From the IMG/VR virus record IMGVR_UViG_3300025141_000071, positions 1-64,000 of that record: DNA of 64,000 nucleotides; one strand, written 5' to 3'. The notes under the pieces are model-generated. The model was not told where the DNA came from and made no database searches. It saw only the letters and a list, made by a program, of their open reading frames with translations. Position 1 is the stretch's first letter, and the number at the start of each line of letters is the position of its first letter. This DNA comes from a virus. This document shows, piece after piece, positions 1 to 64,000 of this stretch. The position numbers and the translations under genes are program-made.

Positions 1-187
1 TAGCAGCGTCCGACAATGTAGTTCGGTTTCGCTAGGCGACCCACACAAAGGCTTCTCTGGCACTTGCCCGTCTTTCTACCCGTGTGCAGTTCGGGGATAC
101 CTCGCATTGACCCAAGGCATTACCCGACGCGTCCATCAAAAGGTTTCGAACCCTAATGATGCTCTCCGTGATTCTATTGTGAAAGAT
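1..187. other. Left-edge stretch without a supported gene
   Basis: I cannot assign these bases. One minus-strand frame stays open across 32-229, but it has no recognised motif, an odd Arg/Cys/Trp-rich tail, and a strong hairpin near its start, so I do not call it a gene. A T-loop-like GTTCGAAAC (minus strand, 143-151) sits in an imperfect CATCA/TGATG hairpin (134-161), but no tRNA cloverleaf can be built around it. Confidence 0.4.
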
Positions 188-212
188 GGGGAGCGTTTTA
201 CGCCCGCTCCCC
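188..212 (-). terminator. Strong hairpin after the leftmost early gene
   Basis: GGGGAGCG pairs perfectly with CGCTCCCC around a 9-base loop. It lies about 20 bases beyond the stop of the gene at 234-632 and is placed to end minus-strand transcription. The U-run that should follow is poor (CATCTTTC), so it may act as an RNA-stabilising or pausing hairpin instead of a classic intrinsic terminator. Confidence 0.55.
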
Positions 213-233
213 AAGGCGATGAAAAACAACCTC

Positions 234-632
234 TCAGTTGATTTCGTCCCCCATCGCTTCGTTGAATTCAGTCTCGGTCATACAACCTTGTTCTGCATCG
301 CTCATTTCAGCGAGTATTCTGAATTGCTCATCAAAGTGTTGGGGCATTTCGTATGCGGTCAGCATTCCATAAAAATCGTTCTCGCCCATCTCGGATTTCA
401 TGTCTCTCTGCAAGCCAATAAGAGCGTTGATAATTATAGCGTTCATAACTTCCACGCCACCCGTTTCAAAGTCGTTGATTGACGCGCCATTGAAGAACCC
501 GTCCTCAATCGCTTTCTTCACATGGTCAGGGGTTTCGTGAAAGAAGTGCATCACAAGCGCATCGGGTAGCCACGCCACAGGGTGGCAAGGGTTGAACTCG
601 CTTTGACGCATAAAGGTGTAGGTTACTTCCAC
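234..632 (-). CDS. Hypothetical acidic early protein, 132 aa
   Basis: Soluble, acidic protein with no family I recognise. The start is a GTG at 632, chosen because an excellent ribosome binding site (AGGAGGAGG) ends 7 bases before it. The start overlaps the end of the zinc-ribbon gene (623-847) by 10 bases, so it is the second gene of a two-gene unit driven by the promoter at 855-882. It therefore uses a Shine-Dalgarno sequence, whereas the leading gene of the unit appears leaderless. The sequence is rich in Met, Glu and Asp with no membrane segment. Function unknown; an early accessory role is inferred only from position. Confidence 0.75.
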   Translation of the reverse strand: MEVTYTFMRQSEFNPCHPVAWLPDALVMHFFHETPDHVKKAIEDGFFNGASINDFETGGVEVMNAIIINALIGLQRDMKSEMGENDFYGMLTAYEMPQHFDEQFRILAEMSDAEQGCMTETEFNEAMGDEIN

Positions 633-847
633 GGCTCAACCTCCTCCTCTGCGCCGAAGATATCATCTTGGCAGTTTTGGCATAGAGCCGAGATAGTGAA
701 CTCTTTACGAGAAACATCATCACGGAAGATACGGGCTTCCCCGTTACAGGAAATGCACTCGGCATTCTCCACACAGAGTTGGCGTGAGCCACCCATCATA
801 GTAGAGAGGAGCGCGTCGATTTGCGGGTCTTTGTTGGTTGCTTTCAT
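623..847 (-). CDS. Small zinc-ribbon phage protein, 74 aa
   Basis: The protein carries two CxxC knuckles, CISC (about residues 31-34) and CQNC (about 56-59), separated by a conserved-looking SRKEFTISALCQNCQD stretch. This layout is typical of a small zinc-ribbon family common in tailed phages, whose function is unknown to me. The start at 847 is supported by a strong promoter whose -10 box ends 7 bases upstream; longer readings of the frame would start upstream of the promoter. It leads a unit with the 132-aa gene downstream. It probably binds one zinc ion and may touch nucleic acid or host protein; this is inference. Confidence 0.85.
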   Translation of the reverse strand: MKATNKDPQIDALLSTMMGGSRQLCVENAECISCNGEARIFRDDVSRKEFTISALCQNCQDDIFGAEEEVEPWK

Positions 848-854
848 GAGGTCT

Positions 855-882
855 ATTATACCATAGTTTTGGGGAATTGCAA
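855..882 (-). promoter_or_regulatory. Early promoter P1 (leaderless type)
   Basis: On the minus strand: TTGCAA (882-877), 16-base spacer ending in an extended -10 TGG, TATAAT (860-855), then 7 bases to the ATG at 847. The expected transcription start is at or next to the start codon. The promoter lies inside the 3' end of the upstream gene. Confidence 0.85.
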
Positions 883-1092
883 GGACTTTCTTGGGGTTTT
901 TCCAAGAAACTTTATGCGGGCGAGAGGGGAATAGGTGAGCTTCGTGCATCCCCACTCTTGCATGATGTTGGTGATGGCGATTCCATAATTCACGCCCCAA
1001 ATCATGCGGATGGTGTTGATGCCGTCGATGATGCGGATGAGACACTTGTCCCCCGTTGCCATCGTGCTGATGTCTAGTCTTCTGTTCTTCAT
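856..1092 (-). CDS. Hypothetical early protein, 78 aa
   Basis: Small basic protein with no family I recognise; it contains an Ile/Met-rich central stretch that may form a hydrophobic core. The start at 1092 is fixed by its promoter, whose TATAAT lies 6 bases upstream, with no Shine-Dalgarno. Its 3' end runs through the promoter of the next gene (855-882), so the coding and regulatory sequences overlap. The C-terminal residues encoded inside that promoter are therefore constrained by it and may not be functional. Confidence 0.7.
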   Translation of the reverse strand: MKNRRLDISTMATGDKCLIRIIDGINTIRMIWGVNYGIAITNIMQEWGCTKLTYSPLARIKFLGKTPRKSLQFPKTMV

Positions 1093-1098
1093 GCGTGT

Positions 1099-1127
1099 AT
1101 TATACCAAGCTGCGGCAGCCGCTGCAA
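1099..1127 (-). promoter_or_regulatory. Early promoter P2 (leaderless type)
   Basis: TTGCAG (1127-1122), 17-base spacer, TGG plus TATAAT (1104-1099), then 6 bases to the ATG at 1092. The spacer contains a GC-rich stretch (CGGCTGCCGCAGC), unlike the other copies. Confidence 0.75.
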
Positions 1128-1176
1128 GAACTTTATCTTAAAAATTCACATGTTTATGTAACCCGTTGTCCCACAT

Positions 1177-1243
1177 GGAGTTATGTTCGCGGGGGGCCCG
1201 CCCCAATCCCCGAATAGAGCCTATATTCAAGCCCTACTCGGGG
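1177..1243 (-). terminator. Tandem GC-rich hairpins after the 1254-1610 gene
   Basis: CCCCGAATAG (1208-1217) and CTACTCGGGG (1234-1243) form a 10-bp stem. In the minus-strand RNA the odd pair becomes a G-U wobble, so the stem is complete only in that direction, matching termination of the gene that stops at 1254. A second GC palindrome (1190-1204) follows. There is no clear U-run. The second element, with its flank GGAGTTA, recurs at 2433-2461. Confidence 0.55.
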
Positions 1244-1253
1244 ATTTGAGCGC

Positions 1254-1610
1254 TTAGCAGTACTCAACCGCAGTGTTACCGCTTCGCCCGTGCTCATCCT
1301 TTTGGTCGATGAAAACCAAGAAGTTCTCCCAATCACCTTGCGATGCGTGGGTGATAAGCATAGGCAGACGGTCTACGGGAATCCAACCCGCCACATCGTA
1401 GGGAAGGACGGCGAAGTCCCCATCGCTATCCATAATAGCGACCTCCATGGTTTGGGTGGGGTCATAGCTCCCACCGTTACGCTTGAAGTCCGCGTTATGG
1501 TTCTCGCTATAAGAACCCGCACCGATGGACACACTCAAGGTGTAGCCGTTAGCGAAATCGAACCGAAGGTTTCGGTTCTCTACAATTTGAATTTTAGTTC
1601 CACTCGTCAT
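1254..1610 (-). CDS. Conserved phage protein of the FxNGYTxSI type, 118 aa
   Basis: The N-terminal half reads NRNLRFDFANGYTLSVSIG, followed by GAGSYSENHN and, later, a MEVAIMDSDGDF strand. This resembles a small family widespread in tailed phages in which an F-x-NGYT-x-SI strand is followed by an aromatic GxGxY turn; its function is not known to me. I place the start at 1610 because GGAGG lies 8 bases upstream. It overlaps the end of the preceding gene (1594-1866) by 17 bases, so the two are probably co-translated from the promoter at 1874-1901. A hairpin follows the stop. Confidence 0.8.
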   Translation of the reverse strand: MTSGTKIQIVENRNLRFDFANGYTLSVSIGAGSYSENHNADFKRNGGSYDPTQTMEVAIMDSDGDFAVLPYDVAGWIPVDRLPMLITHASQGDWENFLVFIDQKDEHGRSGNTAVEYC

Positions 1611-1866
1611 AATCATATCCTCCATAACTTTCGTCCATGCCCCAACCTGCTGAGGCGAAGGCGTCTTCGTCATCACCATCACAGTCGTAATGGTCGTTAC
1701 TGTTTTCCTCACACGCAAGCCCTTCGGCACAGTCGCAGAACTCTTTATGTCCTGCGTCGGTGTAGAATGTTCCGCTATCACAGCAGACGGAGCAAGCGGG
1801 AGCGTTTTCCCCTTCGAAGAGTTCGATAGGAGAGTAAGAACTGTCGTAGTCTTTGATGTTTTCCAT
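1594..1866 (-). CDS. Small Cys-rich acidic protein, 90 aa
   Basis: Contains a cysteine cluster CSVCCDSG followed by FCDCAEG, giving CxxC/CxC spacing like a small zinc knuckle (DnaJ-like CxxCxxG in one place). The C-terminal third is very acidic with Gly and Tyr. I choose the ATG at 1866, not the in-frame ATG nine bases upstream, because the latter overlaps the -10 box and could not be in the transcript. It leads a two-gene unit with 1254-1610. Function unknown; metal binding is inferred from the cysteines. Confidence 0.8.
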   Translation of the reverse strand: MENIKDYDSSYSPIELFEGENAPACSVCCDSGTFYTDAGHKEFCDCAEGLACEENSNDHYDCDGDDEDAFASAGWGMDESYGGYDYDEWN

Positions 1867-1873
1867 GTGTGCC

Positions 1874-1901
1874 ATTATATCAGAGTTTCAGCGAATTGCA
1901 A
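1874..1901 (-). promoter_or_regulatory. Early promoter P3 (leaderless type)
   Basis: TTGCAA (1901-1896), 16-base spacer ending TGA, TATAAT (1879-1874), then 7 bases to the ATG at 1866. Confidence 0.85.
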
Positions 1902-1904
1902 GAA

Positions 1905-2342
1905 CTATTTGAACTTTTTTTCGAATTTCTTAACATTTCCCACCCAATGACGGTTCAACCCGTTCGGGTCATTATCCGCGCCAACGGGGCAGTATTTTGC
2001 GCCTAAGAAAGCGATGAACTCACCCTTACGCCCTGCCTTGACCCATCGGTCATAGTTCTTCTGAACAGTAGCAGAACACCAACCCGCTTGGGAGCGATAG
2101 GTGGGCTTGACGCGAGGGTGCAAGATGCCGTATTCCTTACCCTTTCCACCGTTCTCGGCGTAGCGAATAGAGGCGACGATGGGAGCGAGCTTAGCGCGCA
2201 ACTCGGGGCGAATGTTCACCTCGATAGCATCTTGAAAGGACTCGGCGCAAGCCTTACCGTCTTTGGCTTCAATAGCCTTGAAAGCGTTGGACTGAGCGAG
2301 AGCGGGAGAGGTGAGGCAGAGCAGTAGTGCGATTGTCTTCAT
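1905..2342 (-). CDS. Exported lysozyme-like protein, putative endolysin, 145 aa
   Basis: Residues 1-16 form a clear signal peptide ending in ALA-Q. The mature part has IRYAENGGKGKEYGILHP and then AGWCSATVQKN, RWVKAG, GEFIAFLGAKYCPVGADND and GLNRHWVGNV. I recall this pattern from phage and bacterial lysozyme-like or transglycosylase-like proteins, with the Glu of ENGG as candidate catalytic acid. It likely acts on peptidoglycan after export, either in lysis or in entry. Two cysteines (in AGWCS and KYCPV) could form a disulfide. It has its own promoter (2349-2377) with the same leaderless spacing. The family assignment is from memory and moderately sure; export is better supported. Confidence 0.6.
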   Translation of the reverse strand: MKTIALLLCLTSPALAQSNAFKAIEAKDGKACAESFQDAIEVNIRPELRAKLAPIVASIRYAENGGKGKEYGILHPRVKPTYRSQAGWCSATVQKNYDRWVKAGRKGEFIAFLGAKYCPVGADNDPNGLNRHWVGNVKKFEKKFK

Positions 2343-2348
2343 ATATAT

Positions 2349-2377
2349 ATTATCGGCTATTCTGACCCAAAAATCAA
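2349..2377 (-). promoter_or_regulatory. Variant early promoter for the lysozyme-like gene
   Basis: TTGATT (2377-2372), 17-base spacer, GATAAT (2354-2349), then 6 bases (TA repeats) to the ATG at 2342. It differs from the TTGCAA copies and lacks the TG extension but keeps the leaderless spacing. Confidence 0.6.
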
Positions 2378-2432
2378 CCCCTTTCCCTTAAATATTTTGG
2401 AAATGGGAAAGTTTTAAATGCAGGCGTCATAA

Positions 2433-2461
2433 GGAGTTAGGCGCTCGCGGGGCCGCGCCCC
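2433..2461 (-). terminator. GC-rich hairpin, second copy of the GGAGTTA element
   Basis: GGGGC (2449-2453) pairs with GCCCC (2457-2461) around CGC. It lies 10 bases beyond the stop of the small membrane gene (2471-2578). The flank GGAGTTA plus a CGCGGGG core repeats the element at 1177-1204. No U-run follows, so termination is not certain. Confidence 0.45.
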
Positions 2462-2470
2462 TCAATTTTT

Positions 2471-2578
2471 TCAACCCCAAATAGCCCAAAAGAAGAACGC
2501 GTATATGGGCACGCTCATAACGATAGCCCAGAATATTCCAATGAGGGCGTTGCCCTGTCTAATCTTGGGTCGGCTCAT
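2471..2578 (-). CDS. Tiny membrane protein, 35 aa
   Basis: The frame encodes MSRPKIRQGN followed by an uninterrupted hydrophobic segment of about 24 residues rich in Ile, Phe and Trp (residues 11-34), then a stop. The basic N-terminus and single span suggest an inner-membrane protein with its N-terminus inside. Its ATG overlaps the stop of the upstream gene in an ATGA arrangement (2575-2578), which supports real translation by coupling. A GC hairpin follows. Function unknown; small early membrane proteins of phages often affect host envelope or superinfection, but nothing here proves that. Confidence 0.65.
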   Translation of the reverse strand: MSRPKIRQGNALIGIFWAIVMSVPIYAFFFWAIWG

Positions 2579-2802
2579 AGTGCCCCCAACATTGAGAGTG
2601 TATAACGCAAAACGTCCTCCGCCTCTGTGGCAGAGATGTTGTGTTCATCAGACACATCATAAGAGATTTGCTGAATAGCCGAGTCTTGGTCATGCGACCC
2701 GTCCTCAAGCATGAGAGTGTAATCGTCTAACTTGTTAGGCAGGCATACGTTGATGCCCGCTTTCACAGCGTCACGAACAGTCATTGTTGTGTTGGTTTTC
2801 AT
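2575..2802 (-). CDS. Hypothetical acidic early protein, 75 aa
   Basis: Small acidic protein, probably helical, with a short N-terminal MTVRDAVKAG helix and a C-terminal ATEAEDVLRYTLSML helix. I do not recognise a family. The start at 2802 is set by the promoter (TATAAT 6 bases upstream). It is followed by the tiny membrane gene through an ATGA overlap, so the two form one unit. Confidence 0.75.
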   Translation of the reverse strand: MKTNTTMTVRDAVKAGINVCLPNKLDDYTLMLEDGSHDQDSAIQQISYDVSDEHNISATEAEDVLRYTLSMLGAL

Positions 2803-2808
2803 GTGTGT

Positions 2809-2836
2809 ATTATACCATAGAGTTGAGAGATTGCAA
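2809..2836 (-). promoter_or_regulatory. Early promoter P4 (leaderless type)
   Basis: TTGCAA (2836-2831), 16-base spacer TCTCTCAACTCTATGG, TATAAT (2814-2809), 6 bases to the ATG at 2802. This is close to the consensus of the set. Confidence 0.9.
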
Positions 2837-2853
2837 GGACTTTCGTGGGGTTT

Positions 2854-3111
2854 TTACACCCCGATGAAAGCCTCCCGCGCACAATGGGCATCGTATGAGC
2901 CGTAGCGTGAGCCATCACCATTACGAGGGATAGCGCGTCGTGCGTCCTTGTAGAGGTCGAACAGCAGAGCCGTCTGCGTAGAGGTTGGACTATCAGCGTA
3001 TGCAATGGCGTAAGCCCTCGCAAGGTTGAGTGAGAGTTCATGGGCGTTTTCGACCCAAATAGGAGCGTTGGAAGAGTTGTAATTCAATGCATTGAAGGAG
3101 TTGTATTTCAT
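2854..3111 (-). CDS. Hypothetical early protein, 85 aa
   Basis: Soluble protein with an Asn-rich N-terminus (NALNYNSSNAP) and a helical middle (ENAHELSLNLARAYAIAYA), then a basic stretch (KDARRAIPRNGDGSRYGSYD). No family recognised. The ATG at 3111 is chosen because it lies 6 bases after a perfect TATAAT; upstream in-frame codons fall inside the promoter. Confidence 0.75.
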   Translation of the reverse strand: MKYNSFNALNYNSSNAPIWVENAHELSLNLARAYAIAYADSPTSTQTALLFDLYKDARRAIPRNGDGSRYGSYDAHCAREAFIGV

Positions 3112-3117
3112 GAGTAT

Positions 3118-3145
3118 ATTATACCATAGAGTTGAGAGATTGCAA
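3118..3145 (-). promoter_or_regulatory. Early promoter P5 (leaderless type)
   Basis: TTGCAA (3145-3140), 16-base spacer identical to that of P4, TATAAT (3123-3118), 6 bases to the ATG at 3111. Confidence 0.9.
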
Positions 3146-3152
3146 GCACTTT

Positions 3153-3284
3153 CTAGAAAAAGTTTTTGATTGTTGAGCCTAGCCCGATGATGATGTTCCC
3201 CACGATGAGGAAACACTGCCCGATAGGCTGAGAGAAGATGATGAGGGCGATGCCTAAGGCACAGGATTTGAGGTGTTGTTTCAT
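3153..3284 (-). CDS. Small membrane protein, 43 aa
   Basis: The frame gives MKQHLKSCALGIALIIFS, a short QPIGQ break, then CFLIVGNIIIGLG and a basic, aromatic tail (KNFF). It has either one long or two short hydrophobic segments with a positively charged N-terminus, so it is probably an inner-membrane protein or an exported peptide. It is small enough to be missed by length filters, but it has its own perfect leaderless promoter (3291-3318), which strongly supports it. Function unknown. Confidence 0.7.
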   Translation of the reverse strand: MKQHLKSCALGIALIIFSQPIGQCFLIVGNIIIGLGSTIKNFF

Positions 3285-3290
3285 GCGTGT

Positions 3291-3318
3291 ATTATACCAT
3301 AGTCTGAGAGGATTGCAA
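3291..3318 (-). promoter_or_regulatory. Early promoter P6 (leaderless type)
   Basis: TTGCAA (3318-3313), 16-base spacer, TGG plus TATAAT (3296-3291), 6 bases to the ATG at 3284. Confidence 0.9.
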
Positions 3319-3319
3319 G

Positions 3320-3520
3320 CTAAAACCAAGATTTATTTTTCTTGTCTGAGATGAGGTTGCGCCGAGCTTCTAGGCTGTCCCAATCTGCCTCGTCCATCCA
3401 TTCGATGACCTCATAGGCTATTTCGCGCCTGTCCATGTCTGAGAGCTTGGCGTTAGGCGTAGGAGGGAATATGTAAGCGGTACAAAGCATACCGAGGAGG
3501 AAGGCGATTAGAGATTTCAT
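3320..3520 (-). CDS. Membrane-anchored or exported early protein, 66 aa
   Basis: Residues 1-17 (MKSLIAFLLGMLCTAYI) form a signal peptide or anchor; the rest is acidic and polar (DMDRREIAYEVIEWMDEADWDSLEARRN) and likely helical, facing the periplasm. A cysteine at residue 13 lacks a good lipobox. The start at 3520 is fixed by its promoter 6 bases upstream. No family recognised. Confidence 0.75.
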   Translation of the reverse strand: MKSLIAFLLGMLCTAYIFPPTPNAKLSDMDRREIAYEVIEWMDEADWDSLEARRNLISDKKNKSWF

Positions 3521-3526
3521 GTGTGT

Positions 3527-3554
3527 ATTATACCATAGCCTAGCGAGATTGCAA
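3527..3554 (-). promoter_or_regulatory. Early promoter P7 (leaderless type)
   Basis: TTGCAA (3554-3549), 16-base spacer, TGG plus TATAAT (3532-3527), 6 bases to the ATG at 3520. Confidence 0.9.
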
Positions 3555-3722
3555 GACATTTTCCCAAAAATCTTTGGAAACTATGCCAACTTTTCTGGAG
3601 TCGATACGGTCGAGAGCCATACCTGCCTCAAGATAGCCACGGCTACCCTCAGCGATGAGCTTGCGCGTGTCTTGGAGAACGCCTGCCTTGGCGTAGAGGA
3701 CGAAGGTCTGTTTGTTTTTCAT
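3540..3722 (-). CDS. Hypothetical basic early protein, 60 aa
   Basis: Small basic protein (MKNKQTFVLYAKAG start, then helical RKLIAEGSRGYLEAGMALDRID). No membrane segment and no family recognised. Its 3' end overlaps the promoter of the next gene. It is the first of the minus-strand early block when read from the right, with its own promoter 6 bases upstream. Confidence 0.75.
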   Translation of the reverse strand: MKNKQTFVLYAKAGVLQDTRKLIAEGSRGYLEAGMALDRIDSRKVGIVSKDFWENVLQSR

Positions 3723-3728
3723 GTCTAC

Positions 3729-3756
3729 ATTATACCATATCCCTCAGAGATTGCAA
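3729..3756 (-). promoter_or_regulatory. Early promoter P8 (leaderless type)
   Basis: TTGCAA (3756-3751), 16-base spacer, TGG plus TATAAT (3734-3729), 6 bases to the ATG at 3722. This is the rightmost member of the array. Confidence 0.9.
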
Positions 3757-3920
3757 GCACTTTCTCGGTTTTATTTTTCTCACAGCGGAGAATTCCACGC
3801 TTTGGGTCCCATGCGGTGGAGCGGAATGGGCATTACATCCGTAGGACCCATGCTTTTCTATAAGGGACTCCTACAAAAATTTAAAACAAAAAAAGGGACT
3901 CCAGAACTACATATGTTGTT
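3757..3920. other. Junction between the early minus block and plus genes
   Basis: Divergent junction. It holds a 23-codon minus-strand frame (3780-3851) with a weak -10-like TTATAG six bases before its ATG, an inverted repeat TGGGTCC/GGACCCA, and two copies of AAGGGACTCC about 31 bases apart. None of these is strong enough to call as a gene or operator by itself. Confidence 0.4.
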
Positions 3921-4205
3921 ATGAAAAAATTCAAAGAATATGCACCTATGGTGCTCGCCGTTGTCACCCTGCTCTTAGTGGGTTCCCTTAAAATGGATTC
4001 ATGCCAAGCTAAGAAAGGACATGCTAAGTTTATGAAGATGCAGCAACGCTCATCCCACTCTACCCAACGTCCCTCCCGTCTAGACCCTTCAACAGGTGGT
4101 GCTTACAGGAACGAAGACGCAAGGAAAGGACGCGGTGCAAAGCGCGGTTCCCGTGGAGACCGTGGCGAAGGTGCTTGGAAGAAGCGCGAAAAGAAAATAA
4201 ACTAA
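3921..4205 (+). CDS. Membrane-anchored basic protein, 94 aa
   Basis: Residues 9-24 form one hydrophobic segment (MVLAVVTLLLVGSL), preceded by KKFKEY. The remainder is extremely basic and disordered (GRGAKRGSRGDRG, WKKREKK). The likely topology is a short cytoplasmic N-terminus with a basic tail outside, or a secreted polycationic peptide. No family recognised. It is the first plus-strand gene after the early block and converges with groES, whose stop lies 3 bases away. Confidence 0.6.
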   Translation: MKKFKEYAPMVLAVVTLLLVGSLKMDSCQAKKGHAKFMKMQQRSSHSTQRPSRLDPSTGGAYRNEDARKGRGAKRGSRGDRGEGAWKKREKKIN

Positions 4206-4207
4206 GG

Positions 4208-4483
4208 TTAAAGAATCGCCAAAACGTCGGTATCGGCCATAATCAAAACCGTTTCACCTTCGTAGCTGATTTCAGAACCTGCGAAGGGCGGGAATAGCAC
4301 CATATCCCCTGGAGATACTTCCATAGGAATAAGCTTCCCGTCCTGGTATAACCCTTTCCCTGTCGCTACCACTTCCCCTTCATTGGGTTTCTCCTGGGAA
4401 TCTGTTGTGAGGATAATCCCTCCTGCGGATTCTTTTGCCATTTCGGCTCTTTTAACGATAATGTTGTTTCTTAGGGGTTTCAT
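4208..4483 (-). CDS. groES: Phage GroES/Hsp10 co-chaperonin
   Basis: A 91-aa protein colinear with bacterial GroES: the KPLRNNIIVKR first strand, the AGGIILTTDSQEKP mobile loop with its GroEL-binding IIL, EGEVVATGKG, PGDMVLFPPFAGSEI, and the C-terminal DTDVLAIL. It should cap the host GroEL ring. By analogy with T4 gp31 it would help fold the major capsid protein, but unlike T4 gp31 its sequence is plainly of the cellular GroES type. One base separates it from the upstream gene (4485-4838), so they are co-transcribed. Confidence 0.92.
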   Translation of the reverse strand: MKPLRNNIIVKRAEMAKESAGGIILTTDSQEKPNEGEVVATGKGLYQDGKLIPMEVSPGDMVLFPPFAGSEISYEGETVLIMADTDVLAIL

Positions 4484-4484
4484 T

Positions 4485-4838
4485 TTATCTTCCGTGGGTT
4501 GTCGCTTTCTTAATAGCGGCTTTTAAATCCTTGTATTCCTTGCGGATGAGAAGAGGTTTATCCTCTTCCTCGAACCACACAAGGCAGGCGTAATCATTTT
4601 TTTTCGAATCTTCGAAACGCACGATGCGTCGAATGGAGTCGATGTTCAGAAGAACCTCTGCCATCTCTCCGTTTAACTTATATGTAAAGGACCCATCCTG
4701 GGTGATGAGATATGGTTGGTCCATCACTTCAATAAATCCAGGGAACACATCACCTCTGTGGTTAACCTTCTTGAGGATGATGTCCGAGTGCTGTGGCGTA
4801 AGTAGAACTGCCGCTGCTGTAAGTATAAAAGTCTTCAT
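4485..4838 (-). CDS. Hypothetical exported protein upstream of groES, 117 aa
   Basis: The N-terminus (MKTFILTAAAVLLTPQHS) looks like a signal peptide, though its h-region is short. The rest is rich in beta-strand patterns and ends with a Lys-rich helix (YKDLKAAIKKATTHGR). No family recognised. It leads the groES unit. On the minus strand TATAAT (4849-4844) lies 5 bases before its ATG, so the transcript should have almost no leader. Confidence 0.65.
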   Translation of the reverse strand: MKTFILTAAAVLLTPQHSDIILKKVNHRGDVFPGFIEVMDQPYLITQDGSFTYKLNGEMAEVLLNIDSIRRIVRFEDSKKNDYACLVWFEEEDKPLLIRKEYKDLKAAIKKATTHGR

Positions 4839-4841
4839 AGG

Positions 4842-4870
4842 CTATTATAGTAATTGGAGTACCTATATAA
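4842..4870. promoter_or_regulatory. Divergent AT-rich promoter region
   Basis: CTATTATAG (4842-4850) is nearly palindromic and reads TATAAT toward the minus gene at 4838. TATATAA (4864-4870) is a second -10-like box facing the plus gene, 16 bases before its TTG start. No -35 is apparent for either. Confidence 0.5.
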
Positions 4871-4886
4871 CTCGGAGAATAAAAAT

Positions 4887-5444
4887 TTGTCGAAAAAACC
4901 CGAACCCCTAGAGCCTAAGGAGGCTGTAAAAATGATAGAAGACGAGCTAGAACGCAAGAACTCTCAGCAAGCTCAGCAAACCAGAGCACCACACAACGGT
5001 GATATGGCTGCGAAGGAAGCTGAACTTCTCGGAAGCACTAAAGAGGCTATTCAATTACGCAAAGCAGAGATTGATGGTGAGATTCGCCTAAGGAAAGCTA
5101 ACCTGCGTGGTGAAATTGATACCATTAAAGCGACTGAAACTGCCAAAGAAAAAGCAGGTAAACACCTTGCGGTGTTTGGTGCACTGTATTTGTGTACCTG
5201 CGTGATTGGGTTTCTCATCGCTATGAGTGTCTTACCTGAAGCGTCTGTTGCAATTGCGGCTACACTCATCACATTAGTGGTGACTCAGCTTGCAGGGATT
5301 CTTAAAACGGTTGTGGATACTAAGGAGCCGAAAGACCCGACTCAGCTTATGTCCGAGATAGTGCATGCTCAAATGGGCAATATGGACTATGACTCGTTTA
5401 AGACTACCCAAAAGCCTGACGAAGTTAAAACCAAGCTTAAGTAA
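4887..5444 (+). CDS. Two-span membrane protein with helical N-terminus, holin candidate
   Basis: The first ~100 residues are charged and helical (RKAEIDGEIRLRKANLRGE), likely coiled coil. Two hydrophobic segments follow (about 106-125 and 133-153), then a polar tail. I chose the TTG at 4887 because GGAG lies 9 bases before it and earlier in-frame codons are implausible. It is joined to the nuclease gene by a TAATG overlap. Two closely spaced spans are compatible with a holin or another inner-membrane protein, but nothing decides it. Confidence 0.6.
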   Translation: MSKKPEPLEPKEAVKMIEDELERKNSQQAQQTRAPHNGDMAAKEAELLGSTKEAIQLRKAEIDGEIRLRKANLRGEIDTIKATETAKEKAGKHLAVFGALYLCTCVIGFLIAMSVLPEASVAIAATLITLVVTQLAGILKTVVDTKEPKDPTQLMSEIVHAQMGNMDYDSFKTTQKPDEVKTKLK

Positions 5445-5785
5445 TGTACAAGTATTACATAACTGTCCTTCGTGTAATTGACGGGGACACCATAGATGCT
5501 ATGGTTGACCTAGGATTCGATATTTGGATTAAAAAACGAATTCGTTTCCTAGGTATTGACGCTCCTGAAACTAGAACACGCAATGCAGAGGAAAAGAAAC
5601 GTGGTCTCCTAGCTACAGAGCGCGTGCGCGAAGTTCTGCGTGAGAACGAGATGAAGGCAGAGCTTATCTCTCACGGAGTGGGTAAGTTTGGGCGTGTCCT
5701 AGGGGTTATTAAAGTGAAATCGAGTAAGGATTCACTGAACGACCTCCTGGTCGCGGAGGGTCTTGCGGAAATTTATCCCGAGTAA
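5444..5785 (+). CDS. Thermonuclease (staphylococcal nuclease family)
   Basis: A 113-aa SNase-fold protein. The catalytic and calcium-binding pattern is complete: D13 and D15 in DGDT, R34 in RIRFLG, D39 and E42 in GIDAPE, and R84 in GKFGRVLG, matching the spacing of staphylococcal nuclease (D21, R35, D40, E43, R87). There is no signal peptide, so it should act in the cytoplasm, for example in degrading host DNA or RNA. The start overlaps the upstream stop in TAATG. Its 3' end overlaps the convergent dCMP deaminase gene by 77 bases. Confidence 0.88.
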   Translation: MYKYYITVLRVIDGDTIDAMVDLGFDIWIKKRIRFLGIDAPETRTRNAEEKKRGLLATERVREVLRENEMKAELISHGVGKFGRVLGVIKVKSSKDSLNDLLVAEGLAEIYPE

Positions 5786-6188
5786 ACTCTACGGTTATTC
5801 CGCATCGACGTAAAAACTCTACTCCACTTAAATCGGAGTACTCAGACCCACACACCACTCTTCGGATGCCCGACTGAATAATCAGCTTGGCGCATTGAAA
5901 GCAGGGGGAGAGAGTGACGTAAAGTGTGGCACCGTCACTACTCTGAGTCCCCCGTGCAAGTTTTGTTAACGCATTCGACTCTGCGTGGAGAACCTCAGGG
6001 AGTGTTTCTCCGTCTGGTCCCTCACAGCCGTTTGAGAAGCCGTGTGGCGTTCCGTTGAAGCCATCGGAGATAATCTGCTCGTCCTTAACTACGAGCGCTC
6101 CTACCTGCTTACGTGTGGCTGGGGAGAGTAAGCTCCATCGCCACGCCATATCCATGTAGGCTAAATCTAATGCTTTTTGACTAGCCAT
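5709..6188 (-). CDS. Deoxycytidylate (dCMP) deaminase
   Basis: A 159-aa zinc-dependent deaminase. The zinc site is H68-A-E70 (HAESN) and C96-x-x-C99 (PCFQC). The DGFNGTPHGFSNGCEG and SEYSD regions are typical of phage and cellular dCMP deaminases. It makes dUMP from dCMP for thymidylate synthesis and so supplies dTTP. It lies downstream of nrdJ and a small zinc protein in one minus-strand unit with short overlaps, forming a nucleotide-metabolism cassette. Confidence 0.92.
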   Translation of the reverse strand: MASQKALDLAYMDMAWRWSLLSPATRKQVGALVVKDEQIISDGFNGTPHGFSNGCEGPDGETLPEVLHAESNALTKLARGTQSSDGATLYVTLSPCFQCAKLIIQSGIRRVVCGSEYSDLSGVEFLRRCGITVEFTRDKFPQDPPRPGGRSVNPYSISL

Positions 6189-6390
6189 CTTCTTTAATAA
6201 ATTCTAATAGGGTTGCAACCGCCTCGTAGACTTTGTCATCAGCTAGGAACCCATCTTTATTGGTTTCAGGGAGACGCTCATGGAGTTCGTCAAGCACAAC
6301 AGCAATAGCTTCTTTGTACTGGGTTACTTTACAGGCTAAAATTTGGTGGGTAACCATATTAGTGTTCCCACAATATCCGCATTTACTCAC
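6181..6390 (-). CDS. Small CxxC protein between nrdJ and dCMP deaminase, 69 aa
   Basis: Begins MSKCGYCGN with a single CxxC; a third cysteine follows at residue 20. The rest is helical and acidic. It overlaps dCMP deaminase by 8 bases and nrdJ by 4 bases, so it is translated with them. It could be a zinc-binding accessory protein or a thiol protein serving the reductase, but I recognise no family; this is inference from position. Confidence 0.7.
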   Translation of the reverse strand: MSKCGYCGNTNMVTHQILACKVTQYKEAIAVVLDELHERLPETNKDGFLADDKVYEAVATLLEFIKEDG

Positions 6391-8291
6391 AGTTCACACA
6401 TCCCATCTTTGCATGTATCGACCCCATCGGAACGCTCTTCGTACTTTCCTTCGTCGATAAGCTTATCTAAATCGAGGTTTCTAAAGTCCACAGCCGTGAG
6501 AGGCTCATTACCCCGCGAACCTGCGCGGTAAAAGGTGAACCCTTTCATCTCATTAGCGTAATCAATTAAGTTTTGTTTTACAGCCTCGGTAGCTTTGTAC
6601 TCAGTAGGCAAGTTACATGTCTTCGATACAGCTGAGTCAATGAAGCTTTGAACGACGGCTTGAACCTTAATGTGTTCTTCTGGTGTAACATCATAAGCGC
6701 CCACGCAGTGAGTAACGTCTCGTCCTTCTTTGTGGAGTTTGGAGAACAGTGCATCGACGACATACGTTTCGTTCCATACTCCATCAGTGCCAGTACGCCA
6801 CCTACGCTTGTATACAGGAGCAAAAATAGGCTCAAGACCAGTAGATGTCCCAAGAACCATACTGATTGTACCAGTAGGAGCAACAGTAAGGAGCACTGCG
6901 TTACGAAGTCCCTTGCTGCGGATGTCGTTGCGGAGGCGAGAAGGTAAGGTTTGGAAGTACTTTTCATCTTTTAGTTGAGTCCAATCATAGGCAGGAAACG
7001 AGCCTTTTTCATCACCGAGCGAACAAGACGCCTTATACGCCTCATTTCTGATAGTCCCGAACAAACGTTCGAGGAATTCTAAACAATTATCCGAACCATA
7101 GCGGTATCCCGCCTTGATTAGGAAATAATGGAGTCCCGTAATACCCAAACCGATGCGTCGGGACTTCAAACCAGCGTCTTTACACTCCGTAATTGGAAAA
7201 TGATTGACAGAAAGGATGTTATCAAGGAATCTTACACCCAAACGCACCGTGCGAGCCAATTTTTTCCAATCAATTTTTCCATCATCACTCACCATATTGG
7301 AAAGATTGACGTGTCCGAGGCAACAATTACCATAATTAGGCAAAACTTCCTCCCCGCAAGGGTTTGTGGAAGGCATGTGCTCGAAATAAGACACATTTGT
7401 GAACTCATTGGCGAAATCAATGTTAAAAATTCCAGGTTCGCCCGACTCAATCGCGTTTTCTACGAGCCGACCCCATAATTCTTTGGCTGAAATGTAAATT
7501 TTAGATGCATTTTCGAATTTATCGGCGTAATGCTTCTTATGGAAGGTCGCAGCGCGACCAAGTGCGTCCTCTTCATCAAGAGCAACCACCTTAACAGTGT
7601 CATCTCCCTCTTCGGAGATGCGATGAACCTCGTATTGGAAGAATTTTTGGTGACGACCACCCCAAGTGAAGTACCATTCGGAGTCATTTTCCACTGCTTC
7701 AACGAAAGTTTTGGTGATTGCCACCGAAATGTTGAAGTTTGTAAGCTCCTTACGGTCCAACTTGACGTCAAGGAACTCCAAGAGGTCAGGATGGGTGATG
7801 TTTAGGATAGACATCAACGCCGTACGACGATTCTTACCTGCGCGTACGTGGTTTCCAATCTCGTTAATCATACGCATCACAGAAATTGCACCTGGGGCGC
7901 TATTCTTGATGTTTCCGATGTCGTTTCCTTTAGGTCTAATATTACTAAAATTGAACCCTATACCCCCACCACCGCAGGAGATACGATACATATCGGATAT
8001 GGTCTTACCAATACTATCCACAGAATCCTCTGGGTCCAGAACATAACAGTTAAGGAGATTCTGATGAGAGCGTCCCGACCCAAAAAGGATGCGACCGCCT
8101 GGGCAAAAGTCACCTGAACGGATAGAGTCGTAAAACTTCTTCTCTACGGAGACTCTTTTTTCATCCCCCTCTGCGCCTGCCGCGTGGGAAGCAACTCGCT
8201 TAGCGCACTCCTTCCATGTTTTTTCACCTGGAAATGCATACTTTTCCATGAAGATTTGATGGCCTAAGCCTTTGGGTTCGAAATTATTCAT
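6387..8291 (-). CDS. nrdJ: Adenosylcobalamin-dependent (class II) ribonucleotide reductase
   Basis: A 634-aa class II RNR. Key features are C82 (NLLNCYV), the thiyl-radical Cys C312 in NPCGE (310-314) with E314, cysteines C323/C324 eleven to twelve residues later as in thermophilic NrdJ, LTVAPTGTISM, and the C-terminal redox pair CKDGMCEL. No small radical-generating subunit is nearby, as expected for class II. It reduces ribonucleotides to deoxyribonucleotides using B12. It leads the cassette with the CxxC protein and dCMP deaminase. A CTATTATG-type box lies upstream (8329-8339). Confidence 0.93.
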   Translation of the reverse strand: MNNFEPKGLGHQIFMEKYAFPGEKTWKECAKRVASHAAGAEGDEKRVSVEKKFYDSIRSGDFCPGGRILFGSGRSHQNLLNCYVLDPEDSVDSIGKTISDMYRISCGGGGIGFNFSNIRPKGNDIGNIKNSAPGAISVMRMINEIGNHVRAGKNRRTALMSILNITHPDLLEFLDVKLDRKELTNFNISVAITKTFVEAVENDSEWYFTWGGRHQKFFQYEVHRISEEGDDTVKVVALDEEDALGRAATFHKKHYADKFENASKIYISAKELWGRLVENAIESGEPGIFNIDFANEFTNVSYFEHMPSTNPCGEEVLPNYGNCCLGHVNLSNMVSDDGKIDWKKLARTVRLGVRFLDNILSVNHFPITECKDAGLKSRRIGLGITGLHYFLIKAGYRYGSDNCLEFLERLFGTIRNEAYKASCSLGDEKGSFPAYDWTQLKDEKYFQTLPSRLRNDIRSKGLRNAVLLTVAPTGTISMVLGTSTGLEPIFAPVYKRRWRTGTDGVWNETYVVDALFSKLHKEGRDVTHCVGAYDVTPEEHIKVQAVVQSFIDSAVSKTCNLPTEYKATEAVKQNLIDYANEMKGFTFYRAGSRGNEPLTAVDFRNLDLDKLIDEGKYEERSDGVDTCKDGMCEL

Positions 8292-8328
8292 ATTTTTTAT
8301 TTTTGGGGACCTATTTGAGTTGCTCGTA

Positions 8329-8380
8329 CTACATAATAGAACTTAGCGAGACATTTTTGCGCTCGATTGCCTATTATATA
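8329..8380. promoter_or_regulatory. Divergent promoter region between nrdJ and a lipoprotein gene
   Basis: On the minus strand CTATTATGTAG (8339-8329) could serve nrdJ, 38 bases upstream of its ATG. On the plus strand CTATTATATA (8371-8380) lies 5 bases before the ATG at 8386. Neither has a clear -35. Confidence 0.45.
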
Positions 8381-8385
8381 TCACT

Positions 8386-8685
8386 ATGTGGAAACAAATT
8401 CTAACTAAAATTAATGCAAGCTTGCTTGCCAATTGGAGCCAACTTGTTTGGTTTGTTGTGGGTGCCCTTGTAGGCACTATTTTGCTCGGCGGACTTGTAA
8501 GCTGCTCTACTGTAGAGCGGGCTGAGGAAGCTGTAGGTTCCGTTGATGACACGATTCGTGAGGTGCCTGTTTTAGGTGCTGTTTATGCGATTCCGTCTGA
8601 TGTGGTTGGGGGAGTTTATGGGCTTGGTGAAAGCGTCGTTGAAGGCGCTGTCGAGCTTGTTACTCCTGACAAAGACGAAGAGTAA
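8386..8685 (+). CDS. Predicted lipoprotein, 99 aa
   Basis: A hydrophobic segment (about residues 21-37) leads to LGGLVSC-S, a good lipobox, so the mature protein would start at the cysteine and be lipid-anchored. The remaining ~60 residues are acidic and Val/Gly-rich (VERAEEAVGSV, AIPSDVVGGVYGLGESVVEGAVELV). An outer-membrane spanin-like role is possible but the sequence is not Pro-rich. A strong terminator follows directly. It is a single-gene unit with a -10 box 5-8 bases upstream. Confidence 0.65.
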   Translation: MWKQILTKINASLLANWSQLVWFVVGALVGTILLGGLVSCSTVERAEEAVGSVDDTIREVPVLGAVYAIPSDVVGGVYGLGESVVEGAVELVTPDKDEE

Positions 8686-8703
8686 TTTAAACTCTCTTAC
8701 AAA

Positions 8704-8741
8704 GAGCCATGGTGGGTTAATTCTCATCATGGCTTTTTTTT
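8704..8741 (+). terminator. Intrinsic terminator after the lipoprotein gene
   Basis: GAGCCATGGTGGG pairs with CTCATCATGGCTT (two G-U pairs) around TTAATT, followed by a run of eight T (8734-8741). This is the clearest Rho-independent terminator in the window. Confidence 0.92.
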
Positions 8742-8797
8742 GTACCTACCCTAGATAATAAGAGCGCGAGTGCAAGGCAGGAGCGCACGCAAACATA

Positions 8798-9781
8798 ATG
8801 GACTTCAACGAAAAGCTAAACGTCACAGGACACCTGGAGGTTATTAAGATTGATAACGAGACGGGAAAAGAAACCGTCTTATTTGATGACCATAACGTAA
8901 TTACAAGTGGGCTCGGTCAGAGTATCGCCCAGTTCATGAGTACATCTGGGTGTGTGACGGAAACGTGCCTTACTGAATATGAGCGGTTTGGTGCAAAGCC
9001 CTCAGAGGTCGCAGGAGGAACGGAAAACTTTTTTAATGAAGTTAGGCATGGTACGACCGATAATGTCGCGTACGCCTCTGAGTTAGCGTTACACGCAGCT
9101 TCTACGGCAGGTGGTAATGAGGCTATGACCTCGGGAGGAGATACCACGGGTTCTGATTTAAGTTCCGATACACCAGGCTCGCTTACTGACACGATTACCG
9201 ATTGTTATTGCAATCAAGATATGTTCTTAACCGTGACAATCGAATGGCACACGGAGAAGAACGTCAAGATGTATAGCGTTTTATTTAATATGGTGGCAGG
9301 TATTGGGTGTGCAGAAGAACCTCACGAGAATTTAGATTCAATGGAAATCAGTGACTATGTTGATGATGAGGAAGGGACGATTCATATTGAGTGGAATCGT
9401 ATGAAAAACTACGGTAAATGCCCGAAAAAGGGAGCGCTGCCTGAGGGAGATTTTGGGGATACTGACCCCTGTACATTCGTTTGGGGTAGTTGGGTAAAAT
9501 CTCTTACGATTATGGATAACTGTATGACAACGGGGGATGGTAAACCCGCACCTCTTTGCGTACCGCCTACCTGGGTTAAAAGCATTGCAAGTGCGGTTAA
9601 ATACGGTGATAGGTGTCCTAACGGAGCGGCCACCTCAGGAGATAGCTGGTGTCGGGCACACCCAAGAAACTGGAAGTGGGAGATACAAAATGCCATTTCG
9701 AACGTTCTTAGGAACAACGACGTGGATTGGGCTTCCGATGGTGAGGCGAGGCAAAAATGTAAGGAGTTGCAAGCAGGATGA
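8798..9781 (+). CDS. Cys-rich tail-type protein with GHLEVIK N-terminal domain, 327 aa
   Basis: The first ~50 residues (VTGHLEVIKID, then NVITSGLGQSIAQFM) match the N-terminus of the 193-aa tail protein at 44236-44817. The remaining ~280 residues are unrelated to it and contain at least 13 cysteines, often with Pro and Gly, plus a Ser/Thr/Gly-rich linker (about residues 105-130). This suggests a small extracellular domain attached to a virion-docking module. The stop overlaps the next start in ATGA, and the next protein matches the C-terminal half of the same paralogue. A -10-like CTAGATAATAAG lies about 40 bases upstream. Confidence 0.75.
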   Translation: MDFNEKLNVTGHLEVIKIDNETGKETVLFDDHNVITSGLGQSIAQFMSTSGCVTETCLTEYERFGAKPSEVAGGTENFFNEVRHGTTDNVAYASELALHAASTAGGNEAMTSGGDTTGSDLSSDTPGSLTDTITDCYCNQDMFLTVTIEWHTEKNVKMYSVLFNMVAGIGCAEEPHENLDSMEISDYVDDEEGTIHIEWNRMKNYGKCPKKGALPEGDFGDTDPCTFVWGSWVKSLTIMDNCMTTGDGKPAPLCVPPTWVKSIASAVKYGDRCPNGAATSGDSWCRAHPRNWKWEIQNAISNVLRNNDVDWASDGEARQKCKELQAG

Positions 9782-10404
9782 ATTGGGATAACTTAACTCC
9801 TATGGACGTGGGTGACCTTCCTATAAACGTTCAGGAAAACTACGAGAAACACGCGGTCAGATTACCTTGTGATATATCTCCTTATCAGATAAATCGCTTT
9901 CAAGTGGGAACTGGTGCTTCTGGCGTAACTGAGACTTCTGCTGTTTATGCTTTAGGCGCTCCGCTTGAAGATGGTAAGTATGGAGGGAGCGCGAGAAGCG
10001 TAGATGTAGAGAATGCTCTTTTATATCTTCGGGAAGATACGCCTCTTGAGGAACAAGCTTTTGTGAAGTTAGAAAGGCAAGGACAGCTTGGGACTTCCTC
10101 CTTGGTATCTGTTGTTTTCCTAGACGAGCAGACTGCGAACGGGATTAAGATTGATGAGGTTGGTCTTTTTGTAGATAACCCCTTTCTATATTTTAAATAT
10201 GGGTCTACACTTGGCGTAGCCCCCGCAAACTTTTCTCAGTTGGGTGGGGGAGCAACCGCATCTGGCGCGGTTGGAACTCCTGACCCCGAACGACCTGGGC
10301 ATTTATTAGCCGCATACAGACAGATAACGCCCGTTCAAAAAGAAAGTTACTTCTCCCTAATGATACGTTGGACAATTAACTTTAGCGTGGACAGAGACCT
10401 TTAA
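9778..10404 (+). CDS. Tail protein, C-terminal half paralogue of 44236-44817, 208 aa
   Basis: Residues about 33-70 (ISPYQINRFQVGTG, GAPLEDGKYGG) and the C-terminal region (GIKIDEVGLFVDNP, LLAAYRQITPVQKESYFSLM, IRWTINF) align with the 193-aa tail protein at 44236, which has IAPFQITYFQLGSG, GITINEVGLFSKNP, YLCAYRYFTPLAKQDSFSVL and FRWTIEF. With the preceding gene it looks like a divided, expanded copy of that protein. Function is probably structural at the tail tip. Its stop overlaps the stop of the convergent gene 10401-10721 within TTAA. Confidence 0.75.
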   Translation: MNWDNLTPMDVGDLPINVQENYEKHAVRLPCDISPYQINRFQVGTGASGVTETSAVYALGAPLEDGKYGGSARSVDVENALLYLREDTPLEEQAFVKLERQGQLGTSSLVSVVFLDEQTANGIKIDEVGLFVDNPFLYFKYGSTLGVAPANFSQLGGGATASGAVGTPDPERPGHLLAAYRQITPVQKESYFSLMIRWTINFSVDRDL

Positions 10405-10721
10405 AATTTAATAGAAGATGCGTTAATGTCGTTAACCCAACTTCCATATCCGTATCCCGAAAAATCAAACTGGACGGGGTCAAACTCAGGCCACGGGATA
10501 TCCTCTGGGTCACGAATGAAGAAGTAGCATCTCCCGTCAATTTCTTTCTGTTCAACTTCCCACTCAGGGTGCTCACTAACATTAACTTTATCGTAGGGAA
10601 ACCCATATCCAGGCTCAACACGAACAATCCAAGTACCTTGTTCTTTTAAAGGGGAAGCCATGCGTACAATGTACGGAGCATTATGCCATGACCACACAGT
10701 ATAGTAATCTTTAGTTTCCAT
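10401..10721 (-). CDS. Hypothetical aromatic-rich protein, 106 aa
   Basis: Rich in Trp, Tyr, Phe and Pro (VWSWHNAPYIVRMASP, PWPEFDPVQFDFSGYGYGSW), probably an all-beta fold. No family recognised. I choose the ATG at 10721 because it lies beside the AT-rich promoter shared with the divergent plus gene; a longer frame would run through that promoter. Confidence 0.65.
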   Translation of the reverse strand: METKDYYTVWSWHNAPYIVRMASPLKEQGTWIVRVEPGYGFPYDKVNVSEHPEWEVEQKEIDGRCYFFIRDPEDIPWPEFDPVQFDFSGYGYGSWVNDINASSIKF

Positions 10722-10734
10722 AGTATATAAAAGC
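10722..10734. promoter_or_regulatory. 13-bp divergent promoter-like element
   Basis: AGTATATAAAAGC is all that separates the minus ATG (10721) from the plus GTG (10735). It matches the 13-bp element at 11920-11932 in length, position and core (TATATAA-AGC followed by GTGAAG). No room exists for a leader or a Shine-Dalgarno. Confidence 0.6.
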
Positions 10735-11256
10735 GTGAAGAAAAAAGTTTTGTCAATATTTGGAGATGAATTTTTCCCCAAAAACGCGAAAGGGATGTCC
10801 GCTCGTAAACGACAGAAGTGCGTGGATAAGCTTATTGAGTTCTTTAAGCAGACTAGACCCGACTTGGTTTACATTATGCCGACAAAAGGGACCTGTTCCT
10901 TTGTAACTGTATTATGCTCTATCCTACAAATCCCATACATTATGGTTTCCCCGTACCCTAATTTTTATGAGAACGTTCTTATAGACGATAAAATTTGTAT
11001 TCGACAGGCTATGGATAAAGCTAAAACGTTTGTTTTAATGGATGATGAGGTACCTGAAACCATAGAAGATGGGGTGGGGTTATACGAGAAGGGGGTAGAC
11101 TTTCTGTGTAAGGTGTCAGATGCTGTTGTATTCTTTTATAGTAAAGATACTACCCGAGAATACCATTCCTTTATGGATAAGACGGGCTCTTCTGTGAAAC
11201 ACCACCAAAATATCTGGGAATTAGTATATGATGGCAGGCAGGTGCTTAGCGAATGA
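10735..11256 (+). CDS. Rossmann-like (SLOG-like) small protein, 173 aa
   Basis: Alternating strands and helices: VLSIFGDEFF, then CVDKLIEFFKQTRPDLVYIMPTKGTCSFVTVLCS and LQIPYIMVSPYPNF, then DAVVFFYSKDT. This resembles proteins of the SLOG/YpsA type that bind nucleotides, where a G-rich turn and a helper-like PY-x-x-x-SP follow each other, but the match is weak. It starts with GTG directly after the divergent element. The 3' end overlaps the convergent glycosyltransferase gene by 36 bases. Function unknown. Confidence 0.55.
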   Translation: MKKKVLSIFGDEFFPKNAKGMSARKRQKCVDKLIEFFKQTRPDLVYIMPTKGTCSFVTVLCSILQIPYIMVSPYPNFYENVLIDDKICIRQAMDKAKTFVLMDDEVPETIEDGVGLYEKGVDFLCKVSDAVVFFYSKDTTREYHSFMDKTGSSVKHHQNIWELVYDGRQVLSE

Positions 11257-11919
11257 GTTCGCTACCTTAGGAATATCCTTAGCGTAAGCGGCGTCATAAC
11301 TTCCCCCCGATGCGTGTCTAAGAGAGAGGGGCGCAATATGGTTAGTTCGTCCTCCTAAATAGGCTTGGAAGGTCATCCATGTATCATAGTGGTGCCACTT
11401 AGCATTCCAAGCCGCTGGGCTCCGTAATTTAATTCGAAGGAGAACGTCCCCTTTACATGCCAAAAATACTCCGTCTAAGGTTACCGCAGTTTGTTTAGGC
11501 CCAAAAGCGCTTATGTTCATGGATTCATGGTCGGCTCCATGGTATATGCTTCCCCCTCCACTATTATTACGTAATGCACAAGCATACCAATTAATCTCCT
11601 CGGTTAGATGGCTGGTTCCTGCAACCCCCACAAACCCCGTGGTTGAATCTTTTAGTTTGGCATCCAAGACTCCCATAAAAACTTCACGGTTATTTAAAAC
11701 TTCAATATCGTCATGGCAAAAAATAACATAATCTTTAAAAGTAACCCCGCATTCCTCTATGCCCGTCCGCAATGCTCCCAACATGGACTCCGCTTGCCTG
11801 ATAAAATGAACTTCCCACCCTGCTTTAGTAAGAAAATCATTTAATTTCCCTACAGTCGTAGCTTTATTCTTGCAATCAGTAACCGATTCTCGTGTTGGTA
11901 TGATAGCATAACGTTTCAT
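11221..11919 (-). CDS. GT-A-type glycosyltransferase, 232 aa
   Basis: The N-terminus (MKRYAIIPTRES, then KAGWEVHFIRQ) is followed by DYVIFCHDDIEVLN at about residues 68-81, a typical DxD-like metal and sugar-nucleotide motif. Further on are GVAGTSHL, TLDGVFLACKGDVLL and HHYDTWMTFQAYLGG, as in family-2-like glycosyltransferases. It could glycosylate phage DNA, a virion protein or host surface sugars; the sequence does not say which. The start at 11919 is chosen beside the 13-bp divergent element shared with terL. Confidence 0.75.
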   Translation of the reverse strand: MKRYAIIPTRESVTDCKNKATTVGKLNDFLTKAGWEVHFIRQAESMLGALRTGIEECGVTFKDYVIFCHDDIEVLNNREVFMGVLDAKLKDSTTGFVGVAGTSHLTEEINWYACALRNNSGGGSIYHGADHESMNISAFGPKQTAVTLDGVFLACKGDVLLRIKLRSPAAWNAKWHHYDTWMTFQAYLGGRTNHIAPLSLRHASGGSYDAAYAKDIPKVANSFAKHLPAIIY

Positions 11920-11932
11920 GCTATATAATAGC
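11920..11932. promoter_or_regulatory. 13-bp palindromic divergent promoter-like element
   Basis: GCTATATAATAGC, an almost perfect palindrome, is the entire space between the minus glycosyltransferase ATG and the plus terminase GTG. It reads TATATAAT toward terL and TATTATATAG toward the glycosyltransferase gene. No -35 is visible on either side. Confidence 0.65.
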
Positions 11933-13402
11933 GTGAAGAGAGAAGAAATTATAGACGAACTAGAGAAATGTGCGGAATCTCCTGCGTACTTCATTAAGAC
12001 GTATGTAAATGTTATTCACCCCATCAAGGGAGTTGTACCTTTCCATTTATTTCCGTTCCAAGAGCGGATGATTGGGGAGATTCATGAAAACCGCTTTACT
12101 TTAGTTCGTAAATTCCGTCAGGCAGGTATCACTACCCTCTCAGCGGCGTATTCGTTATGGAAAATCATTTTTGAGGACCATCAGAACGTCATGGTAGTGT
12201 CCATCGGTGACAGAGAGTCACGAGCCTTCCTAGAACGCGTTGTAGCGATGTATGATGACTTACCCAAGTGGTTGAAGCCTGCGGAAGTAATGCGCAACAA
12301 GCACGTCCTACGGCTCTCTACGGGCTCGCAAATTAAATCGCAACCTGCGGGCGCTGGTCGTGGTGAGTCGGTGTCTTTGCTTATCGTGGACGAAGCAGCT
12401 TTCGTTGATAAGATGCGTGAGTTCTGGATGGCAATCTACCCCACTATCAGTACTGGTGGTGCTGCCTGTATTATTTCTACGGTTAACGGGATGAGTAATC
12501 TTTACTATGAGCTTTACAAAGGCGCGCAGGAAAAAGCAAACAAGTTCCATATCATAGATATTGAGTGGCAAGAACACCCTTGGTACACACCTGAGTGGTT
12601 TGAGGAGACGCGACCAAACATGTCGGACAAAGCGTGGCTTCAAGAGTATGAGTGTGAGTTCCTAGGTACGGGGGATACCTTTATCGACAGACACACACTC
12701 GGAACCATGAGAGAGTCCTGCTCTGAAGAATGGAGTTCTAAATATACTCACCGTATGCGCGTGTGGGAAGAGCCTCAACCCTATTACAATTACCTGTTGA
12801 CCGTAGATGCCTCTTACGGACGAGAGCGCGACCACTCGGCTTTTCACATTATCAACCTATACAACGGTGAGCAGGTAGCTGAGTTTTATTCTAATGTTAC
12901 GCCTATCAGTAAGTTTGCGGAAATCATCAGAAAAGAGGGGTACCACTATAACACTGCTTATGTTCAAGTGGAAAGGAACGGTCTTGGGATGGCGTTGATT
13001 GAACAGCTTTGGGAAGTCTTGGAGTATGACAACCTTATTATGGACGATAAAGGGGACTTCGGACTTATGCTAACTACGAAAAGCCGAGAAGTTGTTTTAT
13101 CAGATTTAGAGGATTGTTTAAGAAAAGGGAAAATAAAAGTTAATTCTTCGCGCACAGTTGAAGAACTTTTAACTTTTATTATTAATGAGGATACTGGAAA
13201 AGTAGAAGCTGATGACGGGTATAATGATGACCTTGTTATGAGCTTAGCTTTAGCAGCACACTCAATGGACGATATTTATCGAGGGAGCCCAGAACCCTTA
13301 GCATCTGGCGATAACGATAAATCCATGGCAATGCCAGTTATAAGCACTAAATATGCTGAGGACGAAGAAGTAAAAACCTATCACCAATGGATGAAAATGT
13401 AA
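11933..13402 (+). CDS. terL: Terminase large subunit (T4 gp17-like)
   Basis: A 489-aa packaging motor with an N-terminal ATPase and a C-terminal RNase H-like nuclease. The P-loop is deviant, RKFRQAGITT (59-68), without the usual GKT lysine; K60 or R62 probably substitutes, as in other terminases with a KxRQxGxT loop. Walker B is LLIVDEAAF (149-157). Nuclease acids are in LLTVDASYG, VERNGLG and GYNDDLVMS. I start at GTG 11933 (MKREEIIDELEK) and not the in-frame ATG at 11918, which lies in the promoter palindrome. It overlaps the portal gene by 16 bases. Confidence 0.93.
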   Translation: MKREEIIDELEKCAESPAYFIKTYVNVIHPIKGVVPFHLFPFQERMIGEIHENRFTLVRKFRQAGITTLSAAYSLWKIIFEDHQNVMVVSIGDRESRAFLERVVAMYDDLPKWLKPAEVMRNKHVLRLSTGSQIKSQPAGAGRGESVSLLIVDEAAFVDKMREFWMAIYPTISTGGAACIISTVNGMSNLYYELYKGAQEKANKFHIIDIEWQEHPWYTPEWFEETRPNMSDKAWLQEYECEFLGTGDTFIDRHTLGTMRESCSEEWSSKYTHRMRVWEEPQPYYNYLLTVDASYGRERDHSAFHIINLYNGEQVAEFYSNVTPISKFAEIIRKEGYHYNTAYVQVERNGLGMALIEQLWEVLEYDNLIMDDKGDFGLMLTTKSREVVLSDLEDCLRKGKIKVNSSRTVEELLTFIINEDTGKVEADDGYNDDLVMSLALAAHSMDDIYRGSPEPLASGDNDKSMAMPVISTKYAEDEEVKTYHQWMKM

Positions 13403-15093
13403 ACAATGATAATGTGAATGAGAATATGGGAGCAACCGAGTTCCCTAGCTCACACACTTATGGACAGAATGCACCTGGATACCGAGGGCGGTTTGCTGCA
13501 TTTTGGCAGAACTTTGGACTTGGTGGAAAGAAAAAGAAGCGAGGTCGTCCGCCCCTAGTTAAACCTCTTGCGGGTGACGCGAAAAGCCCTGCGGACGAAA
13601 CTTTTGAGGATTTTGCAGGTGGTTACGGACGCCAAGGTACGGGGTATGGTATGCCTCGCGTCGAGCAAGAGCGTCGTAGACGTTATCAGGATTACGAGCG
13701 TATGGACCTTGAAGCTGAGGTCGGCGCTGCATTAGACATTTACTCCGATGATGCTACCCAAGAGAATACGAAAAAAGAAATGTTCGAGCTTAGCACGGAC
13801 AATGACGTTCTTAAAAGAGAAGTAGACCAATTCTTTAAGCAGACTAAGCTAGAGAAGTTTATCTGGGATATTGTTAGGAACACCGCTAAGTATGGGGATT
13901 GTTTTGTGGAGAATGTTGTAGACCTCAACAATATTGAGCAGGGTATTAGGCGTCTTAAGATTCTTAACCCGAACTACATTTTCCGCGTTGAGGATAAGTA
14001 CGGTTATCTGAAGGAGTTCTTGCAGGAAATCCCTAATAGGGCAAATCAAACCACGGACCTCTCTCAAAGCTTTATTCCCGATAAAAAGAAAAAGAACTAC
14101 ATTACCCTTAATAAAGACCAAATCGTCCACTTCCGTCGTATGACCTCGGATGCGAACTACTACCCCTACGGGAAGGGTATCTTAGCGTACGGAGTGCGGG
14201 TCTTTAAATCCCTAATGCTAATGGAGGATGCGATGCTTATCTACCGTATCCAACGTGCTCCTGAAAGGCGTGCGTTCTACCTAGAAACAGGTAACCTACC
14301 CCAATCTAAGGTTGAAGCTTTCGTCGAAAGGATTAAAGCTAAGTTCAAGAAACAACCTATGTGGAACGCTGCTTCCAATAGTGTAGATTACAATTACAAC
14401 CCCCTTACTGTAGATGAGGATTTCTTTATCCCTATTAGAAACGGACAAGGTACTAAGGTTGAGGTTCTCCCTGGCGCACAAAACCTAGGTGAGACGGATG
14501 ATGTTAAGTATTTCCGAGATAAGCTCCTTGCGGCTCTTAAAGTTCCCAAGGATTTTATCGTAGAAAAGGACAACTCTCCCGAGCGTAAAGCTAACCTTTC
14601 TCAACTCGACGTTAAATTTGCCAAGGCGGTACACCGCTTGCAGGCAGATGTTGAGCGAAGCTTAAACGTGCTTCTTAAAAGACATCTTACTCTACGAGGA
14701 CTTCCTAAAAGTTTAATCGAGTCAGTAGAAGTAAGTCTCACTTCTCCTTCAGATATGTTCGAGAAGCGCAGGCTTGAAGTTGACGAGCAAAAAGTTCGTA
14801 TTGTCCAAGCTGTAAAGGGCTTAATGCTCTTTGATGATGAGTATCTTTATAAAACCTACTTCGGCATGACTGATGCTGAAGTGGAGGATATGAAGGAACG
14901 CATGAAGAAGCAAATGGAAGAACAACCTCAACAGGACCCAATGGGAATGGGCGGTGCGCCTATGCCTCCTATGGGGGGACTTGAAGATGGCGCTGACCCT
15001 GGCGTTGAAGAAGCTGGGGATGAAGACCTTGATGCAGATACCGCTCCTCCTGGTACGACCTCTATAGGTAAGCCAGGGGATGTGAAATCCTAA
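13387..15093 (+). CDS. gp20: Portal vertex protein (T4 gp20-like)
   Basis: A 568-aa portal. The middle region has the T4-type portal pattern (LDIYSDDATQEN, YGDCFVENVVDL, YLKEFLQEIP, DQIVHFRRMT, YGKGILAYGVRVFKSLMLMEDAMLIYRIQRAPERRAF in pieces, DVKYFRDKLLAALKVPKDF). It forms the dodecameric ring where DNA enters and to which the neck attaches. The N-terminus is polar and Asn-rich with a KKKKRGRPP basic patch. The C-terminus is Met/Pro/Asp-rich and likely disordered. It overlaps terL by 16 bases, and the two form one operon. Confidence 0.92.
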   Translation: MDENVNNDNVNENMGATEFPSSHTYGQNAPGYRGRFAAFWQNFGLGGKKKKRGRPPLVKPLAGDAKSPADETFEDFAGGYGRQGTGYGMPRVEQERRRRYQDYERMDLEAEVGAALDIYSDDATQENTKKEMFELSTDNDVLKREVDQFFKQTKLEKFIWDIVRNTAKYGDCFVENVVDLNNIEQGIRRLKILNPNYIFRVEDKYGYLKEFLQEIPNRANQTTDLSQSFIPDKKKKNYITLNKDQIVHFRRMTSDANYYPYGKGILAYGVRVFKSLMLMEDAMLIYRIQRAPERRAFYLETGNLPQSKVEAFVERIKAKFKKQPMWNAASNSVDYNYNPLTVDEDFFIPIRNGQGTKVEVLPGAQNLGETDDVKYFRDKLLAALKVPKDFIVEKDNSPERKANLSQLDVKFAKAVHRLQADVERSLNVLLKRHLTLRGLPKSLIESVEVSLTSPSDMFEKRRLEVDEQKVRIVQAVKGLMLFDDEYLYKTYFGMTDAEVEDMKERMKKQMEEQPQQDPMGMGGAPMPPMGGLEDGADPGVEEAGDEDLDADTAPPGTTSIGKPGDVKS

Positions 15094-15151
15094 AAATTAC
15101 AAAATTTTTGTAAAAAACCCTAACTAGCCTTAGTATATATCTTTACCTAGG

Positions 15152-15164
15152 GCTATTGTATATT
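15152..15164 (+). promoter_or_regulatory. Late-type -10 box before the KGDK-repeat gene
   Basis: GCTATTGTATATT runs right up to the ATG at 15165. It resembles the other CTATTATA-type boxes. An A/T-rich weak hairpin (TTACAAAA/TTTTGTAA, 15099-15115) lies upstream and might end the portal transcript. Confidence 0.45.
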
Positions 15165-17351
15165 ATGAACACCACCGACACCTTTTTTAATCGAGACCAA
15201 AGCATTGCTAAAGTTAACATGGCAATGAATTATTTAAGCCGTCTCGTGAGGGAGAACATGACCATTTTTGATTATGACTCCACCACGGGAAAAACATCCT
15301 TTCTTACGAACTCTGACAGGCTAGTCACTTGCGTTGTTGTCACTGAAGGCAGCAACGTTTCTTTAAAGGATGTTGAAGTTGAAGACGCTACGGAGGTTTT
15401 TTCTAACGAAAGGATTGACGAAGGCGTAGACGGCTTTGTGTCTGGATTTATCGAAAGCCTCAAGGTAGGGGAGTATGGGGGAGCCGAGAAGGGTTTCTCT
15501 GACCTCTTAGGTGCATTTGAATCTCGCTCTAAAGTTAACGAGTCACGGTCAAAGCTTGAACGTCGTCGTAATCACTTTAATGAAGCCCAAGAGATTCTTT
15601 CTACCCCTGAGTTTATTAAGCTCAGTGAGGTAAAAGATAATCTCGTTTCTTTCTTAGAAGAAAACAGAGAGGGCTTACTGGAGTATGAGGATGTCATCAA
15701 CTCAGTTCGCTTGACCAACGCTTTAGGGAAGGCTTTCAACTCTGCCCGTAAAACTTGGGAGGAGGTTGTTGAGGAAGGAACTATGGTTGTTCCTTATGAT
15801 TCAAAGAAGACCGTCTTCGAAATGATTTGCACGCAGGAGTTAATCCGCAGTGAGCTTACAGAGTCTAAAGAAAACTTCGCTCGCTCCTGGGTTAAGAATC
15901 CGAAAATTGCAGCTCTTGCCTCCTGCATCTACAATGATGACGCTAAGGTTTCCGATGCGTTAACTGAAGCCGTTCAAGCGGTGCCTTACCTCGCTCTTGC
16001 CAGTAAAGCAGACATTAAAGAGGTGTTTGCCTCTATTTATGAGTCCTCAGATGTAGCCAATATCTCGCAGAAAGATGTTCGCGAATACGTAGGCCGCATT
16101 TTTGAGTTTAAGAAGCCCATCAAGACTCGGGTTATTAAAGAGCTTAATGAGTCGTACGGAATTAACGTACAGAACCTTAAGTTCGTGCCTTCTTTCGCTA
16201 ACCTATCCAAAGCTCAGTCGGTCCTTTTTGAAGCCTTATCTAAACTAGGCGGTAAGGAAACTGTTGTTAAGGACGTTCTTTTTGAAACGTCTAAGATGTT
16301 GCGTAAAAAGAATGGCATTGAAACATTAGATTTAAATGATTTTGTAAGTCACGTCTTTGGTAAGGCTGGGATTTTTGAAAGCGCGGAGTTTTACCGTGAC
16401 GTGAACTTAGATACGGTTGTCGATGCAGTCCTTGACGAGAAGTGGGGCGATAAGAAAGGCGACAAGTCTAACGTAAAGAAAGACGCCAAGGATAAGGGCG
16501 ACTACGAGACTGGTGCGCGTAAAGGTGATAAGTCTAACCAAAAGTCCAAGAAGGGCGATAAGGGGGACTACGAGACAGGAGCCCGTAAGGGGGATAAGGG
16601 AGATGGTTCCCATCCCGACCGTAAGGATTTCGAAACCGAAAAGGGGAATTCCAACTTCGGAGGAAACAAAGGCGACAAGTCCAAGACCCATAAGGGCAAA
16701 GATTTCGAAACCGAGGATGGTAACTCCAACTACGGCGGAAACAAAGGTGATAAGTCCAAAACTCACGCAGGCAAGGATTTCGAAAAGAATGGCAATGGGA
16801 ACGGGGACGACGAAAACGGCGACCCTAAAGCCTTCGGAGGTAAGAAGGGTGATAAGTCCAAGACCCACAAAGGTAAAGATTTCGAAACCGAGGATGGTAA
16901 CTCCAACTACGGCGGAAACAAAGGTGATAAGTCCAAGACGCACCCTGGTGAGCTAGACTACGAGGACGATGACGCCAAGGCTAAGGATGAATTTCCCTTA
17001 GCTAAAGATAAGGACGGAAAAAAAAAGAAAAAAAAGAAGGGAGGCGGTTTAAGCGACTCAGAAGCTGATGCCGCCGAAGACCAAACCGCCTATGACGAGT
17101 CTATTGAGTACGCCGAACCCGAAGAGGAAACTGACTTCGGCTCTGGTTTGAGCGACGAAGGAATGACCGAATTAATGGGTGAACTTGAGAACCTCTTTAA
17201 GGAGATTGATTGGAATGCAATCGCAGAGGATGAAGTAGAAGACGGAGATGTCTCTGACGGAAACGACTACAGTGATGAAATGACTGAGCGCACTCCGAAT
17301 GAGTTCTCGGACGAAGAGGTAGGTACCCCGTCACAAGACGAAGCGCCTTAA
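15165..17351 (+). CDS. Large repeat protein with KGDK tracts, 728 aa
   Basis: Three regions are visible. Residues 1 to about 420 are charged and helical. About 425-600 is a low-complexity region built from KGDKSKTH, KGKDFETEDGNSNYGGN and KGDYETGARKGDK units. The C-terminus is acidic with a KKKKKKGGG patch. Several LxE-A/S strings (LTEA, LFEA, IFES) match the T4 prohead protease cleavage pattern, so it may be a prohead-core or internal virion protein. It directly follows the portal gene. No family is recognised. The ATG at 15165 is preferred to the TTG nine bases upstream. Confidence 0.7.
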   Translation: MNTTDTFFNRDQSIAKVNMAMNYLSRLVRENMTIFDYDSTTGKTSFLTNSDRLVTCVVVTEGSNVSLKDVEVEDATEVFSNERIDEGVDGFVSGFIESLKVGEYGGAEKGFSDLLGAFESRSKVNESRSKLERRRNHFNEAQEILSTPEFIKLSEVKDNLVSFLEENREGLLEYEDVINSVRLTNALGKAFNSARKTWEEVVEEGTMVVPYDSKKTVFEMICTQELIRSELTESKENFARSWVKNPKIAALASCIYNDDAKVSDALTEAVQAVPYLALASKADIKEVFASIYESSDVANISQKDVREYVGRIFEFKKPIKTRVIKELNESYGINVQNLKFVPSFANLSKAQSVLFEALSKLGGKETVVKDVLFETSKMLRKKNGIETLDLNDFVSHVFGKAGIFESAEFYRDVNLDTVVDAVLDEKWGDKKGDKSNVKKDAKDKGDYETGARKGDKSNQKSKKGDKGDYETGARKGDKGDGSHPDRKDFETEKGNSNFGGNKGDKSKTHKGKDFETEDGNSNYGGNKGDKSKTHAGKDFEKNGNGNGDDENGDPKAFGGKKGDKSKTHKGKDFETEDGNSNYGGNKGDKSKTHPGELDYEDDDAKAKDEFPLAKDKDGKKKKKKKGGGLSDSEADAAEDQTAYDESIEYAEPEEETDFGSGLSDEGMTELMGELENLFKEIDWNAIAEDEVEDGDVSDGNDYSDEMTERTPNEFSDEEVGTPSQDEAP
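16698..16936 (+). repeat. Direct repeat inside the KGDK-repeat gene
   Basis: A 62-base segment at 16698-16759 recurs without change at 16875-16936, 177 bases apart (59 codons, in frame). Similar but diverged sequence extends on both sides. Perfect identity at synonymous positions points to a recent duplication or gene conversion. It could expand or contract by recombination. Confidence 0.85.
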
Positions 17352-17581
17352 TCCTCCATGAATCCCTGTTTTAGCCACATGATGTTATAAAATACAAATC
17401 TATTTTGCAGCCCTAGCAGCAAGCTAGTGATATTATACATCTCTTTAATAGACTCTTCTGATACTTTGGAAGAGTCTATTATTTTTTGCAGGGAGTCAAT
17501 GGCATACTTTAACTCTTCTCTGTCTTCGGGCTTTAGCTTACTAAGGCTTTTAATAATGTCATTTTTAGTTCTTATGGGCAT
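17348..17581 (-). CDS. Hypothetical helical protein downstream of uvsW, 77 aa
   Basis: Begins MPIRTKNDIIKSLSKLKPEDREELK and is helical throughout, ending with aromatic NIMWLKQGF. No family recognised. Its ATG lies inside the end of the helicase gene (10-base overlap), so it is translated with it. Its stop overlaps the stop of the convergent repeat-protein gene by 4 bases. Confidence 0.7.
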   Translation of the reverse strand: MPIRTKNDIIKSLSKLKPEDREELKYAIDSLQKIIDSSKVSEESIKEMYNITSLLLGLQNRFVFYNIMWLKQGFMED

Positions 17582-18912
17582 AATACTTTTATTTTAAGGG
17601 ATTTGTATGCGCGCTTGCGCGAGAGGGCGTGTTCTTTTAGATACGGCACTGTATCATTAAAGTCGTAAATATTCACTTTTGTTTTAGTCTCATGAATTCT
17701 CAATGCACGTCCTAGTGCTTGAAGGGTAGCAATCTCAGACTTAAGACCTCTAGCGTTGATGAGGTGGGTAATCTCGGGAATATCAATGCCCGTCTGCATG
17801 ATTTTAGTGCCTATCAAGATTGACACGTCACCTTCGGTGAACGCCTTAATAGTTTGCTTTCTAGTCATTACGTCATCTTTACCCTCTAGGGCTAGGGCGT
17901 CTGGAATCATCTCCTTTAATATTTGAAGGTGCTTGAGGTTCTTCACTAGGATGAGAATCTTGCCCTTCTTAACGTTCTCACAGATTTTCTTAATTTTTCC
18001 ATTTCTCACCGTGTTATTAATAATATGGCTCTCATAAATATCGACATAAGTGGCGTCTAACAGTGAATGGTCAGTATAGGCTGGGAGGTTTACGAAAGTA
18101 ACCACAGGAGGTGTAAGAAATCCTTCCTCTACCAGTTCCTGGACGTCAACATCGGAGATGATACTTCCAAGGTAAGATACTAGGTTGAGTTTAGCCATTC
18201 TGTCTTTAGGCATTGTCGCAGACATACCAAAACGGTAATTAGCGTTAGGAAAAGACTTTACAACCTTAGTAGTAAGCTTTCCTTTAGAGAATTCATGAAC
18301 CTCATCAAATATAATAAATTCTGCCTGATTCAAATGGGAGTCTATAACCTTGTGAATAGACTGAACTGTACATAAAGTAATAGGTTTAATGTCGGTACCA
18401 GCCCCGTAGACTCGTCCTACATCAAAACCAAACTTAGTTAAGAAGTCGTACGTTTGTTCTAGAAGAGATGTTTGAGTAAAAAAGATTAAACCGTGTTTGC
18501 CTTCTAAAGCTTTTAGTAATCCCGCTAGGATAATAGTCTTTCCTGCGCCTGTAGGAGCTTCAATCAAAGCTTTCCCAGCCTCCAGAGCCTGTAAAATGAG
18601 CTTTTCTTGATACCCTCGGTACTCAATTCCCTTTACGTCTATGTTAGGGCTATCTATAAGTGGGTCTCGTTCATCCACGATAGAGTAATCTAATTCAGCA
18701 GATATTAAATCGTGCTCAATAAATGGAAGTAGACCTGTACCAAAGGAACCTTTCTCTGTAATAAAATATTTGGAGCCGTCCCACCCGCGTTTGTAAGCTT
18801 TGCTATACCTCGCACCTGGGATTTTTGCGCTGTACTTCTTACGAAGAAGTGATAACAGTTCTTTATTATCCGTTTTTAGTAAAGAAGTTACATTTTTTAC
18901 GAAAATCTTCAT
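17572..18912 (-). CDS. uvsW: UvsW-like SF2 helicase
   Basis: A 446-aa helicase with motif I APTGAGKT (119-126), DEVH box (203-206), SAT (231-233) and motif VI QALGRALR (398-405). The N-terminal ~95 residues (KKYSAKIPGARYSKAYKRGWDGSKYF) match the UvsW substrate-binding region. In T4, UvsW unwinds R-loops and branched DNA and shifts replication from origins to recombination. A TATAAT lies 10 bases before the ATG, within the palindrome shared with the divergent gp26-like gene. Confidence 0.88.
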   Translation of the reverse strand: MKIFVKNVTSLLKTDNKELLSLLRKKYSAKIPGARYSKAYKRGWDGSKYFITEKGSFGTGLLPFIEHDLISAELDYSIVDERDPLIDSPNIDVKGIEYRGYQEKLILQALEAGKALIEAPTGAGKTIILAGLLKALEGKHGLIFFTQTSLLEQTYDFLTKFGFDVGRVYGAGTDIKPITLCTVQSIHKVIDSHLNQAEFIIFDEVHEFSKGKLTTKVVKSFPNANYRFGMSATMPKDRMAKLNLVSYLGSIISDVDVQELVEEGFLTPPVVTFVNLPAYTDHSLLDATYVDIYESHIINNTVRNGKIKKICENVKKGKILILVKNLKHLQILKEMIPDALALEGKDDVMTRKQTIKAFTEGDVSILIGTKIMQTGIDIPEITHLINARGLKSEIATLQALGRALRIHETKTKVNIYDFNDTVPYLKEHALSRKRAYKSLKIKVLCP

Positions 18913-18917
18913 TTATA

Positions 18918-18932
18918 TTACTATTATAGTAA
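18918..18932. promoter_or_regulatory. Perfect 15-bp palindrome between uvsW and the gp26-like gene
   Basis: TTACTATTATAGTAA is a perfect inverted repeat about a central T. It gives TATAAT on the minus strand 10 bases before uvsW and TATTATAG on the plus strand, followed by GGAG and the ATG at 18960. It may be a bidirectional promoter or an operator. Confidence 0.6.
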
Positions 18933-18959
18933 AAAGCATCTTTTTTTTGGAGTAAATTT

Positions 18960-19814
18960 ATGACTGAAGAATCAATTGTTGACCTTGTGAAACAGCACCA
19001 AGCAGGTGGAACCCCAGGAGTACCTCCTGAAAGCCCTCAGGACGGCGCTGTGGAACGTAAAGCTCAGATGATGTCTGAGAACATCCCTGTAGATAGGAAC
19101 GTTGAGGCGGCTTTAGAAGGGCTCCTAAGCAATATTAAAAGCAAGATGGCTTGGATGGAAATTGAACTTCCATCTCAGGGGTTATTGTACCCCGAAGCTC
19201 AGAAGACACTTAGGATTCGCCCTTTTACTTTTGAAGACGAAAGAATCCTTAAGAGTATGGATGGGGTGAAGAATCCTGATGCTGTTATTGAACGCCTACT
19301 TCGGAACGCTACGGAGGGGTTGGATGTTGCTTCCTTAACGCCCCACGATAGAGTATATGTACTTTTCCGTTTACGCGGAATTTCATACGGAGATGGGTAT
19401 GGCGTATCCCATGACTGTGAGAAGTGTGGGGTAACGAGCAAATTAGAGCTTTCTATTAAGAGCTTGGATACCACCCACCTTACACGCGAGCATATGATAT
19501 TTACTTTACCCGATTCCTTGCAGGAGGTAGAGGTAAAGCTGCCTAGGGCTCAAGATGAGCACCTCTATTCCGATAACTCTACACTCATGGGTAATATGCA
19601 CATGTTCGTGTACAGGGTAGGGGACATCATGGACAAAACCATTATCGAGGCTTTCATCCAAAAGACGACCGTTCGAGATATTGATACCTTGAGAAATAAA
19701 ATCTTTGCTCCTGAGTATGGAATGGAAAATCACTTCTTTTACACCTGCGCAGGCTGCCGACATAAGAACAAGGTGGACATTCAGTTGAACGAGAATTTTT
19801 TTACAGCGAGCTGA
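18960..19814 (+). CDS. gp26: Baseplate hub assembly protein (T4 gp26-like), zero-frame product
   Basis: A 284-aa protein. After a polar N-terminus comes IELPSQGLLYPEAQKTLRIRPFTFEDERIL, the conserved start of the gp26/baseplate family. Then come DRVYVLFRLRGISYG and a zinc-ribbon split as CEKC (about 159-162) and CAGC (about 266-269). It acts in baseplate hub assembly. A GGAG lies 8 bases before the ATG. Near the 3' end seven T residues (19796-19802) can shift ribosomes to the -1 frame, giving an extended product of 345 aa (see next entry). Confidence 0.8.
   Translation: MTEESIVDLVKQHQAGGTPGVPPESPQDGAVERKAQMMSENIPVDRNVEAALEGLLSNIKSKMAWMEIELPSQGLLYPEAQKTLRIRPFTFEDERILKSMDGVKNPDAVIERLLRNATEGLDVASLTPHDRVYVLFRLRGISYGDGYGVSHDCEKCGVTSKLELSIKSLDTTHLTREHMIFTLPDSLQEVEVKLPRAQDEHLYSDNSTLMGNMHMFVYRVGDIMDKTIIEAFIQKTTVRDIDTLRNKIFAPEYGMENHFFYTCAGCRHKNKVDIQLNENFFTAS
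19796..19802 (+). promoter_or_regulatory. Candidate -1 ribosomal frameshift site
   Basis: T TTT TTT in the zero frame (codons AAT TTT TTT ACA) is a canonical X XXY YYZ slippery heptamer. A slip by one base reads TAC AGC GAG and continues for 64 codons. The zero-frame stop is only 10 bases downstream. I have not verified a stimulatory stem-loop. Confidence 0.65.
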
Positions 19815-19996
19815 GTGAGGTCTGGAAGGAAGATGGGCTAGAACGCCAAGCCTATTTCCTCGCGAAGCATGTTAATATAAATCTTTCTGATGTAGATAAA
19901 CTCACGTTGCTTGAACGAAACACGTATATAAAGTTGTTAAAGGAAGAGCGTACCCAACAAAATGAAGAGTTGGAGAAAGCTCGGAGAAAGAACTAA
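19802..19996 (+). CDS. gp51-like C-terminal extension read in the -1 frame
   Basis: The -1 frame encodes 64 residues: YSELSEVWKEDGLERQAYFLAKHVNINLSD and so on, ending in LERNTYIKLLKEERTQQ and a charged helix. The pattern FLAKH, then LTLLERNTYIKLLKEE, is like T4 gp51 and related baseplate-catalyst or tail-chaperone tails. The open frame begins at 19766 and contains no ATG or GTG, and no TTG before residue 36. It has no plausible independent start, so expression as a fusion to the gp26-like protein by frameshift is the simplest reading. A sequencing error in the T run is the alternative. Confidence 0.6.
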   Translation, partial: YSELSEVWKEDGLERQAYFLAKHVNINLSDVDKLTLLERNTYIKLLKEERTQQNEELEKARRKN

Positions 19997-20004
19997 ATAC
20001 TTTT

Positions 20005-20925
20005 ATGGCAAGCTTCAACGGATATACAGTCGTCAAACGGTGGAATCGACCTAGTGTTCTACTTAAGACTCTCTTACAGAATTATTTTACAAATAATGGG
20101 TCTTATTTTAAACCCTATTCGGTGAGTGAAGTATACATTCTCCCTGATACTGGAGTCACTAACGGTAGCCCTGAAATCTACATTAACCGTCAGGCTAGTG
20201 ATATTGGAACCTCGGGGTATGGTCTCCTAAACGCTTCAAGCGTTTCATCGGTTGAAGCTACTTTCGGCGGGAGTGCTACTCTTGTCAATATGAACCCCTC
20301 TGATTACTCGGGGGCAGGCACGTCTAGCGCCAGTGGAATCTACAGCGGAAGTACGTCAGCCGACATTGGGCAGTATCAAGTAGCTTTAGAAGGAGTAACG
20401 TTCGCTAACTTCTCGGCTGTAGGAAAGTATTTCGACGTTTGGCTTGTTAAGGATTTTAGTGCGGTAGATGCCTCCGCAGGATGGCAACTATACTGGAACA
20501 AGTTTGAGGTCTTCAGTGACCGAATTATGACGTTCACAGAGCCGTACCAAGTAACGACTCACAATAAGCTCTCCCAGAAATATCTTCAGCTTAGTTCAAT
20601 CCCTACCCTTCGAATCACTACCGACGTATTCCTCGCTAATAAGAATATGACTCGGGACCAAAAGGATATTTGGAGGCAGCAGGTAATTGATAACGCCTCT
20701 ATTAGAATTAGGCGACGAAACCCACGAACTTCAGGCTTAATTACGGATATAACGCCCTCAGGAGGAGGGTGGCAAACTGAAGGGGTTGGCGTAACTTCTG
20801 AAAACACCATAACCTACAACTGGAATACTTCGGCTTTAGAAACAGGTGATTATGTTGTTCAATGTAAGTATACACTACTAGAGCAAACATTTGTAAGCGA
20901 AGAGTTTAGTCTAGTGCTTCGGTAA
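20005..20925 (+). CDS. Structural-type hypothetical protein, 306 aa
   Basis: Beta-rich, Ser/Thr/Gly-rich protein (YINRQASDIGTSGYGLLNASS, SGAGTSSASGIYSGSTSAD), with a C-terminal ITYNWNTSALETGDYVVQCKYTLLEQ that looks like an Ig-like strand pair. Probably a virion (tail or baseplate) protein, judging from composition and its place after the gp26-like gene. No family recognised. Its end overlaps the convergent primase gene by 20 bases. Confidence 0.7.
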   Translation: MASFNGYTVVKRWNRPSVLLKTLLQNYFTNNGSYFKPYSVSEVYILPDTGVTNGSPEIYINRQASDIGTSGYGLLNASSVSSVEATFGGSATLVNMNPSDYSGAGTSSASGIYSGSTSADIGQYQVALEGVTFANFSAVGKYFDVWLVKDFSAVDASAGWQLYWNKFEVFSDRIMTFTEPYQVTTHNKLSQKYLQLSSIPTLRITTDVFLANKNMTRDQKDIWRQQVIDNASIRIRRRNPRTSGLITDITPSGGGWQTEGVGVTSENTITYNWNTSALETGDYVVQCKYTLLEQTFVSEEFSLVLR

Positions 20926-21889
20926 CCTCATAAGAGAAGTCTACTTCCTGCAAGCCCTTAGTAACACAGGCTTTAAAATCCTTCGAATTCTTACACCTAA
21001 CGTGTAAGTCATTCCAATCTTTGACCCCTGACGGTAGTTGAGCAATCATAAAATGATTTTTATTTTTTGATAGCATCATATTACGGGCTTGTGCTACCCC
21101 TGCTTTACCTGCGTCATCGTTATCATACGCAAAGATAATCTGCTTGTCTTTTAACTGGTCGGCTTGGGCTCTAGAAAGATTACTACCTTGAGTGCAAGTT
21201 GCGTTTAACCCGTTCAACTGCAAACTAATAGCGTCTAAAGGACCCTCAGTCATGAAGATGTAATCGGAGGACTCCTTATAAGGAAATAGAATGTCTGAAG
21301 ATTTAACCCCCGTTACTTCACGGGATGGGTTTAAGTACTTAACTCCGAGTAAACTAAGATTTCGGGCTTGAAAATAGAAGGGCTCTTGGTCATTGTAAGC
21401 ATACGGGATAATCAACCTGTTGTGGTAGCGACCACTTTTAGAGATGTAAAAATCAAATTTATGAAGCTTCCGTGACAAGATAAATTTCTTTGCCAACCTA
21501 TCCGTCATACTGGTGGGGTCCGTCTTTCGCAGGTCAAACTTCCTAAAAGAAGAGAAGATATCAGATACGGCGTTGTGTTTTGCGGGTTTTTGCATCTCCA
21601 CCCGCACGGACGAAATCTCAAATAGATGCTCAGGCGAATCAAACAGCTTAGAACGAAGAAATTTAAGAGCTTCATCGTAAGGAATACCCTCTAACGCTGC
21701 TACGAGTTGAGGAAAGTTACCATTTTCGTGTGCTCTGAAGTCCTGCCAGAGCCCACTCTCCATATTAATAGAGAGTTTCATCTTATCATCGTCCACAAAA
21801 AAGGAGTTCGTAGTGAATTCTTCACCAAAAACCTTATTTACGCTGAATTTTGAGTATAAATACTCTTTAATAACACTAGAAGGTAACAT
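20906..21889 (-). CDS. DnaG-type primase (TOPRIM)
   Basis: A 327-aa protein. The N-terminal part (GLWQDFRAHENGNFPQLVAALEG) resembles the CHC2 primase zinc domain but has lost the zinc ligands. The TOPRIM domain has E215 in TEGPLDA and D256/D258 in AYDNDDAG. It would make RNA primers for lagging-strand synthesis, as T4 gp61 does. Its ATG (21889) lies one base from the ATG of the divergent nuclease gene. The late box for that gene is therefore inside the primase coding region. Confidence 0.8.
   Translation of the reverse strand: MLPSSVIKEYLYSKFSVNKVFGEEFTTNSFFVDDDKMKLSINMESGLWQDFRAHENGNFPQLVAALEGIPYDEALKFLRSKLFDSPEHLFEISSVRVEMQKPAKHNAVSDIFSSFRKFDLRKTDPTSMTDRLAKKFILSRKLHKFDFYISKSGRYHNRLIIPYAYNDQEPFYFQARNLSLLGVKYLNPSREVTGVKSSDILFPYKESSDYIFMTEGPLDAISLQLNGLNATCTQGSNLSRAQADQLKDKQIIFAYDNDDAGKAGVAQARNMMLSKNKNHFMIAQLPSGVKDWNDLHVRCKNSKDFKACVTKGLQEVDFSYEVTEALD
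21852..21865 (+). promoter_or_regulatory. T4 late-type promoter box TATAAATA
   Basis: GAGTATAAATACTC (21852-21865) is an inverted repeat containing the exact T4 late consensus TATAAATA (21855-21862). Transcription would begin near 21869, giving a leader of about 22 bases with AGAAGG before the ATG at 21891. It lies within the primase coding sequence. Confidence 0.65.
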
Positions 21890-21890
21890 T

Positions 21891-22694
21891 ATGTTTATTA
21901 AAGGCTTTTCCCCATCAAAATTGAACGTTTTTGACGAATGTCAGAAAAAGTTCTTATACAAGTACGTCCATTACCTCCCTGAGGACTACAATGACGGCTT
22001 ATCGCAAGATGCTTTACAGTATGGTTCATATATTCACAAGATTTTGGAGGACGGTGTAGAGGCGGAGTCGGTTGACGAGCTTAAAGAGCACGCGATTCGT
22101 CTACGCCCCCGATACCAATTCGAAGGAAGGGAAGAAGACACCCTTAAATGCATTAAAAATTTCTTTCGTTTCAACAATAAGCTTACCGAAAGTGTCTCTA
22201 CCGAGATGAGGTTCAAGGTTGAGGTTCTTCCCGACCTTGAAGTGAACGGCATTATCGACCGTGTGGTAAAAGGTGAAACGGGGAAGTATCTTGTAATAGA
22301 CTACAAGACCTCAAAACGAGAGAAAACTAAGAGAGAACTTTACAACGACCCTCAGCTGATGATTTACACGGCTGCTATCGCTCAAATGTACGAATGTCCG
22401 ATTTCGGACGTCACCGTATCTCACTATTACCCCCTCACAGGGAATTTGGTTTCTGTACGATACATGCCTTCACATGTTGCAAGTTTTTTGAAGAAAGTTG
22501 ACCAAAAAAAGTGGCTAATCCGAAAAAAGAAGGCTGAAGACTTCAAGCCTCGCCTCAACCAATTCTGTGATTGGTGTGGCTACAAAGAGCTTTGTCCTAA
22601 ATTCGGAGGGACTGACAAGATGCTCGAAGAAGCTGTTGCTGCTAGGAAAGCCTCAAAGCAGAGAGTTAAGCTGGGAACTAAGCCAAACCCTTGA
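21891..22694 (+). CDS. Cas4/RecB-like PD-(D/E)XK nuclease with Fe-S cysteines
   Basis: A 267-aa nuclease. It has SPSKLNVFDEC (C17), H49 in GSYIHK, D123 in GIIDRV, D137-Y-K139 in VIDYKTSK, and the QLMIYTAAI motif, all typical of the RecB/Cas4 nuclease fold. C226, C229 and C235 (CDWCGYKELC) with C17 make the four-cysteine set of a 4Fe-4S cluster. It likely resects or cuts DNA ends in recombination or replication. I start at 21891, preceded by AGAAGG; a longer frame would begin inside the late promoter. Confidence 0.85.
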   Translation: MFIKGFSPSKLNVFDECQKKFLYKYVHYLPEDYNDGLSQDALQYGSYIHKILEDGVEAESVDELKEHAIRLRPRYQFEGREEDTLKCIKNFFRFNNKLTESVSTEMRFKVEVLPDLEVNGIIDRVVKGETGKYLVIDYKTSKREKTKRELYNDPQLMIYTAAIAQMYECPISDVTVSHYYPLTGNLVSVRYMPSHVASFLKKVDQKKWLIRKKKAEDFKPRLNQFCDWCGYKELCPKFGGTDKMLEEAVAARKASKQRVKLGTKPNP

Positions 22695-22708
22695 AAGGAC
22701 AAGAAATG

Positions 22709-23017
22709 CTAAGAGGTCTTCTTAGCTCTGTCACGATAAATTAAGGGATAATAAAGAGTTATGTCTATACAGGAGAAAAAATCCTGTACTAAAGTCTCGT
22801 CGTACTTATGCTTCTTAGTGAACTGGGAGATTAGGGTAGACAGCTTAATAGCTTTCTGAACCTGAAAAGATTTTATTATCGCTTCTTGAAAGATAGTTAT
22901 AAAGCTTTCAGAGAATTTGTGTCTCCAACGTTCCTTAAACTCTAGAGATAAAGCATAGTTTACTTGTTCTAGGAATTCTGAGAGTTCTTGTTTATCATCT
23001 AAGGTTTGTTCTAGCAT
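22709..23017 (-). CDS. Hypothetical helical protein, 102 aa
   Basis: Helical, charged protein with a Phe-rich middle (HKFSESFITIFQEAIIKSF). No family recognised. TATAAT (23030-23025) lies 7 bases before its ATG, so its transcript should be leaderless or nearly so. It converges with the nuclease gene and diverges from 23068-23562. Confidence 0.65.
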   Translation of the reverse strand: MLEQTLDDKQELSEFLEQVNYALSLEFKERWRHKFSESFITIFQEAIIKSFQVQKAIKLSTLISQFTKKHKYDETLVQDFFSCIDITLYYPLIYRDRAKKTS

Positions 23018-23024
23018 TTTTTAA

Positions 23025-23040
23025 ATTATATATAATATAT
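23025..23040. promoter_or_regulatory. Divergent AT-only promoter region
   Basis: ATTATATATAATATAT gives TATAAT toward the minus gene (7-base gap to its ATG) and TATAAT (23031-23036) toward the plus gene at 23068. It is largely self-complementary. No -35 seen. Confidence 0.5.
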
Positions 23041-23067
23041 AAGATTAAAGTCTGGGGCTTTCCGATA

Positions 23068-23562
23068 ATGAAGAGAAAAATACAAGCAAGTTTAACTTTC
23101 CGTAGAAATACGCCTGGTAAGAGCATGACGACCATAAAGAATATGGCTCGTTATGAGGGGCAGCTGTATACTTTTCAGTATAATAGCTGGGGTAAGAAAG
23201 TTGGAGGGAAAAGAAAAAGAAACAATGATTTACGTCCATTACTGCTACTGGCTACGAAAAGCGGTACGAAGGTGTGGAAAGCTAAAAACGGTAAAAGCTA
23301 TATTTACGGGTTCAATCTGAACTACCTTCCTCCCCGTAGACGCCTAAGAGTTATCCAGAAACTGCATGAAGTTTTTGAGGAAAACCCTGGTGTAGATTTT
23401 TCTTACAGGGCAATCAGAGCGCATCTAAATCTCCCCGCATCCACTGAAGATACCATTTTTCGGAAGTATGATGTGCGTGGGGGTAAGTTACGGTCCTTGA
23501 AGGAGGTTAACCTAGATACATATAGGAGCTATCTCGAAGAATCTCTAGACGGACAACAATAA
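23068..23562 (+). CDS. Hypothetical basic protein upstream of the tape measure, 164 aa
   Basis: Basic protein with KNMARYEGQLYTFQYNSWGKK and RPLLLLATKSGTKVWKAKNGKSYIYGFNLNYLPPRRR, then a helical C-terminus. I have a faint recollection of similar proteins near tail genes of marine T4-like phages but cannot name a function. It ends 3 bases before the tape measure start and leads the tail operon. A structural or tail-assembly role is inferred from position. Confidence 0.7.
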   Translation: MKRKIQASLTFRRNTPGKSMTTIKNMARYEGQLYTFQYNSWGKKVGGKRKRNNDLRPLLLLATKSGTKVWKAKNGKSYIYGFNLNYLPPRRRLRVIQKLHEVFEENPGVDFSYRAIRAHLNLPASTEDTIFRKYDVRGGKLRSLKEVNLDTYRSYLEESLDGQQ

Positions 23563-23565
23563 TCT

Positions 23566-25764
23566 ATGCCTACACCTGAAGACCGCGCATTTTTTGAAGG
23601 TTTAAATAAGGACCTATCGAAAAACATCAATAAGGCCATTGAAAAGGGCTTTAAAGGTGCATCTGTACATTTAGACCCTGATACGGTAAAACTTATAGGG
23701 ACGGAGTTTGAGCGTAATCTTAAGCCTTTGGTCGAGGATGCGAAGAAGGACGATGGTGGCGGTGGTGGTGGCGAGGGAAGTGCAGGTGAAGGGAAGGCGT
23801 GGCAGAAGGCTGTTGACCTTGCCAAAGGGACTTTCAACGCGGCGCGTATGTTAGTAAGTCAGAACGCTACCAATATCCTTGCTTACGGGGATAACATGGC
23901 GCGAAACGCGGCTACCACTAACCAAGCGTTCTTAATGAACGGTGAGAAGCTTTCCCGTCAGTTTGGTCGTTTTGGCATGAATCTTGCGGATATGGGAAAC
24001 ATCTTCGATGATGCTATCCGTTCTAATGTGCGCGGACTCGGTAAAAATACTCAAGACTTCCTAGCACGTACTACGGGATTAGGAACTGCTCTAGGAACGA
24101 CTACTAAATTTCTCGCCTCTAATACCAACGTCTTAGGTCGGTCAATGACTGAAACCACGGCTCTTGGTACGGACTTACAAAACATTGCACTCTCCAACGG
24201 CATGGTAGCAGACGCCATGTTTGATGCCGTGGCGGCATTCGAAGCAAACACTAGACAACAGCAAGTCCTATTTGGAGATAAGGCAGCGGGCGATTTCCAA
24301 GGTATTGTCGCGGGGCTTGAAGGGCTTATGCCTGGGGGCAACCTAGGCGATTTAGTCGCTAAAGCCGCACCCACTTCCGTTGATGAGCTTCTTAATCTTG
24401 ATATTCTCGGTGGCATGTTTGGGGGCGCTTTCAATTCTCAAGGGATTAAAGAAGACCCTGCTAGGCATACAGCTAACTTTATTGCTGCTATGGCTAAGGC
24501 GTCTGAACAGATTTCTGGAATGAGCGTAAGGCAAGGTGCCCAGTTCATTGAACAACGCTTTGGTAAGTTTGGTATTACTTTACAAGATATCCAGTCAGCA
24601 GGAGTTGCTACCCGAAAAGCAGGGGGAGTCCAAGGTCTTATGGATGCCATGAAGGGAGGGGGCATTCCTATAAAATCAGATGAGGCCCTGCAAGACGAGA
24701 TAACCCGAAACTCTCTAGAAGCCATGAACAATATGAAGAACTTTGCCATTGAGGTGGAAGGTCTTAATACTGTTCAAAAAGGGCTTAAAGAAGTTTCTGA
24801 TATTTTAAAAGGTTCTTTTTACACTCTTAACGGTAAGACGACTGAGTTGGCGAAGACGATGGGGCTCGCTGCGGCTGGCGAAGCGGGTCTTCAGGCTGGG
24901 GATAAGATGGGTTTAGGGGGTTTTGGTGCTCTTGGTCTCGGTATGGCTGGAGGCGCTGCTCAATGGGCATTAGGTAAGACTCCTAACGCAGCACGCGCCG
25001 TGGGGCGAAACCTAAAACCTAGTTCTTGGTCTTTAGGAGGTGCCGCAGCCAAGGCTAATCAGGCGAATCTTCCGAACGCATCCTGGCAGAGAGGGAGTCA
25101 ATTCACTGTTAAAGGTCATCAAGGAATGCAGACCGCAAAAGGGCTTGCCAATCCTCTAACCAAGGCGGGTCGTGCTACCATGAGTGCGAGGCACGCTGCG
25201 GGGATGACTCAAGGTGTTGCTAAAGGTATGAGTAAAAAAATACCCATACTTGGCGCAGCCCTTGCTGGTGGGTTTGAGTTAGCGGAAACTGGAGATAAAT
25301 CACGCGCAGCAGCTGTAACCGCAGGAGCTGGGTTAGGTGGTTGGGGAGGAGCCGCAGCAGGCGCAGCTATCGGAACTATGATTTTCCCAGGAGTTGGAAC
25401 AGTTATCGGAGGTTTAATCGGTGGTATTGGGGGAGCGCTTGGTGGTGAAAAAGCAGCTAGGACAATCCACGATGAGTTCGATACGGATTTTGTTAAAGAG
25501 CAGGAGGAGAAAGCAGCTGAAGCGGCTCACCAGGAGGAAGAAGCCAAAAAACAAGAAGAGGTAGGTAAGCGCGAAGAAGACGTTCAGGCTATGGCTACAC
25601 AGCAAGAGCTTGGGGAATCTCAACTAGGGGCGTTACAAGACATGCTCGCCAGACTTGACGTGACGAACGGTTTACTTACGCACGTAGCTTATTCGGATAA
25701 GCTAAGCAGAACTCCTGGAGGTTCGGCCATCAACGGAGATGCAGGAGCAACACAACGAGGATAA
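23566..25764 (+). CDS. Probable tape measure protein, 732 aa
   Basis: Long, Ala/Gly-rich helical protein. A poly-Gly linker follows about residue 62. Two hydrophobic glycine-rich stretches stand out, about 445-465 (GLGGFGALGLGMAGGAAQWALG) and about 585-625 (GAGLGGWGGAAAGAAIGTMI and the VGTVIGGLIGGIGGALGG run). A Glu/Lys coiled coil follows near the end. This architecture and its place before the tube/cap and baseplate genes fit a tape measure (T4 gp29 role), which sets tail length and may insert in the host membrane. Its modest length predicts a tail around 100 nm if the usual proportionality holds. Confidence 0.65.
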   Translation: MPTPEDRAFFEGLNKDLSKNINKAIEKGFKGASVHLDPDTVKLIGTEFERNLKPLVEDAKKDDGGGGGGEGSAGEGKAWQKAVDLAKGTFNAARMLVSQNATNILAYGDNMARNAATTNQAFLMNGEKLSRQFGRFGMNLADMGNIFDDAIRSNVRGLGKNTQDFLARTTGLGTALGTTTKFLASNTNVLGRSMTETTALGTDLQNIALSNGMVADAMFDAVAAFEANTRQQQVLFGDKAAGDFQGIVAGLEGLMPGGNLGDLVAKAAPTSVDELLNLDILGGMFGGAFNSQGIKEDPARHTANFIAAMAKASEQISGMSVRQGAQFIEQRFGKFGITLQDIQSAGVATRKAGGVQGLMDAMKGGGIPIKSDEALQDEITRNSLEAMNNMKNFAIEVEGLNTVQKGLKEVSDILKGSFYTLNGKTTELAKTMGLAAAGEAGLQAGDKMGLGGFGALGLGMAGGAAQWALGKTPNAARAVGRNLKPSSWSLGGAAAKANQANLPNASWQRGSQFTVKGHQGMQTAKGLANPLTKAGRATMSARHAAGMTQGVAKGMSKKIPILGAALAGGFELAETGDKSRAAAVTAGAGLGGWGGAAAGAAIGTMIFPGVGTVIGGLIGGIGGALGGEKAARTIHDEFDTDFVKEQEEKAAEAAHQEEEAKKQEEVGKREEDVQAMATQQELGESQLGALQDMLARLDVTNGLLTHVAYSDKLSRTPGGSAINGDAGATQRG

Positions 25765-25767
25765 ACT

Positions 25768-27129
25768 ATGGGACTTTTAACAGGAATTACAAATAGTATT
25801 AATGAGATTTTAGATGACGCTTTAGGTGGTATTCCCACCTTCGGAGCGCCCGACCAGCAGTTTAATCCCCTCCCTAAGAACACTTTTGAGATTGGAGACC
25901 TTTATCCTAACTGGAATAAATTTCCAGGAGGTGTGGGGTACAAAGCTCTTCCCCCCACTTCTCAGATTGAAGGCGAGGCACAGGGTCCTTGGGGCGAACT
26001 GGGAGTTAAAAGAGGTTCCCTGGGAGTAGGGAAATCCATTAATGCGGGCGCTATCGACGAAGTTGGTCTTTATCGAGATGAAAAGAACAACCCTGCCGCT
26101 CAACTTGAATGGGGTGGTGTTATCAAAGAGAATACGGCGCGAATAAACACGGTGTTAGAGGAAAGGTCCTTCTTGGATTTCTATTTTCCTAACTCTAACA
26201 TTGGTCGCCGTAGAGTTGTATTTTTTGAAAACCCTAAAATCACTGAACAGCGTCAACCTAAGTATGCCTCTAAGCCGATTGTAGGTAGAAATGAACCTGT
26301 ACGTTTGTTTGTTGGCGCAGACGCGAGAAAAGTTAAGATTAGCTTTACTTATACCCTCCCCCACGTAGAACAGTTTTTCTCAATGATGGGTTATCTCCCT
26401 ATGGGTTTCTCTAATGGGGCTTATACTCCTGGAAGCTCAGAAGAGTATGACTCAAAAAGAACCCTGAGAGGGATTAATAATACTCCTAAATCTACTAATC
26501 AAAATGCCTGGAGAAGGTTCACTGCTGAAAAAGTTAGTGAATTTTTTGGTACCTCTTTTACGGCATCTACGGAAGGCGCTTCTGTTAAAATATTAAACCC
26601 CTCTAAGAAAGGTCCTAGATTTTATGAACAGAATAGAAATGGGGTTACTGAAGTAGATGGCATGGAAGTTGTTAAGCAAGGTGAAGATACCTTTATCAAT
26701 CGTCTTGTAAGGTCTTGGTCTACAGGATACGAGGCTTTAAATAACTCTGATATGATTGCGACGTATTACACTCAGTTTGTTATTGATACATTACGGGCGT
26801 CGGTGATTGGAGATACTCTTAATGATGGTAATATGGCTGTTGGACCTCCGATTGTTCGCTTTAGGCATGGGACAATCTTCAACGAAGCTCCGTTTATTGT
26901 ACGGAATATGAGTGTTGATTATGGGGCAGAGTCGGGCTTTGAAGTAAGAACCCTCCTCCCCCGTCAAGTTAAGTTTAGTTTGGATTTGGAAGAGTTCAGG
27001 CAAACGCATGGTTCTCATCACGGAGATAGCTCCGAAACAGTTCAAAACGCGGCAAACGTAGTTGAGCTTCATTTTGCAGACGGCTCCGCTAACATAGAGC
27101 GTGTTAACTTCCCTAAACATTCTTTTTAA
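25768..27129 (+). CDS. Baseplate tube/cap protein (T4 gp48/gp54-like), 453 aa
   Basis: The C-terminal third (PPIVRFRHGTIFNEAPFIVRN, then GFEVRTLLPRQVKFSLDLEEFRQ) matches the conserved end of baseplate tail-tube initiators in T4-like phages as I recall them. The N-terminus is Pro/Gly-rich. It would sit at the baseplate-tube junction and start tube polymerisation. It lies 3 bases after the tape measure and 2 bases before the gp53-like gene. Confidence 0.55.
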   Translation: MGLLTGITNSINEILDDALGGIPTFGAPDQQFNPLPKNTFEIGDLYPNWNKFPGGVGYKALPPTSQIEGEAQGPWGELGVKRGSLGVGKSINAGAIDEVGLYRDEKNNPAAQLEWGGVIKENTARINTVLEERSFLDFYFPNSNIGRRRVVFFENPKITEQRQPKYASKPIVGRNEPVRLFVGADARKVKISFTYTLPHVEQFFSMMGYLPMGFSNGAYTPGSSEEYDSKRTLRGINNTPKSTNQNAWRRFTAEKVSEFFGTSFTASTEGASVKILNPSKKGPRFYEQNRNGVTEVDGMEVVKQGEDTFINRLVRSWSTGYEALNNSDMIATYYTQFVIDTLRASVIGDTLNDGNMAVGPPIVRFRHGTIFNEAPFIVRNMSVDYGAESGFEVRTLLPRQVKFSLDLEEFRQTHGSHHGDSSETVQNAANVVELHFADGSANIERVNFPKHSF

Positions 27130-27131
27130 TT

Positions 27132-27434
27132 ATGAAGTCCACCCGCACATCCAGATTCGGTACCTACAATGCTTTGGACACAACCCATAGAGGTCGTCCA
27201 TTTAAAAATCTTGTTAGCTCCAAGGAGTGGAAGAATTTTATTGTGGAAGGTTTAGGTACGGCTACGTATAACATTGCCGTTATTCCGACTAATATGGAGT
27301 TTCGCCCCGATATCATTTCATTTGCAGCTTACGGGTCTGTTAATTTGTGGTGGTTAATTTGTACAGCTAATAGTATAATTGACCCAAACACAGAATTGAG
27401 TGCAGGAAAACAAATTAAAATTCCTATAATATAG
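27132..27434 (+). CDS. gp53: Baseplate wedge protein gp53-like, 100 aa
   Basis: Contains YNIAVIPTNMEFRPDIISFAAYGSVNLWWLICTAN split around W76, then SIIDPNTELSAGKQIKIPI, the LysM-like core of the gp53 family (one Trp-Trp helix followed by DP-x-x-EL-x-x-G-x-x-I-x-IP). It is shorter than T4 gp53 (196 aa) and retains mainly the core. It clamps the wedge complex to the hub in T4. Confidence 0.75.
   Translation: MKSTRTSRFGTYNALDTTHRGRPFKNLVSSKEWKNFIVEGLGTATYNIAVIPTNMEFRPDIISFAAYGSVNLWWLICTANSIIDPNTELSAGKQIKIPII
27425..27430 (+). promoter_or_regulatory. Late-type -10 box before the hub gene
   Basis: TATAAT within CCTATAATATAG lies 8 bases before the ATG at 27439, inside the last codons of the gp53-like gene. 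There is no -35. It could give a nearly leaderless internal transcript. Confidence 0.4.
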
Positions 27435-27438
27435 TACT

Positions 27439-30342
27439 ATGGATTCTTATGCTGGCTATAGAGGTACATCTCCCCCTAATGTCTTTGTCGCTTTTGACAA
27501 GGCGCAGTTGGATATGGACTCAGGACTCTTTGTTAGGTACGAAGACCCTCTAGATTTAAAGAATACTTTTGTTAGTTGGGATTATGGCTTCGATGGAGGT
27601 AACAAGGGGTTAGGTAAACTTGTGTTGATTAACCCAGGCACGCAGATTGAGGATAAGTTGTTTTCTTGGTATGCTGCGTTGGCTCCCCGCTCATGGACGG
27701 CTACGGAACGTGGATATACTAAGTCGGAGTTAGAAGAGAGGTGTAGGGAAGTAGCTGATTTTTATGTTAGGTGGGGGTATCAATCCCCTGCTAATCTTGC
27801 GTCAGGAGGCATTCCTTCAGGAGGTTATACTTCCGTAGACAATGGAGCATTATCCCACATTCATAAGTTTAGATTATTGGATATGGGGTATCGTATCTCT
27901 GATAAGGGAGATAAGATTATCACCCTAACTCTCGTTAATATGTGGGAATTATATTATAATACCACTAAGTTTGTTCAACGCGAGAGAATGTTTGAGGTTC
28001 CCTTGACGGACGCTAATGGCGTGTGCCGTCCACCCTCTACTATTGTACAAGAATTTTTGTTACAGTTCAACTCTGCCCATGAACAGTATAAAGGTTATTC
28101 TAAATGGACTGACGGGATGTTTGAATCGTTAAATGCAGATTTTGACCTCTTATTAAAAGCCAAATCTAATGACCCTAAATATAAACCCGCACAGGCTACA
28201 CTTCCCGTAAATGCTCAAGATTTATATGTTAAGTATAGTGAGGCTAAATCTTTAAATCATACGGCGAAGGAGAACTGGGCCGTCATGGGCGCTCTTCAAG
28301 AGTTCTATGGACAGTTTGGCATGGTTCCTAGTTTTAAAGTGCCCAAGCCTAAAACACCCGCACCACAAAAGACACCTTCTCCTAACCAAGGGAAGGGTGC
28401 TCCCGACCAAGGAACTCCCGAGAACCCGAACCCTACTGCGGTTCAGGAAGCTGAGAATAAAGTAGTTGCTAATACTGACTTGGCAATGGAGGTTATTATT
28501 AACGACCCTATTACCGTGGATAATAATCCCCTTGCGATGGCGATGAATTACCTGGTCCCAGGCTCTCCTATTCCTATGTCTCCTCCCGCAGGAGTTCCTT
28601 ACTTGATGGTTTATAGGGATAAGAATGATATTGCAAAGACGGAAGTAACGCTTAAACAGATAAGCGCAATACGAGATACTAATAAATTTTGGTACGCAGT
28701 TCACCCAGTGTTTCAATCATTAGTTCAAGACAAGCCATGGTCGCAGGCTCAAAAGTATCTTGCTTGGTCTCAGATGTGGCCACCGCCCAACACAAGCGTA
28801 CTTTTAGAAGGTGAGTCTGGTTTAAATGAGTATCCTCTGGGGGATTGCTCTTCTGGTGATTTTGTTGACTGCGCTATTGAAGTTACGAAGAATGCAATTA
28901 TAGCTAAGGAAGAAGAAGCCATAGCGGAGTTACATGCGGCAAACAAAGTTGAGGCGGAGCAAGCAGCTCAAGCAGAAACCATGCAACATCTCCAAGACCT
29001 TGGAGTGTACGAGCCCGAAGACGATGATGCAGAGGAATTCCTCCCCCACACTATTCAGTTTATGTCTAAAAATCTTAAATTGGATGTGGATGTTTTAATT
29101 GCTTATTTAAATGATAAGTATTTTAAAGGAACTTCACGGTACTTGCAGTCTGGACAATTGGAGTTTGCGAATGTTCCTAATGCCAACCGACCCGAAGTTG
29201 AAAAAATACTAGGGGGTGCTTTCGAGGGAATGGATTGGGAGGAGGATAATGGATTACTATTAATGACAGATAGTAATGAAATGTCCGAGATTTTTAGCTT
29301 TGCCATGGAAGATAAGGGTATCAAGTCATTTCCTATCCAGTCAAATACTAGACCCAACACTATCTCGATTTCAACGGGATTTAATAGCCGTCCTGATAAT
29401 ATTATTACCAATCTAAATTGGAGTATAAATCAAGGCTCGATGTTTTTAGAGATTAGAAACACACCGATGGTTGTACAGAAGTTGTATAATGTAGCTAAAC
29501 GCTTTGAAGACCCTGAGTATAGAGATGTGGTAACAGCAACCCTTGCTTTGGAACTGCACTTTGAGAACGCTAAGGATGGCGTCCTAACCAACGATGGAAA
29601 CGGTGCAGGTGGAATTGCAGCGCCTGAGCTTAACAATCAAAAGGATGCGGTTGGAGCGGAGGTATTCCCTAACTCTATCATTGAGTCGGCTCAGGCGCAA
29701 GCAACAACTATGACTTCCTTTGATTCCGATTCCCAAGATGGAGCGGATATCTCGGAGTCTTCGCGTGCGGACCTTATAGAGACAGTTAGACAGGACTTAC
29801 GGTTTATTACGGATAAAGGTTTAACTGATATATTTTTCCCAAAGGTGGGGGATGACGCACAAGACAGCATTCGAACTCGGTACTTTATCTCTAACCCTCA
29901 AGGGCAGGATGACGTAAAGACTCAAAAAGTGGTTCCTTACTTTCGGTATGTCACTAAGTCTCCTATAACTATTTTACAAAAGAAGTTAGAGGCTCAAGGT
30001 CTGGCTGCGACCACCGAAAACTCTGTGTTGACTCAAGCAAAAGTCCAAGCCTTGAATATTTTCCAGAAGCTTATCACTGATATTAAAATTGAAATGTTGG
30101 GTGTACCTGAGATGGACATCTGGACAAATGAAATTCAAAATAGAAGTGTTGCTTTGTGGGTTCATGAACCTAGGGTTCCTGGGACTTACCACTGGTTAAC
30201 AGGCATGTATACGATTGCTGATTTTAACCACCGAATTGATGGTAACGGTTATGCAACTACTCTAACATTACTACCTAAGCTACCTAATACGGCTGAGGAA
30301 ATGTCTAAATTTACATTTCTAAAAATTGGAGGTACAGAATGA
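27439..30342 (+). CDS. Large baseplate hub protein (gp27/gpD-like), 967 aa
   Basis: The C-terminal ~100 residues (IEMLGVPEMDIWTNEI, VALWVHEPRVPGTYHWLTGMYTI, GNGYATTLTLLPKL) match the second barrel of the tail hub family (T4 gp27, P2 gpD). The N-terminal ~200 residues (LVLINPGTQIEDKLFSWYA, FRLLDMGYRISDKGDKIITLTLV) fit the first barrel. Between them are a Pro/Lys-rich linker (about 298-340) and an acidic insertion. It is far longer than T4 gp27 (391 aa). It makes the channel under the tube and carries the spike. Its stop overlaps the spike start in ATGA. Confidence 0.65.
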   Translation: MDSYAGYRGTSPPNVFVAFDKAQLDMDSGLFVRYEDPLDLKNTFVSWDYGFDGGNKGLGKLVLINPGTQIEDKLFSWYAALAPRSWTATERGYTKSELEERCREVADFYVRWGYQSPANLASGGIPSGGYTSVDNGALSHIHKFRLLDMGYRISDKGDKIITLTLVNMWELYYNTTKFVQRERMFEVPLTDANGVCRPPSTIVQEFLLQFNSAHEQYKGYSKWTDGMFESLNADFDLLLKAKSNDPKYKPAQATLPVNAQDLYVKYSEAKSLNHTAKENWAVMGALQEFYGQFGMVPSFKVPKPKTPAPQKTPSPNQGKGAPDQGTPENPNPTAVQEAENKVVANTDLAMEVIINDPITVDNNPLAMAMNYLVPGSPIPMSPPAGVPYLMVYRDKNDIAKTEVTLKQISAIRDTNKFWYAVHPVFQSLVQDKPWSQAQKYLAWSQMWPPPNTSVLLEGESGLNEYPLGDCSSGDFVDCAIEVTKNAIIAKEEEAIAELHAANKVEAEQAAQAETMQHLQDLGVYEPEDDDAEEFLPHTIQFMSKNLKLDVDVLIAYLNDKYFKGTSRYLQSGQLEFANVPNANRPEVEKILGGAFEGMDWEEDNGLLLMTDSNEMSEIFSFAMEDKGIKSFPIQSNTRPNTISISTGFNSRPDNIITNLNWSINQGSMFLEIRNTPMVVQKLYNVAKRFEDPEYRDVVTATLALELHFENAKDGVLTNDGNGAGGIAAPELNNQKDAVGAEVFPNSIIESAQAQATTMTSFDSDSQDGADISESSRADLIETVRQDLRFITDKGLTDIFFPKVGDDAQDSIRTRYFISNPQGQDDVKTQKVVPYFRYVTKSPITILQKKLEAQGLAATTENSVLTQAKVQALNIFQKLITDIKIEMLGVPEMDIWTNEIQNRSVALWVHEPRVPGTYHWLTGMYTIADFNHRIDGNGYATTLTLLPKLPNTAEEMSKFTFLKIGGTE

Positions 30343-31460
30343 GAATTGGAATGGTAGCGGATGCGCGGGATATAACTAGCGGTGGCATCCTAAAAGTAGC
30401 CCCTTTAGATTCTGAGGGGCAAATAGCGCAAACGACTATTGATGTTGTGTATTTATCCCCTAACATAGGCGCGGGACAGGGTTTATTTACTATTCCTGGG
30501 GAAGGGTCTATGGTTATGTATGAGGACGCGGGTGATAGCCTCTTGCGCTTAGCCAGACACGCTCAGCACTCCGACACCCCCTATAAGTGGGTTTTTGTAG
30601 GAGCATTAACAGCCGACCTTATCCAACGCAGAGGAGAGTCCTCTGTTTCTAATGATAAGAATGACGCGGACGAAGGGAATGATACTCAGCGTGACCCTTA
30701 CGGAAGAGACCCTTTTAAGGATAATATTATTCTTGACGGGGGCATCCCTGAAGCGGGTAATGTGTATGCCGACAATTTCTTGCCCCAGCAAGACATTTGG
30801 AAACATAAATGCGGACATAAGTTCGTTATGTCTCACAAGATAACTGCCAATGGCCGTCACGATAATTCAACGTTACTTCAAAACGCCTCTGGCAAGAAAA
30901 TTCATTTAGATGATGGTCTTCCCGAGTTAAAGATGGACCGAATCACCATAACTGACGAACACAAAAATAGAATTGTAATTCGTACGGGAGGGGATAACCC
31001 AGACAGCTGCGAAGTTCACACTATACGAAATCAAAGTTATACGACCGAGAGAGGTAACCAGCACCTTATTATCATGCCCGCAAGTAAAGGGGATTCTCGC
31101 AGGGAGAACATGGGTGCGGGCGACATGCATGATGTAGTTGCCAAAGGGATGTACCGACAGGAAGTCGAAAAGGATATCCTACGTATAAGCCATAACGGAA
31201 ATGTTGAGGAGCGCGCTGATACGGGAGATATACGTTACACGGCTACTGAAGGAGCTATTACGATTGACGCGGGCGAAGGCATAACTTTGGAGTGTGGAGG
31301 TTCTACTATAGTAATGACCCCGACTTCCATCACTATGAACAGTCCTACCGTTAATATTACGGGTGCAGCAGGAGACGCTCTAATTTCCTCTATCTCTCTC
31401 ACAGGACATACACACAGCGGTGTAGAGTCGGGTGGTTCTTCAACAGGCGGCCCGCAATAG
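30339..31460 (+). CDS. gp5: Central spike protein (gp5/gpV-like), 373 aa
   Basis: The first ~90 residues form an OB-fold-like module (VVYLSPNIGAGQGLFTIPGEGSMVMYE). A middle region follows (HLDDGLPELKMDRITITDEHKNRIVIRT), then beta-helix repeats (GAITIDAGEGITLECGGSTI, TPTSITMNSPTVNITG). The end reads GHTHSGVESGGSSTGGPQ, the classic ending of P2 gpV/Mu gp45-type spikes. It pierces the outer membrane. No lysozyme domain is present, unlike T4 gp5. A metal-binding HxH (THSG region) may hold the tip iron. Confidence 0.82.
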   Translation: MRIGMVADARDITSGGILKVAPLDSEGQIAQTTIDVVYLSPNIGAGQGLFTIPGEGSMVMYEDAGDSLLRLARHAQHSDTPYKWVFVGALTADLIQRRGESSVSNDKNDADEGNDTQRDPYGRDPFKDNIILDGGIPEAGNVYADNFLPQQDIWKHKCGHKFVMSHKITANGRHDNSTLLQNASGKKIHLDDGLPELKMDRITITDEHKNRIVIRTGGDNPDSCEVHTIRNQSYTTERGNQHLIIMPASKGDSRRENMGAGDMHDVVAKGMYRQEVEKDILRISHNGNVEERADTGDIRYTATEGAITIDAGEGITLECGGSTIVMTPTSITMNSPTVNITGAAGDALISSISLTGHTHSGVESGGSSTGGPQ

Positions 31461-31462
31461 AG

Positions 31463-31470
31463 TATATAAT
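31463..31470 (+). promoter_or_regulatory. Late-type -10 box before the lectin-like gene
   Basis: TATATAAT (31463-31470), with TATAAT 7 bases before the ATG at 31478, in the short gap after the spike stop. There is no -35 and no good Shine-Dalgarno, again suggesting a leaderless start. Confidence 0.5.
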
Positions 31471-31477
31471 ATAAGCC

Positions 31478-34400
31478 ATGATTTCAGAAAACACACTTAA
31501 CCTTTTACCTACGAATGCCTTGGCAGCTTTGTCTAATGGTCTTGTAACAAAGGCTACGGATAAGCAAGCGGATTTGTCTGCGGAAAAGGCTCGTTCCGAC
31601 AAGCTGAATGGGGTAGCTGAGGTAGAAAACACCGAAGGGGGTCATACCACCTCTACTTTAAAAAATACTTTAGCTACCATTCAATCCGCTTTGGAGATTG
31701 GAGGGATGGCAAAAAGTGTTTATGATTTGGCGAAGACTCTATCTGATGGAGGAGAAGAGCCTTACGACCCTCAAAGTGTGGCTCCTGGAACTGACACAAG
31801 CCCTCAAGCTATTAGTAATATGGGCGCTGACCTCGGTGACCAGCTAGGTTCTGGTGAGGCACAGGCGGGAACTTCAATCGCCATGGGATTACAGAAACTA
31901 GAGTCTACTCAAAATATCGTTCAAATGCAAGCGGAGCTGGCAGAGACTACTGAGCAGTTAGAAGCCGTAAATGAGATGATAAAGAAGCGTGCTACGGGAG
32001 AAGTGCCGAGCCCTAAAGTTAACTACAGTAAGGTTCAAGACGCCTTAGAAAACACCCTTGAACAACTAGCCCAATCTGGCGCGTTTACCGAGGACCAGAT
32101 GACGGACCTTACGGCTACGCTTGAACGCGCTACAGAAGTTAACTTAGAAAACTTCGAAAAGCTTGTGGAGGATAGAATTGTAACGCCCTTCCTTGAAAAC
32201 TCTGCGGCGATTAATATAATTGCTTCCCAATTGTTGGCCACCGATGAAGTTGAGGAAGATGAAAGCATTTTTGATACTGTTTATGGTCCTCCTATCTCCA
32301 CATCTGGAAAGTTTATTTTATCCGAGGATGGTCTTTATTATGACTCTAGAAATGGTTCCATTCCTTATGTAACCGCAATGAAGGTGGACTCTCGCTCCTG
32401 GGAATTAAGATATGCCTCTAATAGAGGGGGTAAAGGTCAGTTATACACGGAGGCTAACAACCAGAGGTTTGCCGACACTATCCTATCCTTTGAATATCAA
32501 AATGAAAGCGGGGCTGTAAAAGACTTTTATGAGTATGATGATATTCTACAGGGGTTAGGGAACGATAGAAACCTTCAAATTCAGTCCGTGTCTGGGAGGA
32601 TAGATGATTTAGTCGCATCTGGTTACTCACCAAGCTCTGCTATAGTTAAAAACTATAAAGAGAGTTACGCTAGTATAGGGCACGCTTATGAGAATAAAAT
32701 TAAAAAGCGTAAAAAGCAGCTTCAGATAGCTGCGCTGTTTGGACCTTTCGGTGTAACCACATCTTCTAGCCCTGAAGGTGCTGGGAGTTTCTATAAAATA
32801 CAGGACATGATACGCGAGGAGTTAGAGCCTTTGGAGTGTGGCTCCGAGGAGCCGTTCGAACGGCGAGACTACACCACACCTCAAGACGAAAACCGCAATC
32901 CTGACCTAGAGATAACGCGTCGAGTCTTTATCCCTAGAATTCCTATAAATGATTTTTCCTACCTAAAAAACATCGGGTTAATTCCAGGGGTATCCTTCCA
33001 GGAAGAGGTGATGTTACATTCTTCTGACCTAGATGAAACGACTAATCCCTTACCTCCCGTATTCCTAGAGCACGGTCCTGGTGAGCCAATTCAGGCTATC
33101 CCAGAGATGTCTATCGCTCCTCTAGGAGAGACAGATTGGGTAAATACGTCAGGGGACACCGCACTTGCAGGGGTTATCCCTTTCCTTAGAACTCTAGACA
33201 GTTCCATTGTAACGGATAACCTTGTAGTGTGTTATAACTTTTTAGAGCCTTCAGCGGTAACGGCCCCCAGCTCTAATGATTACAATGTAAGGAATTATGT
33301 TGACGGTGGGTATGGGTTGAATGCTAAGATGGTAGGAGATTCTGCTGCTTCCATTTTTGTTTCTGGTGTAACCATACCTTATTTAACTGGAGCTTTATAC
33401 GACATTCAAAGGAAGTATGGGATGAGGTATAGTTGGTTGGATGCATCCACAGGCTCTTACGTGCGACTTCCCAATAACTGGAGAGGGAATGAGGTCTACC
33501 CCGCATCTCAACCGTTAGACGATTTGATGTACAACGCCAGGGGTTGGAGTATGGATTTTTGGGCTCACACCCCAAACCTATCTTCTACTTTAACTGCGGC
33601 GCATAGATATAAGCTTGTTGCCGCAAACGAGAACTGTGGAAGCCCTATCACTTCGAGCCCTGGAACGACTACGACAGTAACGGCAGGTCCTGGAGGTTGG
33701 GGGATGAGAAGCAGAGAAAGGACTAAGGGTATGATTATAGGTTGGCGGGATAAAGGGGACCCTGGAACCGTTAACGCTAGTGGGTTAGAGTTCGTAGTAT
33801 TACCTACCGTCGCGCAAAACGATGAGCGTTGGGGAAAAAGTGTTTGTATCGAAGAGTCTGTTAGCGGTGACGGAGGCGGAGCCTGCTCAGAAGAGTATGG
33901 GTTTAAGGTACCCGTGTCGGCAACCAGTGTTAGCGGTTATACTATTGGGGATGCCTCATCGGTGTTTACTCATTACGTTATTGCTTGCGATACTCCCACT
34001 GATACCATGACGGTTTACGTAAACGGTCAGTTTGTCGCTTCCGCTAATATTAGTACCGCTTTCGGGATTGCGCCTGGACAACCGCTTAATGTCCCAACCC
34101 AAATATCTGAGGGAGCCTATCAGGACCCAACAGGAGAATTTGGTGAGCAGTTATATACAGGAAACCTGGACAATAAACCCCCTATTTTCACTCCATGGAT
34201 TTTGGGTGGAGGATTTACTGACGGCGTAGGACATGAGTCCCCCCCGTTATTCTCCTCTACTTTCCCTGGGTTCCTTGGAACTAACACTAACGATTCCTAT
34301 TTTAGAGTGGCTATGGAGGCCGATGGCGGACCCGTGGGACAGCACTCGGTATTAGCTACAAACGTTCCTGGTCTTGGTGGGTATGACCCAACGGGTTCTA

Positions 34401-34549
34401 ATTATATTTTAGCGCGAAGTGGGTTGGATGGACACCTTGGAAGTTTCAAGATGTACGGAAAACCCCTATCTAATAAAGAGGTACTTATCAATTATAATGC
34501 ACAACGTCCTTTCTTTACAGGAATCACCACCCCCTTTAGGCTTCTATAA
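31478..34549 (+). CDS. Baseplate-associated protein with LamG/lectin-like domain, 1023 aa
   Basis: Residues about 1-250 are helical and Glu/Ala-rich. The middle has a basic helix (IKKRKKQLQIAALFGPFG). The C-terminal ~450 residues are beta-rich with MDFWAHTP, ITSSPGTTTTVTAGPGGWG, HYVIACDTPTDTMTVYVNGQFVASAN and LGSFKMYGKPLSNKEVLINYNAQRP, a pattern typical of concanavalin A-like LamG jelly rolls. Its place between spike and gp25 suggests a baseplate protein that touches host surface glycans. The stop overlaps gp25 in TAATG. The domain call is from pattern, not search. Confidence 0.65.
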   Translation: MISENTLNLLPTNALAALSNGLVTKATDKQADLSAEKARSDKLNGVAEVENTEGGHTTSTLKNTLATIQSALEIGGMAKSVYDLAKTLSDGGEEPYDPQSVAPGTDTSPQAISNMGADLGDQLGSGEAQAGTSIAMGLQKLESTQNIVQMQAELAETTEQLEAVNEMIKKRATGEVPSPKVNYSKVQDALENTLEQLAQSGAFTEDQMTDLTATLERATEVNLENFEKLVEDRIVTPFLENSAAINIIASQLLATDEVEEDESIFDTVYGPPISTSGKFILSEDGLYYDSRNGSIPYVTAMKVDSRSWELRYASNRGGKGQLYTEANNQRFADTILSFEYQNESGAVKDFYEYDDILQGLGNDRNLQIQSVSGRIDDLVASGYSPSSAIVKNYKESYASIGHAYENKIKKRKKQLQIAALFGPFGVTTSSSPEGAGSFYKIQDMIREELEPLECGSEEPFERRDYTTPQDENRNPDLEITRRVFIPRIPINDFSYLKNIGLIPGVSFQEEVMLHSSDLDETTNPLPPVFLEHGPGEPIQAIPEMSIAPLGETDWVNTSGDTALAGVIPFLRTLDSSIVTDNLVVCYNFLEPSAVTAPSSNDYNVRNYVDGGYGLNAKMVGDSAASIFVSGVTIPYLTGALYDIQRKYGMRYSWLDASTGSYVRLPNNWRGNEVYPASQPLDDLMYNARGWSMDFWAHTPNLSSTLTAAHRYKLVAANENCGSPITSSPGTTTTVTAGPGGWGMRSRERTKGMIIGWRDKGDPGTVNASGLEFVVLPTVAQNDERWGKSVCIEESVSGDGGGACSEEYGFKVPVSATSVSGYTIGDASSVFTHYVIACDTPTDTMTVYVNGQFVASANISTAFGIAPGQPLNVPTQISEGAYQDPTGEFGEQLYTGNLDNKPPIFTPWILGGGFTDGVGHESPPLFSSTFPGFLGTNTNDSYFRVAMEADGGPVGQHSVLATNVPGLGGYDPTGSNYILARSGLDGHLGSFKMYGKPLSNKEVLINYNAQRPFFTGITTPFRLL

Positions 34550-34989
34550 TGGCTAGTTACGGAGATTTACAGTTTGTTACCGCTAATAGCGCACATGCCG
34601 TTAAAGGTTTGGCGTGGCCGTGTCGTATAAACAATACGGGAGGGATGTTCTCCATAAACTACAACGAAACTTCCATCAAAGACTCGTTAATTCAACTCCT
34701 TTTAACTCAGAGAGGCGAGCGCCCTATGAGGTTAGATTATGGGACCGATTTGCGTAGCTCGGTGTTTGCGCCTATGGATGCTCAAACGATTGAAGGGTTA
34801 GAAACATCTATTAAAACTGCAATAGAGCGTTATGAACCACGAGTACTTATAAGGAGCTTCACCTTATCTCCCAGCGAGGAGACATCAGAGATGAATCTAG
34901 AACTAGCGTTCTCTGTAAAGGATAATGTTTTCTCGACAGATGGGATTTACCTTACTGTAAACACTCAAGGAGTTGTAATCAATGGCTAA
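34549..34989 (+). CDS. gp25: Baseplate wedge gp25-like protein
   Basis: A 146-aa member of the gp25/gpW family. It contains SIKDSLIQLLLTQRGERP followed by MRLDYGTDLRSSVFAP and AIERYEPRV, the hallmark of this lysozyme-related but non-enzymatic sheath-initiator family. It starts sheath assembly at the baseplate. It overlaps both neighbours: TAATG with the upstream gene and 8 bases with gp6. Confidence 0.92.
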   Translation: MASYGDLQFVTANSAHAVKGLAWPCRINNTGGMFSINYNETSIKDSLIQLLLTQRGERPMRLDYGTDLRSSVFAPMDAQTIEGLETSIKTAIERYEPRVLIRSFTLSPSEETSEMNLELAFSVKDNVFSTDGIYLTVNTQGVVING

Positions 34990-36622
34990 CCAAAATGTAC
35001 CCAATTCAAACCCCGCGTTTGATTCTATTTATAACCCAAGCGGGTTTGATGGTCAAGTAACCTCAGACTGGCTCCGCTTAGGTGGTATCCCTGAAGCTTT
35101 AAAGAAAGATTTAATTGATTTTTCTACTGAGGATTTTGATGAGTTTAAAACAAGTTTTCAAGAGTACGTAAAATCCGTATATCCTCGGGACTACAATAAC
35201 TTTGTCGAGTCAGATTTAGGGCAAATGCTTACTGAGTTGTTTGCTTACCAAGCAGCCGTGCTATCGTTCAAGGCAGACGCTTTAGCTCAGGAAAATTACC
35301 TTGCGACTGCAAAAACTTCAGAAGGTCTTATTAAGTTACTAGAGTTAATTGGAATTTCTCTTAGGGGTCCTGTTCCCGCTAAAGCGAACTGTATTCTTAC
35401 TGTCGATGATGCGGCATACGCGGTTACTGGGACAAACTATATGAATATCCCCTTAACCTCAAGAACTATTGATATGGTGAGTACTAGGGATAATCTCCCT
35501 CTTTCTTATACCCTTTACAATGTCGATGCTAACGGGAACATAGACATGCAAGCTGAAGACCTTTACTTGGATATGACATCTTTTGAGCAGCCAGCGGGCG
35601 TGATTGCCAATAACTTACTTCTTTTAGAAGGAAAGATGCAAACTACGACGGGTAATTTCTTAACTGGGTCTACAAATCAAACGATTAATCTAACACTTCC
35701 CTCTGTTGTAGAAGGTAGTGTAGCTGTTTCCTCTAGTGATGGCTGGTTTGAGGAGATTGACAATATATGGTTCGCCTCTGCGGGTGCCGCTGCGTTTCAA
35801 CTTAAATACAACGAGGATTTCTCATGCCAACTCCAATTCGGGGACGGTATTGTAGGCAAAGCCCCTACTCCTGGAAGTCCGTACAAAGTAATGTATCGAA
35901 CGGGTGGTGGACTGCGTGGCAATGTGGGGGCTAACTCTATACAGTCGGCAGGAAGCGCCGAGTTTGGTAATGACCCTGGACAAACCCACCCCTTCTCTAT
36001 AGTTAATAATAAAGCTGGGACGGGAGGAGTGAATGCTCAATCCTTAGAAGAGGCTAGACGATTTGGGCCTATGTGGTTCGCGGCTCAGTATAGAGCGGTT
36101 ACAGGCCAGGACTACACCGCGTTTGCAAATAGGTTTAGAAGCGCTCTAGGGAAGACTGGGAAAGCGTTGGCGGTTTTACGGGATAACGGAAGCGCAGGAA
36201 ATATGATTGATATTTTTGTTCTTCAAAAAGCTACCGAGAATCACCTAGAGAGAGCTTCTTTTGAGTTTAAGAATGAAATGCTTACCTACCTCAACAACTA
36301 CCGCATGATGACTGACGAGCTTACTATAGTTGACGGTGTTGTGAGGACATTAGATTTAGCCACTACGCTTTACATTGATAAGCAGCAAAAGCTTTCATCT
36401 GAGGATGTTAAACAAAGAATTGCTGGACTTATTCAAGATTACTTCTCCACTAACGTCATGGATTTTGGAAAACCTCTCATTTTAGCCGAACTTATTAACT
36501 ACATTTTAGGGGACCCTGGCGCTAGATTTTTCTCAATAGATAATTATTCCAACGATATCTATGTAGATTTTAATGAAATTCTACAATTGAATAACATAGA
36601 GATTAACGTGCAGTACGTATAA
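34982..36622 (+). CDS. gp6: Baseplate wedge gp6 (gpJ-like)
   Basis: A 546-aa wedge protein. The N-terminal YPRDYNNFVESDLGQML, TELFAYQAAVLSFKADALAQ and ENYLATAKTSEGLIKLLELIG are typical of T4 gp6/P2 gpJ. The region LEEARRFGPMWFAAQYRAVT, GQDYTAFANRF, is the conserved core. It forms the iris ring of the baseplate with gp7. Direct overlaps with gp25 and the next gene (TAATG) show translational coupling. Confidence 0.88.
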   Translation: MANQNVPNSNPAFDSIYNPSGFDGQVTSDWLRLGGIPEALKKDLIDFSTEDFDEFKTSFQEYVKSVYPRDYNNFVESDLGQMLTELFAYQAAVLSFKADALAQENYLATAKTSEGLIKLLELIGISLRGPVPAKANCILTVDDAAYAVTGTNYMNIPLTSRTIDMVSTRDNLPLSYTLYNVDANGNIDMQAEDLYLDMTSFEQPAGVIANNLLLLEGKMQTTTGNFLTGSTNQTINLTLPSVVEGSVAVSSSDGWFEEIDNIWFASAGAAAFQLKYNEDFSCQLQFGDGIVGKAPTPGSPYKVMYRTGGGLRGNVGANSIQSAGSAEFGNDPGQTHPFSIVNNKAGTGGVNAQSLEEARRFGPMWFAAQYRAVTGQDYTAFANRFRSALGKTGKALAVLRDNGSAGNMIDIFVLQKATENHLERASFEFKNEMLTYLNNYRMMTDELTIVDGVVRTLDLATTLYIDKQQKLSSEDVKQRIAGLIQDYFSTNVMDFGKPLILAELINYILGDPGARFFSIDNYSNDIYVDFNEILQLNNIEINVQYV

Positions 36623-39600
36623 TGGCCTTTTCTTCTACTACAAAGTATAACTATATTGATATAGTAAACCGTATGGTGCCCGAGTTTTATCGGGAGACGG
36701 ACTTTCGTCTATACGGAGAAGAGGAAGATGTAAGTCTAACCTTTTTAGGGAAGATTCTTAAAGCAGCTATTCAAAACGATTTATATTTTGATGTTAGCAG
36801 CCTCGATTTGACGGAAAGAATGTCTGTATCTGCGTTGGCGGAGTATTTTATACCTAACCAACAGACGAGCCTTAGCCCCAATCAATTTGAGAGAAGGATA
36901 TTACATCCTTACAACCTTACATTTGGGTCATTTGAAACGCAAGAAGAGCTTAAGTCTTGGTTCTCAGGAACATTCTTACCTGACGCTGAGCTTAATAACC
37001 CTTCAGGGTTGCTCGCAACTATGTCGGGTATGGCGTTTGGAGCTTACAGCAGTCTGTCTGGAGTTCATTCTTATCTAGTAGAAACCTTGGGGATGTTTTA
37101 CTTTATGAACACTTCATCCTTAAGTGGTACAGATGCTTCCGCAAACGCCTCATCGTTAATGGTTGATTATATTATCCCTCCTCTTTACGCAGGTGAAGTA
37201 TTGTCTACTCAGAATGCCCTTAACGCCCTGTTTAGATTTTTCTGGGAGGGTAGGGAGGATAGCACCTACTACGGAAGTTTCTTCCCGTATGGTTATGCGA
37301 GTTCTACCTCTGAACTCTCCTCTAACACTTACCTCTCAGGGACGCAGATGTTCTCGGCTATACAAAAACAGCTAGAGAGTTGGACCGATACTAGACTTAA
37401 GAATAGCGACTTTTTTAAAGACTCGTTAAGTATCCTTTTAAATGGTTCTGGAGGATTCCCCGTCAAGATGAGGGACGCTGGACCGTTCCAAAGATTTTTG
37501 AAAGCGCTAAGTTTAGGTATTGCGGACATTAATTTGATTATTGAGGAGATTGGGGATTTACTGAGTATTGATGAGTGCCCCGAAAAGTTTTTAGAGTTGC
37601 TGGCGAATAATATTGGGTGGCAATTCCTGACTGGTGATTACGCTAAATGGCGCGGGCAGCTAAGAAACGCTGTGATGGTTTACAAAACAAAGGGAAGTGT
37701 GGTTGGGTTTGACGCGGCGTGCAAGCTAATATTCCCAGACGGCGTATTTGCCGCCTCGTCGGTTGTCGAATCGTGGGAGTCTTATCTCCCTAAGCTGCTT
37801 TACTACTTTATAAAAACCGAATCTTTTATCGTTAAGGAAGGTTTAGAATTTAGAAGCCAAGACGAGATTTTTAATGGCTCCTTCCCCTCAGGTGTGAGAT
37901 TTAATCAAGCTCCTGCCGATTACTCTCAAGCAAAAGATAGAAACTACAGATTTCTTGTTGATGCCGTTTTAGAAGATTATTATAATACCTTTTCAGCTAT
38001 TACCATTAACGGCGTTCCTTTTAGGGAGGATAAAGTGTGGGAGTGTCTTCCTGTTCTATCGACAGGGGAGAAAGGCTATTACCACAGAAACTATCCCTCC
38101 GACTCCCCTCAAGGTGTAGATGGTTTTCATGTTGCTGTACCGCCCTGGGAAAAGTATGGATTTTATAAAGAGTGCCGTCTAACTCCTACGAGGGTTGAGT
38201 TTTTCTGTAATGTTCTATCAGGAAGCCGTAATGATTTTGGGTTTGAGGTGAACGAAAGCTATGTGGGGGAATTTAAAAATTATCTCCTCTCGGCTATAGA
38301 GCAGGCATATAGCCTTACTGAAGCGCCAATTCACGGCTCCAACGATTCATTCAGATTCTTTGCAAGTGCTATGTCCCTTCCCCCGAACTACTCTAAGTTC
38401 GTGGAGTACGGACATACGAGCGCCTTAGAGCTTTTCGATACGTGGTGCACTAAATCATCATTTATTTTTGGTACATTTGCGGCGTCTTCTTTAGATTATA
38501 CGGTGGAGCGCTACGATTCATTTAGAAATAAAGCTGCTTTAAATGTATATGTTGATATTTTAAGAACCTTTCTGCCTTTGCATGTGGTTGCTAGGATAAC
38601 CTTGTACGAAGATTTAGAGGATACACATTTCCCGTGGTCTAAACTATGTATCGTCTCAGACGAATGTTTAGACACTTTCAACACTGAGTACTTAAGGTCT
38701 AACAGAACCGATTTCTGGGCTGGCGCAAGCGGTACTGGAGATTGGGGTACAACCGCTATAAACGGAGACGGTAGAATTTTACCTTACTGGGTTAGTGGGG
38801 GAGGGAACGACTTCTTCTACGTGTCTGCTACCGACTTAAACCGCAACACCTCCAGGAGAAGAAATTATCGTTACGCCCTCCCTTGTTATCCTTACACAAG
38901 ACCAGGAAAAGGGCAGCCGATAGCTATGAATCATTTTGGTATTGCTACCTCAGGCGCAACACTAGATGAGTACACCACCACCTGGGAGTATATATCCAAA
39001 GGTTTTAGATATGACACTCAAGACTATGCGCCCGCATCTTCGGTTGTATGGGATAATAGCGGTTACTTCTCGGGAACTTCTTGCGCAAGGACAGGTTTAG
39101 AGTCCGACGACTACCCCCTATCGTCCTTATACCCAGCAAGGGCTGTACCTAACACCAATACGGCGTGTAGTTCTCTTCCTATTTCTAGAGATAACATGAA
39201 GGGAATTATGGGTCCTATGACGAGTAGGACGATTCGTCGTAATAAAAACCCGCAATTTTCTGATTTAGATTATAGAAGCTTTGAGTTTGGTAATAGTGTT
39301 CACGAAAGTTATCATATTTATAAAAATGAATTTAGTAGTATTTTAGCTAACACGATAAGCCCTAATGCGCCCTTCTATGGAGGTTATAATTTCTTATCTT
39401 ATGCTTTTGGTCCCACACTATGGAATAGTGATTTTAGATATAAAGGAAGAATAAGTACTAATGTAAACCTGGCGGTTCCCCCTCTCCCCAACGGTGAGTA
39501 TCCTGGAGGGTATGAGCCCCAGTGGTCCTCTGTTATTGGGGGCACGCACGCAGGGGGTATTAAATATGATAACTACGATAATAGTCCCATTACTATCAGC

Positions 39601-40584
39601 AACAGAACTTATTTTGAAGACGCTCCTGATGCCACTAATGAGTATGCTCCCTCTGGAGTCTATAGAGATAACGATGTATTAATAACTAATGAGATTTTAT
39701 CAGGAATACAACTACGACAACCCGCAGGGGCATCCCAATCGTTTGTCGTAGTAAACAATACTGATAGAGAAGCTACGCTAAATGCAACTTTAGGTAACAG
39801 CGTAGCGATGTTCTCCCCCGATGGAAGACCAATTGAAGTTGTAGTTCCTTTTGACCCGCAGTATGCGGATTACGCCGAGGGTGAAGACGCGGCGGGCCTG
39901 AACCAAAAGTTTAATAAGCTTAGACCCCAATCTCAGTTTAAGGTGGATATCTCAACCAAAACTTTACGGAATTTAGAGGCGCAGCGCATAGCAGTGGAAC
40001 TAACCACCTCTGGGGTTCTGGCCGATGACGGCACGTCTATGGATTGGAGGTTTTGCTGGCGCGATGAAAAGTGGATTCCCTCTACAACTTTAGATAACCA
40101 TATGTTTACAAAGGTTATGGATGTACCTGTAAGAGCTGTATGTCCTGTACCGCTTACTTCAAAATTCCATACACAAGATATATTTACGGTAAAACATGCG
40201 GCGTGCCATACTCCGTTTAAGACAGGAGATGTACACACGTCTTCTACTGGTTACTTGCTGACAGTTAAAACAGCCTCTACAAATACTCTTTTAGATAATA
40301 CGGTAAAAGATGGAATTGTAATTTATGAAATTTCTGTGGTAGATACTGTGTTAAATCAATCTATGAATTACTTTAACAGTAAAGAGATTGATACAATTTA
40401 CACCTTCTGGGACGGGCTCACTGTTACGAGTTATTCACGCGATGCTACGTATTCGACATCTTCTTTCGATGTTTCGGGAGGAAGTAGAGCGGAATACGTC
40501 GAACTTCTCGGCCAGAACACCTGGAGTAGTGGTCCTACAACAGAAGGTTCTAAGGTTTACTATACCTACAGTTTAAAGGATTAA
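36622..40584 (+). CDS. Baseplate wedge protein (gpI/gp7-like), 1320 aa
   Basis: Residues about 300-375 (LLSIDECPEKFLELLANNIGW, RGQLRNAVMVYKTKGSVVG, FDAACKLIFP) match the P2 gpI core that partners gpJ, so it fills the gp7 role. The rest is a long chain of beta-rich domains with Tyr and Asn. It is somewhat longer than T4 gp7 (1032 aa). It should bind gp6 in the wedge and support the fibre attachments encoded downstream. Confidence 0.7.
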   Translation: MAFSSTTKYNYIDIVNRMVPEFYRETDFRLYGEEEDVSLTFLGKILKAAIQNDLYFDVSSLDLTERMSVSALAEYFIPNQQTSLSPNQFERRILHPYNLTFGSFETQEELKSWFSGTFLPDAELNNPSGLLATMSGMAFGAYSSLSGVHSYLVETLGMFYFMNTSSLSGTDASANASSLMVDYIIPPLYAGEVLSTQNALNALFRFFWEGREDSTYYGSFFPYGYASSTSELSSNTYLSGTQMFSAIQKQLESWTDTRLKNSDFFKDSLSILLNGSGGFPVKMRDAGPFQRFLKALSLGIADINLIIEEIGDLLSIDECPEKFLELLANNIGWQFLTGDYAKWRGQLRNAVMVYKTKGSVVGFDAACKLIFPDGVFAASSVVESWESYLPKLLYYFIKTESFIVKEGLEFRSQDEIFNGSFPSGVRFNQAPADYSQAKDRNYRFLVDAVLEDYYNTFSAITINGVPFREDKVWECLPVLSTGEKGYYHRNYPSDSPQGVDGFHVAVPPWEKYGFYKECRLTPTRVEFFCNVLSGSRNDFGFEVNESYVGEFKNYLLSAIEQAYSLTEAPIHGSNDSFRFFASAMSLPPNYSKFVEYGHTSALELFDTWCTKSSFIFGTFAASSLDYTVERYDSFRNKAALNVYVDILRTFLPLHVVARITLYEDLEDTHFPWSKLCIVSDECLDTFNTEYLRSNRTDFWAGASGTGDWGTTAINGDGRILPYWVSGGGNDFFYVSATDLNRNTSRRRNYRYALPCYPYTRPGKGQPIAMNHFGIATSGATLDEYTTTWEYISKGFRYDTQDYAPASSVVWDNSGYFSGTSCARTGLESDDYPLSSLYPARAVPNTNTACSSLPISRDNMKGIMGPMTSRTIRRNKNPQFSDLDYRSFEFGNSVHESYHIYKNEFSSILANTISPNAPFYGGYNFLSYAFGPTLWNSDFRYKGRISTNVNLAVPPLPNGEYPGGYEPQWSSVIGGTHAGGIKYDNYDNSPITISNRTYFEDAPDATNEYAPSGVYRDNDVLITNEILSGIQLRQPAGASQSFVVVNNTDREATLNATLGNSVAMFSPDGRPIEVVVPFDPQYADYAEGEDAAGLNQKFNKLRPQSQFKVDISTKTLRNLEAQRIAVELTTSGVLADDGTSMDWRFCWRDEKWIPSTTLDNHMFTKVMDVPVRAVCPVPLTSKFHTQDIFTVKHAACHTPFKTGDVHTSSTGYLLTVKTASTNTLLDNTVKDGIVIYEISVVDTVLNQSMNYFNSKEIDTIYTFWDGLTVTSYSRDATYSTSSFDVSGGSRAEYVELLGQNTWSSGPTTEGSKVYYTYSLKD

Positions 40585-40585
40585 G

Positions 40586-43500
40586 ATGCACGGAACACTT
40601 TCTATTTACCAAGGATACTTAGAGGGGGGCAAAGCCCTTACTGAGCCCACTCCTATGTTACATGAGAGGAATCTTATTGTAGATGGAATGAAGGAGCATA
40701 TTGTGGATTTAATGACTAGGGTTCCCGCACCCTCCTCAGTAAGCGCCGACGTCGCTGCGTCCTATGATGTCTCCAATTTTACCGTTCAAGCAATGACTGT
40801 AGGACCTAACCGTTCTGCCTTCGATAAAAAGAACGGTCTGGCGGGGTTGTCGGGTTACGTAGGATTAACCGAGAGTATAAACCAGTACAGAGATTTGGAC
40901 CCTTCCGATGGCACGTCCTACGTGTACAACGAGGATATACCCAATCATCAGTTCTCGGCAATGAATACTTCGGGATACCCGAGTCCTAACGGTCAGTTAA
41001 AGAACCCTGCATTTTCCGCGTTAGACGGTAGATTGGTAAACGGACGGTTTAGGGATTATTCTTTAGACCGTTCTTTGTCTGGAGTCCATATGAATGAGAT
41101 TCTAGGGCTATATGAGCTTAACGGGTGGGAGGTTTCTAGCTATCTTCGTGACGGTATTGAAGCTCCTGAATTTGATGACGCCACTAAGCTCGGGTCCTGC
41201 TCTAGGCACGACTTTGACCAGGTCTCGGGAATTTATAGCTTTTTATCTGGAACAGACGCTTCCTCCACGTTCGCTGAAGCTGATGACGGTGTTTTGTTCA
41301 TACGCTCTTTCGAGGACTCAACGACAACCCTCCCCTCCTCTGGATTAGTAACATTAAGGCAGAATTTCTCGGTAAGAACTCCTGAGATTCTACGGGAGGC
41401 TTCGGTAGACGGAACCGACAACGTTTTAGTTGAGGTTACTGCTCAATTTAGCTCTCTGTCGGGAGGGGCTAATTCACGTATACATGTGAACGTGCGGGAC
41501 GCCACCCTAGGGGAAAATTATGCTTTTACTGGTGCCACTCGGAACTCTTGGGGCGTGGCAAAACCTTTAGTGGTAAATGCCGTAGCCGATGCAAGTGGAA
41601 CCATTTCTCATTTTATTAACATCCCTTCTTCGCGGGTTTCCAATGAGTTTACAGTAAGCTTTGATTTTTATTGTGATGACGCGGAAGATGTGCTTAAGTG
41701 TTATTTCTGGAATGCAAACGTAAACTTATTAGAGGGATGGTGCTGGGGTAATATTTTCTCAGGCCAAAGTATGCATAGGGTGTGGAGTAATAATTATCGA
41801 GACCCTGCATTATATATTAGCACGTCAGGGTCAGCCGAAGATGTTCCTTGGAACTTACCTTTGAGCAGTGTAACATATCTTGCACAGCCTTTCAAGCTAA
41901 AGCCCCTTAAAAAATACTCTACTATTACCGCATTTAGTGGCACCGCAGCGTTCACGCCAAGTTGGGATTTCATTCATACTGGGGTTGTAAAAAGGTTTAC
42001 TTCAAACATTGAGCAGGTCGCTGGGTATAATCATCTTACCACTTCTGGAAGTTTTCCTTTATGTGAATCTAGGCTGCCGTCTAATTTTGCGATGTCCCCA
42101 AATTACCCACCTACGAGCCCCCCGTCCCAGCGTGCACTCCAGAAAGCTGATGTACGTCCTTCGGATTTGTGTTTAGAGGTATCGGGAGGTTCTACCGTTA
42201 GTGGCACCTTTGAACTTTCTTCGCCTGGTATTTTGAGGGGCGAGATTTTAAATAGTTTTGGGACTGGGGTTAGTGCAACAGACGAACTTAAAATCTCTAT
42301 GAGAACCCAAGCACTGGATGCTGACGGTAATCAGCGCTGGTTTAATTTCAGGACAGGGGTCTGGGATGTGTACGAAGACTCCTTGAGTGGGGATTTATAT
42401 TTTAATTCCACTTCTATAAGTGGCGAAGGTTTCGTATCTTTTTCTGCTAGGCAATTGGAGCTTAACTCTCTTATTGGGGTTGTTTCAGCAAATGCTGATA
42501 ATACTTACACCTTCTCCTTAGTTTTAGAGAACGGTATTGACACTACGACTCCTGCATTTGTAAAGAACTTACGAGTCGATTCTTACCCTAAATCCCTTTC
42601 AACTGATGTACAGGAAGTGTTTAGGTTCTCCCCGTCAGGCGCAGGATTCACGCCCTCGTCTGCCTGGAAAGTTGCGTCGAATAGCGGGCAGTACATTTTT
42701 AGCGGTCTTGATGGTAATTATCTTTACCCCTCCCACACAAACGCAACGACTACTACTAACACTTTAGGGTCGCTGCCAATTGAGTGTATGTATTTAGCTT
42801 CTGGTTCGGTTCACTCTGCGGAGTCCGAGTATAGGTTTTATCTTATGCAAAGCACCGACACTATCGGAGCAAATCAACACGCTTACAAATTTAATCTTGT
42901 GGACGTTGTTGATTCGGCGCTTGTACCTTCAACTAAAGCACCTCAGGAGGATAGGTTAACATCTGAGTCTTACGCAAATACCGAAAATTTTGATTTTGTT
43001 AATCAACCCTTTATCGAATATGTTGATTCAAATAACGTATACAGCTACTTCAATTACCGTCACCCAGGACCCGCCCCCCAATCCCCTGCTGCTCCAGCAC
43101 ACGCAGGGCTGTTGACACAAACCAACCAAAGTTTGATTATTGGAAGCCCCGATTCTCCTGGTGGCGAGTTGTTTCCTAACTGCCGCTTGTCTTATGTTGA
43201 AAACTTAAGTAGTATTAAGTTACCGCTTGATGGAGAGTCAACCCAACGTTCTTTCTCCGTAGAGTTTAATCAGCTTGATGCTAACCAATCCCCTGTGATG
43301 CAATGGAGGGCAGGCGCGACGACTAAAGACGGCGATATTCTCTGGTGGAACGGTACGACCTGGGATGAATATGAGACCAATGACATCCCTTTTAATAACT
43401 TTTTGACCGTCCCGAGAAGGTCTGGTACTGAATACGTAAAGACTATTCTTAGTTCAAAATTTGATATTACTAATGAACGTTTTGATGAAACGACCAAGAT

Positions 43501-44236
43501 TAAAGTTAGCATAGTTTTATACGGGTGGAACGTTGATGATGTCGTAGCACTACTCAACTGGAAGTTCTTCACTAACACTGAACTTCCTTCCATGGATATG
43601 CCAGAGTTCCCCGCGCCAAATGATACTACTCTTCAACCCCCTGCGTCTCCTTGCGCAGAATTAGGGCATTTCACAAATCAGATTGCTTTATCGGGCGCTT
43701 TATCGGGGATAAACTTAGATAGAGCTATGGGTAATATTAACTGGACTCCTTCTGCTGGGCTTGTGGTTAGTGGGGTTCCCGTAAACTCATACTTGAACAG
43801 TTATGATGTTATTAACTCTGACGGGTATGTGCTGTTTGGGTATAATGGTCCTATAACCCAAACCGTAGGTAGAAATGACTACGATTACTATGTTAATGGT
43901 TTCAACGCCGTTTCTTCTACAAGCTCAATGACTTATACTGTGGATGTTAGTTCTGGAGCGATGAATTACTTCCAAATACAGGGAGGGATTGGTTGCGCAG
44001 GGTTACACACGTTTAACATTGATGAGACATACAGAAAGCTGAAAGATAATGGTCACTCCCTCGATTCCGTTTACGACAAGGGTGCGCTGTCCGCCGATAC
44101 CCTATATATTTTGACTGATGTAACTAGAAACCCCATCTTTAGGTTAGCGGCTAAAAAGGTCTTTCGACTGCCTTTAACGTATGGTGCGGCTACTAATAGA
44201 TTCATTAGGCTGAGTTGGGAGATTAGATTTATATAA
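40586..44236 (+). CDS. Large distal tail protein with jelly-roll-like modules, 1216 aa
   Basis: The N-terminus (MHGTLSIYQGYLEGG, ERNLIVDGMKEHIVDLM) is a diverged form of the GHLEVIK/NVITSG domain in 44236-44817 and 8798-9781. Beta-rich domains follow. FSALDGRLVNGRFRDYS and LNGWEVSSY resemble the start of a carbohydrate-binding jelly roll, and FSVEFNQL, FNFRTGVWDVYED and similar segments repeat the theme. It is probably a tail-tip or fibre-connector protein. Its start is one base after the wedge stop, and its end overlaps the next gene in TAATG. Confidence 0.65.
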   Translation: MHGTLSIYQGYLEGGKALTEPTPMLHERNLIVDGMKEHIVDLMTRVPAPSSVSADVAASYDVSNFTVQAMTVGPNRSAFDKKNGLAGLSGYVGLTESINQYRDLDPSDGTSYVYNEDIPNHQFSAMNTSGYPSPNGQLKNPAFSALDGRLVNGRFRDYSLDRSLSGVHMNEILGLYELNGWEVSSYLRDGIEAPEFDDATKLGSCSRHDFDQVSGIYSFLSGTDASSTFAEADDGVLFIRSFEDSTTTLPSSGLVTLRQNFSVRTPEILREASVDGTDNVLVEVTAQFSSLSGGANSRIHVNVRDATLGENYAFTGATRNSWGVAKPLVVNAVADASGTISHFINIPSSRVSNEFTVSFDFYCDDAEDVLKCYFWNANVNLLEGWCWGNIFSGQSMHRVWSNNYRDPALYISTSGSAEDVPWNLPLSSVTYLAQPFKLKPLKKYSTITAFSGTAAFTPSWDFIHTGVVKRFTSNIEQVAGYNHLTTSGSFPLCESRLPSNFAMSPNYPPTSPPSQRALQKADVRPSDLCLEVSGGSTVSGTFELSSPGILRGEILNSFGTGVSATDELKISMRTQALDADGNQRWFNFRTGVWDVYEDSLSGDLYFNSTSISGEGFVSFSARQLELNSLIGVVSANADNTYTFSLVLENGIDTTTPAFVKNLRVDSYPKSLSTDVQEVFRFSPSGAGFTPSSAWKVASNSGQYIFSGLDGNYLYPSHTNATTTTNTLGSLPIECMYLASGSVHSAESEYRFYLMQSTDTIGANQHAYKFNLVDVVDSALVPSTKAPQEDRLTSESYANTENFDFVNQPFIEYVDSNNVYSYFNYRHPGPAPQSPAAPAHAGLLTQTNQSLIIGSPDSPGGELFPNCRLSYVENLSSIKLPLDGESTQRSFSVEFNQLDANQSPVMQWRAGATTKDGDILWWNGTTWDEYETNDIPFNNFLTVPRRSGTEYVKTILSSKFDITNERFDETTKIKVSIVLYGWNVDDVVALLNWKFFTNTELPSMDMPEFPAPNDTTLQPPASPCAELGHFTNQIALSGALSGINLDRAMGNINWTPSAGLVVSGVPVNSYLNSYDVINSDGYVLFGYNGPITQTVGRNDYDYYVNGFNAVSSTSSMTYTVDVSSGAMNYFQIQGGIGCAGLHTFNIDETYRKLKDNGHSLDSVYDKGALSADTLYILTDVTRNPIFRLAAKKVFRLPLTYGAATNRFIRLSWEIRFI

Positions 44237-44817
44237 TGAAAACCGTTCTAAATTACGAGTCTGGAGATAAAATGAAAGGACACCTTGAGGTCATTAAGCT
44301 TTATGCTGATGGTACGGAAGAGGTTCATTTTTCAGAAGACAACGTTATTACCTCGGGTATGGGCCATACCCTACTAAAAGCCTTTGCGACGTCTGGGGCT
44401 GGCTCCATCGCGCCCTTTCAAATCACTTATTTTCAGTTAGGTTCAGGTGGTGCTACAGGGTTACAGGTCTCCTCTACGGGGAATTTAGGGAACGCCTTGT
44501 CGGAGGCGCAGTATGGAACTGCCAATTTTCAGATTAGTACTCACGATTTAAGCTCTGGTACTGCCGCTGCGGACCAACCTTTTGGAATTATCCCATGGCC
44601 TTACATTAAAAAGATATCCCCAACGAGGGTAATGTATCAAATTTTTGTGGGAGATGAGGCAGTAGATGGCATTACAATTAACGAGGTTGGCTTGTTTAGT
44701 AAAAACCCCGACTCTTCTGCGACAGAGGGTAGCTATTTATGTGCTTATAGGTACTTTACACCGCTTGCGAAGCAAGATTCCTTTTCCGTGCTATTTCGCT
44801 GGACGATTGAGTTCTAA
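44236..44817 (+). CDS. Tail protein with GHLEVIK/NVITSG fold, 193 aa
   Basis: Compact form of a domain seen three times in this window. The N-terminal KGHLEVIKLYADG and NVITSGMGHTLLKAF are followed by IAPFQITYFQLGSGG and the C-terminal GITINEVGLFSKNP, YLCAYRYFTPLAKQDSFSVL and FRWTIEF. The ending is typical of small phage proteins that trimerise at fibre or baseplate junctions. It lies between distal tail proteins and the fibres, so it may join them. It is coupled by TAATG at both ends. Confidence 0.7.
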   Translation: MKTVLNYESGDKMKGHLEVIKLYADGTEEVHFSEDNVITSGMGHTLLKAFATSGAGSIAPFQITYFQLGSGGATGLQVSSTGNLGNALSEAQYGTANFQISTHDLSSGTAAADQPFGIIPWPYIKKISPTRVMYQIFVGDEAVDGITINEVGLFSKNPDSSATEGSYLCAYRYFTPLAKQDSFSVLFRWTIEF

Positions 44818-47800
44818 TGAATCGTAACTACACATATTTTGATATTGAAGGCGGTGGTCAAAGCTTTTCGGGCTACGGATTTCCCGAGGTTTATAAGCAT
44901 GACGCTAGTGGTTTTTATAACTGGGAACAAGATAACCTTCCCCTTCTAGACTTAGAAACTCGTTCGGATGTTTTTAAGCAGTACTTGGGACTGGACTCCT
45001 CTCTGACTGGAGTTACTTTGACTGTCTCAGCCGATGCACCCAAATCCGCATCTAGCACGGGCGTCTATCAAACGGTACAAGAAGCATTAGAGGTTGTTCC
45101 CCGCAGGCTTACAATTCCCGTTCTTATCGAGATATGTGATTTTGGTAATTTAGGGGAGTTAGAGTTAAAGGATATCAACGCGGAGGGTGAGGGAGGATTG
45201 CAGATAACCTGCCGTCAGTACCTTGAAGAGATTTACGCTCAACCCACCTTCCTTTCTGGTTCATACGAATACGGCCCGTCTGCATGGCAAAATCAACCTA
45301 CTCAAATGGTGGCATCGAGTTTTCAAAGCGATTTATCGAGCGCCTCCTCTACAGGTCTAAGTATTTCTTGCTCAGCGGTAGAACCCTGGAATAGACACAC
45401 TAGGATGTTCTTTCAAAAGGCTAATAATTCCCAGGACGAGGCTAATTCACTATCTTTTTCCCCGTGGCCGAGACCAGAAGGACAGGAATTTAGTTCGGGC
45501 GGGACCTTAAGCGCAATTAACTTTTATGGTTATAGTGAGACGGACGATATAACAGTGCGACAAGACGCAGACCCCCGCGCAGCGGGAGGTTCCCTTTTCA
45601 GGCAACGTCTCCCTTTGCTTACCACGGATAGGGGAGTAACCTTTGCTTACGGCGCTTATTTTAGAAAAATTAAAATCACAAACTGCTCTCGGGTAAAACT
45701 CCAAAATATATGTGTGGACTCTGCGTCTGGCGCTGATTTTGAGTATCCTAATAATACACAGTTCTTGTGTGATACGGGCATAGAAGTTAATAATTCTGAC
45801 ATCCTACTAGAGAATGTTTCTATTACCCGAGTTAAGAAAACAGGATTGCTTTTAGATAACTCCAAGGTGTGTACGGCAAAGAACTTTGTCGTCTATAGAA
45901 TTTATGATAGAACCGTAAACCAAGAACGAACTTCAGATGGGGTGGGGGTGTATGCCGTAGACTCCAACGTCATATTCGACGCCCGAGAAACTTCAGGAAC
46001 GGCTTACAACACCGACGCCGCAGGAGTTTATATAACTTCTATCTCTAAGTGCGGGGTCGGTATTGAGGGTATTAATTCACAAATTGCAGGGGGCGCAAAA
46101 TCTAATTCTGTAACAAACACTGAGCCTAAGAATGCTGGAGGCACGCCTTTAGACATGACTGGTGACTGGAATACTACACATTTAACTTGTTTCGCAAACA
46201 CAACGGGAATTAAGTTGCACAACTCCACTTTAGACTATGATGGTCGCCCATCTGTTTTTTGTAACATAAAAGGGGTTGATGCCCTTCAATCTAATATTTT
46301 CTTACCTCAATTTAGTGTGGACTACAACCAAGATGAAGGTTTCTACTTAAGCAAGTCTTACTTAGGGTATGGAAAGTTCTCGTCTTACTTTGCGGATGCT
46401 GGTTCCTGTAGCGCAACTCAAGGAGCCCCGCGACCTAAACCCGCCTATTGCGCAGATTATAACGGTATTAATGTTCATGCTGACAAGGGTTCAAGCGTAT
46501 CTCCTGTCGCTGATTGTAGTGCGATAAATAATCTGGATATGTGGGGTGGAGGTTGGCCTGGAACGGGTTATAGTGACTCGACTCAATTAGCGATGAGTAA
46601 CCATAAGACGGATGCCCCCGCTATTCTAGTTTCTGATAGCTCTGATGCCGAAATGGTACAGTTAGTTGTAGCTAACCCCGCTACAGCAGGAGGCGTTGCA
46701 GGTAAATGCGCACGGGCTGAGAAGAATTCCTCTTTAGTGATTAGGGGTACCGAAAAAGGTGCCACGGGACTTGGTTCATATGGACCTATTGACTCGCTAG
46801 GAGGATTAGAATCTAATTGGACTACGGCTGCAACCTGCGCGGACGATAATTCCAAGATTACTTTTTCAGGTCCTACTAAAATTTCGCGGTATGGAATCGC
46901 TGTTCTCGCTCAAAACAACTCTGAGATGAACTTTGGACCCCCTGGAACTCCTGGCACTATGAATGTTCCCGACCCAGTTCGTTACGGGTTAGATTCTTCT
47001 TCTAACCACACTATGGTTGATTTACATTCAACTAGAGCTTGTGTGGTCGCCAGTAACAAGTCCATTGTTAATATGGAGTCTCTAGGTGGCTCTGCTTTAG
47101 AACCCGCTTCTTCTGTTGATACTCAAGCTTTGTCTGCGCTTTCTTCATTGTACACGTCAGCTACTTCTGGTAGTTTTGTTAGGTTTTCTCCTAATGGCTT
47201 TACGGAAAATGCGCAAGGAACTGCACAATTAGATGCTTCTTTCTTTGACACCTTCACTCGCACTGCATTACAGGGAATTGACGATGATGAGCATAGGATG
47301 GCAAGTACGGGAGGTATGTGTGTTCGGGCTGTGGGGTCTAGTCATGTAAATGCTAATTTGGTGAACTTTAAATTTGGAATGGAAGGTTCTTCTATCTCGG
47401 GGGTTATGTATAATTATAACGGTCTGGGGTGTGAGTATGACGGCACTACAACTTCTGGAATTACAGACTCAATAACGACAGACCTTTGTGATTTAGTAAG
47501 TGATTGTTGTGACCCTATCACAACTACAGCTTCTACGGCTTCAACACAGAGTACGACCGCTTCAACTCTGTGGACGTCCACATGGGACACCACAGACGCG
47601 ACTACTAGTACTGATGCTACCACTACTGAGGCTACCACTACTGAGGCTACCACTACTGGAACAGACGTCCCAACTACCACTACTACTACGTCTACTACCA
47701 CCACAATGACGAACACTTATCGGACCCCTCCTACCGAAACGTGGGACCCTGAAAGGTTCGAGGTGGGAGCGGCGAATACGCTTCAGACAAACCAAAATGA

Positions 47801-48680
47801 ATCTCTTAATTACGACACAAATGATATTGAGTTTTCTTGTGTTGGAAGTAGAACGCATATGTGGAACATAGCTGACACGTCTAGGGTTCACGCTGCAAAC
47901 TTACTTATTAACTCGCTGCCGCCTGAAACGGCTTGCGTTGGAAGTACATGGCATGGACCTACAGGAAGATGGTATAATGGCGCAGCCTGCGATTATTACG
48001 GAAAGTTTGGCTTGGCCGCAAGCGCTTTCCAAGCATGTTCGATTGAAATAGCGCAGGTAGATGGCTTTTATAACCTAGGAATCTTCCGCGTGGTGGGGTC
48101 TAACAGAGGGTACTTAAAAACGTATACCGAAGTGGCTTATGACGGGTATCCCGTAAGGTCTCAATATTTTGGAGGAGGTTCTCCTTTAGACCAGTGCGGG
48201 GGTCAAGGGTATCAGACCATGTTTGATGTAGCGATTAATACCTCAGGAATTGAGGATATTATTGCTTATCATGTGGGCTTAGAATATGGAACTACCTCAG
48301 GCACTGAACCTGTTTTTGGTCGCGGGTTAGCTGGTACTCCTAATCAAGTAGGAAAAATGAACGGTCTTATTACCCATGCTCCTATGACAGAAGGAAAGGG
48401 AATGCTCTGGGATGTAGGACAATTACACCCTCAAATGCCTGTACCGCCTCTCCACTTAGGGTGGCAAGGATATATGAGAAACTGGATTGATGAGTCTGCT
48501 GCGAGCGTATTCGCTAACGCCAAACACGCTGCCAATAAGAAGGTAAACTTACTTTCAATTTATCGTTCTACCACAAACGGGTCTAAAGGCGGAGAGGGTA
48601 GAGACACCTTGGGCGGCAATCCTACCTACGGGGTGGGCGTTCGTTCGCTAAACATGTTTGATTTGGACAGGTTGGTATAA
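44817..48680 (+). CDS. Beta-helix tail fibre A with short Thr-rich spacer, 1287 aa
   Basis: The N-terminal docking region (FYNWEQDNLPLLDLETRSDV) and following GVYQTVQEALEVVPRRLTIPVLIEI belong to a module shared with fibre B. A long right-handed beta-helix-like section follows (DILLENVSITRVKKTG, NFVVYRIYD, KITFSGPTKISRYG). A Thr-rich spacer lies at about residues 900-965. The C-terminal ~320 residues (HMWNIADTSRVHAANL, GPTGRWYNGAACDYYGKFGL, GGEGRD) are again shared with fibre B. It is a likely receptor-binding or depolymerase fibre; no catalytic residues can be named. Linked by TAATG. Confidence 0.75.
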   Translation: MNRNYTYFDIEGGGQSFSGYGFPEVYKHDASGFYNWEQDNLPLLDLETRSDVFKQYLGLDSSLTGVTLTVSADAPKSASSTGVYQTVQEALEVVPRRLTIPVLIEICDFGNLGELELKDINAEGEGGLQITCRQYLEEIYAQPTFLSGSYEYGPSAWQNQPTQMVASSFQSDLSSASSTGLSISCSAVEPWNRHTRMFFQKANNSQDEANSLSFSPWPRPEGQEFSSGGTLSAINFYGYSETDDITVRQDADPRAAGGSLFRQRLPLLTTDRGVTFAYGAYFRKIKITNCSRVKLQNICVDSASGADFEYPNNTQFLCDTGIEVNNSDILLENVSITRVKKTGLLLDNSKVCTAKNFVVYRIYDRTVNQERTSDGVGVYAVDSNVIFDARETSGTAYNTDAAGVYITSISKCGVGIEGINSQIAGGAKSNSVTNTEPKNAGGTPLDMTGDWNTTHLTCFANTTGIKLHNSTLDYDGRPSVFCNIKGVDALQSNIFLPQFSVDYNQDEGFYLSKSYLGYGKFSSYFADAGSCSATQGAPRPKPAYCADYNGINVHADKGSSVSPVADCSAINNLDMWGGGWPGTGYSDSTQLAMSNHKTDAPAILVSDSSDAEMVQLVVANPATAGGVAGKCARAEKNSSLVIRGTEKGATGLGSYGPIDSLGGLESNWTTAATCADDNSKITFSGPTKISRYGIAVLAQNNSEMNFGPPGTPGTMNVPDPVRYGLDSSSNHTMVDLHSTRACVVASNKSIVNMESLGGSALEPASSVDTQALSALSSLYTSATSGSFVRFSPNGFTENAQGTAQLDASFFDTFTRTALQGIDDDEHRMASTGGMCVRAVGSSHVNANLVNFKFGMEGSSISGVMYNYNGLGCEYDGTTTSGITDSITTDLCDLVSDCCDPITTTASTASTQSTTASTLWTSTWDTTDATTSTDATTTEATTTEATTTGTDVPTTTTTTSTTTTMTNTYRTPPTETWDPERFEVGAANTLQTNQNESLNYDTNDIEFSCVGSRTHMWNIADTSRVHAANLLINSLPPETACVGSTWHGPTGRWYNGAACDYYGKFGLAASAFQACSIEIAQVDGFYNLGIFRVVGSNRGYLKTYTEVAYDGYPVRSQYFGGGSPLDQCGGQGYQTMFDVAINTSGIEDIIAYHVGLEYGTTSGTEPVFGRGLAGTPNQVGKMNGLITHAPMTEGKGMLWDVGQLHPQMPVPPLHLGWQGYMRNWIDESAASVFANAKHAANKKVNLLSIYRSTTNGSKGGEGRDTLGGNPTYGVGVRSLNMFDLDRLV
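47512..47718 (+). repeat. Thr-rich low-complexity spacer in fibre A
   Basis: About 69 codons dominated by ACT/ACC (Thr) with Ala, Glu and Ser, including tandem GAGGCTACCACTACT units (TEATTTEATTT). It joins the beta-helix to the C-terminal head domain. A ~50-base piece (near 47637-47687) is nearly identical to part of fibre B. Confidence 0.85.
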
Positions 48681-51600
48681 TGAGCCGTACGTATGAATAC
48701 TATGATGTTACAGGTGGCGAAGACGTTATCACGTCTGGATTTCCTGACGTATTCCATTACGACCCAAGTACTTTTTATAATTATACTGATGATAATCTTG
48801 CAGCCACAGGATTAGAAGTACGAGATAGACTTCTTGGGCAAGCTATGGGCTTCCCTGGTTCTGGGACATACTCAGGAGTCACTTTATTAGTATCCTCTAC
48901 CGCAACGGCGGACACCGAGTTAGGCATATACACCACTGTACAAGCTGCGATTGATGATGTGCCTCGGGTGCTAAATTATCCTGTAAACATTGAGATTGCT
49001 GACTATGGGAATCTTGGTGCTATTAATATCACAGGAATTAAATGTCATGGGAGGGGAGCACTACAAATTGAAGCTCTTAACTATGGCTCTGATTCCAAAG
49101 CTCCTATTACACAAATTGACGCCTTCCAACAACCCGCCCCTGGAGACTTTGATGTCGCCACGGTTGTTTCTTCTCTTCCAATTCATAATGCAATTACTAC
49201 GGCTATAACTCAACGTACCTCAGAAGAGACTTTTGATGACACTTTGTGGGCAGCGAGCGGTCGAGCGATTGCTCAACCCACCCCCAATACGGACTCTGAA
49301 GCAAATGGAGGCGTTAGCTTCGCTCAAACTATTCTACAGACATGGGGCTTCTCCGCCAGCCTGACAGGGGAACATCTTTTTCATGTTGATAATTCGAGGT
49401 TAATAAACTTCCACGATTATAGTTATAGTGCTGGTCCTTTTGCTAATGTCTACGGACAGGGTCTTTCTAAGTATTATCGTCCCATACCGAACACAGCCTC
49501 AGGCACGGCATGTGCTGCCTTTTACGGCTCCTTCTTTAGTGGAGTAGAGATTAAGGATTGCAACAAAGTTAAACTTAAAGGTATAATGGTTGATGGGGGT
49601 GTTATAAATGACGAAGACCCATCCGTAATTCAACATTTAGTTTATGAGCGCGAGACAGGACTGTCTGTTACAAACTCTAATGTGCTTTTAGAAGACGTGG
49701 CGGTTGTGAGGTGCCTGGAGACGGGTATTCTTGCTACCAATTCCACTATTTCTGTTGCTAAAAACTTTATAGTTTATAGGGTTCTAAGACAGGGCTATAC
49801 GTGGTTCGCTAATGGGTATGCTGGATGGCCTTCGCGTTTCTTCAAAGATAACGACAATAATATCTACAAAAATTCTAGAGGTATTGGGGTCTATCTTAAT
49901 CACTCTAATTTAGTGTTTGATACAGAGGAAGCGGAAGACTCAGGTCTCTATATGCGCACTGTTACAGGTGGCTGCGAGGTAGGTTTAAAGTCTGTCAACT
50001 CCTTCATTACGGGGGGAACTCGAAATACAATTCGCTCGTCCTCGTACTCGAAAAATGGGGGTGGCGCGGATAATCGCACTGCTCACTTACAAGCTTACGG
50101 GAATAATCTAGGGTTTGGGATTTACAATTCTTTATTGGATTTCGACGGCAGGCTCGATTCTTTTGTGAATCTGTCGGGGCTTGTGTCTGTTAATTCTGAA
50201 ATTTCTGTTCCTATGTTTAGCATTGATGATAATCAAGACACGGGAATTAAACTTCACCACTCAAATTTTTACTACGGAAAGTTCGCAGAGTTTATAGATG
50301 AGTTTGGAGGCACAAGTGGCGCTGCGGGAATTCCGTTGTTTCAGTGTGATTGGAATGGCGTAAACCTAGATGCTACCCACGACTCAACCGTAGCTGTTCA
50401 TCCAAGTGTTAAACGGTATGATACCGTAGGAACGTGGGGAGGAAATACAGTTGTAGGTACCGAAGACGCGGGCGAGCCTATTCTTGAGGTATCAAGCTGT
50501 TCCTTGATGAGAAATCATGGAATGGAACCCTCCAACTTACGGATATCTAAACCCTCTATCTTGATTTCTCATAACTCTAATGCGGATATAGTGGGATTAG
50601 GATATATTGGAAACACTTCCAACAATAGGACGGCAGGAAAAGCCGTCAAGGTTTCTGAAAATTCTTCTGTACGCCTGTTAGGATTTAAAGATAAATGGAC
50701 AGTTATAACCTCTTATGGGGATTTGTCTAGCACAGCACAACTGCACAATAACTGGGGCACTGCGGCGTGCTTTGCAGACAGTAACTCTAATTTAGAACTT
50801 GTAGGTCCTACTAAAATATCTCGGTATGGAGTAGATGTATTAGCAGAAAATCAATCTAAAATGTATGTTGGGAGCCCCGTAGAAAGTGGTTTTAATTTAC
50901 ATGATAATAAGTACGGCTTAAGTGACGCGGGCAACCATACGTGCGCGGAATTCCACTCATCACGGGCGTGTCTTGTCGGGAACCACGACTCGACGATTAA
51001 ACTTTATGGTTTAGGAGCTTCCTCCAATACCAGTTCCGTGTATGAAACCCCTGGGTTATATAATGATACCTCGGGAGGCTATATCGCCTTCCTTCCTAAT
51101 GGGTTTACTGAAAACATTTTAGGCGAGGATACTTCATCAATGCTTACTGCTGAGTCCCTAGACAAGTATTCTAGAAACGCAGGGTTTGTTGCTTCTGGGT
51201 ATGAAGACCATGATACTGGAAGTACTGGAGGTATGTGCGTTAGGGCGGTTAATGACAGTTCAGTGGAAGTGGATTTAGTCGATTTTAAGTTTGGAATGGA
51301 GCCGTCCTCCGTGTCGGGAGCATTTTATAATTGGCATGGGACGGGAGCTGAGTTTATAGACAATATGGAGAATTACACTCCGCTGTCTAACACTACTCAT
51401 ACTTGTTGGATTGCACAGTTTTGCTGTGAGTGTGCTGATACTCCTACTACAACAAGTAGTCACGCTACAACCTCTACCGCAACTGCCAGCACCCCGCAGA
51501 CGCCTACCACTACTACTCCAACAGAACCAACTACTACTGAGGCTACCACTACTGCAACAGACGTCCCAACTACCACTACTACTGAGGCTACCACTACTGA

Positions 51601-53542
51601 GGCTACCACCACGACTGCCACCGTAGCAACTACAACGTCCACGGAGTCTACGGTATACACTACGACTGCCACTGTAGCCACTACCTCTCCAACAGACGTC
51701 ACAACTACCCCAACAGACGCTACTCCAACCACTACAACGGCAACATCCTCCACTACCACGGCTACCACCGAGCCAACCCTGTCTACTACCACTCCCACTA
51801 CTAGCACTCCAGGTACCACCACGTCCACTTTTACTTCCACTACTTCTACAGAGGCGACTAGTACAACTACGAGCCCAACGGACGCTACTACCACCCCTAC
51901 ACCTTCAACTACCACTCCAACCCAGTCTACCACTCCGCCTACTGATTCTACAACTTCAACTGCGGTAACCACCACCCCAACGGACGCCACAACTACCCCA
52001 ACAGCCGCCACAACTACCTCAACAGATGCCACAACTACAGCGACAGTCGCTACGACTCCGCCTACTACTACTCCTCCAACCTCTCCGACCACTACCCCTT
52101 CAACCACTACAGCTACGGTTGCAACTACCACATTAGCAACTACAACCGAAGGTACGCCTACAACTACGAGCCCAACGGACTCTACTACAACCCCAACGGA
52201 CTCTACTACAACCGAAGGTACGCCTTCAACTACGCCTGTTACCACTACGGTTGCTACTACGTTATCAACGAGTGTACCTACTACACTTCCCACTACAACC
52301 TGGACAGACTCTACCCCGCAAACTACGACTCCCACCCAGGCAACGCTTACTACTGCCACACCTCAAACAATGCCTCCGCAGAACATCTCTACCCAGGAAG
52401 GAGGGGGAGAAGATGTGCCCACGGTGACGGAGGCCACTACGGCAACGCCAACATCCACTCTTCCCTCGACAGTAATAAGCACCTTTACGAATTCAACCAC
52501 CACACAATCCACCAATACGACTACTACTCCGATAACCCCAGCATCCTTCTCAACCACTGTTGACACTGAGACGTCAATATTTACCGTAACACGACTGGAA
52601 AAACATCAGTACCCTAGCGATTTTATGGGAGCGGCGTCGGACGATGAGGGAACTCAATTAAACTTGGGAGATGACAGCACCATTGAGTTTAGTGGGTTTG
52701 GAAGCAAGATTCATATGTGGAATGTTTGTGATACTTCACGAATTCGCGCATCTGTAGTTTCTATTAATAAAAACGACCCCCTAACAGAATGTGTTAACAA
52801 CAACTGGCACGGCCCCACAGGAAGATGGTATAACGGTGCTGCCTGTGATTACTACGGAAAGTATGGGTTGTATGCTTTCAATCAATGGACTGAAAACACA
52901 TTCCGCAATCAAGGAATTTTCCGTATTATGATGGGAGTGCAGGGAGACTTAAAGTCTTTCTCGGAGCATTATTACCTTGCTGCCGAGAAAGGCTCTTCCG
53001 CTATTACTCCCCAACTAGACAACGGAGGCTCACCAGTTGACCAGCTTAATGCCCAAGGATACCAAACTGCTTTTGATATAGGACAAACTCTTCCTGGAAC
53101 AGACATTACGAGTGCTAATGTCGTGGATGAAAATGCATCTTCTGCACTTTCAGGTATTTCTTATATGTTTGGAGGTGGATTAGCGGGATACTACCGACAG
53201 CCTGGAAGAATTAACGGCATATGGACGGCTGCAACTATTAAAGAGGGTGCTCATATGAAATTCCAATTCGGTCAACTTCATCCTGCTTTTGCGGTTCCTC
53301 CCCTTCGAATGAGGTGGGAGGGATATTTAGACAATATGTTTGACGAAACGGCCTTGTGTACTTGGGCAAACGCCAAGCACGCGGCAAATAAAAAGGTCGG
53401 CCTCCTTTCTGTATACAAATCTAATAAGCTTCCCTACAGGGGAGGTGAAGGTAGAGATGGTATGAGTTTAGCAGGTCGGGAGATATCGTTCGGTGAAGGC
53501 GTTAGGTCCCTAAATATATTTGAACTTAAACAATTAGTATAA
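48680..53542 (+). CDS. Beta-helix tail fibre B with very long Thr-rich spacer, 1620 aa
   Basis: Paralogue of fibre A over its N-terminal module (FYNYTDDNLAATGLEVRDRL, GIYTTVQAAIDDVPRVLNYP), beta-helix (NVLLEDVAVVRCLETG, NFIVYRVLR, LVGPTKISRYG) and C-terminal head (HMWNVCDTSRIRASVV, GPTGRWYNGAACDYYGKYGL, GGEGRDG). The spacer between helix and head is about 390 residues of Thr, Ser, Pro and Ala (roughly residues 915-1300), against ~69 in fibre A. It is the largest gene of the window. Function is probably adhesion, with the head domain on a long, flexible, mucin-like stalk. Linked by TAATG on both sides. Confidence 0.75.
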   Translation: MSRTYEYYDVTGGEDVITSGFPDVFHYDPSTFYNYTDDNLAATGLEVRDRLLGQAMGFPGSGTYSGVTLLVSSTATADTELGIYTTVQAAIDDVPRVLNYPVNIEIADYGNLGAINITGIKCHGRGALQIEALNYGSDSKAPITQIDAFQQPAPGDFDVATVVSSLPIHNAITTAITQRTSEETFDDTLWAASGRAIAQPTPNTDSEANGGVSFAQTILQTWGFSASLTGEHLFHVDNSRLINFHDYSYSAGPFANVYGQGLSKYYRPIPNTASGTACAAFYGSFFSGVEIKDCNKVKLKGIMVDGGVINDEDPSVIQHLVYERETGLSVTNSNVLLEDVAVVRCLETGILATNSTISVAKNFIVYRVLRQGYTWFANGYAGWPSRFFKDNDNNIYKNSRGIGVYLNHSNLVFDTEEAEDSGLYMRTVTGGCEVGLKSVNSFITGGTRNTIRSSSYSKNGGGADNRTAHLQAYGNNLGFGIYNSLLDFDGRLDSFVNLSGLVSVNSEISVPMFSIDDNQDTGIKLHHSNFYYGKFAEFIDEFGGTSGAAGIPLFQCDWNGVNLDATHDSTVAVHPSVKRYDTVGTWGGNTVVGTEDAGEPILEVSSCSLMRNHGMEPSNLRISKPSILISHNSNADIVGLGYIGNTSNNRTAGKAVKVSENSSVRLLGFKDKWTVITSYGDLSSTAQLHNNWGTAACFADSNSNLELVGPTKISRYGVDVLAENQSKMYVGSPVESGFNLHDNKYGLSDAGNHTCAEFHSSRACLVGNHDSTIKLYGLGASSNTSSVYETPGLYNDTSGGYIAFLPNGFTENILGEDTSSMLTAESLDKYSRNAGFVASGYEDHDTGSTGGMCVRAVNDSSVEVDLVDFKFGMEPSSVSGAFYNWHGTGAEFIDNMENYTPLSNTTHTCWIAQFCCECADTPTTTSSHATTSTATASTPQTPTTTTPTEPTTTEATTTATDVPTTTTTEATTTEATTTTATVATTTSTESTVYTTTATVATTSPTDVTTTPTDATPTTTTATSSTTTATTEPTLSTTTPTTSTPGTTTSTFTSTTSTEATSTTTSPTDATTTPTPSTTTPTQSTTPPTDSTTSTAVTTTPTDATTTPTAATTTSTDATTTATVATTPPTTTPPTSPTTTPSTTTATVATTTLATTTEGTPTTTSPTDSTTTPTDSTTTEGTPSTTPVTTTVATTLSTSVPTTLPTTTWTDSTPQTTTPTQATLTTATPQTMPPQNISTQEGGGEDVPTVTEATTATPTSTLPSTVISTFTNSTTTQSTNTTTTPITPASFSTTVDTETSIFTVTRLEKHQYPSDFMGAASDDEGTQLNLGDDSTIEFSGFGSKIHMWNVCDTSRIRASVVSINKNDPLTECVNNNWHGPTGRWYNGAACDYYGKYGLYAFNQWTENTFRNQGIFRIMMGVQGDLKSFSEHYYLAAEKGSSAITPQLDNGGSPVDQLNAQGYQTAFDIGQTLPGTDITSANVVDENASSALSGISYMFGGGLAGYYRQPGRINGIWTAATIKEGAHMKFQFGQLHPAFAVPPLRMRWEGYLDNMFDETALCTWANAKHAANKKVGLLSVYKSNKLPYRGGEGRDGMSLAGREISFGEGVRSLNIFELKQLV
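51437..52560 (+). repeat. Long mucin-like Thr/Ser/Pro tract in fibre B
   Basis: Over 1.1 kb of degenerate repeats encoding TTTPTDATTT, TTTEATTT, TTTEGTP and similar units. Only a few sites break the pattern (for example the EGGGED stretch near 52400). Perfect and near-perfect direct repeats such as CCAACGGACTCTACTACAAC are present. The opposite strand shows a long Val-rich open frame, which is a mere shadow of the repeat. Confidence 0.9.
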
Positions 53543-55308
53543 TGGCGAACATCAACAGAAACATTAGATATTACCAACCCAATGACCCTTATTATTGGGA
53601 AGTGGATAATCTTCCTCTTACGGACCTTTTAGGTAATGACGTAATTCTCGAAACAAGAATTAATGCGCTAGAAGAGTTTTTAGGAGGCTTAGGAGGAGGC
53701 GGTGATTCTAAGGGAAGCGTTTCTTTAGCTTCAATCACCGATTTAAAGGCATGGTCAGAACCCGTGTCGGGTACAGCCACCGACTTTGGAAAAGTTTTTG
53801 TTAGACCTGGAAAGTTCCTTTCTAGGATGCAATTACCTGCCACACGCGAGAGCGGCTGGCGTATGATGCGCGATAGGTCTGTAGTGTTTAATAACGAAAA
53901 GTTCGGGAGTTCCCAGGACGACATGTTAAACACCACGACCCTTACTCCCTTTGTACGGGAAAGCCAGGGACTGGCACGGACTGCGGTTGTAGAATTTTAT
54001 TCTAATATAGATGGCACAGATAAGAGTATTCCCATTGAAAGTTTTGACGCTGACGATTTTAATGGAGGTTCTGCCCCGTACGAAAGATTAGATTTAATTT
54101 ACATTAAAGGTTCTAAGGCTTTAGACACAGATGGTGATGCTACTACCACTCCTCCTGAGTATCTACAAGCAGCCTTACCTAATGCCGAGCTTGGAGTGAT
54201 AAAGGGAGCTTATTTTAGAACCGATGCCGCTGGAGGACTTCACACTAACGGAACCCGTTTCTTAAACCCCCTGGCTAGGATAAATGGCAGGACAACTGGG
54301 ATGGGTATGCAGGACTTACCTCCCACGACAAATCTTCCTGGATTTGGTACAGTTCCCATGCCTGATGACCTTAACAACTTTGCGTGGCATACAGTAAGCC
54401 CAAGAGACCCGTCATCTTTAGCTTCTATGCAAGTAGAGACACAGGCTTGCTTTACTGTCCCTGTAGCGTACGTTAGAGTTCCTTCCAATTACACGGAAGG
54501 GGACCCTATTTCTCCTGAAAACATTATTGATATCCGCCCGTTCTTTAGAACTACGGAACTAACAGGGTCTGAACGTCAAGCAGTTGCTTCTTCTTGGGAC
54601 CCTCATGGAAATAACCCATTTGTAACTCAAAATCATTTTTTGAGCTACTACACTCCCTTGGAGAGTAGGGTTACTGTGAATGAGAATGATATTGCTGCCA
54701 ACTCTGGTAGTATAACAATTAACACGTCTAGAATCATAAACCTAGAAGAAGACACCTCTGCTTTACAATTATCTGTTAGCGGCACTGGGACTTCTGTAAC
54801 TACTTCTTCCTTAAATCACGAAGGCCGTATTACTTCACTGGAAACAGCGGCTGGTCAGGGTGGACCTCAAATATTAGTTGAACGGCATAAGTTTTTTGCC
54901 GAACCCATAGCCGTCACGGGTCCAGTTACTACTAATGACCTAGGCAGCGCTGCCTCCCCAAAAACGTGGACAATCAGCGGGTTCCCTGCTTCGCACGCCC
55001 CCAACGTAGTTGCTGTGCAGTTTAATTTACAGTCAGGCTTCGTAGGTAACGATACTGACAGTATAAACTACGTGTATATAAAAGGCGGAGGCCAAAATTT
55101 CCACTTAATTGGTACCTGGGGAGTCGCTCAGTCTAACGGTGACATACGTCGTAACTCAGGTATGGTCAATACTTTCTATGGGGAAGTGGATATTATTCCC
55201 GCCTCTGGAGGGGCTGCTACTTTAGAATTCCATACATATGCCAACGGAAGTGCGGATGTTACCCATTACATTACAGTGACGGGATATATTGTAGCGGAGA
55301 ACGCATAA
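53542..55308 (+). CDS. Third fibre-type protein with DNLPL docking motif, 588 aa
   Basis: The N-terminus (YQPNDPYYWEVDNLPLTDL, then LETRINALEEFLGG) repeats the docking motif of fibres A and B. A Gly-rich hinge follows at about 48-55. The middle (PYERLDLIYIKGSKALDTDG, VAYVRVPSNYTEGDPI, NIIDIRPFFRTTE) is typical of phage tail appendage proteins. A coiled-coil-like section and a C-terminal beta domain end it. It probably attaches to the same baseplate site as the two larger fibres. Coupled by TAATG on both sides. Confidence 0.7.
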   Translation: MANINRNIRYYQPNDPYYWEVDNLPLTDLLGNDVILETRINALEEFLGGLGGGGDSKGSVSLASITDLKAWSEPVSGTATDFGKVFVRPGKFLSRMQLPATRESGWRMMRDRSVVFNNEKFGSSQDDMLNTTTLTPFVRESQGLARTAVVEFYSNIDGTDKSIPIESFDADDFNGGSAPYERLDLIYIKGSKALDTDGDATTTPPEYLQAALPNAELGVIKGAYFRTDAAGGLHTNGTRFLNPLARINGRTTGMGMQDLPPTTNLPGFGTVPMPDDLNNFAWHTVSPRDPSSLASMQVETQACFTVPVAYVRVPSNYTEGDPISPENIIDIRPFFRTTELTGSERQAVASSWDPHGNNPFVTQNHFLSYYTPLESRVTVNENDIAANSGSITINTSRIINLEEDTSALQLSVSGTGTSVTTSSLNHEGRITSLETAAGQGGPQILVERHKFFAEPIAVTGPVTTNDLGSAASPKTWTISGFPASHAPNVVAVQFNLQSGFVGNDTDSINYVYIKGGGQNFHLIGTWGVAQSNGDIRRNSGMVNTFYGEVDIIPASGGAATLEFHTYANGSADVTHYITVTGYIVAENA

Positions 55309-55805
55309 TGAGAAATTTACTTATAGTTATTGCCCTTAGCACTTTAGCGTCCTGCCAAACATTAGCAGGCGCTTTGGGGGGAGGTCTTGGAGGTGGCATT
55401 GGTGCCGCTCTAGGGGGACCCCCTGCTGCTGCCGTAGGCGCGGTAGGTGGTGTGATTGCTATGGAAACCATGGTGGGAGGAAGTTCTCCCGTCGAAGTAG
55501 CTGCAACCGCTGCTGGCATTCCACAACCTCAAGGACAGATTGCATCTACTTTGCATGAGTCGGGAGGTTTAATTGAAAAAGCAGGATGGTGGTGGTTAAT
55601 CATTTTTGTATTCCTTCCACTCCTGAGAAAAAATGGACGCGATTGGTTTAAAAAACTTGGGTCTATTCATAAGTCGGTATCCCAGCAGGATATCGAGGAA
55701 CTTACTAAAAACACAGTTTCGAAAAAAGACGTGGATGACCAACTAGAACGTCTACATAGAATGGAGGGAATTCTTTCCTCTATACAAACAAATAAAAAAT
55801 CATGA
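55308..55805 (+). CDS. Predicted lipoprotein with internal membrane segment, 165 aa
   Basis: Signal sequence MRNLLIVIALSTLASC-Q gives a good lipobox (LASC, mature from C16). A Gly/Ala-rich hydrophobic stretch (about 22-52) resembles outer-membrane glycine-zipper lipoproteins. A second span, WWWLIIFVFLPLL (about 93-105), is followed by a basic region and a coiled coil. The two anchors could bridge membranes, a spanin-like arrangement, but this is inference. The stop overlaps the next start in ATGA. Confidence 0.6.
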   Translation: MRNLLIVIALSTLASCQTLAGALGGGLGGGIGAALGGPPAAAVGAVGGVIAMETMVGGSSPVEVAATAAGIPQPQGQIASTLHESGGLIEKAGWWWLIIFVFLPLLRKNGRDWFKKLGSIHKSVSQQDIEELTKNTVSKKDVDDQLERLHRMEGILSSIQTNKKS

Positions 55806-56209
55806 AGTATTTAAACGAAGAATCTCAGTTTACGCGTGTCTCGGATGCACATGCAAAATCCATGATGGAAAGCCTTGGGTATACCGTTCCTGAAAAAACG
55901 AACGTTGTTGCTGATGTTTACCTCAGTGAAGGTCGTAGGTTCTCTCTTGCGGAAGAAGTGGTAGAAGCTGATGATAACGAGCTTTACGTTCGGTTGTCCG
56001 AGCTTAACGAAGAAAGCGTTACTCAAGTTGATGAGAGTGGCCGCGAATCTTTGTTAGAGTCGGTTGTTTTTGAGGACGCAGACTACCTTCTTGAAGGTCT
56101 TTATGACGATGGGGAGAACGGTTTATACGCTCGCCTAGTCGCTGAAGGTGTTGAAGAGCCTGGTGACGAAGACGAAGAAGAAGACGAAGACGAATCTGAC
56201 GAGGAGTAA
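55802..56209 (+). CDS. Acidic prohead-core-type protein, 135 aa
   Basis: Strongly acidic, ending in a Glu/Asp run (EDEEEDEDESDEE). It contains strings matching the T4 prohead protease site (LSE-G, LLE-S, LLE-G). With its place upstream of the protease and scaffold genes, this suggests a core protein that is cut during head maturation (compare T4 gp67/gp68). No direct homology is claimed. It overlaps the lipoprotein gene in ATGA. Confidence 0.6.
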   Translation: MKYLNEESQFTRVSDAHAKSMMESLGYTVPEKTNVVADVYLSEGRRFSLAEEVVEADDNELYVRLSELNEESVTQVDESGRESLLESVVFEDADYLLEGLYDDGENGLYARLVAEGVEEPGDEDEEEDEDESDEE

Positions 56210-56211
56210 TT

Positions 56212-57513
56212 ATGGCTAAGAGTATTGCGATGATGGCCGATGAAATTCTAGGGGGGATGCTTACTAATAAAGCTACTAACCCGTCCGAAGTATTATCTGA
56301 GACGCGAAACTCGGCTGCGGGAGAAGGAGAGCTTCCTGAACTTTCGGATTCAGCCCGTTCCCAATTGATTGGAGAGTCTTTAGAGTATCTTGACGAGCTT
56401 GACCTCTCTCAGCCCGCACAGCGGAGCCCTGAGCAGCAGAAGAAGAAAGCTGAGTGGGAAAAGAAGAATCGTGAGAAGCGTAACATGCAAGCGCGGTCTC
56501 ATAGCATTCGCGGTTCTCGTTTAGAGCCGGGTGAAACTCACCGTCAGGCTTCTCATAAGGCAGGGCGCGGTAAGAAGAAAGGTGAGGCAGGACACGTATC
56601 AGACCGCCCTCAAGGTAACGCTTCTCCTAGCAACTCTAGGCATTGGCGACATGAGCTTGAGCGCACTAAAAACCCTAAAGGTCCTAAAGGCGCGAGTCAA
56701 ACTCTCATCCCCGGCAAAGGCGGACAAAAGTTCGCTAAGGACGCACATAAGGCTGCTATCAACAGAAGCCGCAAAGCACGCGGAGCAACTGAACTTGCAG
56801 GAGTAGGTTACATGAAGACTGATAAAACCATGACCCTCATTGATGCCAGCTCTCACCGTGAGCGCATCGCTAACAAAAAGATGATGGGGAACCGTCCTCT
56901 TACTGCCGCTGAAAAATCACAAAAGCGTAAGACTTACAAGCGTAAGCCTGGAACCCTGGATAGTGAAGCCGCGAAACATGGTTCGTCCGTCGTGGGTCAA
57001 AACTATGAAGGTAAAGACAGTAACTGGATTCAAGGCGCTGAAAAAGACATCGAGAAGCGTGGCACTGAAGGGGTTTGCACAGGCGACAAGTTTGGTGGTC
57101 CTAGCTGCCCTCCTGGTTCTAAAAGATATAACCTAGCTAAAACTTTTAAGAAGATGGGCAAGAAACGCGATAAAGAAACAGTGTCTAAGAAAGAGAAGGC
57201 TGAGAAAAATGAAAGCATGTGGAGTAACATGACGCCTGAGCATCTGGATATTCTAAGCAAAGCTAAGGATATTATTGATGAAATGACTGCTGCTGGTAGC
57301 ATCGGCACCAATATGGCGGGGTCAGCCAATATTAAGTACGACGTAAACGGTAAGCCTATGGGTCAGGATACACCCCCTATCGAACCTGTTGATAAGTCTT
57401 TACGTAAGACCGACAAGAAAGGTAAAAAGAAAGATAAAAAGAAGAAAGTTTCTATTAAAAAAGAATCTTTTGAAAATTTCTTATCTTTAGTTGTTAACGA
57501 AGCACAAAAATAA
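56212..57513 (+). CDS. Large basic core-type protein with GVCTGDKFGG motif, 433 aa
   Basis: Extremely Lys/Arg-rich, with few hydrophobic residues. A notable segment, KRGTEGVCTGDKFGGPSC followed by PPGSKRYNLAKTFKKM (about residues 284-316), holds two cysteines 11 residues apart and may be a small metal- or DNA-binding unit. The C-terminus ends in a Lys run and an ESFENFLSLVVNE helix, a pattern like T4-type core peptides. It may bind DNA within the head or neutralise the acidic core. Coupled to the protease gene by TAATG. Confidence 0.65.
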   Translation: MAKSIAMMADEILGGMLTNKATNPSEVLSETRNSAAGEGELPELSDSARSQLIGESLEYLDELDLSQPAQRSPEQQKKKAEWEKKNREKRNMQARSHSIRGSRLEPGETHRQASHKAGRGKKKGEAGHVSDRPQGNASPSNSRHWRHELERTKNPKGPKGASQTLIPGKGGQKFAKDAHKAAINRSRKARGATELAGVGYMKTDKTMTLIDASSHRERIANKKMMGNRPLTAAEKSQKRKTYKRKPGTLDSEAAKHGSSVVGQNYEGKDSNWIQGAEKDIEKRGTEGVCTGDKFGGPSCPPGSKRYNLAKTFKKMGKKRDKETVSKKEKAEKNESMWSNMTPEHLDILSKAKDIIDEMTAAGSIGTNMAGSANIKYDVNGKPMGQDTPPIEPVDKSLRKTDKKGKKKDKKKKVSIKKESFENFLSLVVNEAQK

Positions 57514-58124
57514 TGTTACTTAAAGATATCTTTTCGTTCGGAGAAATCTCTCTGTTATCTGAAGGACGTTCGAACGGCCCTGTAAAATTCCGTGGAATCT
57601 TCTCGGAGGCTGAGAGGCCGAACGGAAATAAGCGTGTTTATAGCCGCACTCTTCTAGAGCGAGAAGTTAAGAAGCTTCAAGGTCAGATTGGTGACCGCCG
57701 ACTCTTAGGTGAGTTAGACCACCCTTCAGACGAGATTGTTCACCTCGGGAATGTTTCCCATGTTATTACAAAGCTTAACATTCAAGGAAATCATGTTATG
57801 GGTGAAGGCGAAGTTTTGAATACCCCTGCGGGAAAGGTCCTTACAGAGCTACTTAAAGCTGGCGTTAAACTTGGTATTTCTTCACGCGGAACTGGGTCCG
57901 TAGACTTAGATGAGTCTGGTGCTAATTACGTGGTAGGGGAAAACTACAATATGATTACTTTTGATATGGTATCAGAACCTTCTAGTCAAGATGCGTTCCC
58001 TTCCCTGTCTGAAAGTAAAGAGGTTGTGTCAGAGGCGCGTGAGCCTATCGTGGAAGAACTTGAACACTTGCATAATGACCGTCTATATATCACTGCATTA
58101 AAAAGGAGACTAGGCAAGATTTAA
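57513..58124 (+). CDS. gp21: Prohead core protease (T4 gp21-like)
   Basis: A 203-aa protease. Conserved blocks are FRGIFSEAERPNGNKRVYSR, LGELDHPSDEIVHLGNVSHV (catalytic His in DHP), GEGEVLNTPAGK and GISSRGTGSV (catalytic Ser). It cleaves core and capsid proteins at LxE-A/G/S sites during head maturation and then destroys itself. Such sites occur in its own sequence (LSE-G, LSE-S). It lies just upstream of scaffold and capsid as in T4. Confidence 0.9.
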   Translation: MLLKDIFSFGEISLLSEGRSNGPVKFRGIFSEAERPNGNKRVYSRTLLEREVKKLQGQIGDRRLLGELDHPSDEIVHLGNVSHVITKLNIQGNHVMGEGEVLNTPAGKVLTELLKAGVKLGISSRGTGSVDLDESGANYVVGENYNMITFDMVSEPSSQDAFPSLSESKEVVSEAREPIVEELEHLHNDRLYITALKRRLGKI

Positions 58125-58152
58125 AAATAAAACGCCTATACTCGTTTTAACT

Positions 58153-58181
58153 AGTAAATAATCAAGAGTAGAGAAACTAAT
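58153..58181 (+). promoter_or_regulatory. Late-type region before the scaffold gene
   Basis: TAAATAAT is followed by AGAGTAGAGAAAC and the ATG at 58182. The AGTAGAG piece also precedes the genes at 60488 and 62998, where it serves as Shine-Dalgarno. A promoter is plausible but unproven. Confidence 0.4.
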
Positions 58182-58787
58182 ATGAGTAAACACATTGATA
58201 AAATTGTCCAAGCCCTCCCCGAAGGTCTCACTGAGACTGGCATCGAGGAAGTGGCTGTACTACTTGACGAGGTCGTAGAAGACCGCGTTGCTGAAGAGGT
58301 TAAACTACTCGAAGCAAAAGTAAAAGCATTCCTTCGTACTAAACTTGACGACCTTAAAGAGACCGCACGTCGGGAACTTGAGGCTGATGACAAGTTAGTT
58401 CGTGCGTATAAGGTTTTTGAAGCCGTTAAGACGATTGTCGCTGCTGAACTGGAAAGTGAAGATGTACACAGCGCCGTCCGCACATATGAAGTAGAGAACA
58501 CCCGACTCCAAGGTGAGGTTGAATCAATCAACGGTCAGCTTGAAGAGTCTATTAAAACAGTCAATCTTTTGGAGTCCAAGCTGGACTACCGAGAGAGTGA
58601 ACTTAGTCAACTTAGCGAGGCACTTGTAGATGAAAAGGAAAAGGCTGAGATTCCTTTCAAGTCCTCCGAGTCGGCTGTCATGATTACTAACGAGAGTCAT
58701 GGTACCCAAAGTCTTCCAGCTTCGGCCCTGGAGAATTTCTTCCTGAACGAGGACGTTATTCGTTTGTCCAACCTTCAAAGGAGTTAA
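58182..58787 (+). CDS. gp22: Prohead scaffold protein (gp22-like)
   Basis: A 201-aa acidic, almost wholly helical protein with a long coiled coil (about 100-155: VENTRLQGEVESINGQLEES and on). Multiple LxE-A/S sites (LLE-A, LSE-A, LLE-S) fit cleavage by the prohead protease. Position between protease and capsid genes supports the scaffold call. The C-terminal NFFLNEDVIRLSNLQR is a likely capsid-binding helix. It is shorter than T4 gp22 (269 aa). Confidence 0.8.
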   Translation: MSKHIDKIVQALPEGLTETGIEEVAVLLDEVVEDRVAEEVKLLEAKVKAFLRTKLDDLKETARRELEADDKLVRAYKVFEAVKTIVAAELESEDVHSAVRTYEVENTRLQGEVESINGQLEESIKTVNLLESKLDYRESELSQLSEALVDEKEKAEIPFKSSESAVMITNESHGTQSLPASALENFFLNEDVIRLSNLQRS

Positions 58788-58793
58788 AAAATT

Positions 58794-60398
58794 ATGTTAA
58801 ATAAAGAAATTTCTAATACTCTATGCGAAAAGTGGAGCCCGATTCTTGAAGGTGTTGCCGACCAGTACACTCGTGAGACTACTGCCGTCCTCCTTGAGAA
58901 CCAAGCTCGCCACATTTTAAATGAAGCGCAAAAAGATGGGATGTTATCCGAGGCCACTCCTGGTCAGGCACCGACATCTGTCGGTACCATCGGTACTTTC
59001 CAAAAGTTTGCATTTCCGCTAGTACGTCGGGTTTTCCCCGAATTGATTGCCAACAAGATTGCTGGCGTTCAGCCGATGCAAGGCCCCGTTTCCCAGATTT
59101 TCTATCTTGGTTACGACCGTGCTTCTGAGAACCGCCGTCAAACCATCTACAGCAAGTACAACCTCACTTATGGTCAAGGTGCCATTGGTGATGCTACTAC
59201 TCAGTGGACTGGTGGTGCTCTTGACGCCCTAGGCGCGGCTGCTACCGACCCGAACGTTCTTTCGGCTCTTGATACTTCTGCTATTAAGGCTACCGAGATG
59301 ACCGTTCCTTCGGCTACAGTCGGAGGTCAAATCGCTGCGTTCCCTGTTTCAGGTCGCACGGCTGGTTATGACGTCTCAAGCGGTGAAGTTCTTGGTACGG
59401 TGGTTAGCCCGATTAACGGTGACCTTAGTGCTCAACAAAGCTTCGATTCGACTCCGCATGGTACTATTCCTGAGATTAACTTCCATATCGAGCAACAGGC
59501 TGTCACGGCCCGTACTCGTAAGTTCCGCGCTCTGTGGACCTTGGAAGCGGCTCAAGACCTTCGTGCCTATCACAACCTCGACCTTGAGCGTGAACTGACT
59601 GACCTTCTTGGTAAGGAAGTTGCTCTTGAGATTGACCGTGAGCTTATCGAAGATATGCGTGCCATTGCGTACGACATGTCAGGCGGTTCTTTCCAACGTA
59701 CTATGTTGGACCTCCCGAACAGTAACAACATTACTGGCGCGGGTACGAACCAAACTGTCTTCGACCCGACTGACTTCCTGTATGATACAGTTGGTCTTTC
59801 TGGCGCTCCTGGTGGTGGACTCTATCAGACGCAGCGAAACATCTTCTTTGTTGATTTTGCTTCGACTTCTCTGAACCTTGCACCTCGTCACGTTGGTCAG
59901 GCGTACGCGAACCTTCTCGCTACTCTGAACTTTGCTGCTCAGGACATTTACAAGACTACGTACCGTGGTGCTGGTAACTGGATTGTTACCTCTCCTATGG
60001 TTGCGGCCATTCTTAACTCTGCCTCCAAGCTTGAAGGTGGTGTGAAGGGCAGTAACTGGGAAGGTCAGCTTGGTGCCAACATTAACTATGCTGGTAAGCT
60101 TCAAGGCTTGTTCGACGTTTACGTTGACCCGCTGTACCCTGATGACGAAATCATGATGGGCTACAAGGGTTCATCTCCGATGGACTCGGGCTTCGTGTAC
60201 TCACCGTACATTCCGCTCCAGATGCTTCCTACTATTACGGACCCTGAGACGTTCCAACCTCGTAAGGGCTTGCTCACTCGCTACGGTAAAGCCGCAGTGA
60301 CTCCTGAGTCTCGCTTCTTCCGAATCATCCGTCTCATCGGTGCAGGTTCGAACTACATGTTCCGTCCTGGTATTCGTAACTTCCCGACGCAAGGTTAA
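58794..60398 (+). CDS. gp23: Major capsid protein (T4 gp23-like)
   Basis: A 534-aa capsid protein. TIGTFQKFAFPLVRRVFPEL and IAGVQPMQGPVSQIFYL are the conserved N-arm of T4-type capsids; ALWTLEAAQDLRAYHNLDLE and VTSPMVAAIL follow. LSE53-A54 matches the prohead protease consensus and corresponds to the T4 gp23 maturation cut; ILE-G at 17-20 and LNE-A at 42-45 are further possible sites. A good AGGAG precedes the ATG. A terminator follows. Folding is likely helped by the phage GroES. Confidence 0.95.
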   Translation: MLNKEISNTLCEKWSPILEGVADQYTRETTAVLLENQARHILNEAQKDGMLSEATPGQAPTSVGTIGTFQKFAFPLVRRVFPELIANKIAGVQPMQGPVSQIFYLGYDRASENRRQTIYSKYNLTYGQGAIGDATTQWTGGALDALGAAATDPNVLSALDTSAIKATEMTVPSATVGGQIAAFPVSGRTAGYDVSSGEVLGTVVSPINGDLSAQQSFDSTPHGTIPEINFHIEQQAVTARTRKFRALWTLEAAQDLRAYHNLDLERELTDLLGKEVALEIDRELIEDMRAIAYDMSGGSFQRTMLDLPNSNNITGAGTNQTVFDPTDFLYDTVGLSGAPGGGLYQTQRNIFFVDFASTSLNLAPRHVGQAYANLLATLNFAAQDIYKTTYRGAGNWIVTSPMVAAILNSASKLEGGVKGSNWEGQLGANINYAGKLQGLFDVYVDPLYPDDEIMMGYKGSSPMDSGFVYSPYIPLQMLPTITDPETFQPRKGLLTRYGKAAVTPESRFFRIIRLIGAGSNYMFRPGIRNFPTQG

Positions 60399-60421
60399 TC
60401 CTAGCTAGTCGGTAATAGATA

Positions 60422-60457
60422 AAAGAGAGTCGTACTTTTTAAGGTGCGGCTCTCTTT
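60422..60457 (+). terminator. Hairpin terminator after the major capsid gene
   Basis: AAAGAGAGTCGTAC (60422-60435) pairs with GTGCGGCTCTCTTT (60444-60457), a 14-bp stem with two G-U pairs and an 8-base loop. The downstream U-run is interrupted (GTCTGTCT), so termination may be partial. Confidence 0.75.
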
Positions 60458-60462
60458 GTCTG

Positions 60463-60479
60463 TCTATATACAGTAGAGG
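60463..60479 (+). promoter_or_regulatory. Late promoter/RBS module, copy 1
   Basis: TCTATATACAGTAGAGG ends 8 bases before the ATG at 60488. It is nearly the same as the module at 62972-62988. TATATA serves as -10 and GAGG as Shine-Dalgarno. Confidence 0.55.
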
Positions 60480-60487
60480 TAAAACTT

Positions 60488-60718
60488 ATGATTAAATACA
60501 CAAACACAAGAGGCAGCACGGTTCGGTTACAGACTTCTCAAGGCGTAGTAATTCTACGTGGAGAGGAAAGCGTCGAGCTAAACGAAGAGGTTCATCACCC
60601 TTACTTTGTCACTAAGACTGAAGTGGTGAAAGTAGCTAAGAAACCTGCCGCCAAGAAACCTGCCGTTAAAAAGGCAGAACCTAAGAAATCATCCGACGTA
60701 AAAAAGACTGAGGAGTAA
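60488..60718 (+). CDS. Small Lys-rich head-region protein, 76 aa
   Basis: The first ~50 residues form beta-strands (TRGSTVRLQTSQGVVILRGE, HHPYFVTKTEVVKV); the tail is AK/PK-rich (KKPAAKKPAVKKAEPKK), like histone-type or decoration-protein tails. No family recognised. Being next to the capsid and neck genes, it may be a minor head protein. It has its own promoter module. The stop is followed at once by the neck gene with GAGGAG as RBS. Confidence 0.65.
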   Translation: MIKYTNTRGSTVRLQTSQGVVILRGEESVELNEEVHHPYFVTKTEVVKVAKKPAAKKPAVKKAEPKKSSDVKKTEE

Positions 60719-60721
60719 TCC

Positions 60722-61594
60722 ATGAGCTATAGAGCGGTAAAACCCCAAACCCGTTATGGCAATACTTTTGGTACTGTTAGTGGTAGTGATGCTGAGCTAA
60801 ACTCTTGGGATTACGCTGGGGAAATTGACTACACTAACTTAAACCGTAGGAGGTTTAAAAATCAGACCTATATGACTGATTTTTATAAGAGCATTCAAGA
60901 TTTTATCTTGGCGCGCTTAGGGTTTCCTGTTGTTAGGGTAGAGCTTACCGAGTTTCAAATAACCACAGCTATTGATGAGGCTGTGTCTAAGCTTGATTAT
61001 CACGCGCCTGATTGGTGTAATCAGTTCTGTACGTTTGCTACGTCTGCGGGTATCGCTTTATATGAGCTTCCTCAAGTTGTGGTAAACAACCTTAAGCAGG
61101 CTGTATACCACAAACAGCTTCTTAGCTTGGCGCAATCTAACGGTACTTTAGAGTTTGATTTCTTCTTGAAGTACTTTCAAGATAACTTCCTCTTCCGAGA
61201 CTTCTCGGTCGGGGATTACTACATTACCATCTCTCACTTAGAGATGATGCGGAAGATTCTAGGGAATGATGGAACGTTTAATGTGGTTAACGGTAGGTAT
61301 TTAAACATCGCGCCTACACCTCAAATGCCTCAAGAGGTTTTGGTGGAGTTTAAAGCTATCGACAGCAGTACGCTACACCCATACTTTGTTAATTGGATTC
61401 AGAAGTACGCGTTGGCGATTTCTAAAGTTATATTGGGGCAAATTCGCGGGAAATATCAAACACTCCCCTCACCTGGAGGAGGCGCACAGCTGAACGGTGA
61501 GTCTTTGATTCAACAGGGTACTGAAGAGCAGACAAAGCTCGTTGAAGACCTGATGCTCGAAATTGAAGAGCCTCCTGGTTTTAGTACCTTCTAA
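60722..61594 (+). CDS. gp13: Neck protein (T4 gp13-like)
   Basis: A 290-aa neck protein. The C-terminal region (YALAISKVILGQIRGKYQTL, PSPGGGAQLNGESLIQQG, TEEQTKLVEDLML) is typical of T4-type gp13. It closes the filled head below the portal, together with gp14. Order capsid-gp13-gp14-gp15-sheath agrees with T4-like phages. Coupled to the next gene by TAATG. Confidence 0.78.
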   Translation: MSYRAVKPQTRYGNTFGTVSGSDAELNSWDYAGEIDYTNLNRRRFKNQTYMTDFYKSIQDFILARLGFPVVRVELTEFQITTAIDEAVSKLDYHAPDWCNQFCTFATSAGIALYELPQVVVNNLKQAVYHKQLLSLAQSNGTLEFDFFLKYFQDNFLFRDFSVGDYYITISHLEMMRKILGNDGTFNVVNGRYLNIAPTPQMPQEVLVEFKAIDSSTLHPYFVNWIQKYALAISKVILGQIRGKYQTLPSPGGGAQLNGESLIQQGTEEQTKLVEDLMLEIEEPPGFSTF

Positions 61595-62148
61595 TGGCTG
61601 ACCGTAAACAATTTCGAACTTCCTCCAAAATCGTAGGTGACACGTCATTAGAAACTAATGACCAGCTCAATCTGTATGATTTAGAGAACCCCGATATCGA
61701 GATGTTTAATCTTGTGGATGATGAGCTTATTCGGTTGAGCGGCTCAAAAATTCTCCTATACAAATTTTATAGGAGAGAAGGGTTAAAAGACAATGTCTAC
61801 GGCGAAGACTCTATGAAGGCAATATCGGATACTCCTGTAGTCTTGCATGGGCATTATGAAGCTCAGGCGTTAGAGGAGAGTTTAACTGAGTTTGGTATTG
61901 AAATCCAAAGCGAGCAGCTTTTTACATTTAATAAAAGTTATATTGATAAGTTGGTGGGACGTCCTATTATTGCGGGGGATATTCTACAGCCCGAGTTTCA
62001 AAATCTAAAATACGAGGTGTTTGAGGTTCAGGAAGACCAGTTTGATATTTATGGCGTTTATCACTTAGTTTGTGCTGCTAAGGTCCTCCGTGATGATGAG
62101 GATATTACTAGAAACGAGGAATCATTCCCTCAGGATGAGGTTTACTAA
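61594..62148 (+). CDS. gp14: Neck protein (T4 gp14-like)
   Basis: A 184-aa acidic protein in the gp14 position. It contains YKFYRREGLKDNVYGEDSM, VVLHGHYEAQALEESLTEFG and the C-terminal FEVQEDQFDIYGVYHLVCAAK, a beta-rich pattern I associate with gp14-type head-completion proteins. Mainly assigned by synteny. TAATG overlaps at both ends. Confidence 0.65.
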   Translation: MADRKQFRTSSKIVGDTSLETNDQLNLYDLENPDIEMFNLVDDELIRLSGSKILLYKFYRREGLKDNVYGEDSMKAISDTPVVLHGHYEAQALEESLTEFGIEIQSEQLFTFNKSYIDKLVGRPIIAGDILQPEFQNLKYEVFEVQEDQFDIYGVYHLVCAAKVLRDDEDITRNEESFPQDEVY

Positions 62149-62933
62149 TGGCTGGCGCATTTTGGACTATAGATAGAATTCGTGAGGAAATACAAGCCTT
62201 AGATTCCCATGCGACCTATCAACCTGCTAACTTCTACAAAGATTTCACACGAAGACTCAAAGAGCTTCTAGGAGGTTTTGAGGTTCTAAAAGGGGATGAT
62301 ACCTTACGAAGTGTAGAGATTATTTACGCTAACCCCGAGCGCGCAATCGCTAAAATCACAGAGACTAAAAACACACAATTACCTATCTTATCCCTTCAAT
62401 TTGAAGGAGTAGAATTGGACCAAAGTCGTAGAAAACCTGCGGCTGCGTTAGTGGAGAAAAGGTTTTGGGATACCGAGAAGCAACGCGCTATTCGATATAT
62501 GGCCTTAGCTCCTCCCGCTACCAACCTTTCTTTTGGTCTTAACATCTGGGGAAAGTACGTAGATGAGGTTAACCAGCTTACTGAACAAGTGTTGTTACTG
62601 TTTAGACCCAACTTGAATATTGATATTCGTCCTGGGGAGAACTACGAAGCCTTTGTTTTGGATGTAGGGGATGCCTCTAACTTGACCGCAGGAGATAGGG
62701 AAGACCGTCTCGTAAGGCGTACAGTACGTTTTAAAGTAGAGTCCTACATCCCTGGGAAAGTTTTTCGGTTCACTAATACTAGCGAAATTAAGACTTTAAA
62801 TTACGAAGAATACATCGAAGAGACCTCAGGTCTTCAAACTCTAGAAAGCTTTTTTGAGGCTGGCGGCGCTGGGTTTGAGCTTAATCAAATCCCAAATAGA
62901 GGGGCGAACATCACTACAATCCCAGGTTCTTAA
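62148..62933 (+). CDS. gp15: Tail terminator (T4 gp15-like)
   Basis: A 261-aa protein with the features of the gp15/tail-terminator family: LPILSLQFEGVELDQSRR, LSFGLNIWGKYVDEVNQLTE, QVLLLFRPNL and VRRTVRFKVESYIPG. It caps the finished tail tube and sheath and joins the neck. Located between the neck genes and the sheath as in T4-like phages. Confidence 0.75.
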   Translation: MAGAFWTIDRIREEIQALDSHATYQPANFYKDFTRRLKELLGGFEVLKGDDTLRSVEIIYANPERAIAKITETKNTQLPILSLQFEGVELDQSRRKPAAALVEKRFWDTEKQRAIRYMALAPPATNLSFGLNIWGKYVDEVNQLTEQVLLLFRPNLNIDIRPGENYEAFVLDVGDASNLTAGDREDRLVRRTVRFKVESYIPGKVFRFTNTSEIKTLNYEEYIEETSGLQTLESFFEAGGAGFELNQIPNRGANITTIPGS

Positions 62934-62971
62934 CGAATTTAAAAAATCTGCGAGGTTTTGGGGGCGAGTGT

Positions 62972-62988
62972 TCTAAATATAGTAGAGG
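62972..62988 (+). promoter_or_regulatory. Late promoter/RBS module, copy 2
   Basis: TCTAAATATAGTAGAGG lies 9 bases before the ATG at 62998 and closely matches copy 1 at 60463-60479. TAAATA resembles the T4 late box. Confidence 0.55.
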
Positions 62989-62997
62989 AAAATCTCA

Positions 62998-63186
62998 ATG
63001 TCTGTTTATAAAAAAATCAAAAATACTACTCACCAAGGACTTGAACTGGTCACTAAAACTCCTTCAGGACAATTTGACCATATTTGGGTACCTTCTAAGC
63101 AGTCTGTTGTAGTCCCCACCGATTCAATCACTGATTTAATTCGCGTTGCTGAACAACGACAGATGATTAAAATCACAAACGCTTAA
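62998..63186 (+). CDS. Small protein before the sheath gene, 62 aa
   Basis: Beta-rich: VYKKIKNTTHQGLELVTKTP, HIWVPSKQSVVVPTDSI, then a short helix ending in IKITNA. It resembles the protein at 60488 in strand layout and promoter but not clearly in sequence. No family recognised; probably a minor virion protein. Confidence 0.65.
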   Translation: MSVYKKIKNTTHQGLELVTKTPSGQFDHIWVPSKQSVVVPTDSITDLIRVAEQRQMIKITNA

Positions 63187-63202
63187 TAGGAGAATATAAA
63201 AC

Positions 63203-64000
63203 ATGCCCGCATACGTTAGCCCTGGTGTATATGTCATTGAAAAAGACTGGTCTGATTACAGCCCGTCTCTTAACTCTACTTCGGTAGGGGTTCTTGGCTT
63301 TGCTTCGCAAGGTCCCGTTGGAACAGCTACTTTAGTTACCAACGCGGACCAACTCGTCAGTCGATTCGGTCGCCCCGATGACGCTGAAGGTGGTTTCGGT
63401 CTTATTGGTGCTTACCATATTCTAGACCGTACTAACACCGTTTACTTTACAAGAGTCGCTACTGATAATGCGGCGGTAGCCGATACCGCTGTTAAGGTTG
63501 GAGGCTGTCCTCACAACAACCCAACTAACCACATGTCTACGGATAATTACTATCTCTTTATCTGTGAAGTGACGGATGGAGCGGGTGTTAATAGAACGAC
63601 TACCCCGTTAATCTTTAACGTTTCTCCCGCGTCAGGTAACACCTCCCTGTCGGGAGCCGCTGCCGCTGTTGAGAATGAAGTAAACCTTCGTACTACCCCG
63701 AACTCTCCTATCTCCTTCCGCCCTACGACCAGCTCCATGGGCGACTTCGTTGGGGCATATGCAGGCGCGTCAGCGAAACTTAGGGTTTATGCATGGTCTT
63801 CAACTACTTCCTTCGGAGTTATTCCCGCTGGTACTACCGCAGGCGCAGCAGGAACAGTCAGTTCTCTCTCAGGTCAGAACGCCGCGCTTTCCGCTCTAAG
63901 CGGTAACATGAATGTGACCTGTAATAACGGGGTTGCTGATATCGCTGGTGCTAAAGGGGTAGACTCCTCTGGTACTGAGTTTGATACTACTGCCGTTAGC
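63203..64000 (+). CDS. gp18: Tail sheath protein (T4 gp18-like), 5' part
   Basis: The frame is open from the ATG at 63203 to the right edge (266 codons), so the gene is incomplete. It starts MPAYVSPGVYVIEKDWSDYS, followed by SVGVLGFASQGPVGTATLVTN and RFGRPDDAEGGFGLIGAYHIL and RTNTVYFTRV, the classic N-terminus of myophage sheath proteins. AGGAG lies 11 bases upstream. It forms the contractile sheath around the tube. The middle holds an Ala/Ser-rich variable domain. Confidence 0.93.
   Translation, partial: MPAYVSPGVYVIEKDWSDYSPSLNSTSVGVLGFASQGPVGTATLVTNADQLVSRFGRPDDAEGGFGLIGAYHILDRTNTVYFTRVATDNAAVADTAVKVGGCPHNNPTNHMSTDNYYLFICEVTDGAGVNRTTTPLIFNVSPASGNTSLSGAAAAVENEVNLRTTPNSPISFRPTTSSMGDFVGAYAGASAKLRVYAWSSTTSFGVIPAGTTAGAAGTVSSLSGQNAALSALSGNMNVTCNNGVADIAGAKGVDSSGTEFDTTAVS

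Follow-up and report, generated by a model that had tools for sequence, protein, structure and literature searches.

Leaderless mRNAs are formed from the middle and late genes of Thermus phage P23-45, and T4-type phages carry promoter-early-stem-loop (mobile regulatory) cassettes, in which early-promoter elements are repeated amid small variable genes. The early promoters of T4 itself are strong promoters made up of a -35 box, a TGn element and a -10 box (PMC2988021), and the cI transcript of lambda has been named as a leaderless phage mRNA (PMC9031893). Leaderless genes whose start codon follows a -10 box at about 10-12 bases occur widely in bacteria (PMC3160421; PMC12340547), the first of these studies having surveyed such TA-led genes and the second having dealt with cases in Deinococcus-Thermus. 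Here, we describe a phage promoter array in which each unit very probably makes a leaderless mRNA beginning at its AUG, with Shine-Dalgarno (SD) sites serving the downstream genes. As far as sequence comparison tells, a large clade of uncultured T4-like phages has conserved this layout in a single region.

The window, i.e., the whole stretch analysed here, comprises 64,000 of the 66,262 bases of the IMG/VR record IMGVR_UViG_3300025141_000071, and its plus strand bears T4-type structural genes, e.g., those for the terminase and the major capsid protein. The array is on the minus strand, and its features are listed below; all promoters except the ninth, diverged one were located by a direct scan.

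855-882, minus strand: promoter TTGCAA-N16-TATAAT, N7 to ATG 847
623-847, minus strand: leading gene, 74 aa, without SD; nine homologues are likewise promoter-led
234-632, minus strand: second gene of the ATG-847 unit, 132 aa, GTG start, SD GAGGAGG
1099-1127, minus strand: promoter TTGCAG-N17-TATAAT, N6 to ATG 1092
856-1092, minus strand: leading gene, 78 aa
1874-1901, minus strand: promoter TTGCAA-N16-TATAAT, N7 to ATG 1866
1594-1866, minus strand: leading gene, 90 aa
1254-1610, minus strand: second gene of the ATG-1866 unit, 118 aa, ATG start, SD GGAGG (read from the sequence)
2349-2377, minus strand: ninth, diverged promoter TTGATT-N17-GATAAT, N6 to ATG 2342
1905-2342, minus strand: leading gene behind the ninth promoter, 145 aa; conserved in 35 viral loci
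2809-2836, minus strand: promoter TTGCAA-N16-TATAAT, N6 to ATG 2802
2575-2802, minus strand: leading gene, 75 aa
3118-3145, minus strand: promoter TTGCAA-N16-TATAAT, N6 to ATG 3111
2854-3111, minus strand: leading gene, 85 aa
3291-3318, minus strand: promoter TTGCAA-N16-TATAAT, N6 to ATG 3284
3153-3284, minus strand: leading ORF, 43 aa; array-led homologue not found
3527-3554, minus strand: promoter TTGCAA-N16-TATAAT, N6 to ATG 3520
3320-3520, minus strand: leading gene, 66 aa; 71% identity to an array gene of the related contig G005, pN/pS 0.26
3729-3756, minus strand: promoter TTGCAA-N16-TATAAT, N6 to ATG 3722
3540-3722, minus strand: leading ORF, 60 aa; array-led homologue not found

Eight minus-strand ATGs (847, 1092, 1866, 2802, 3111, 3284, 3520 and 3722) lie 6-7 bases past a TATAAT box, the distance being 7 bases at 847 and 1866 and 6 bases at the other six. 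The -35 box is TTGCAA with a 16-base spacer in seven of the eight and TTGCAG with a 17-base spacer at 1092, and TGn precedes the -10 box in all of them. A preliminary description of this DNA had counted nine near-identical promoters, which the direct scan bears out for eight; the ninth (TTGATT-N17-GATAAT-N6-ATG) has diverged and, with a 9/12 match, is weaker than the others. The same description had made the occurrence of TTGCAA-N16-TATAAT elsewhere in the genome a test of its leaderless reading. Across the 66,262-base record, the exact motif has seven matches, all inside the array, and none when read backwards as a control, so the expected copies elsewhere did not appear; since the motif marks one promoter class of one region, its absence elsewhere does not refute that reading. 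A generic σ70 scan of positions 1-8500 returned 19 sites against 9.7 ± 3.4 in shuffled sequences. One inverted repeat (1199-1252) was found in the region 600-3900 at a minimum length of 18, and most promoters have none adjacent to them. The array proteins had no match in Pfam, and among the PHROG families they matched one of unknown function and one weak baseplate/lysozyme model, and nothing else.

No near DNA relative of the window was found among 50,697 annotated phage records, and its close relatives, searched for with the capsid protein, are uncultured viral contigs only. Two of these carry minus-strand arrays of their own: G016 (101,674 bases; capsid 76-78% identical to that of the window), with about ten promoters at 777-3322, and G005 (82,710 bases; capsid 90% identical), with about 12 promoters at 50.7-57.3 kb. 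In both arrays nearly all promoters are 6-7 bases from an ATG, the spacers differ from those of the window and the -35 boxes vary (TTGCAA, TTGACN, TGGACA). Another contig, G001, is near-identical to the window and, because both it and G016 start inside the array, the latter probably extends beyond the left edge of the record.

A broader sample was provided by 35 IMG/VR loci chosen solely through the ninth-gene protein, promoters being ignored in the choice. They hold 148 distinct strong promoters, 108 of which lie 6-7 bases before an ATG; the distance is 6 bases in 86 cases, 7 in 22, 8 in one, 9 in two and 10-21 in none, the remainder being a few at 0-2 and 22-59 bases and 19 without an ATG-led ORF in reach. 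In the loci of the relatives, an ATG-led ORF (28 codons or more) is expected 6 or 7 bases from a random position with a chance of 0.014. The same scan was applied to the first 50 kb (partial genomes) of T4, cyanophage S-SSM2 and Pelagibacter phage HTVC008M as controls, where only one of the 20 promoters with an ATG-led ORF at most 60 bases away had it at 6-7 bases, in S-SSM2. The ninth promoter had been said to share the spacing of the others, and the relatives agree, as many of them have canonical -35 and -10 boxes there at the same distance from the orthologue (in about 21 of the 35 loci, the ninth-gene orthologue is 6-7 bases behind a canonical or near-canonical promoter). Pattern scans of IMG/VR yielded 32 contigs (counting the window) that have at least three such promoters; many of them share terminase/portal-region genes with G016 and the window, at about 45-55% identity, so the layout can be assigned to a wide clade of T4-like phages.

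Bases at the promoter-ATG junctions were counted in the protein-chosen loci, leaving out the pattern-retrieved ones because two of the patterns demanded a C. This base directly precedes the ATG at 124 of 134 junctions (93%), compared with 48 of 241 control genes (20%; p ~5e-46, a type of value that overstates the evidence, related sequences not being independent); AAA is the second codon at 73 of the 134 junctions and in 21 of the 241 control genes, and TGn stands before the -10 box at 82 of the 134. RNA synthesis from σ70 promoters starts about 7 bases downstream of the -10 box, and C at -1 with A at +1 is the preferred initiation context. The first property leaves no space for a leader in the array units, and the second makes the A of the ATG look like the transcription start; a start right after the -10 box would leave a leader of at most 6-7 bases, too short for a usable SD. 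The earlier suggestion that transcripts start at or beside the ATG fits this context well, as it does the 6-7-base distance kept in diverged relatives. Alternatively, the promoters might adjoin the ATGs merely because intergenic space is short in a compact genome, with translation proceeding from read-through mRNAs. The units are indeed tightly packed, ORF 856-1092 terminating within the promoter of the neighbouring unit, and read-through from upstream units could add longer mRNAs. However, packing alone would yield neither the sharp peak at 6-7 bases with its trough at 8-21 nor the C before the ATG, and the SD would still be absent at these ATGs in a read-through mRNA; we therefore consider this explanation improbable.

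That the ORFs of the array are genes is indicated by their homologues, which are themselves array-led for 183 of 259 array-led ORFs; in the window, this applies to six of the eight, the exceptions being those at 3284 and 3722. The median pN/pS is 0.34 over 135 pairs, none reaching 1, in a set where pairing by protein similarity favours low values. The array genes are conserved and, judging by these ratios, under purifying selection. One could still argue that their starts are mis-called, the true ones being downstream behind an SD and the ATG merely forming part of the promoter initiator, and since σ70 promoters do prefer C followed by a purine at +1, CA may arise without translation. Yet the codon at 6-7 bases is a complete ATG 134 times and a GTG three times, its successor is rich in AAA, and in 168 of 373 homologous pairs the alignment begins with the first residue of both proteins, which, with the low pN/pS, makes such mis-calling very improbable. 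Leaderless translation, for its part, prefers AUG.

The lack of an SD in leading genes, already pointed out in the preliminary description, holds across the relatives, where SD-like motifs occur in 21 of 130 leading genes versus 19 of 29 internal genes; the place upstream of the leading ATGs where an SD would sit is occupied by the -10 box. In the window, the units of ATG-847 and ATG-1866 have downstream genes that do carry an SD, GAGGAGG at 632 and GGAGG at 1610, just as had been described. Among ninth-gene orthologues without a promoter at the ATG, several have an SD-like motif there (AAGGAG in loci L342 and L343, GGAG in L332 and L346, GAGG in L337 and L338), and others lack an evident SD as well. 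Taken with the recurrence in relatives and the near-exclusive use of AUG, this SD contrast strongly supports the first proposal that leaderless initiation is systematic in the region. Promoters making small regulatory RNAs, with only incidental ORFs, would account for the 34 of 171 promoters of this type in relatives that have no ATG-led ORF at 6-7 bases, but this is hardly credible, given that in most units a conserved coding sequence starts at the ATG, that an SD is present in the leader of several of the 34 exceptions (L321 1488, L331 5618, L342 6851), and that the window gave no Rfam hit.

We envisage the array as a set of promoter-plus-start-codon cassettes, whose near-consensus -35, TGn and -10 boxes would be read by the host RNA polymerase with its main sigma factor. 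The first base of the RNA would be the A of the ATG or the base preceding it, and such a start would make the transcript leaderless, with a 5'-terminal AUG and no SD; the ribosome would initiate at this AUG, while the downstream genes of the unit would rely on ordinary SD sites. Leaderless mRNA is often started by an undissociated 70S ribosome, and initiation in the array may take the same course. Early use of the promoters by the host σ70 is suggested by their consensus, their position and the resemblance of the region to T4-type early regions.

The capsid protein of the window is about 31% identical to cyanophage proteins, and capsid and terminase are only about 31-34% identical to those of isolates, so that no host can be assigned through isolates. 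The boxes match the σ70 consensus, and the sigma factor that reads them, like the handling of leaderless mRNA, would depend on the host. The best relative from the genome collection (capsid 53%) is a 130-kb contig of a Prochlorococcus single-cell assembly, with the same promoter layout at both its ends. Prochlorococcus is at most a candidate host, because PF00124 was not found on this contig or on G000, G016 and G005, and the contig may derive from a co-sorted particle. An Anaerolineae MAG contains a phage-like contig whose promoters have TAGACA and are in only some cases at 6 bases; it is not clearly the same system.

What the phages might gain from this layout includes 70S initiation, a lesser need for ribosomal protein S1, and modularity. 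S1 and S2 are required for leadered mRNA and are mildly inhibitory for leaderless mRNA (PMC9031893). Regarding modularity, a promoter that ends in the start codon could allow recombination between copies to exchange whole ORFs with their expression intact, and the promoter repeats and variable gene content are compatible with such gene swapping. A possible, though somewhat doubtful, extension is that joining the promoter to the start codon is a genome-wide rule of the clade, comprising the σ70-type class with N6-7 and a class of the form C-TAT[A/T]AT-N5-ATG. The second class, with no -35 box and 5 bases to the ATG, would precede middle and late genes and would perhaps be read by a phage late sigma factor. 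Under such a rule, leaderless transcripts would be produced for many of the first genes in either class, with the promoter-ATG segment doubling as a landing pad for recombination that swaps small early genes. Phages that otherwise use SD sites and have a clade-wide promoter-AUG array would be a natural system in which to ask why a virus drops the leader. In practice, these small genes may be overlooked, or given a wrong start, by gene callers that reward an SD, and in uncultured viruses they can be located directly by the promoter-N6-ATG signature.

Neither leaderless genes nor T4-type early promoters are new in themselves; what appears to be new is their combination as a conserved, clade-wide region, since our literature search, with most subscription papers outside its reach, did not turn up any description of an early phage array that is leaderless. 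Like TA-led bacterial genes, the array units have a -10 box followed within a few bases by the start codon, and no SD, with SD-led genes in the same genome, and they show the traits of that class, i.e., a position-peaked -10 box (8/8 in the window, 108/148 in the protein-chosen loci), SD absence and an AUG start; unlike them, the phage units add a near-consensus -35 box and an extended -10 box, and are arrayed side by side. With T4 early promoters they share strong -35/TGn/-10 elements ahead of small genes in a T4-type phage, presumably served by the host polymerase, and the near-consensus boxes typical of these promoters are present in all eight window promoters; however, the array has no leader, whereas the scanned T4 stretch has its ATG-led ORFs at 25-49 bases (one at 1) and none at 6-7. 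The leaderless mRNAs of lambda cI and P23-45 are likewise phage transcripts starting at AUG, but they represent single genes or other temporal classes in other hosts; near-identical promoter-ATG units arrayed in a T4-type phage are a different arrangement. As in the promoter-early-stem-loop cassettes, early-promoter elements are repeated between small variable genes, although here most promoters have no stem-loop and the ATG forms the end of the repeated unit.

The promoters of the array loci (L122, L037 and others) fall into two -35 classes, each with its own spacing: the TTGAC class has an N17 spacer in 71 of 85 cases and the TTGCA class an N16 spacer in 23 of 34 (p about 1e-7). Along the arrays of L037 and of G016, an uncultured relative of the window phage, TTGAC-N17 and TTGCA-N16 promoters almost alternate. 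GC-rich inverted repeats lying in the gaps between the window's array units are perhaps terminators, and GC-rich blocks of a similar kind separate the units of G016.

Window 1199-1252, GC-rich inverted repeat between array units
Window about 2430-2470, GC-rich inverted repeat between array units

The array of G005, another uncultured relative, is adjoined by a tRNA and two matches to other RNAs on the minus strand of L130 (9729-10914).

Within L130 9729-10914, minus strand, tRNA-Ile
L130 10096-10172, minus strand, Pistol ribozyme match
L130 10832-10914, minus strand, short tmRNA-like match

A second start-codon-proximal motif of the phage group, C-TAT[A/T]AT-N5-ATG, lacks a -35 box and precedes middle and late genes. 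The distance from TATAAT to ATG peaks at 5 bases (n=21), other distances above 7 being mostly represented by 1-6 cases each, and the motif may be a late promoter, likewise nearly leaderless.

Window 4838-4849, minus strand, C-TAT[A/T]AT-N5-ATG
Window 11919-11930, minus strand, the same motif
L125 14455, L126 1636, L129 19569 and further loci, the same motif in the phage group

A divergent putative sigma factor of G016 (L126 17720-18304; PHROG 351 match, E 5e-4) is a candidate late sigma. Separately, the window encodes on its plus strand a 1620-aa protein (48680-53542) containing a long Thr-rich repeat stretch (51460-52359).

Array-layout promoters also occur at each of the two ends of a 130,604 b contig (L301-L307) from the Prochlorococcus single-cell assembly AG-409-P03, a relative by its capsid protein (53%); this contig is possibly a lead to a host, or else a co-sorted particle.
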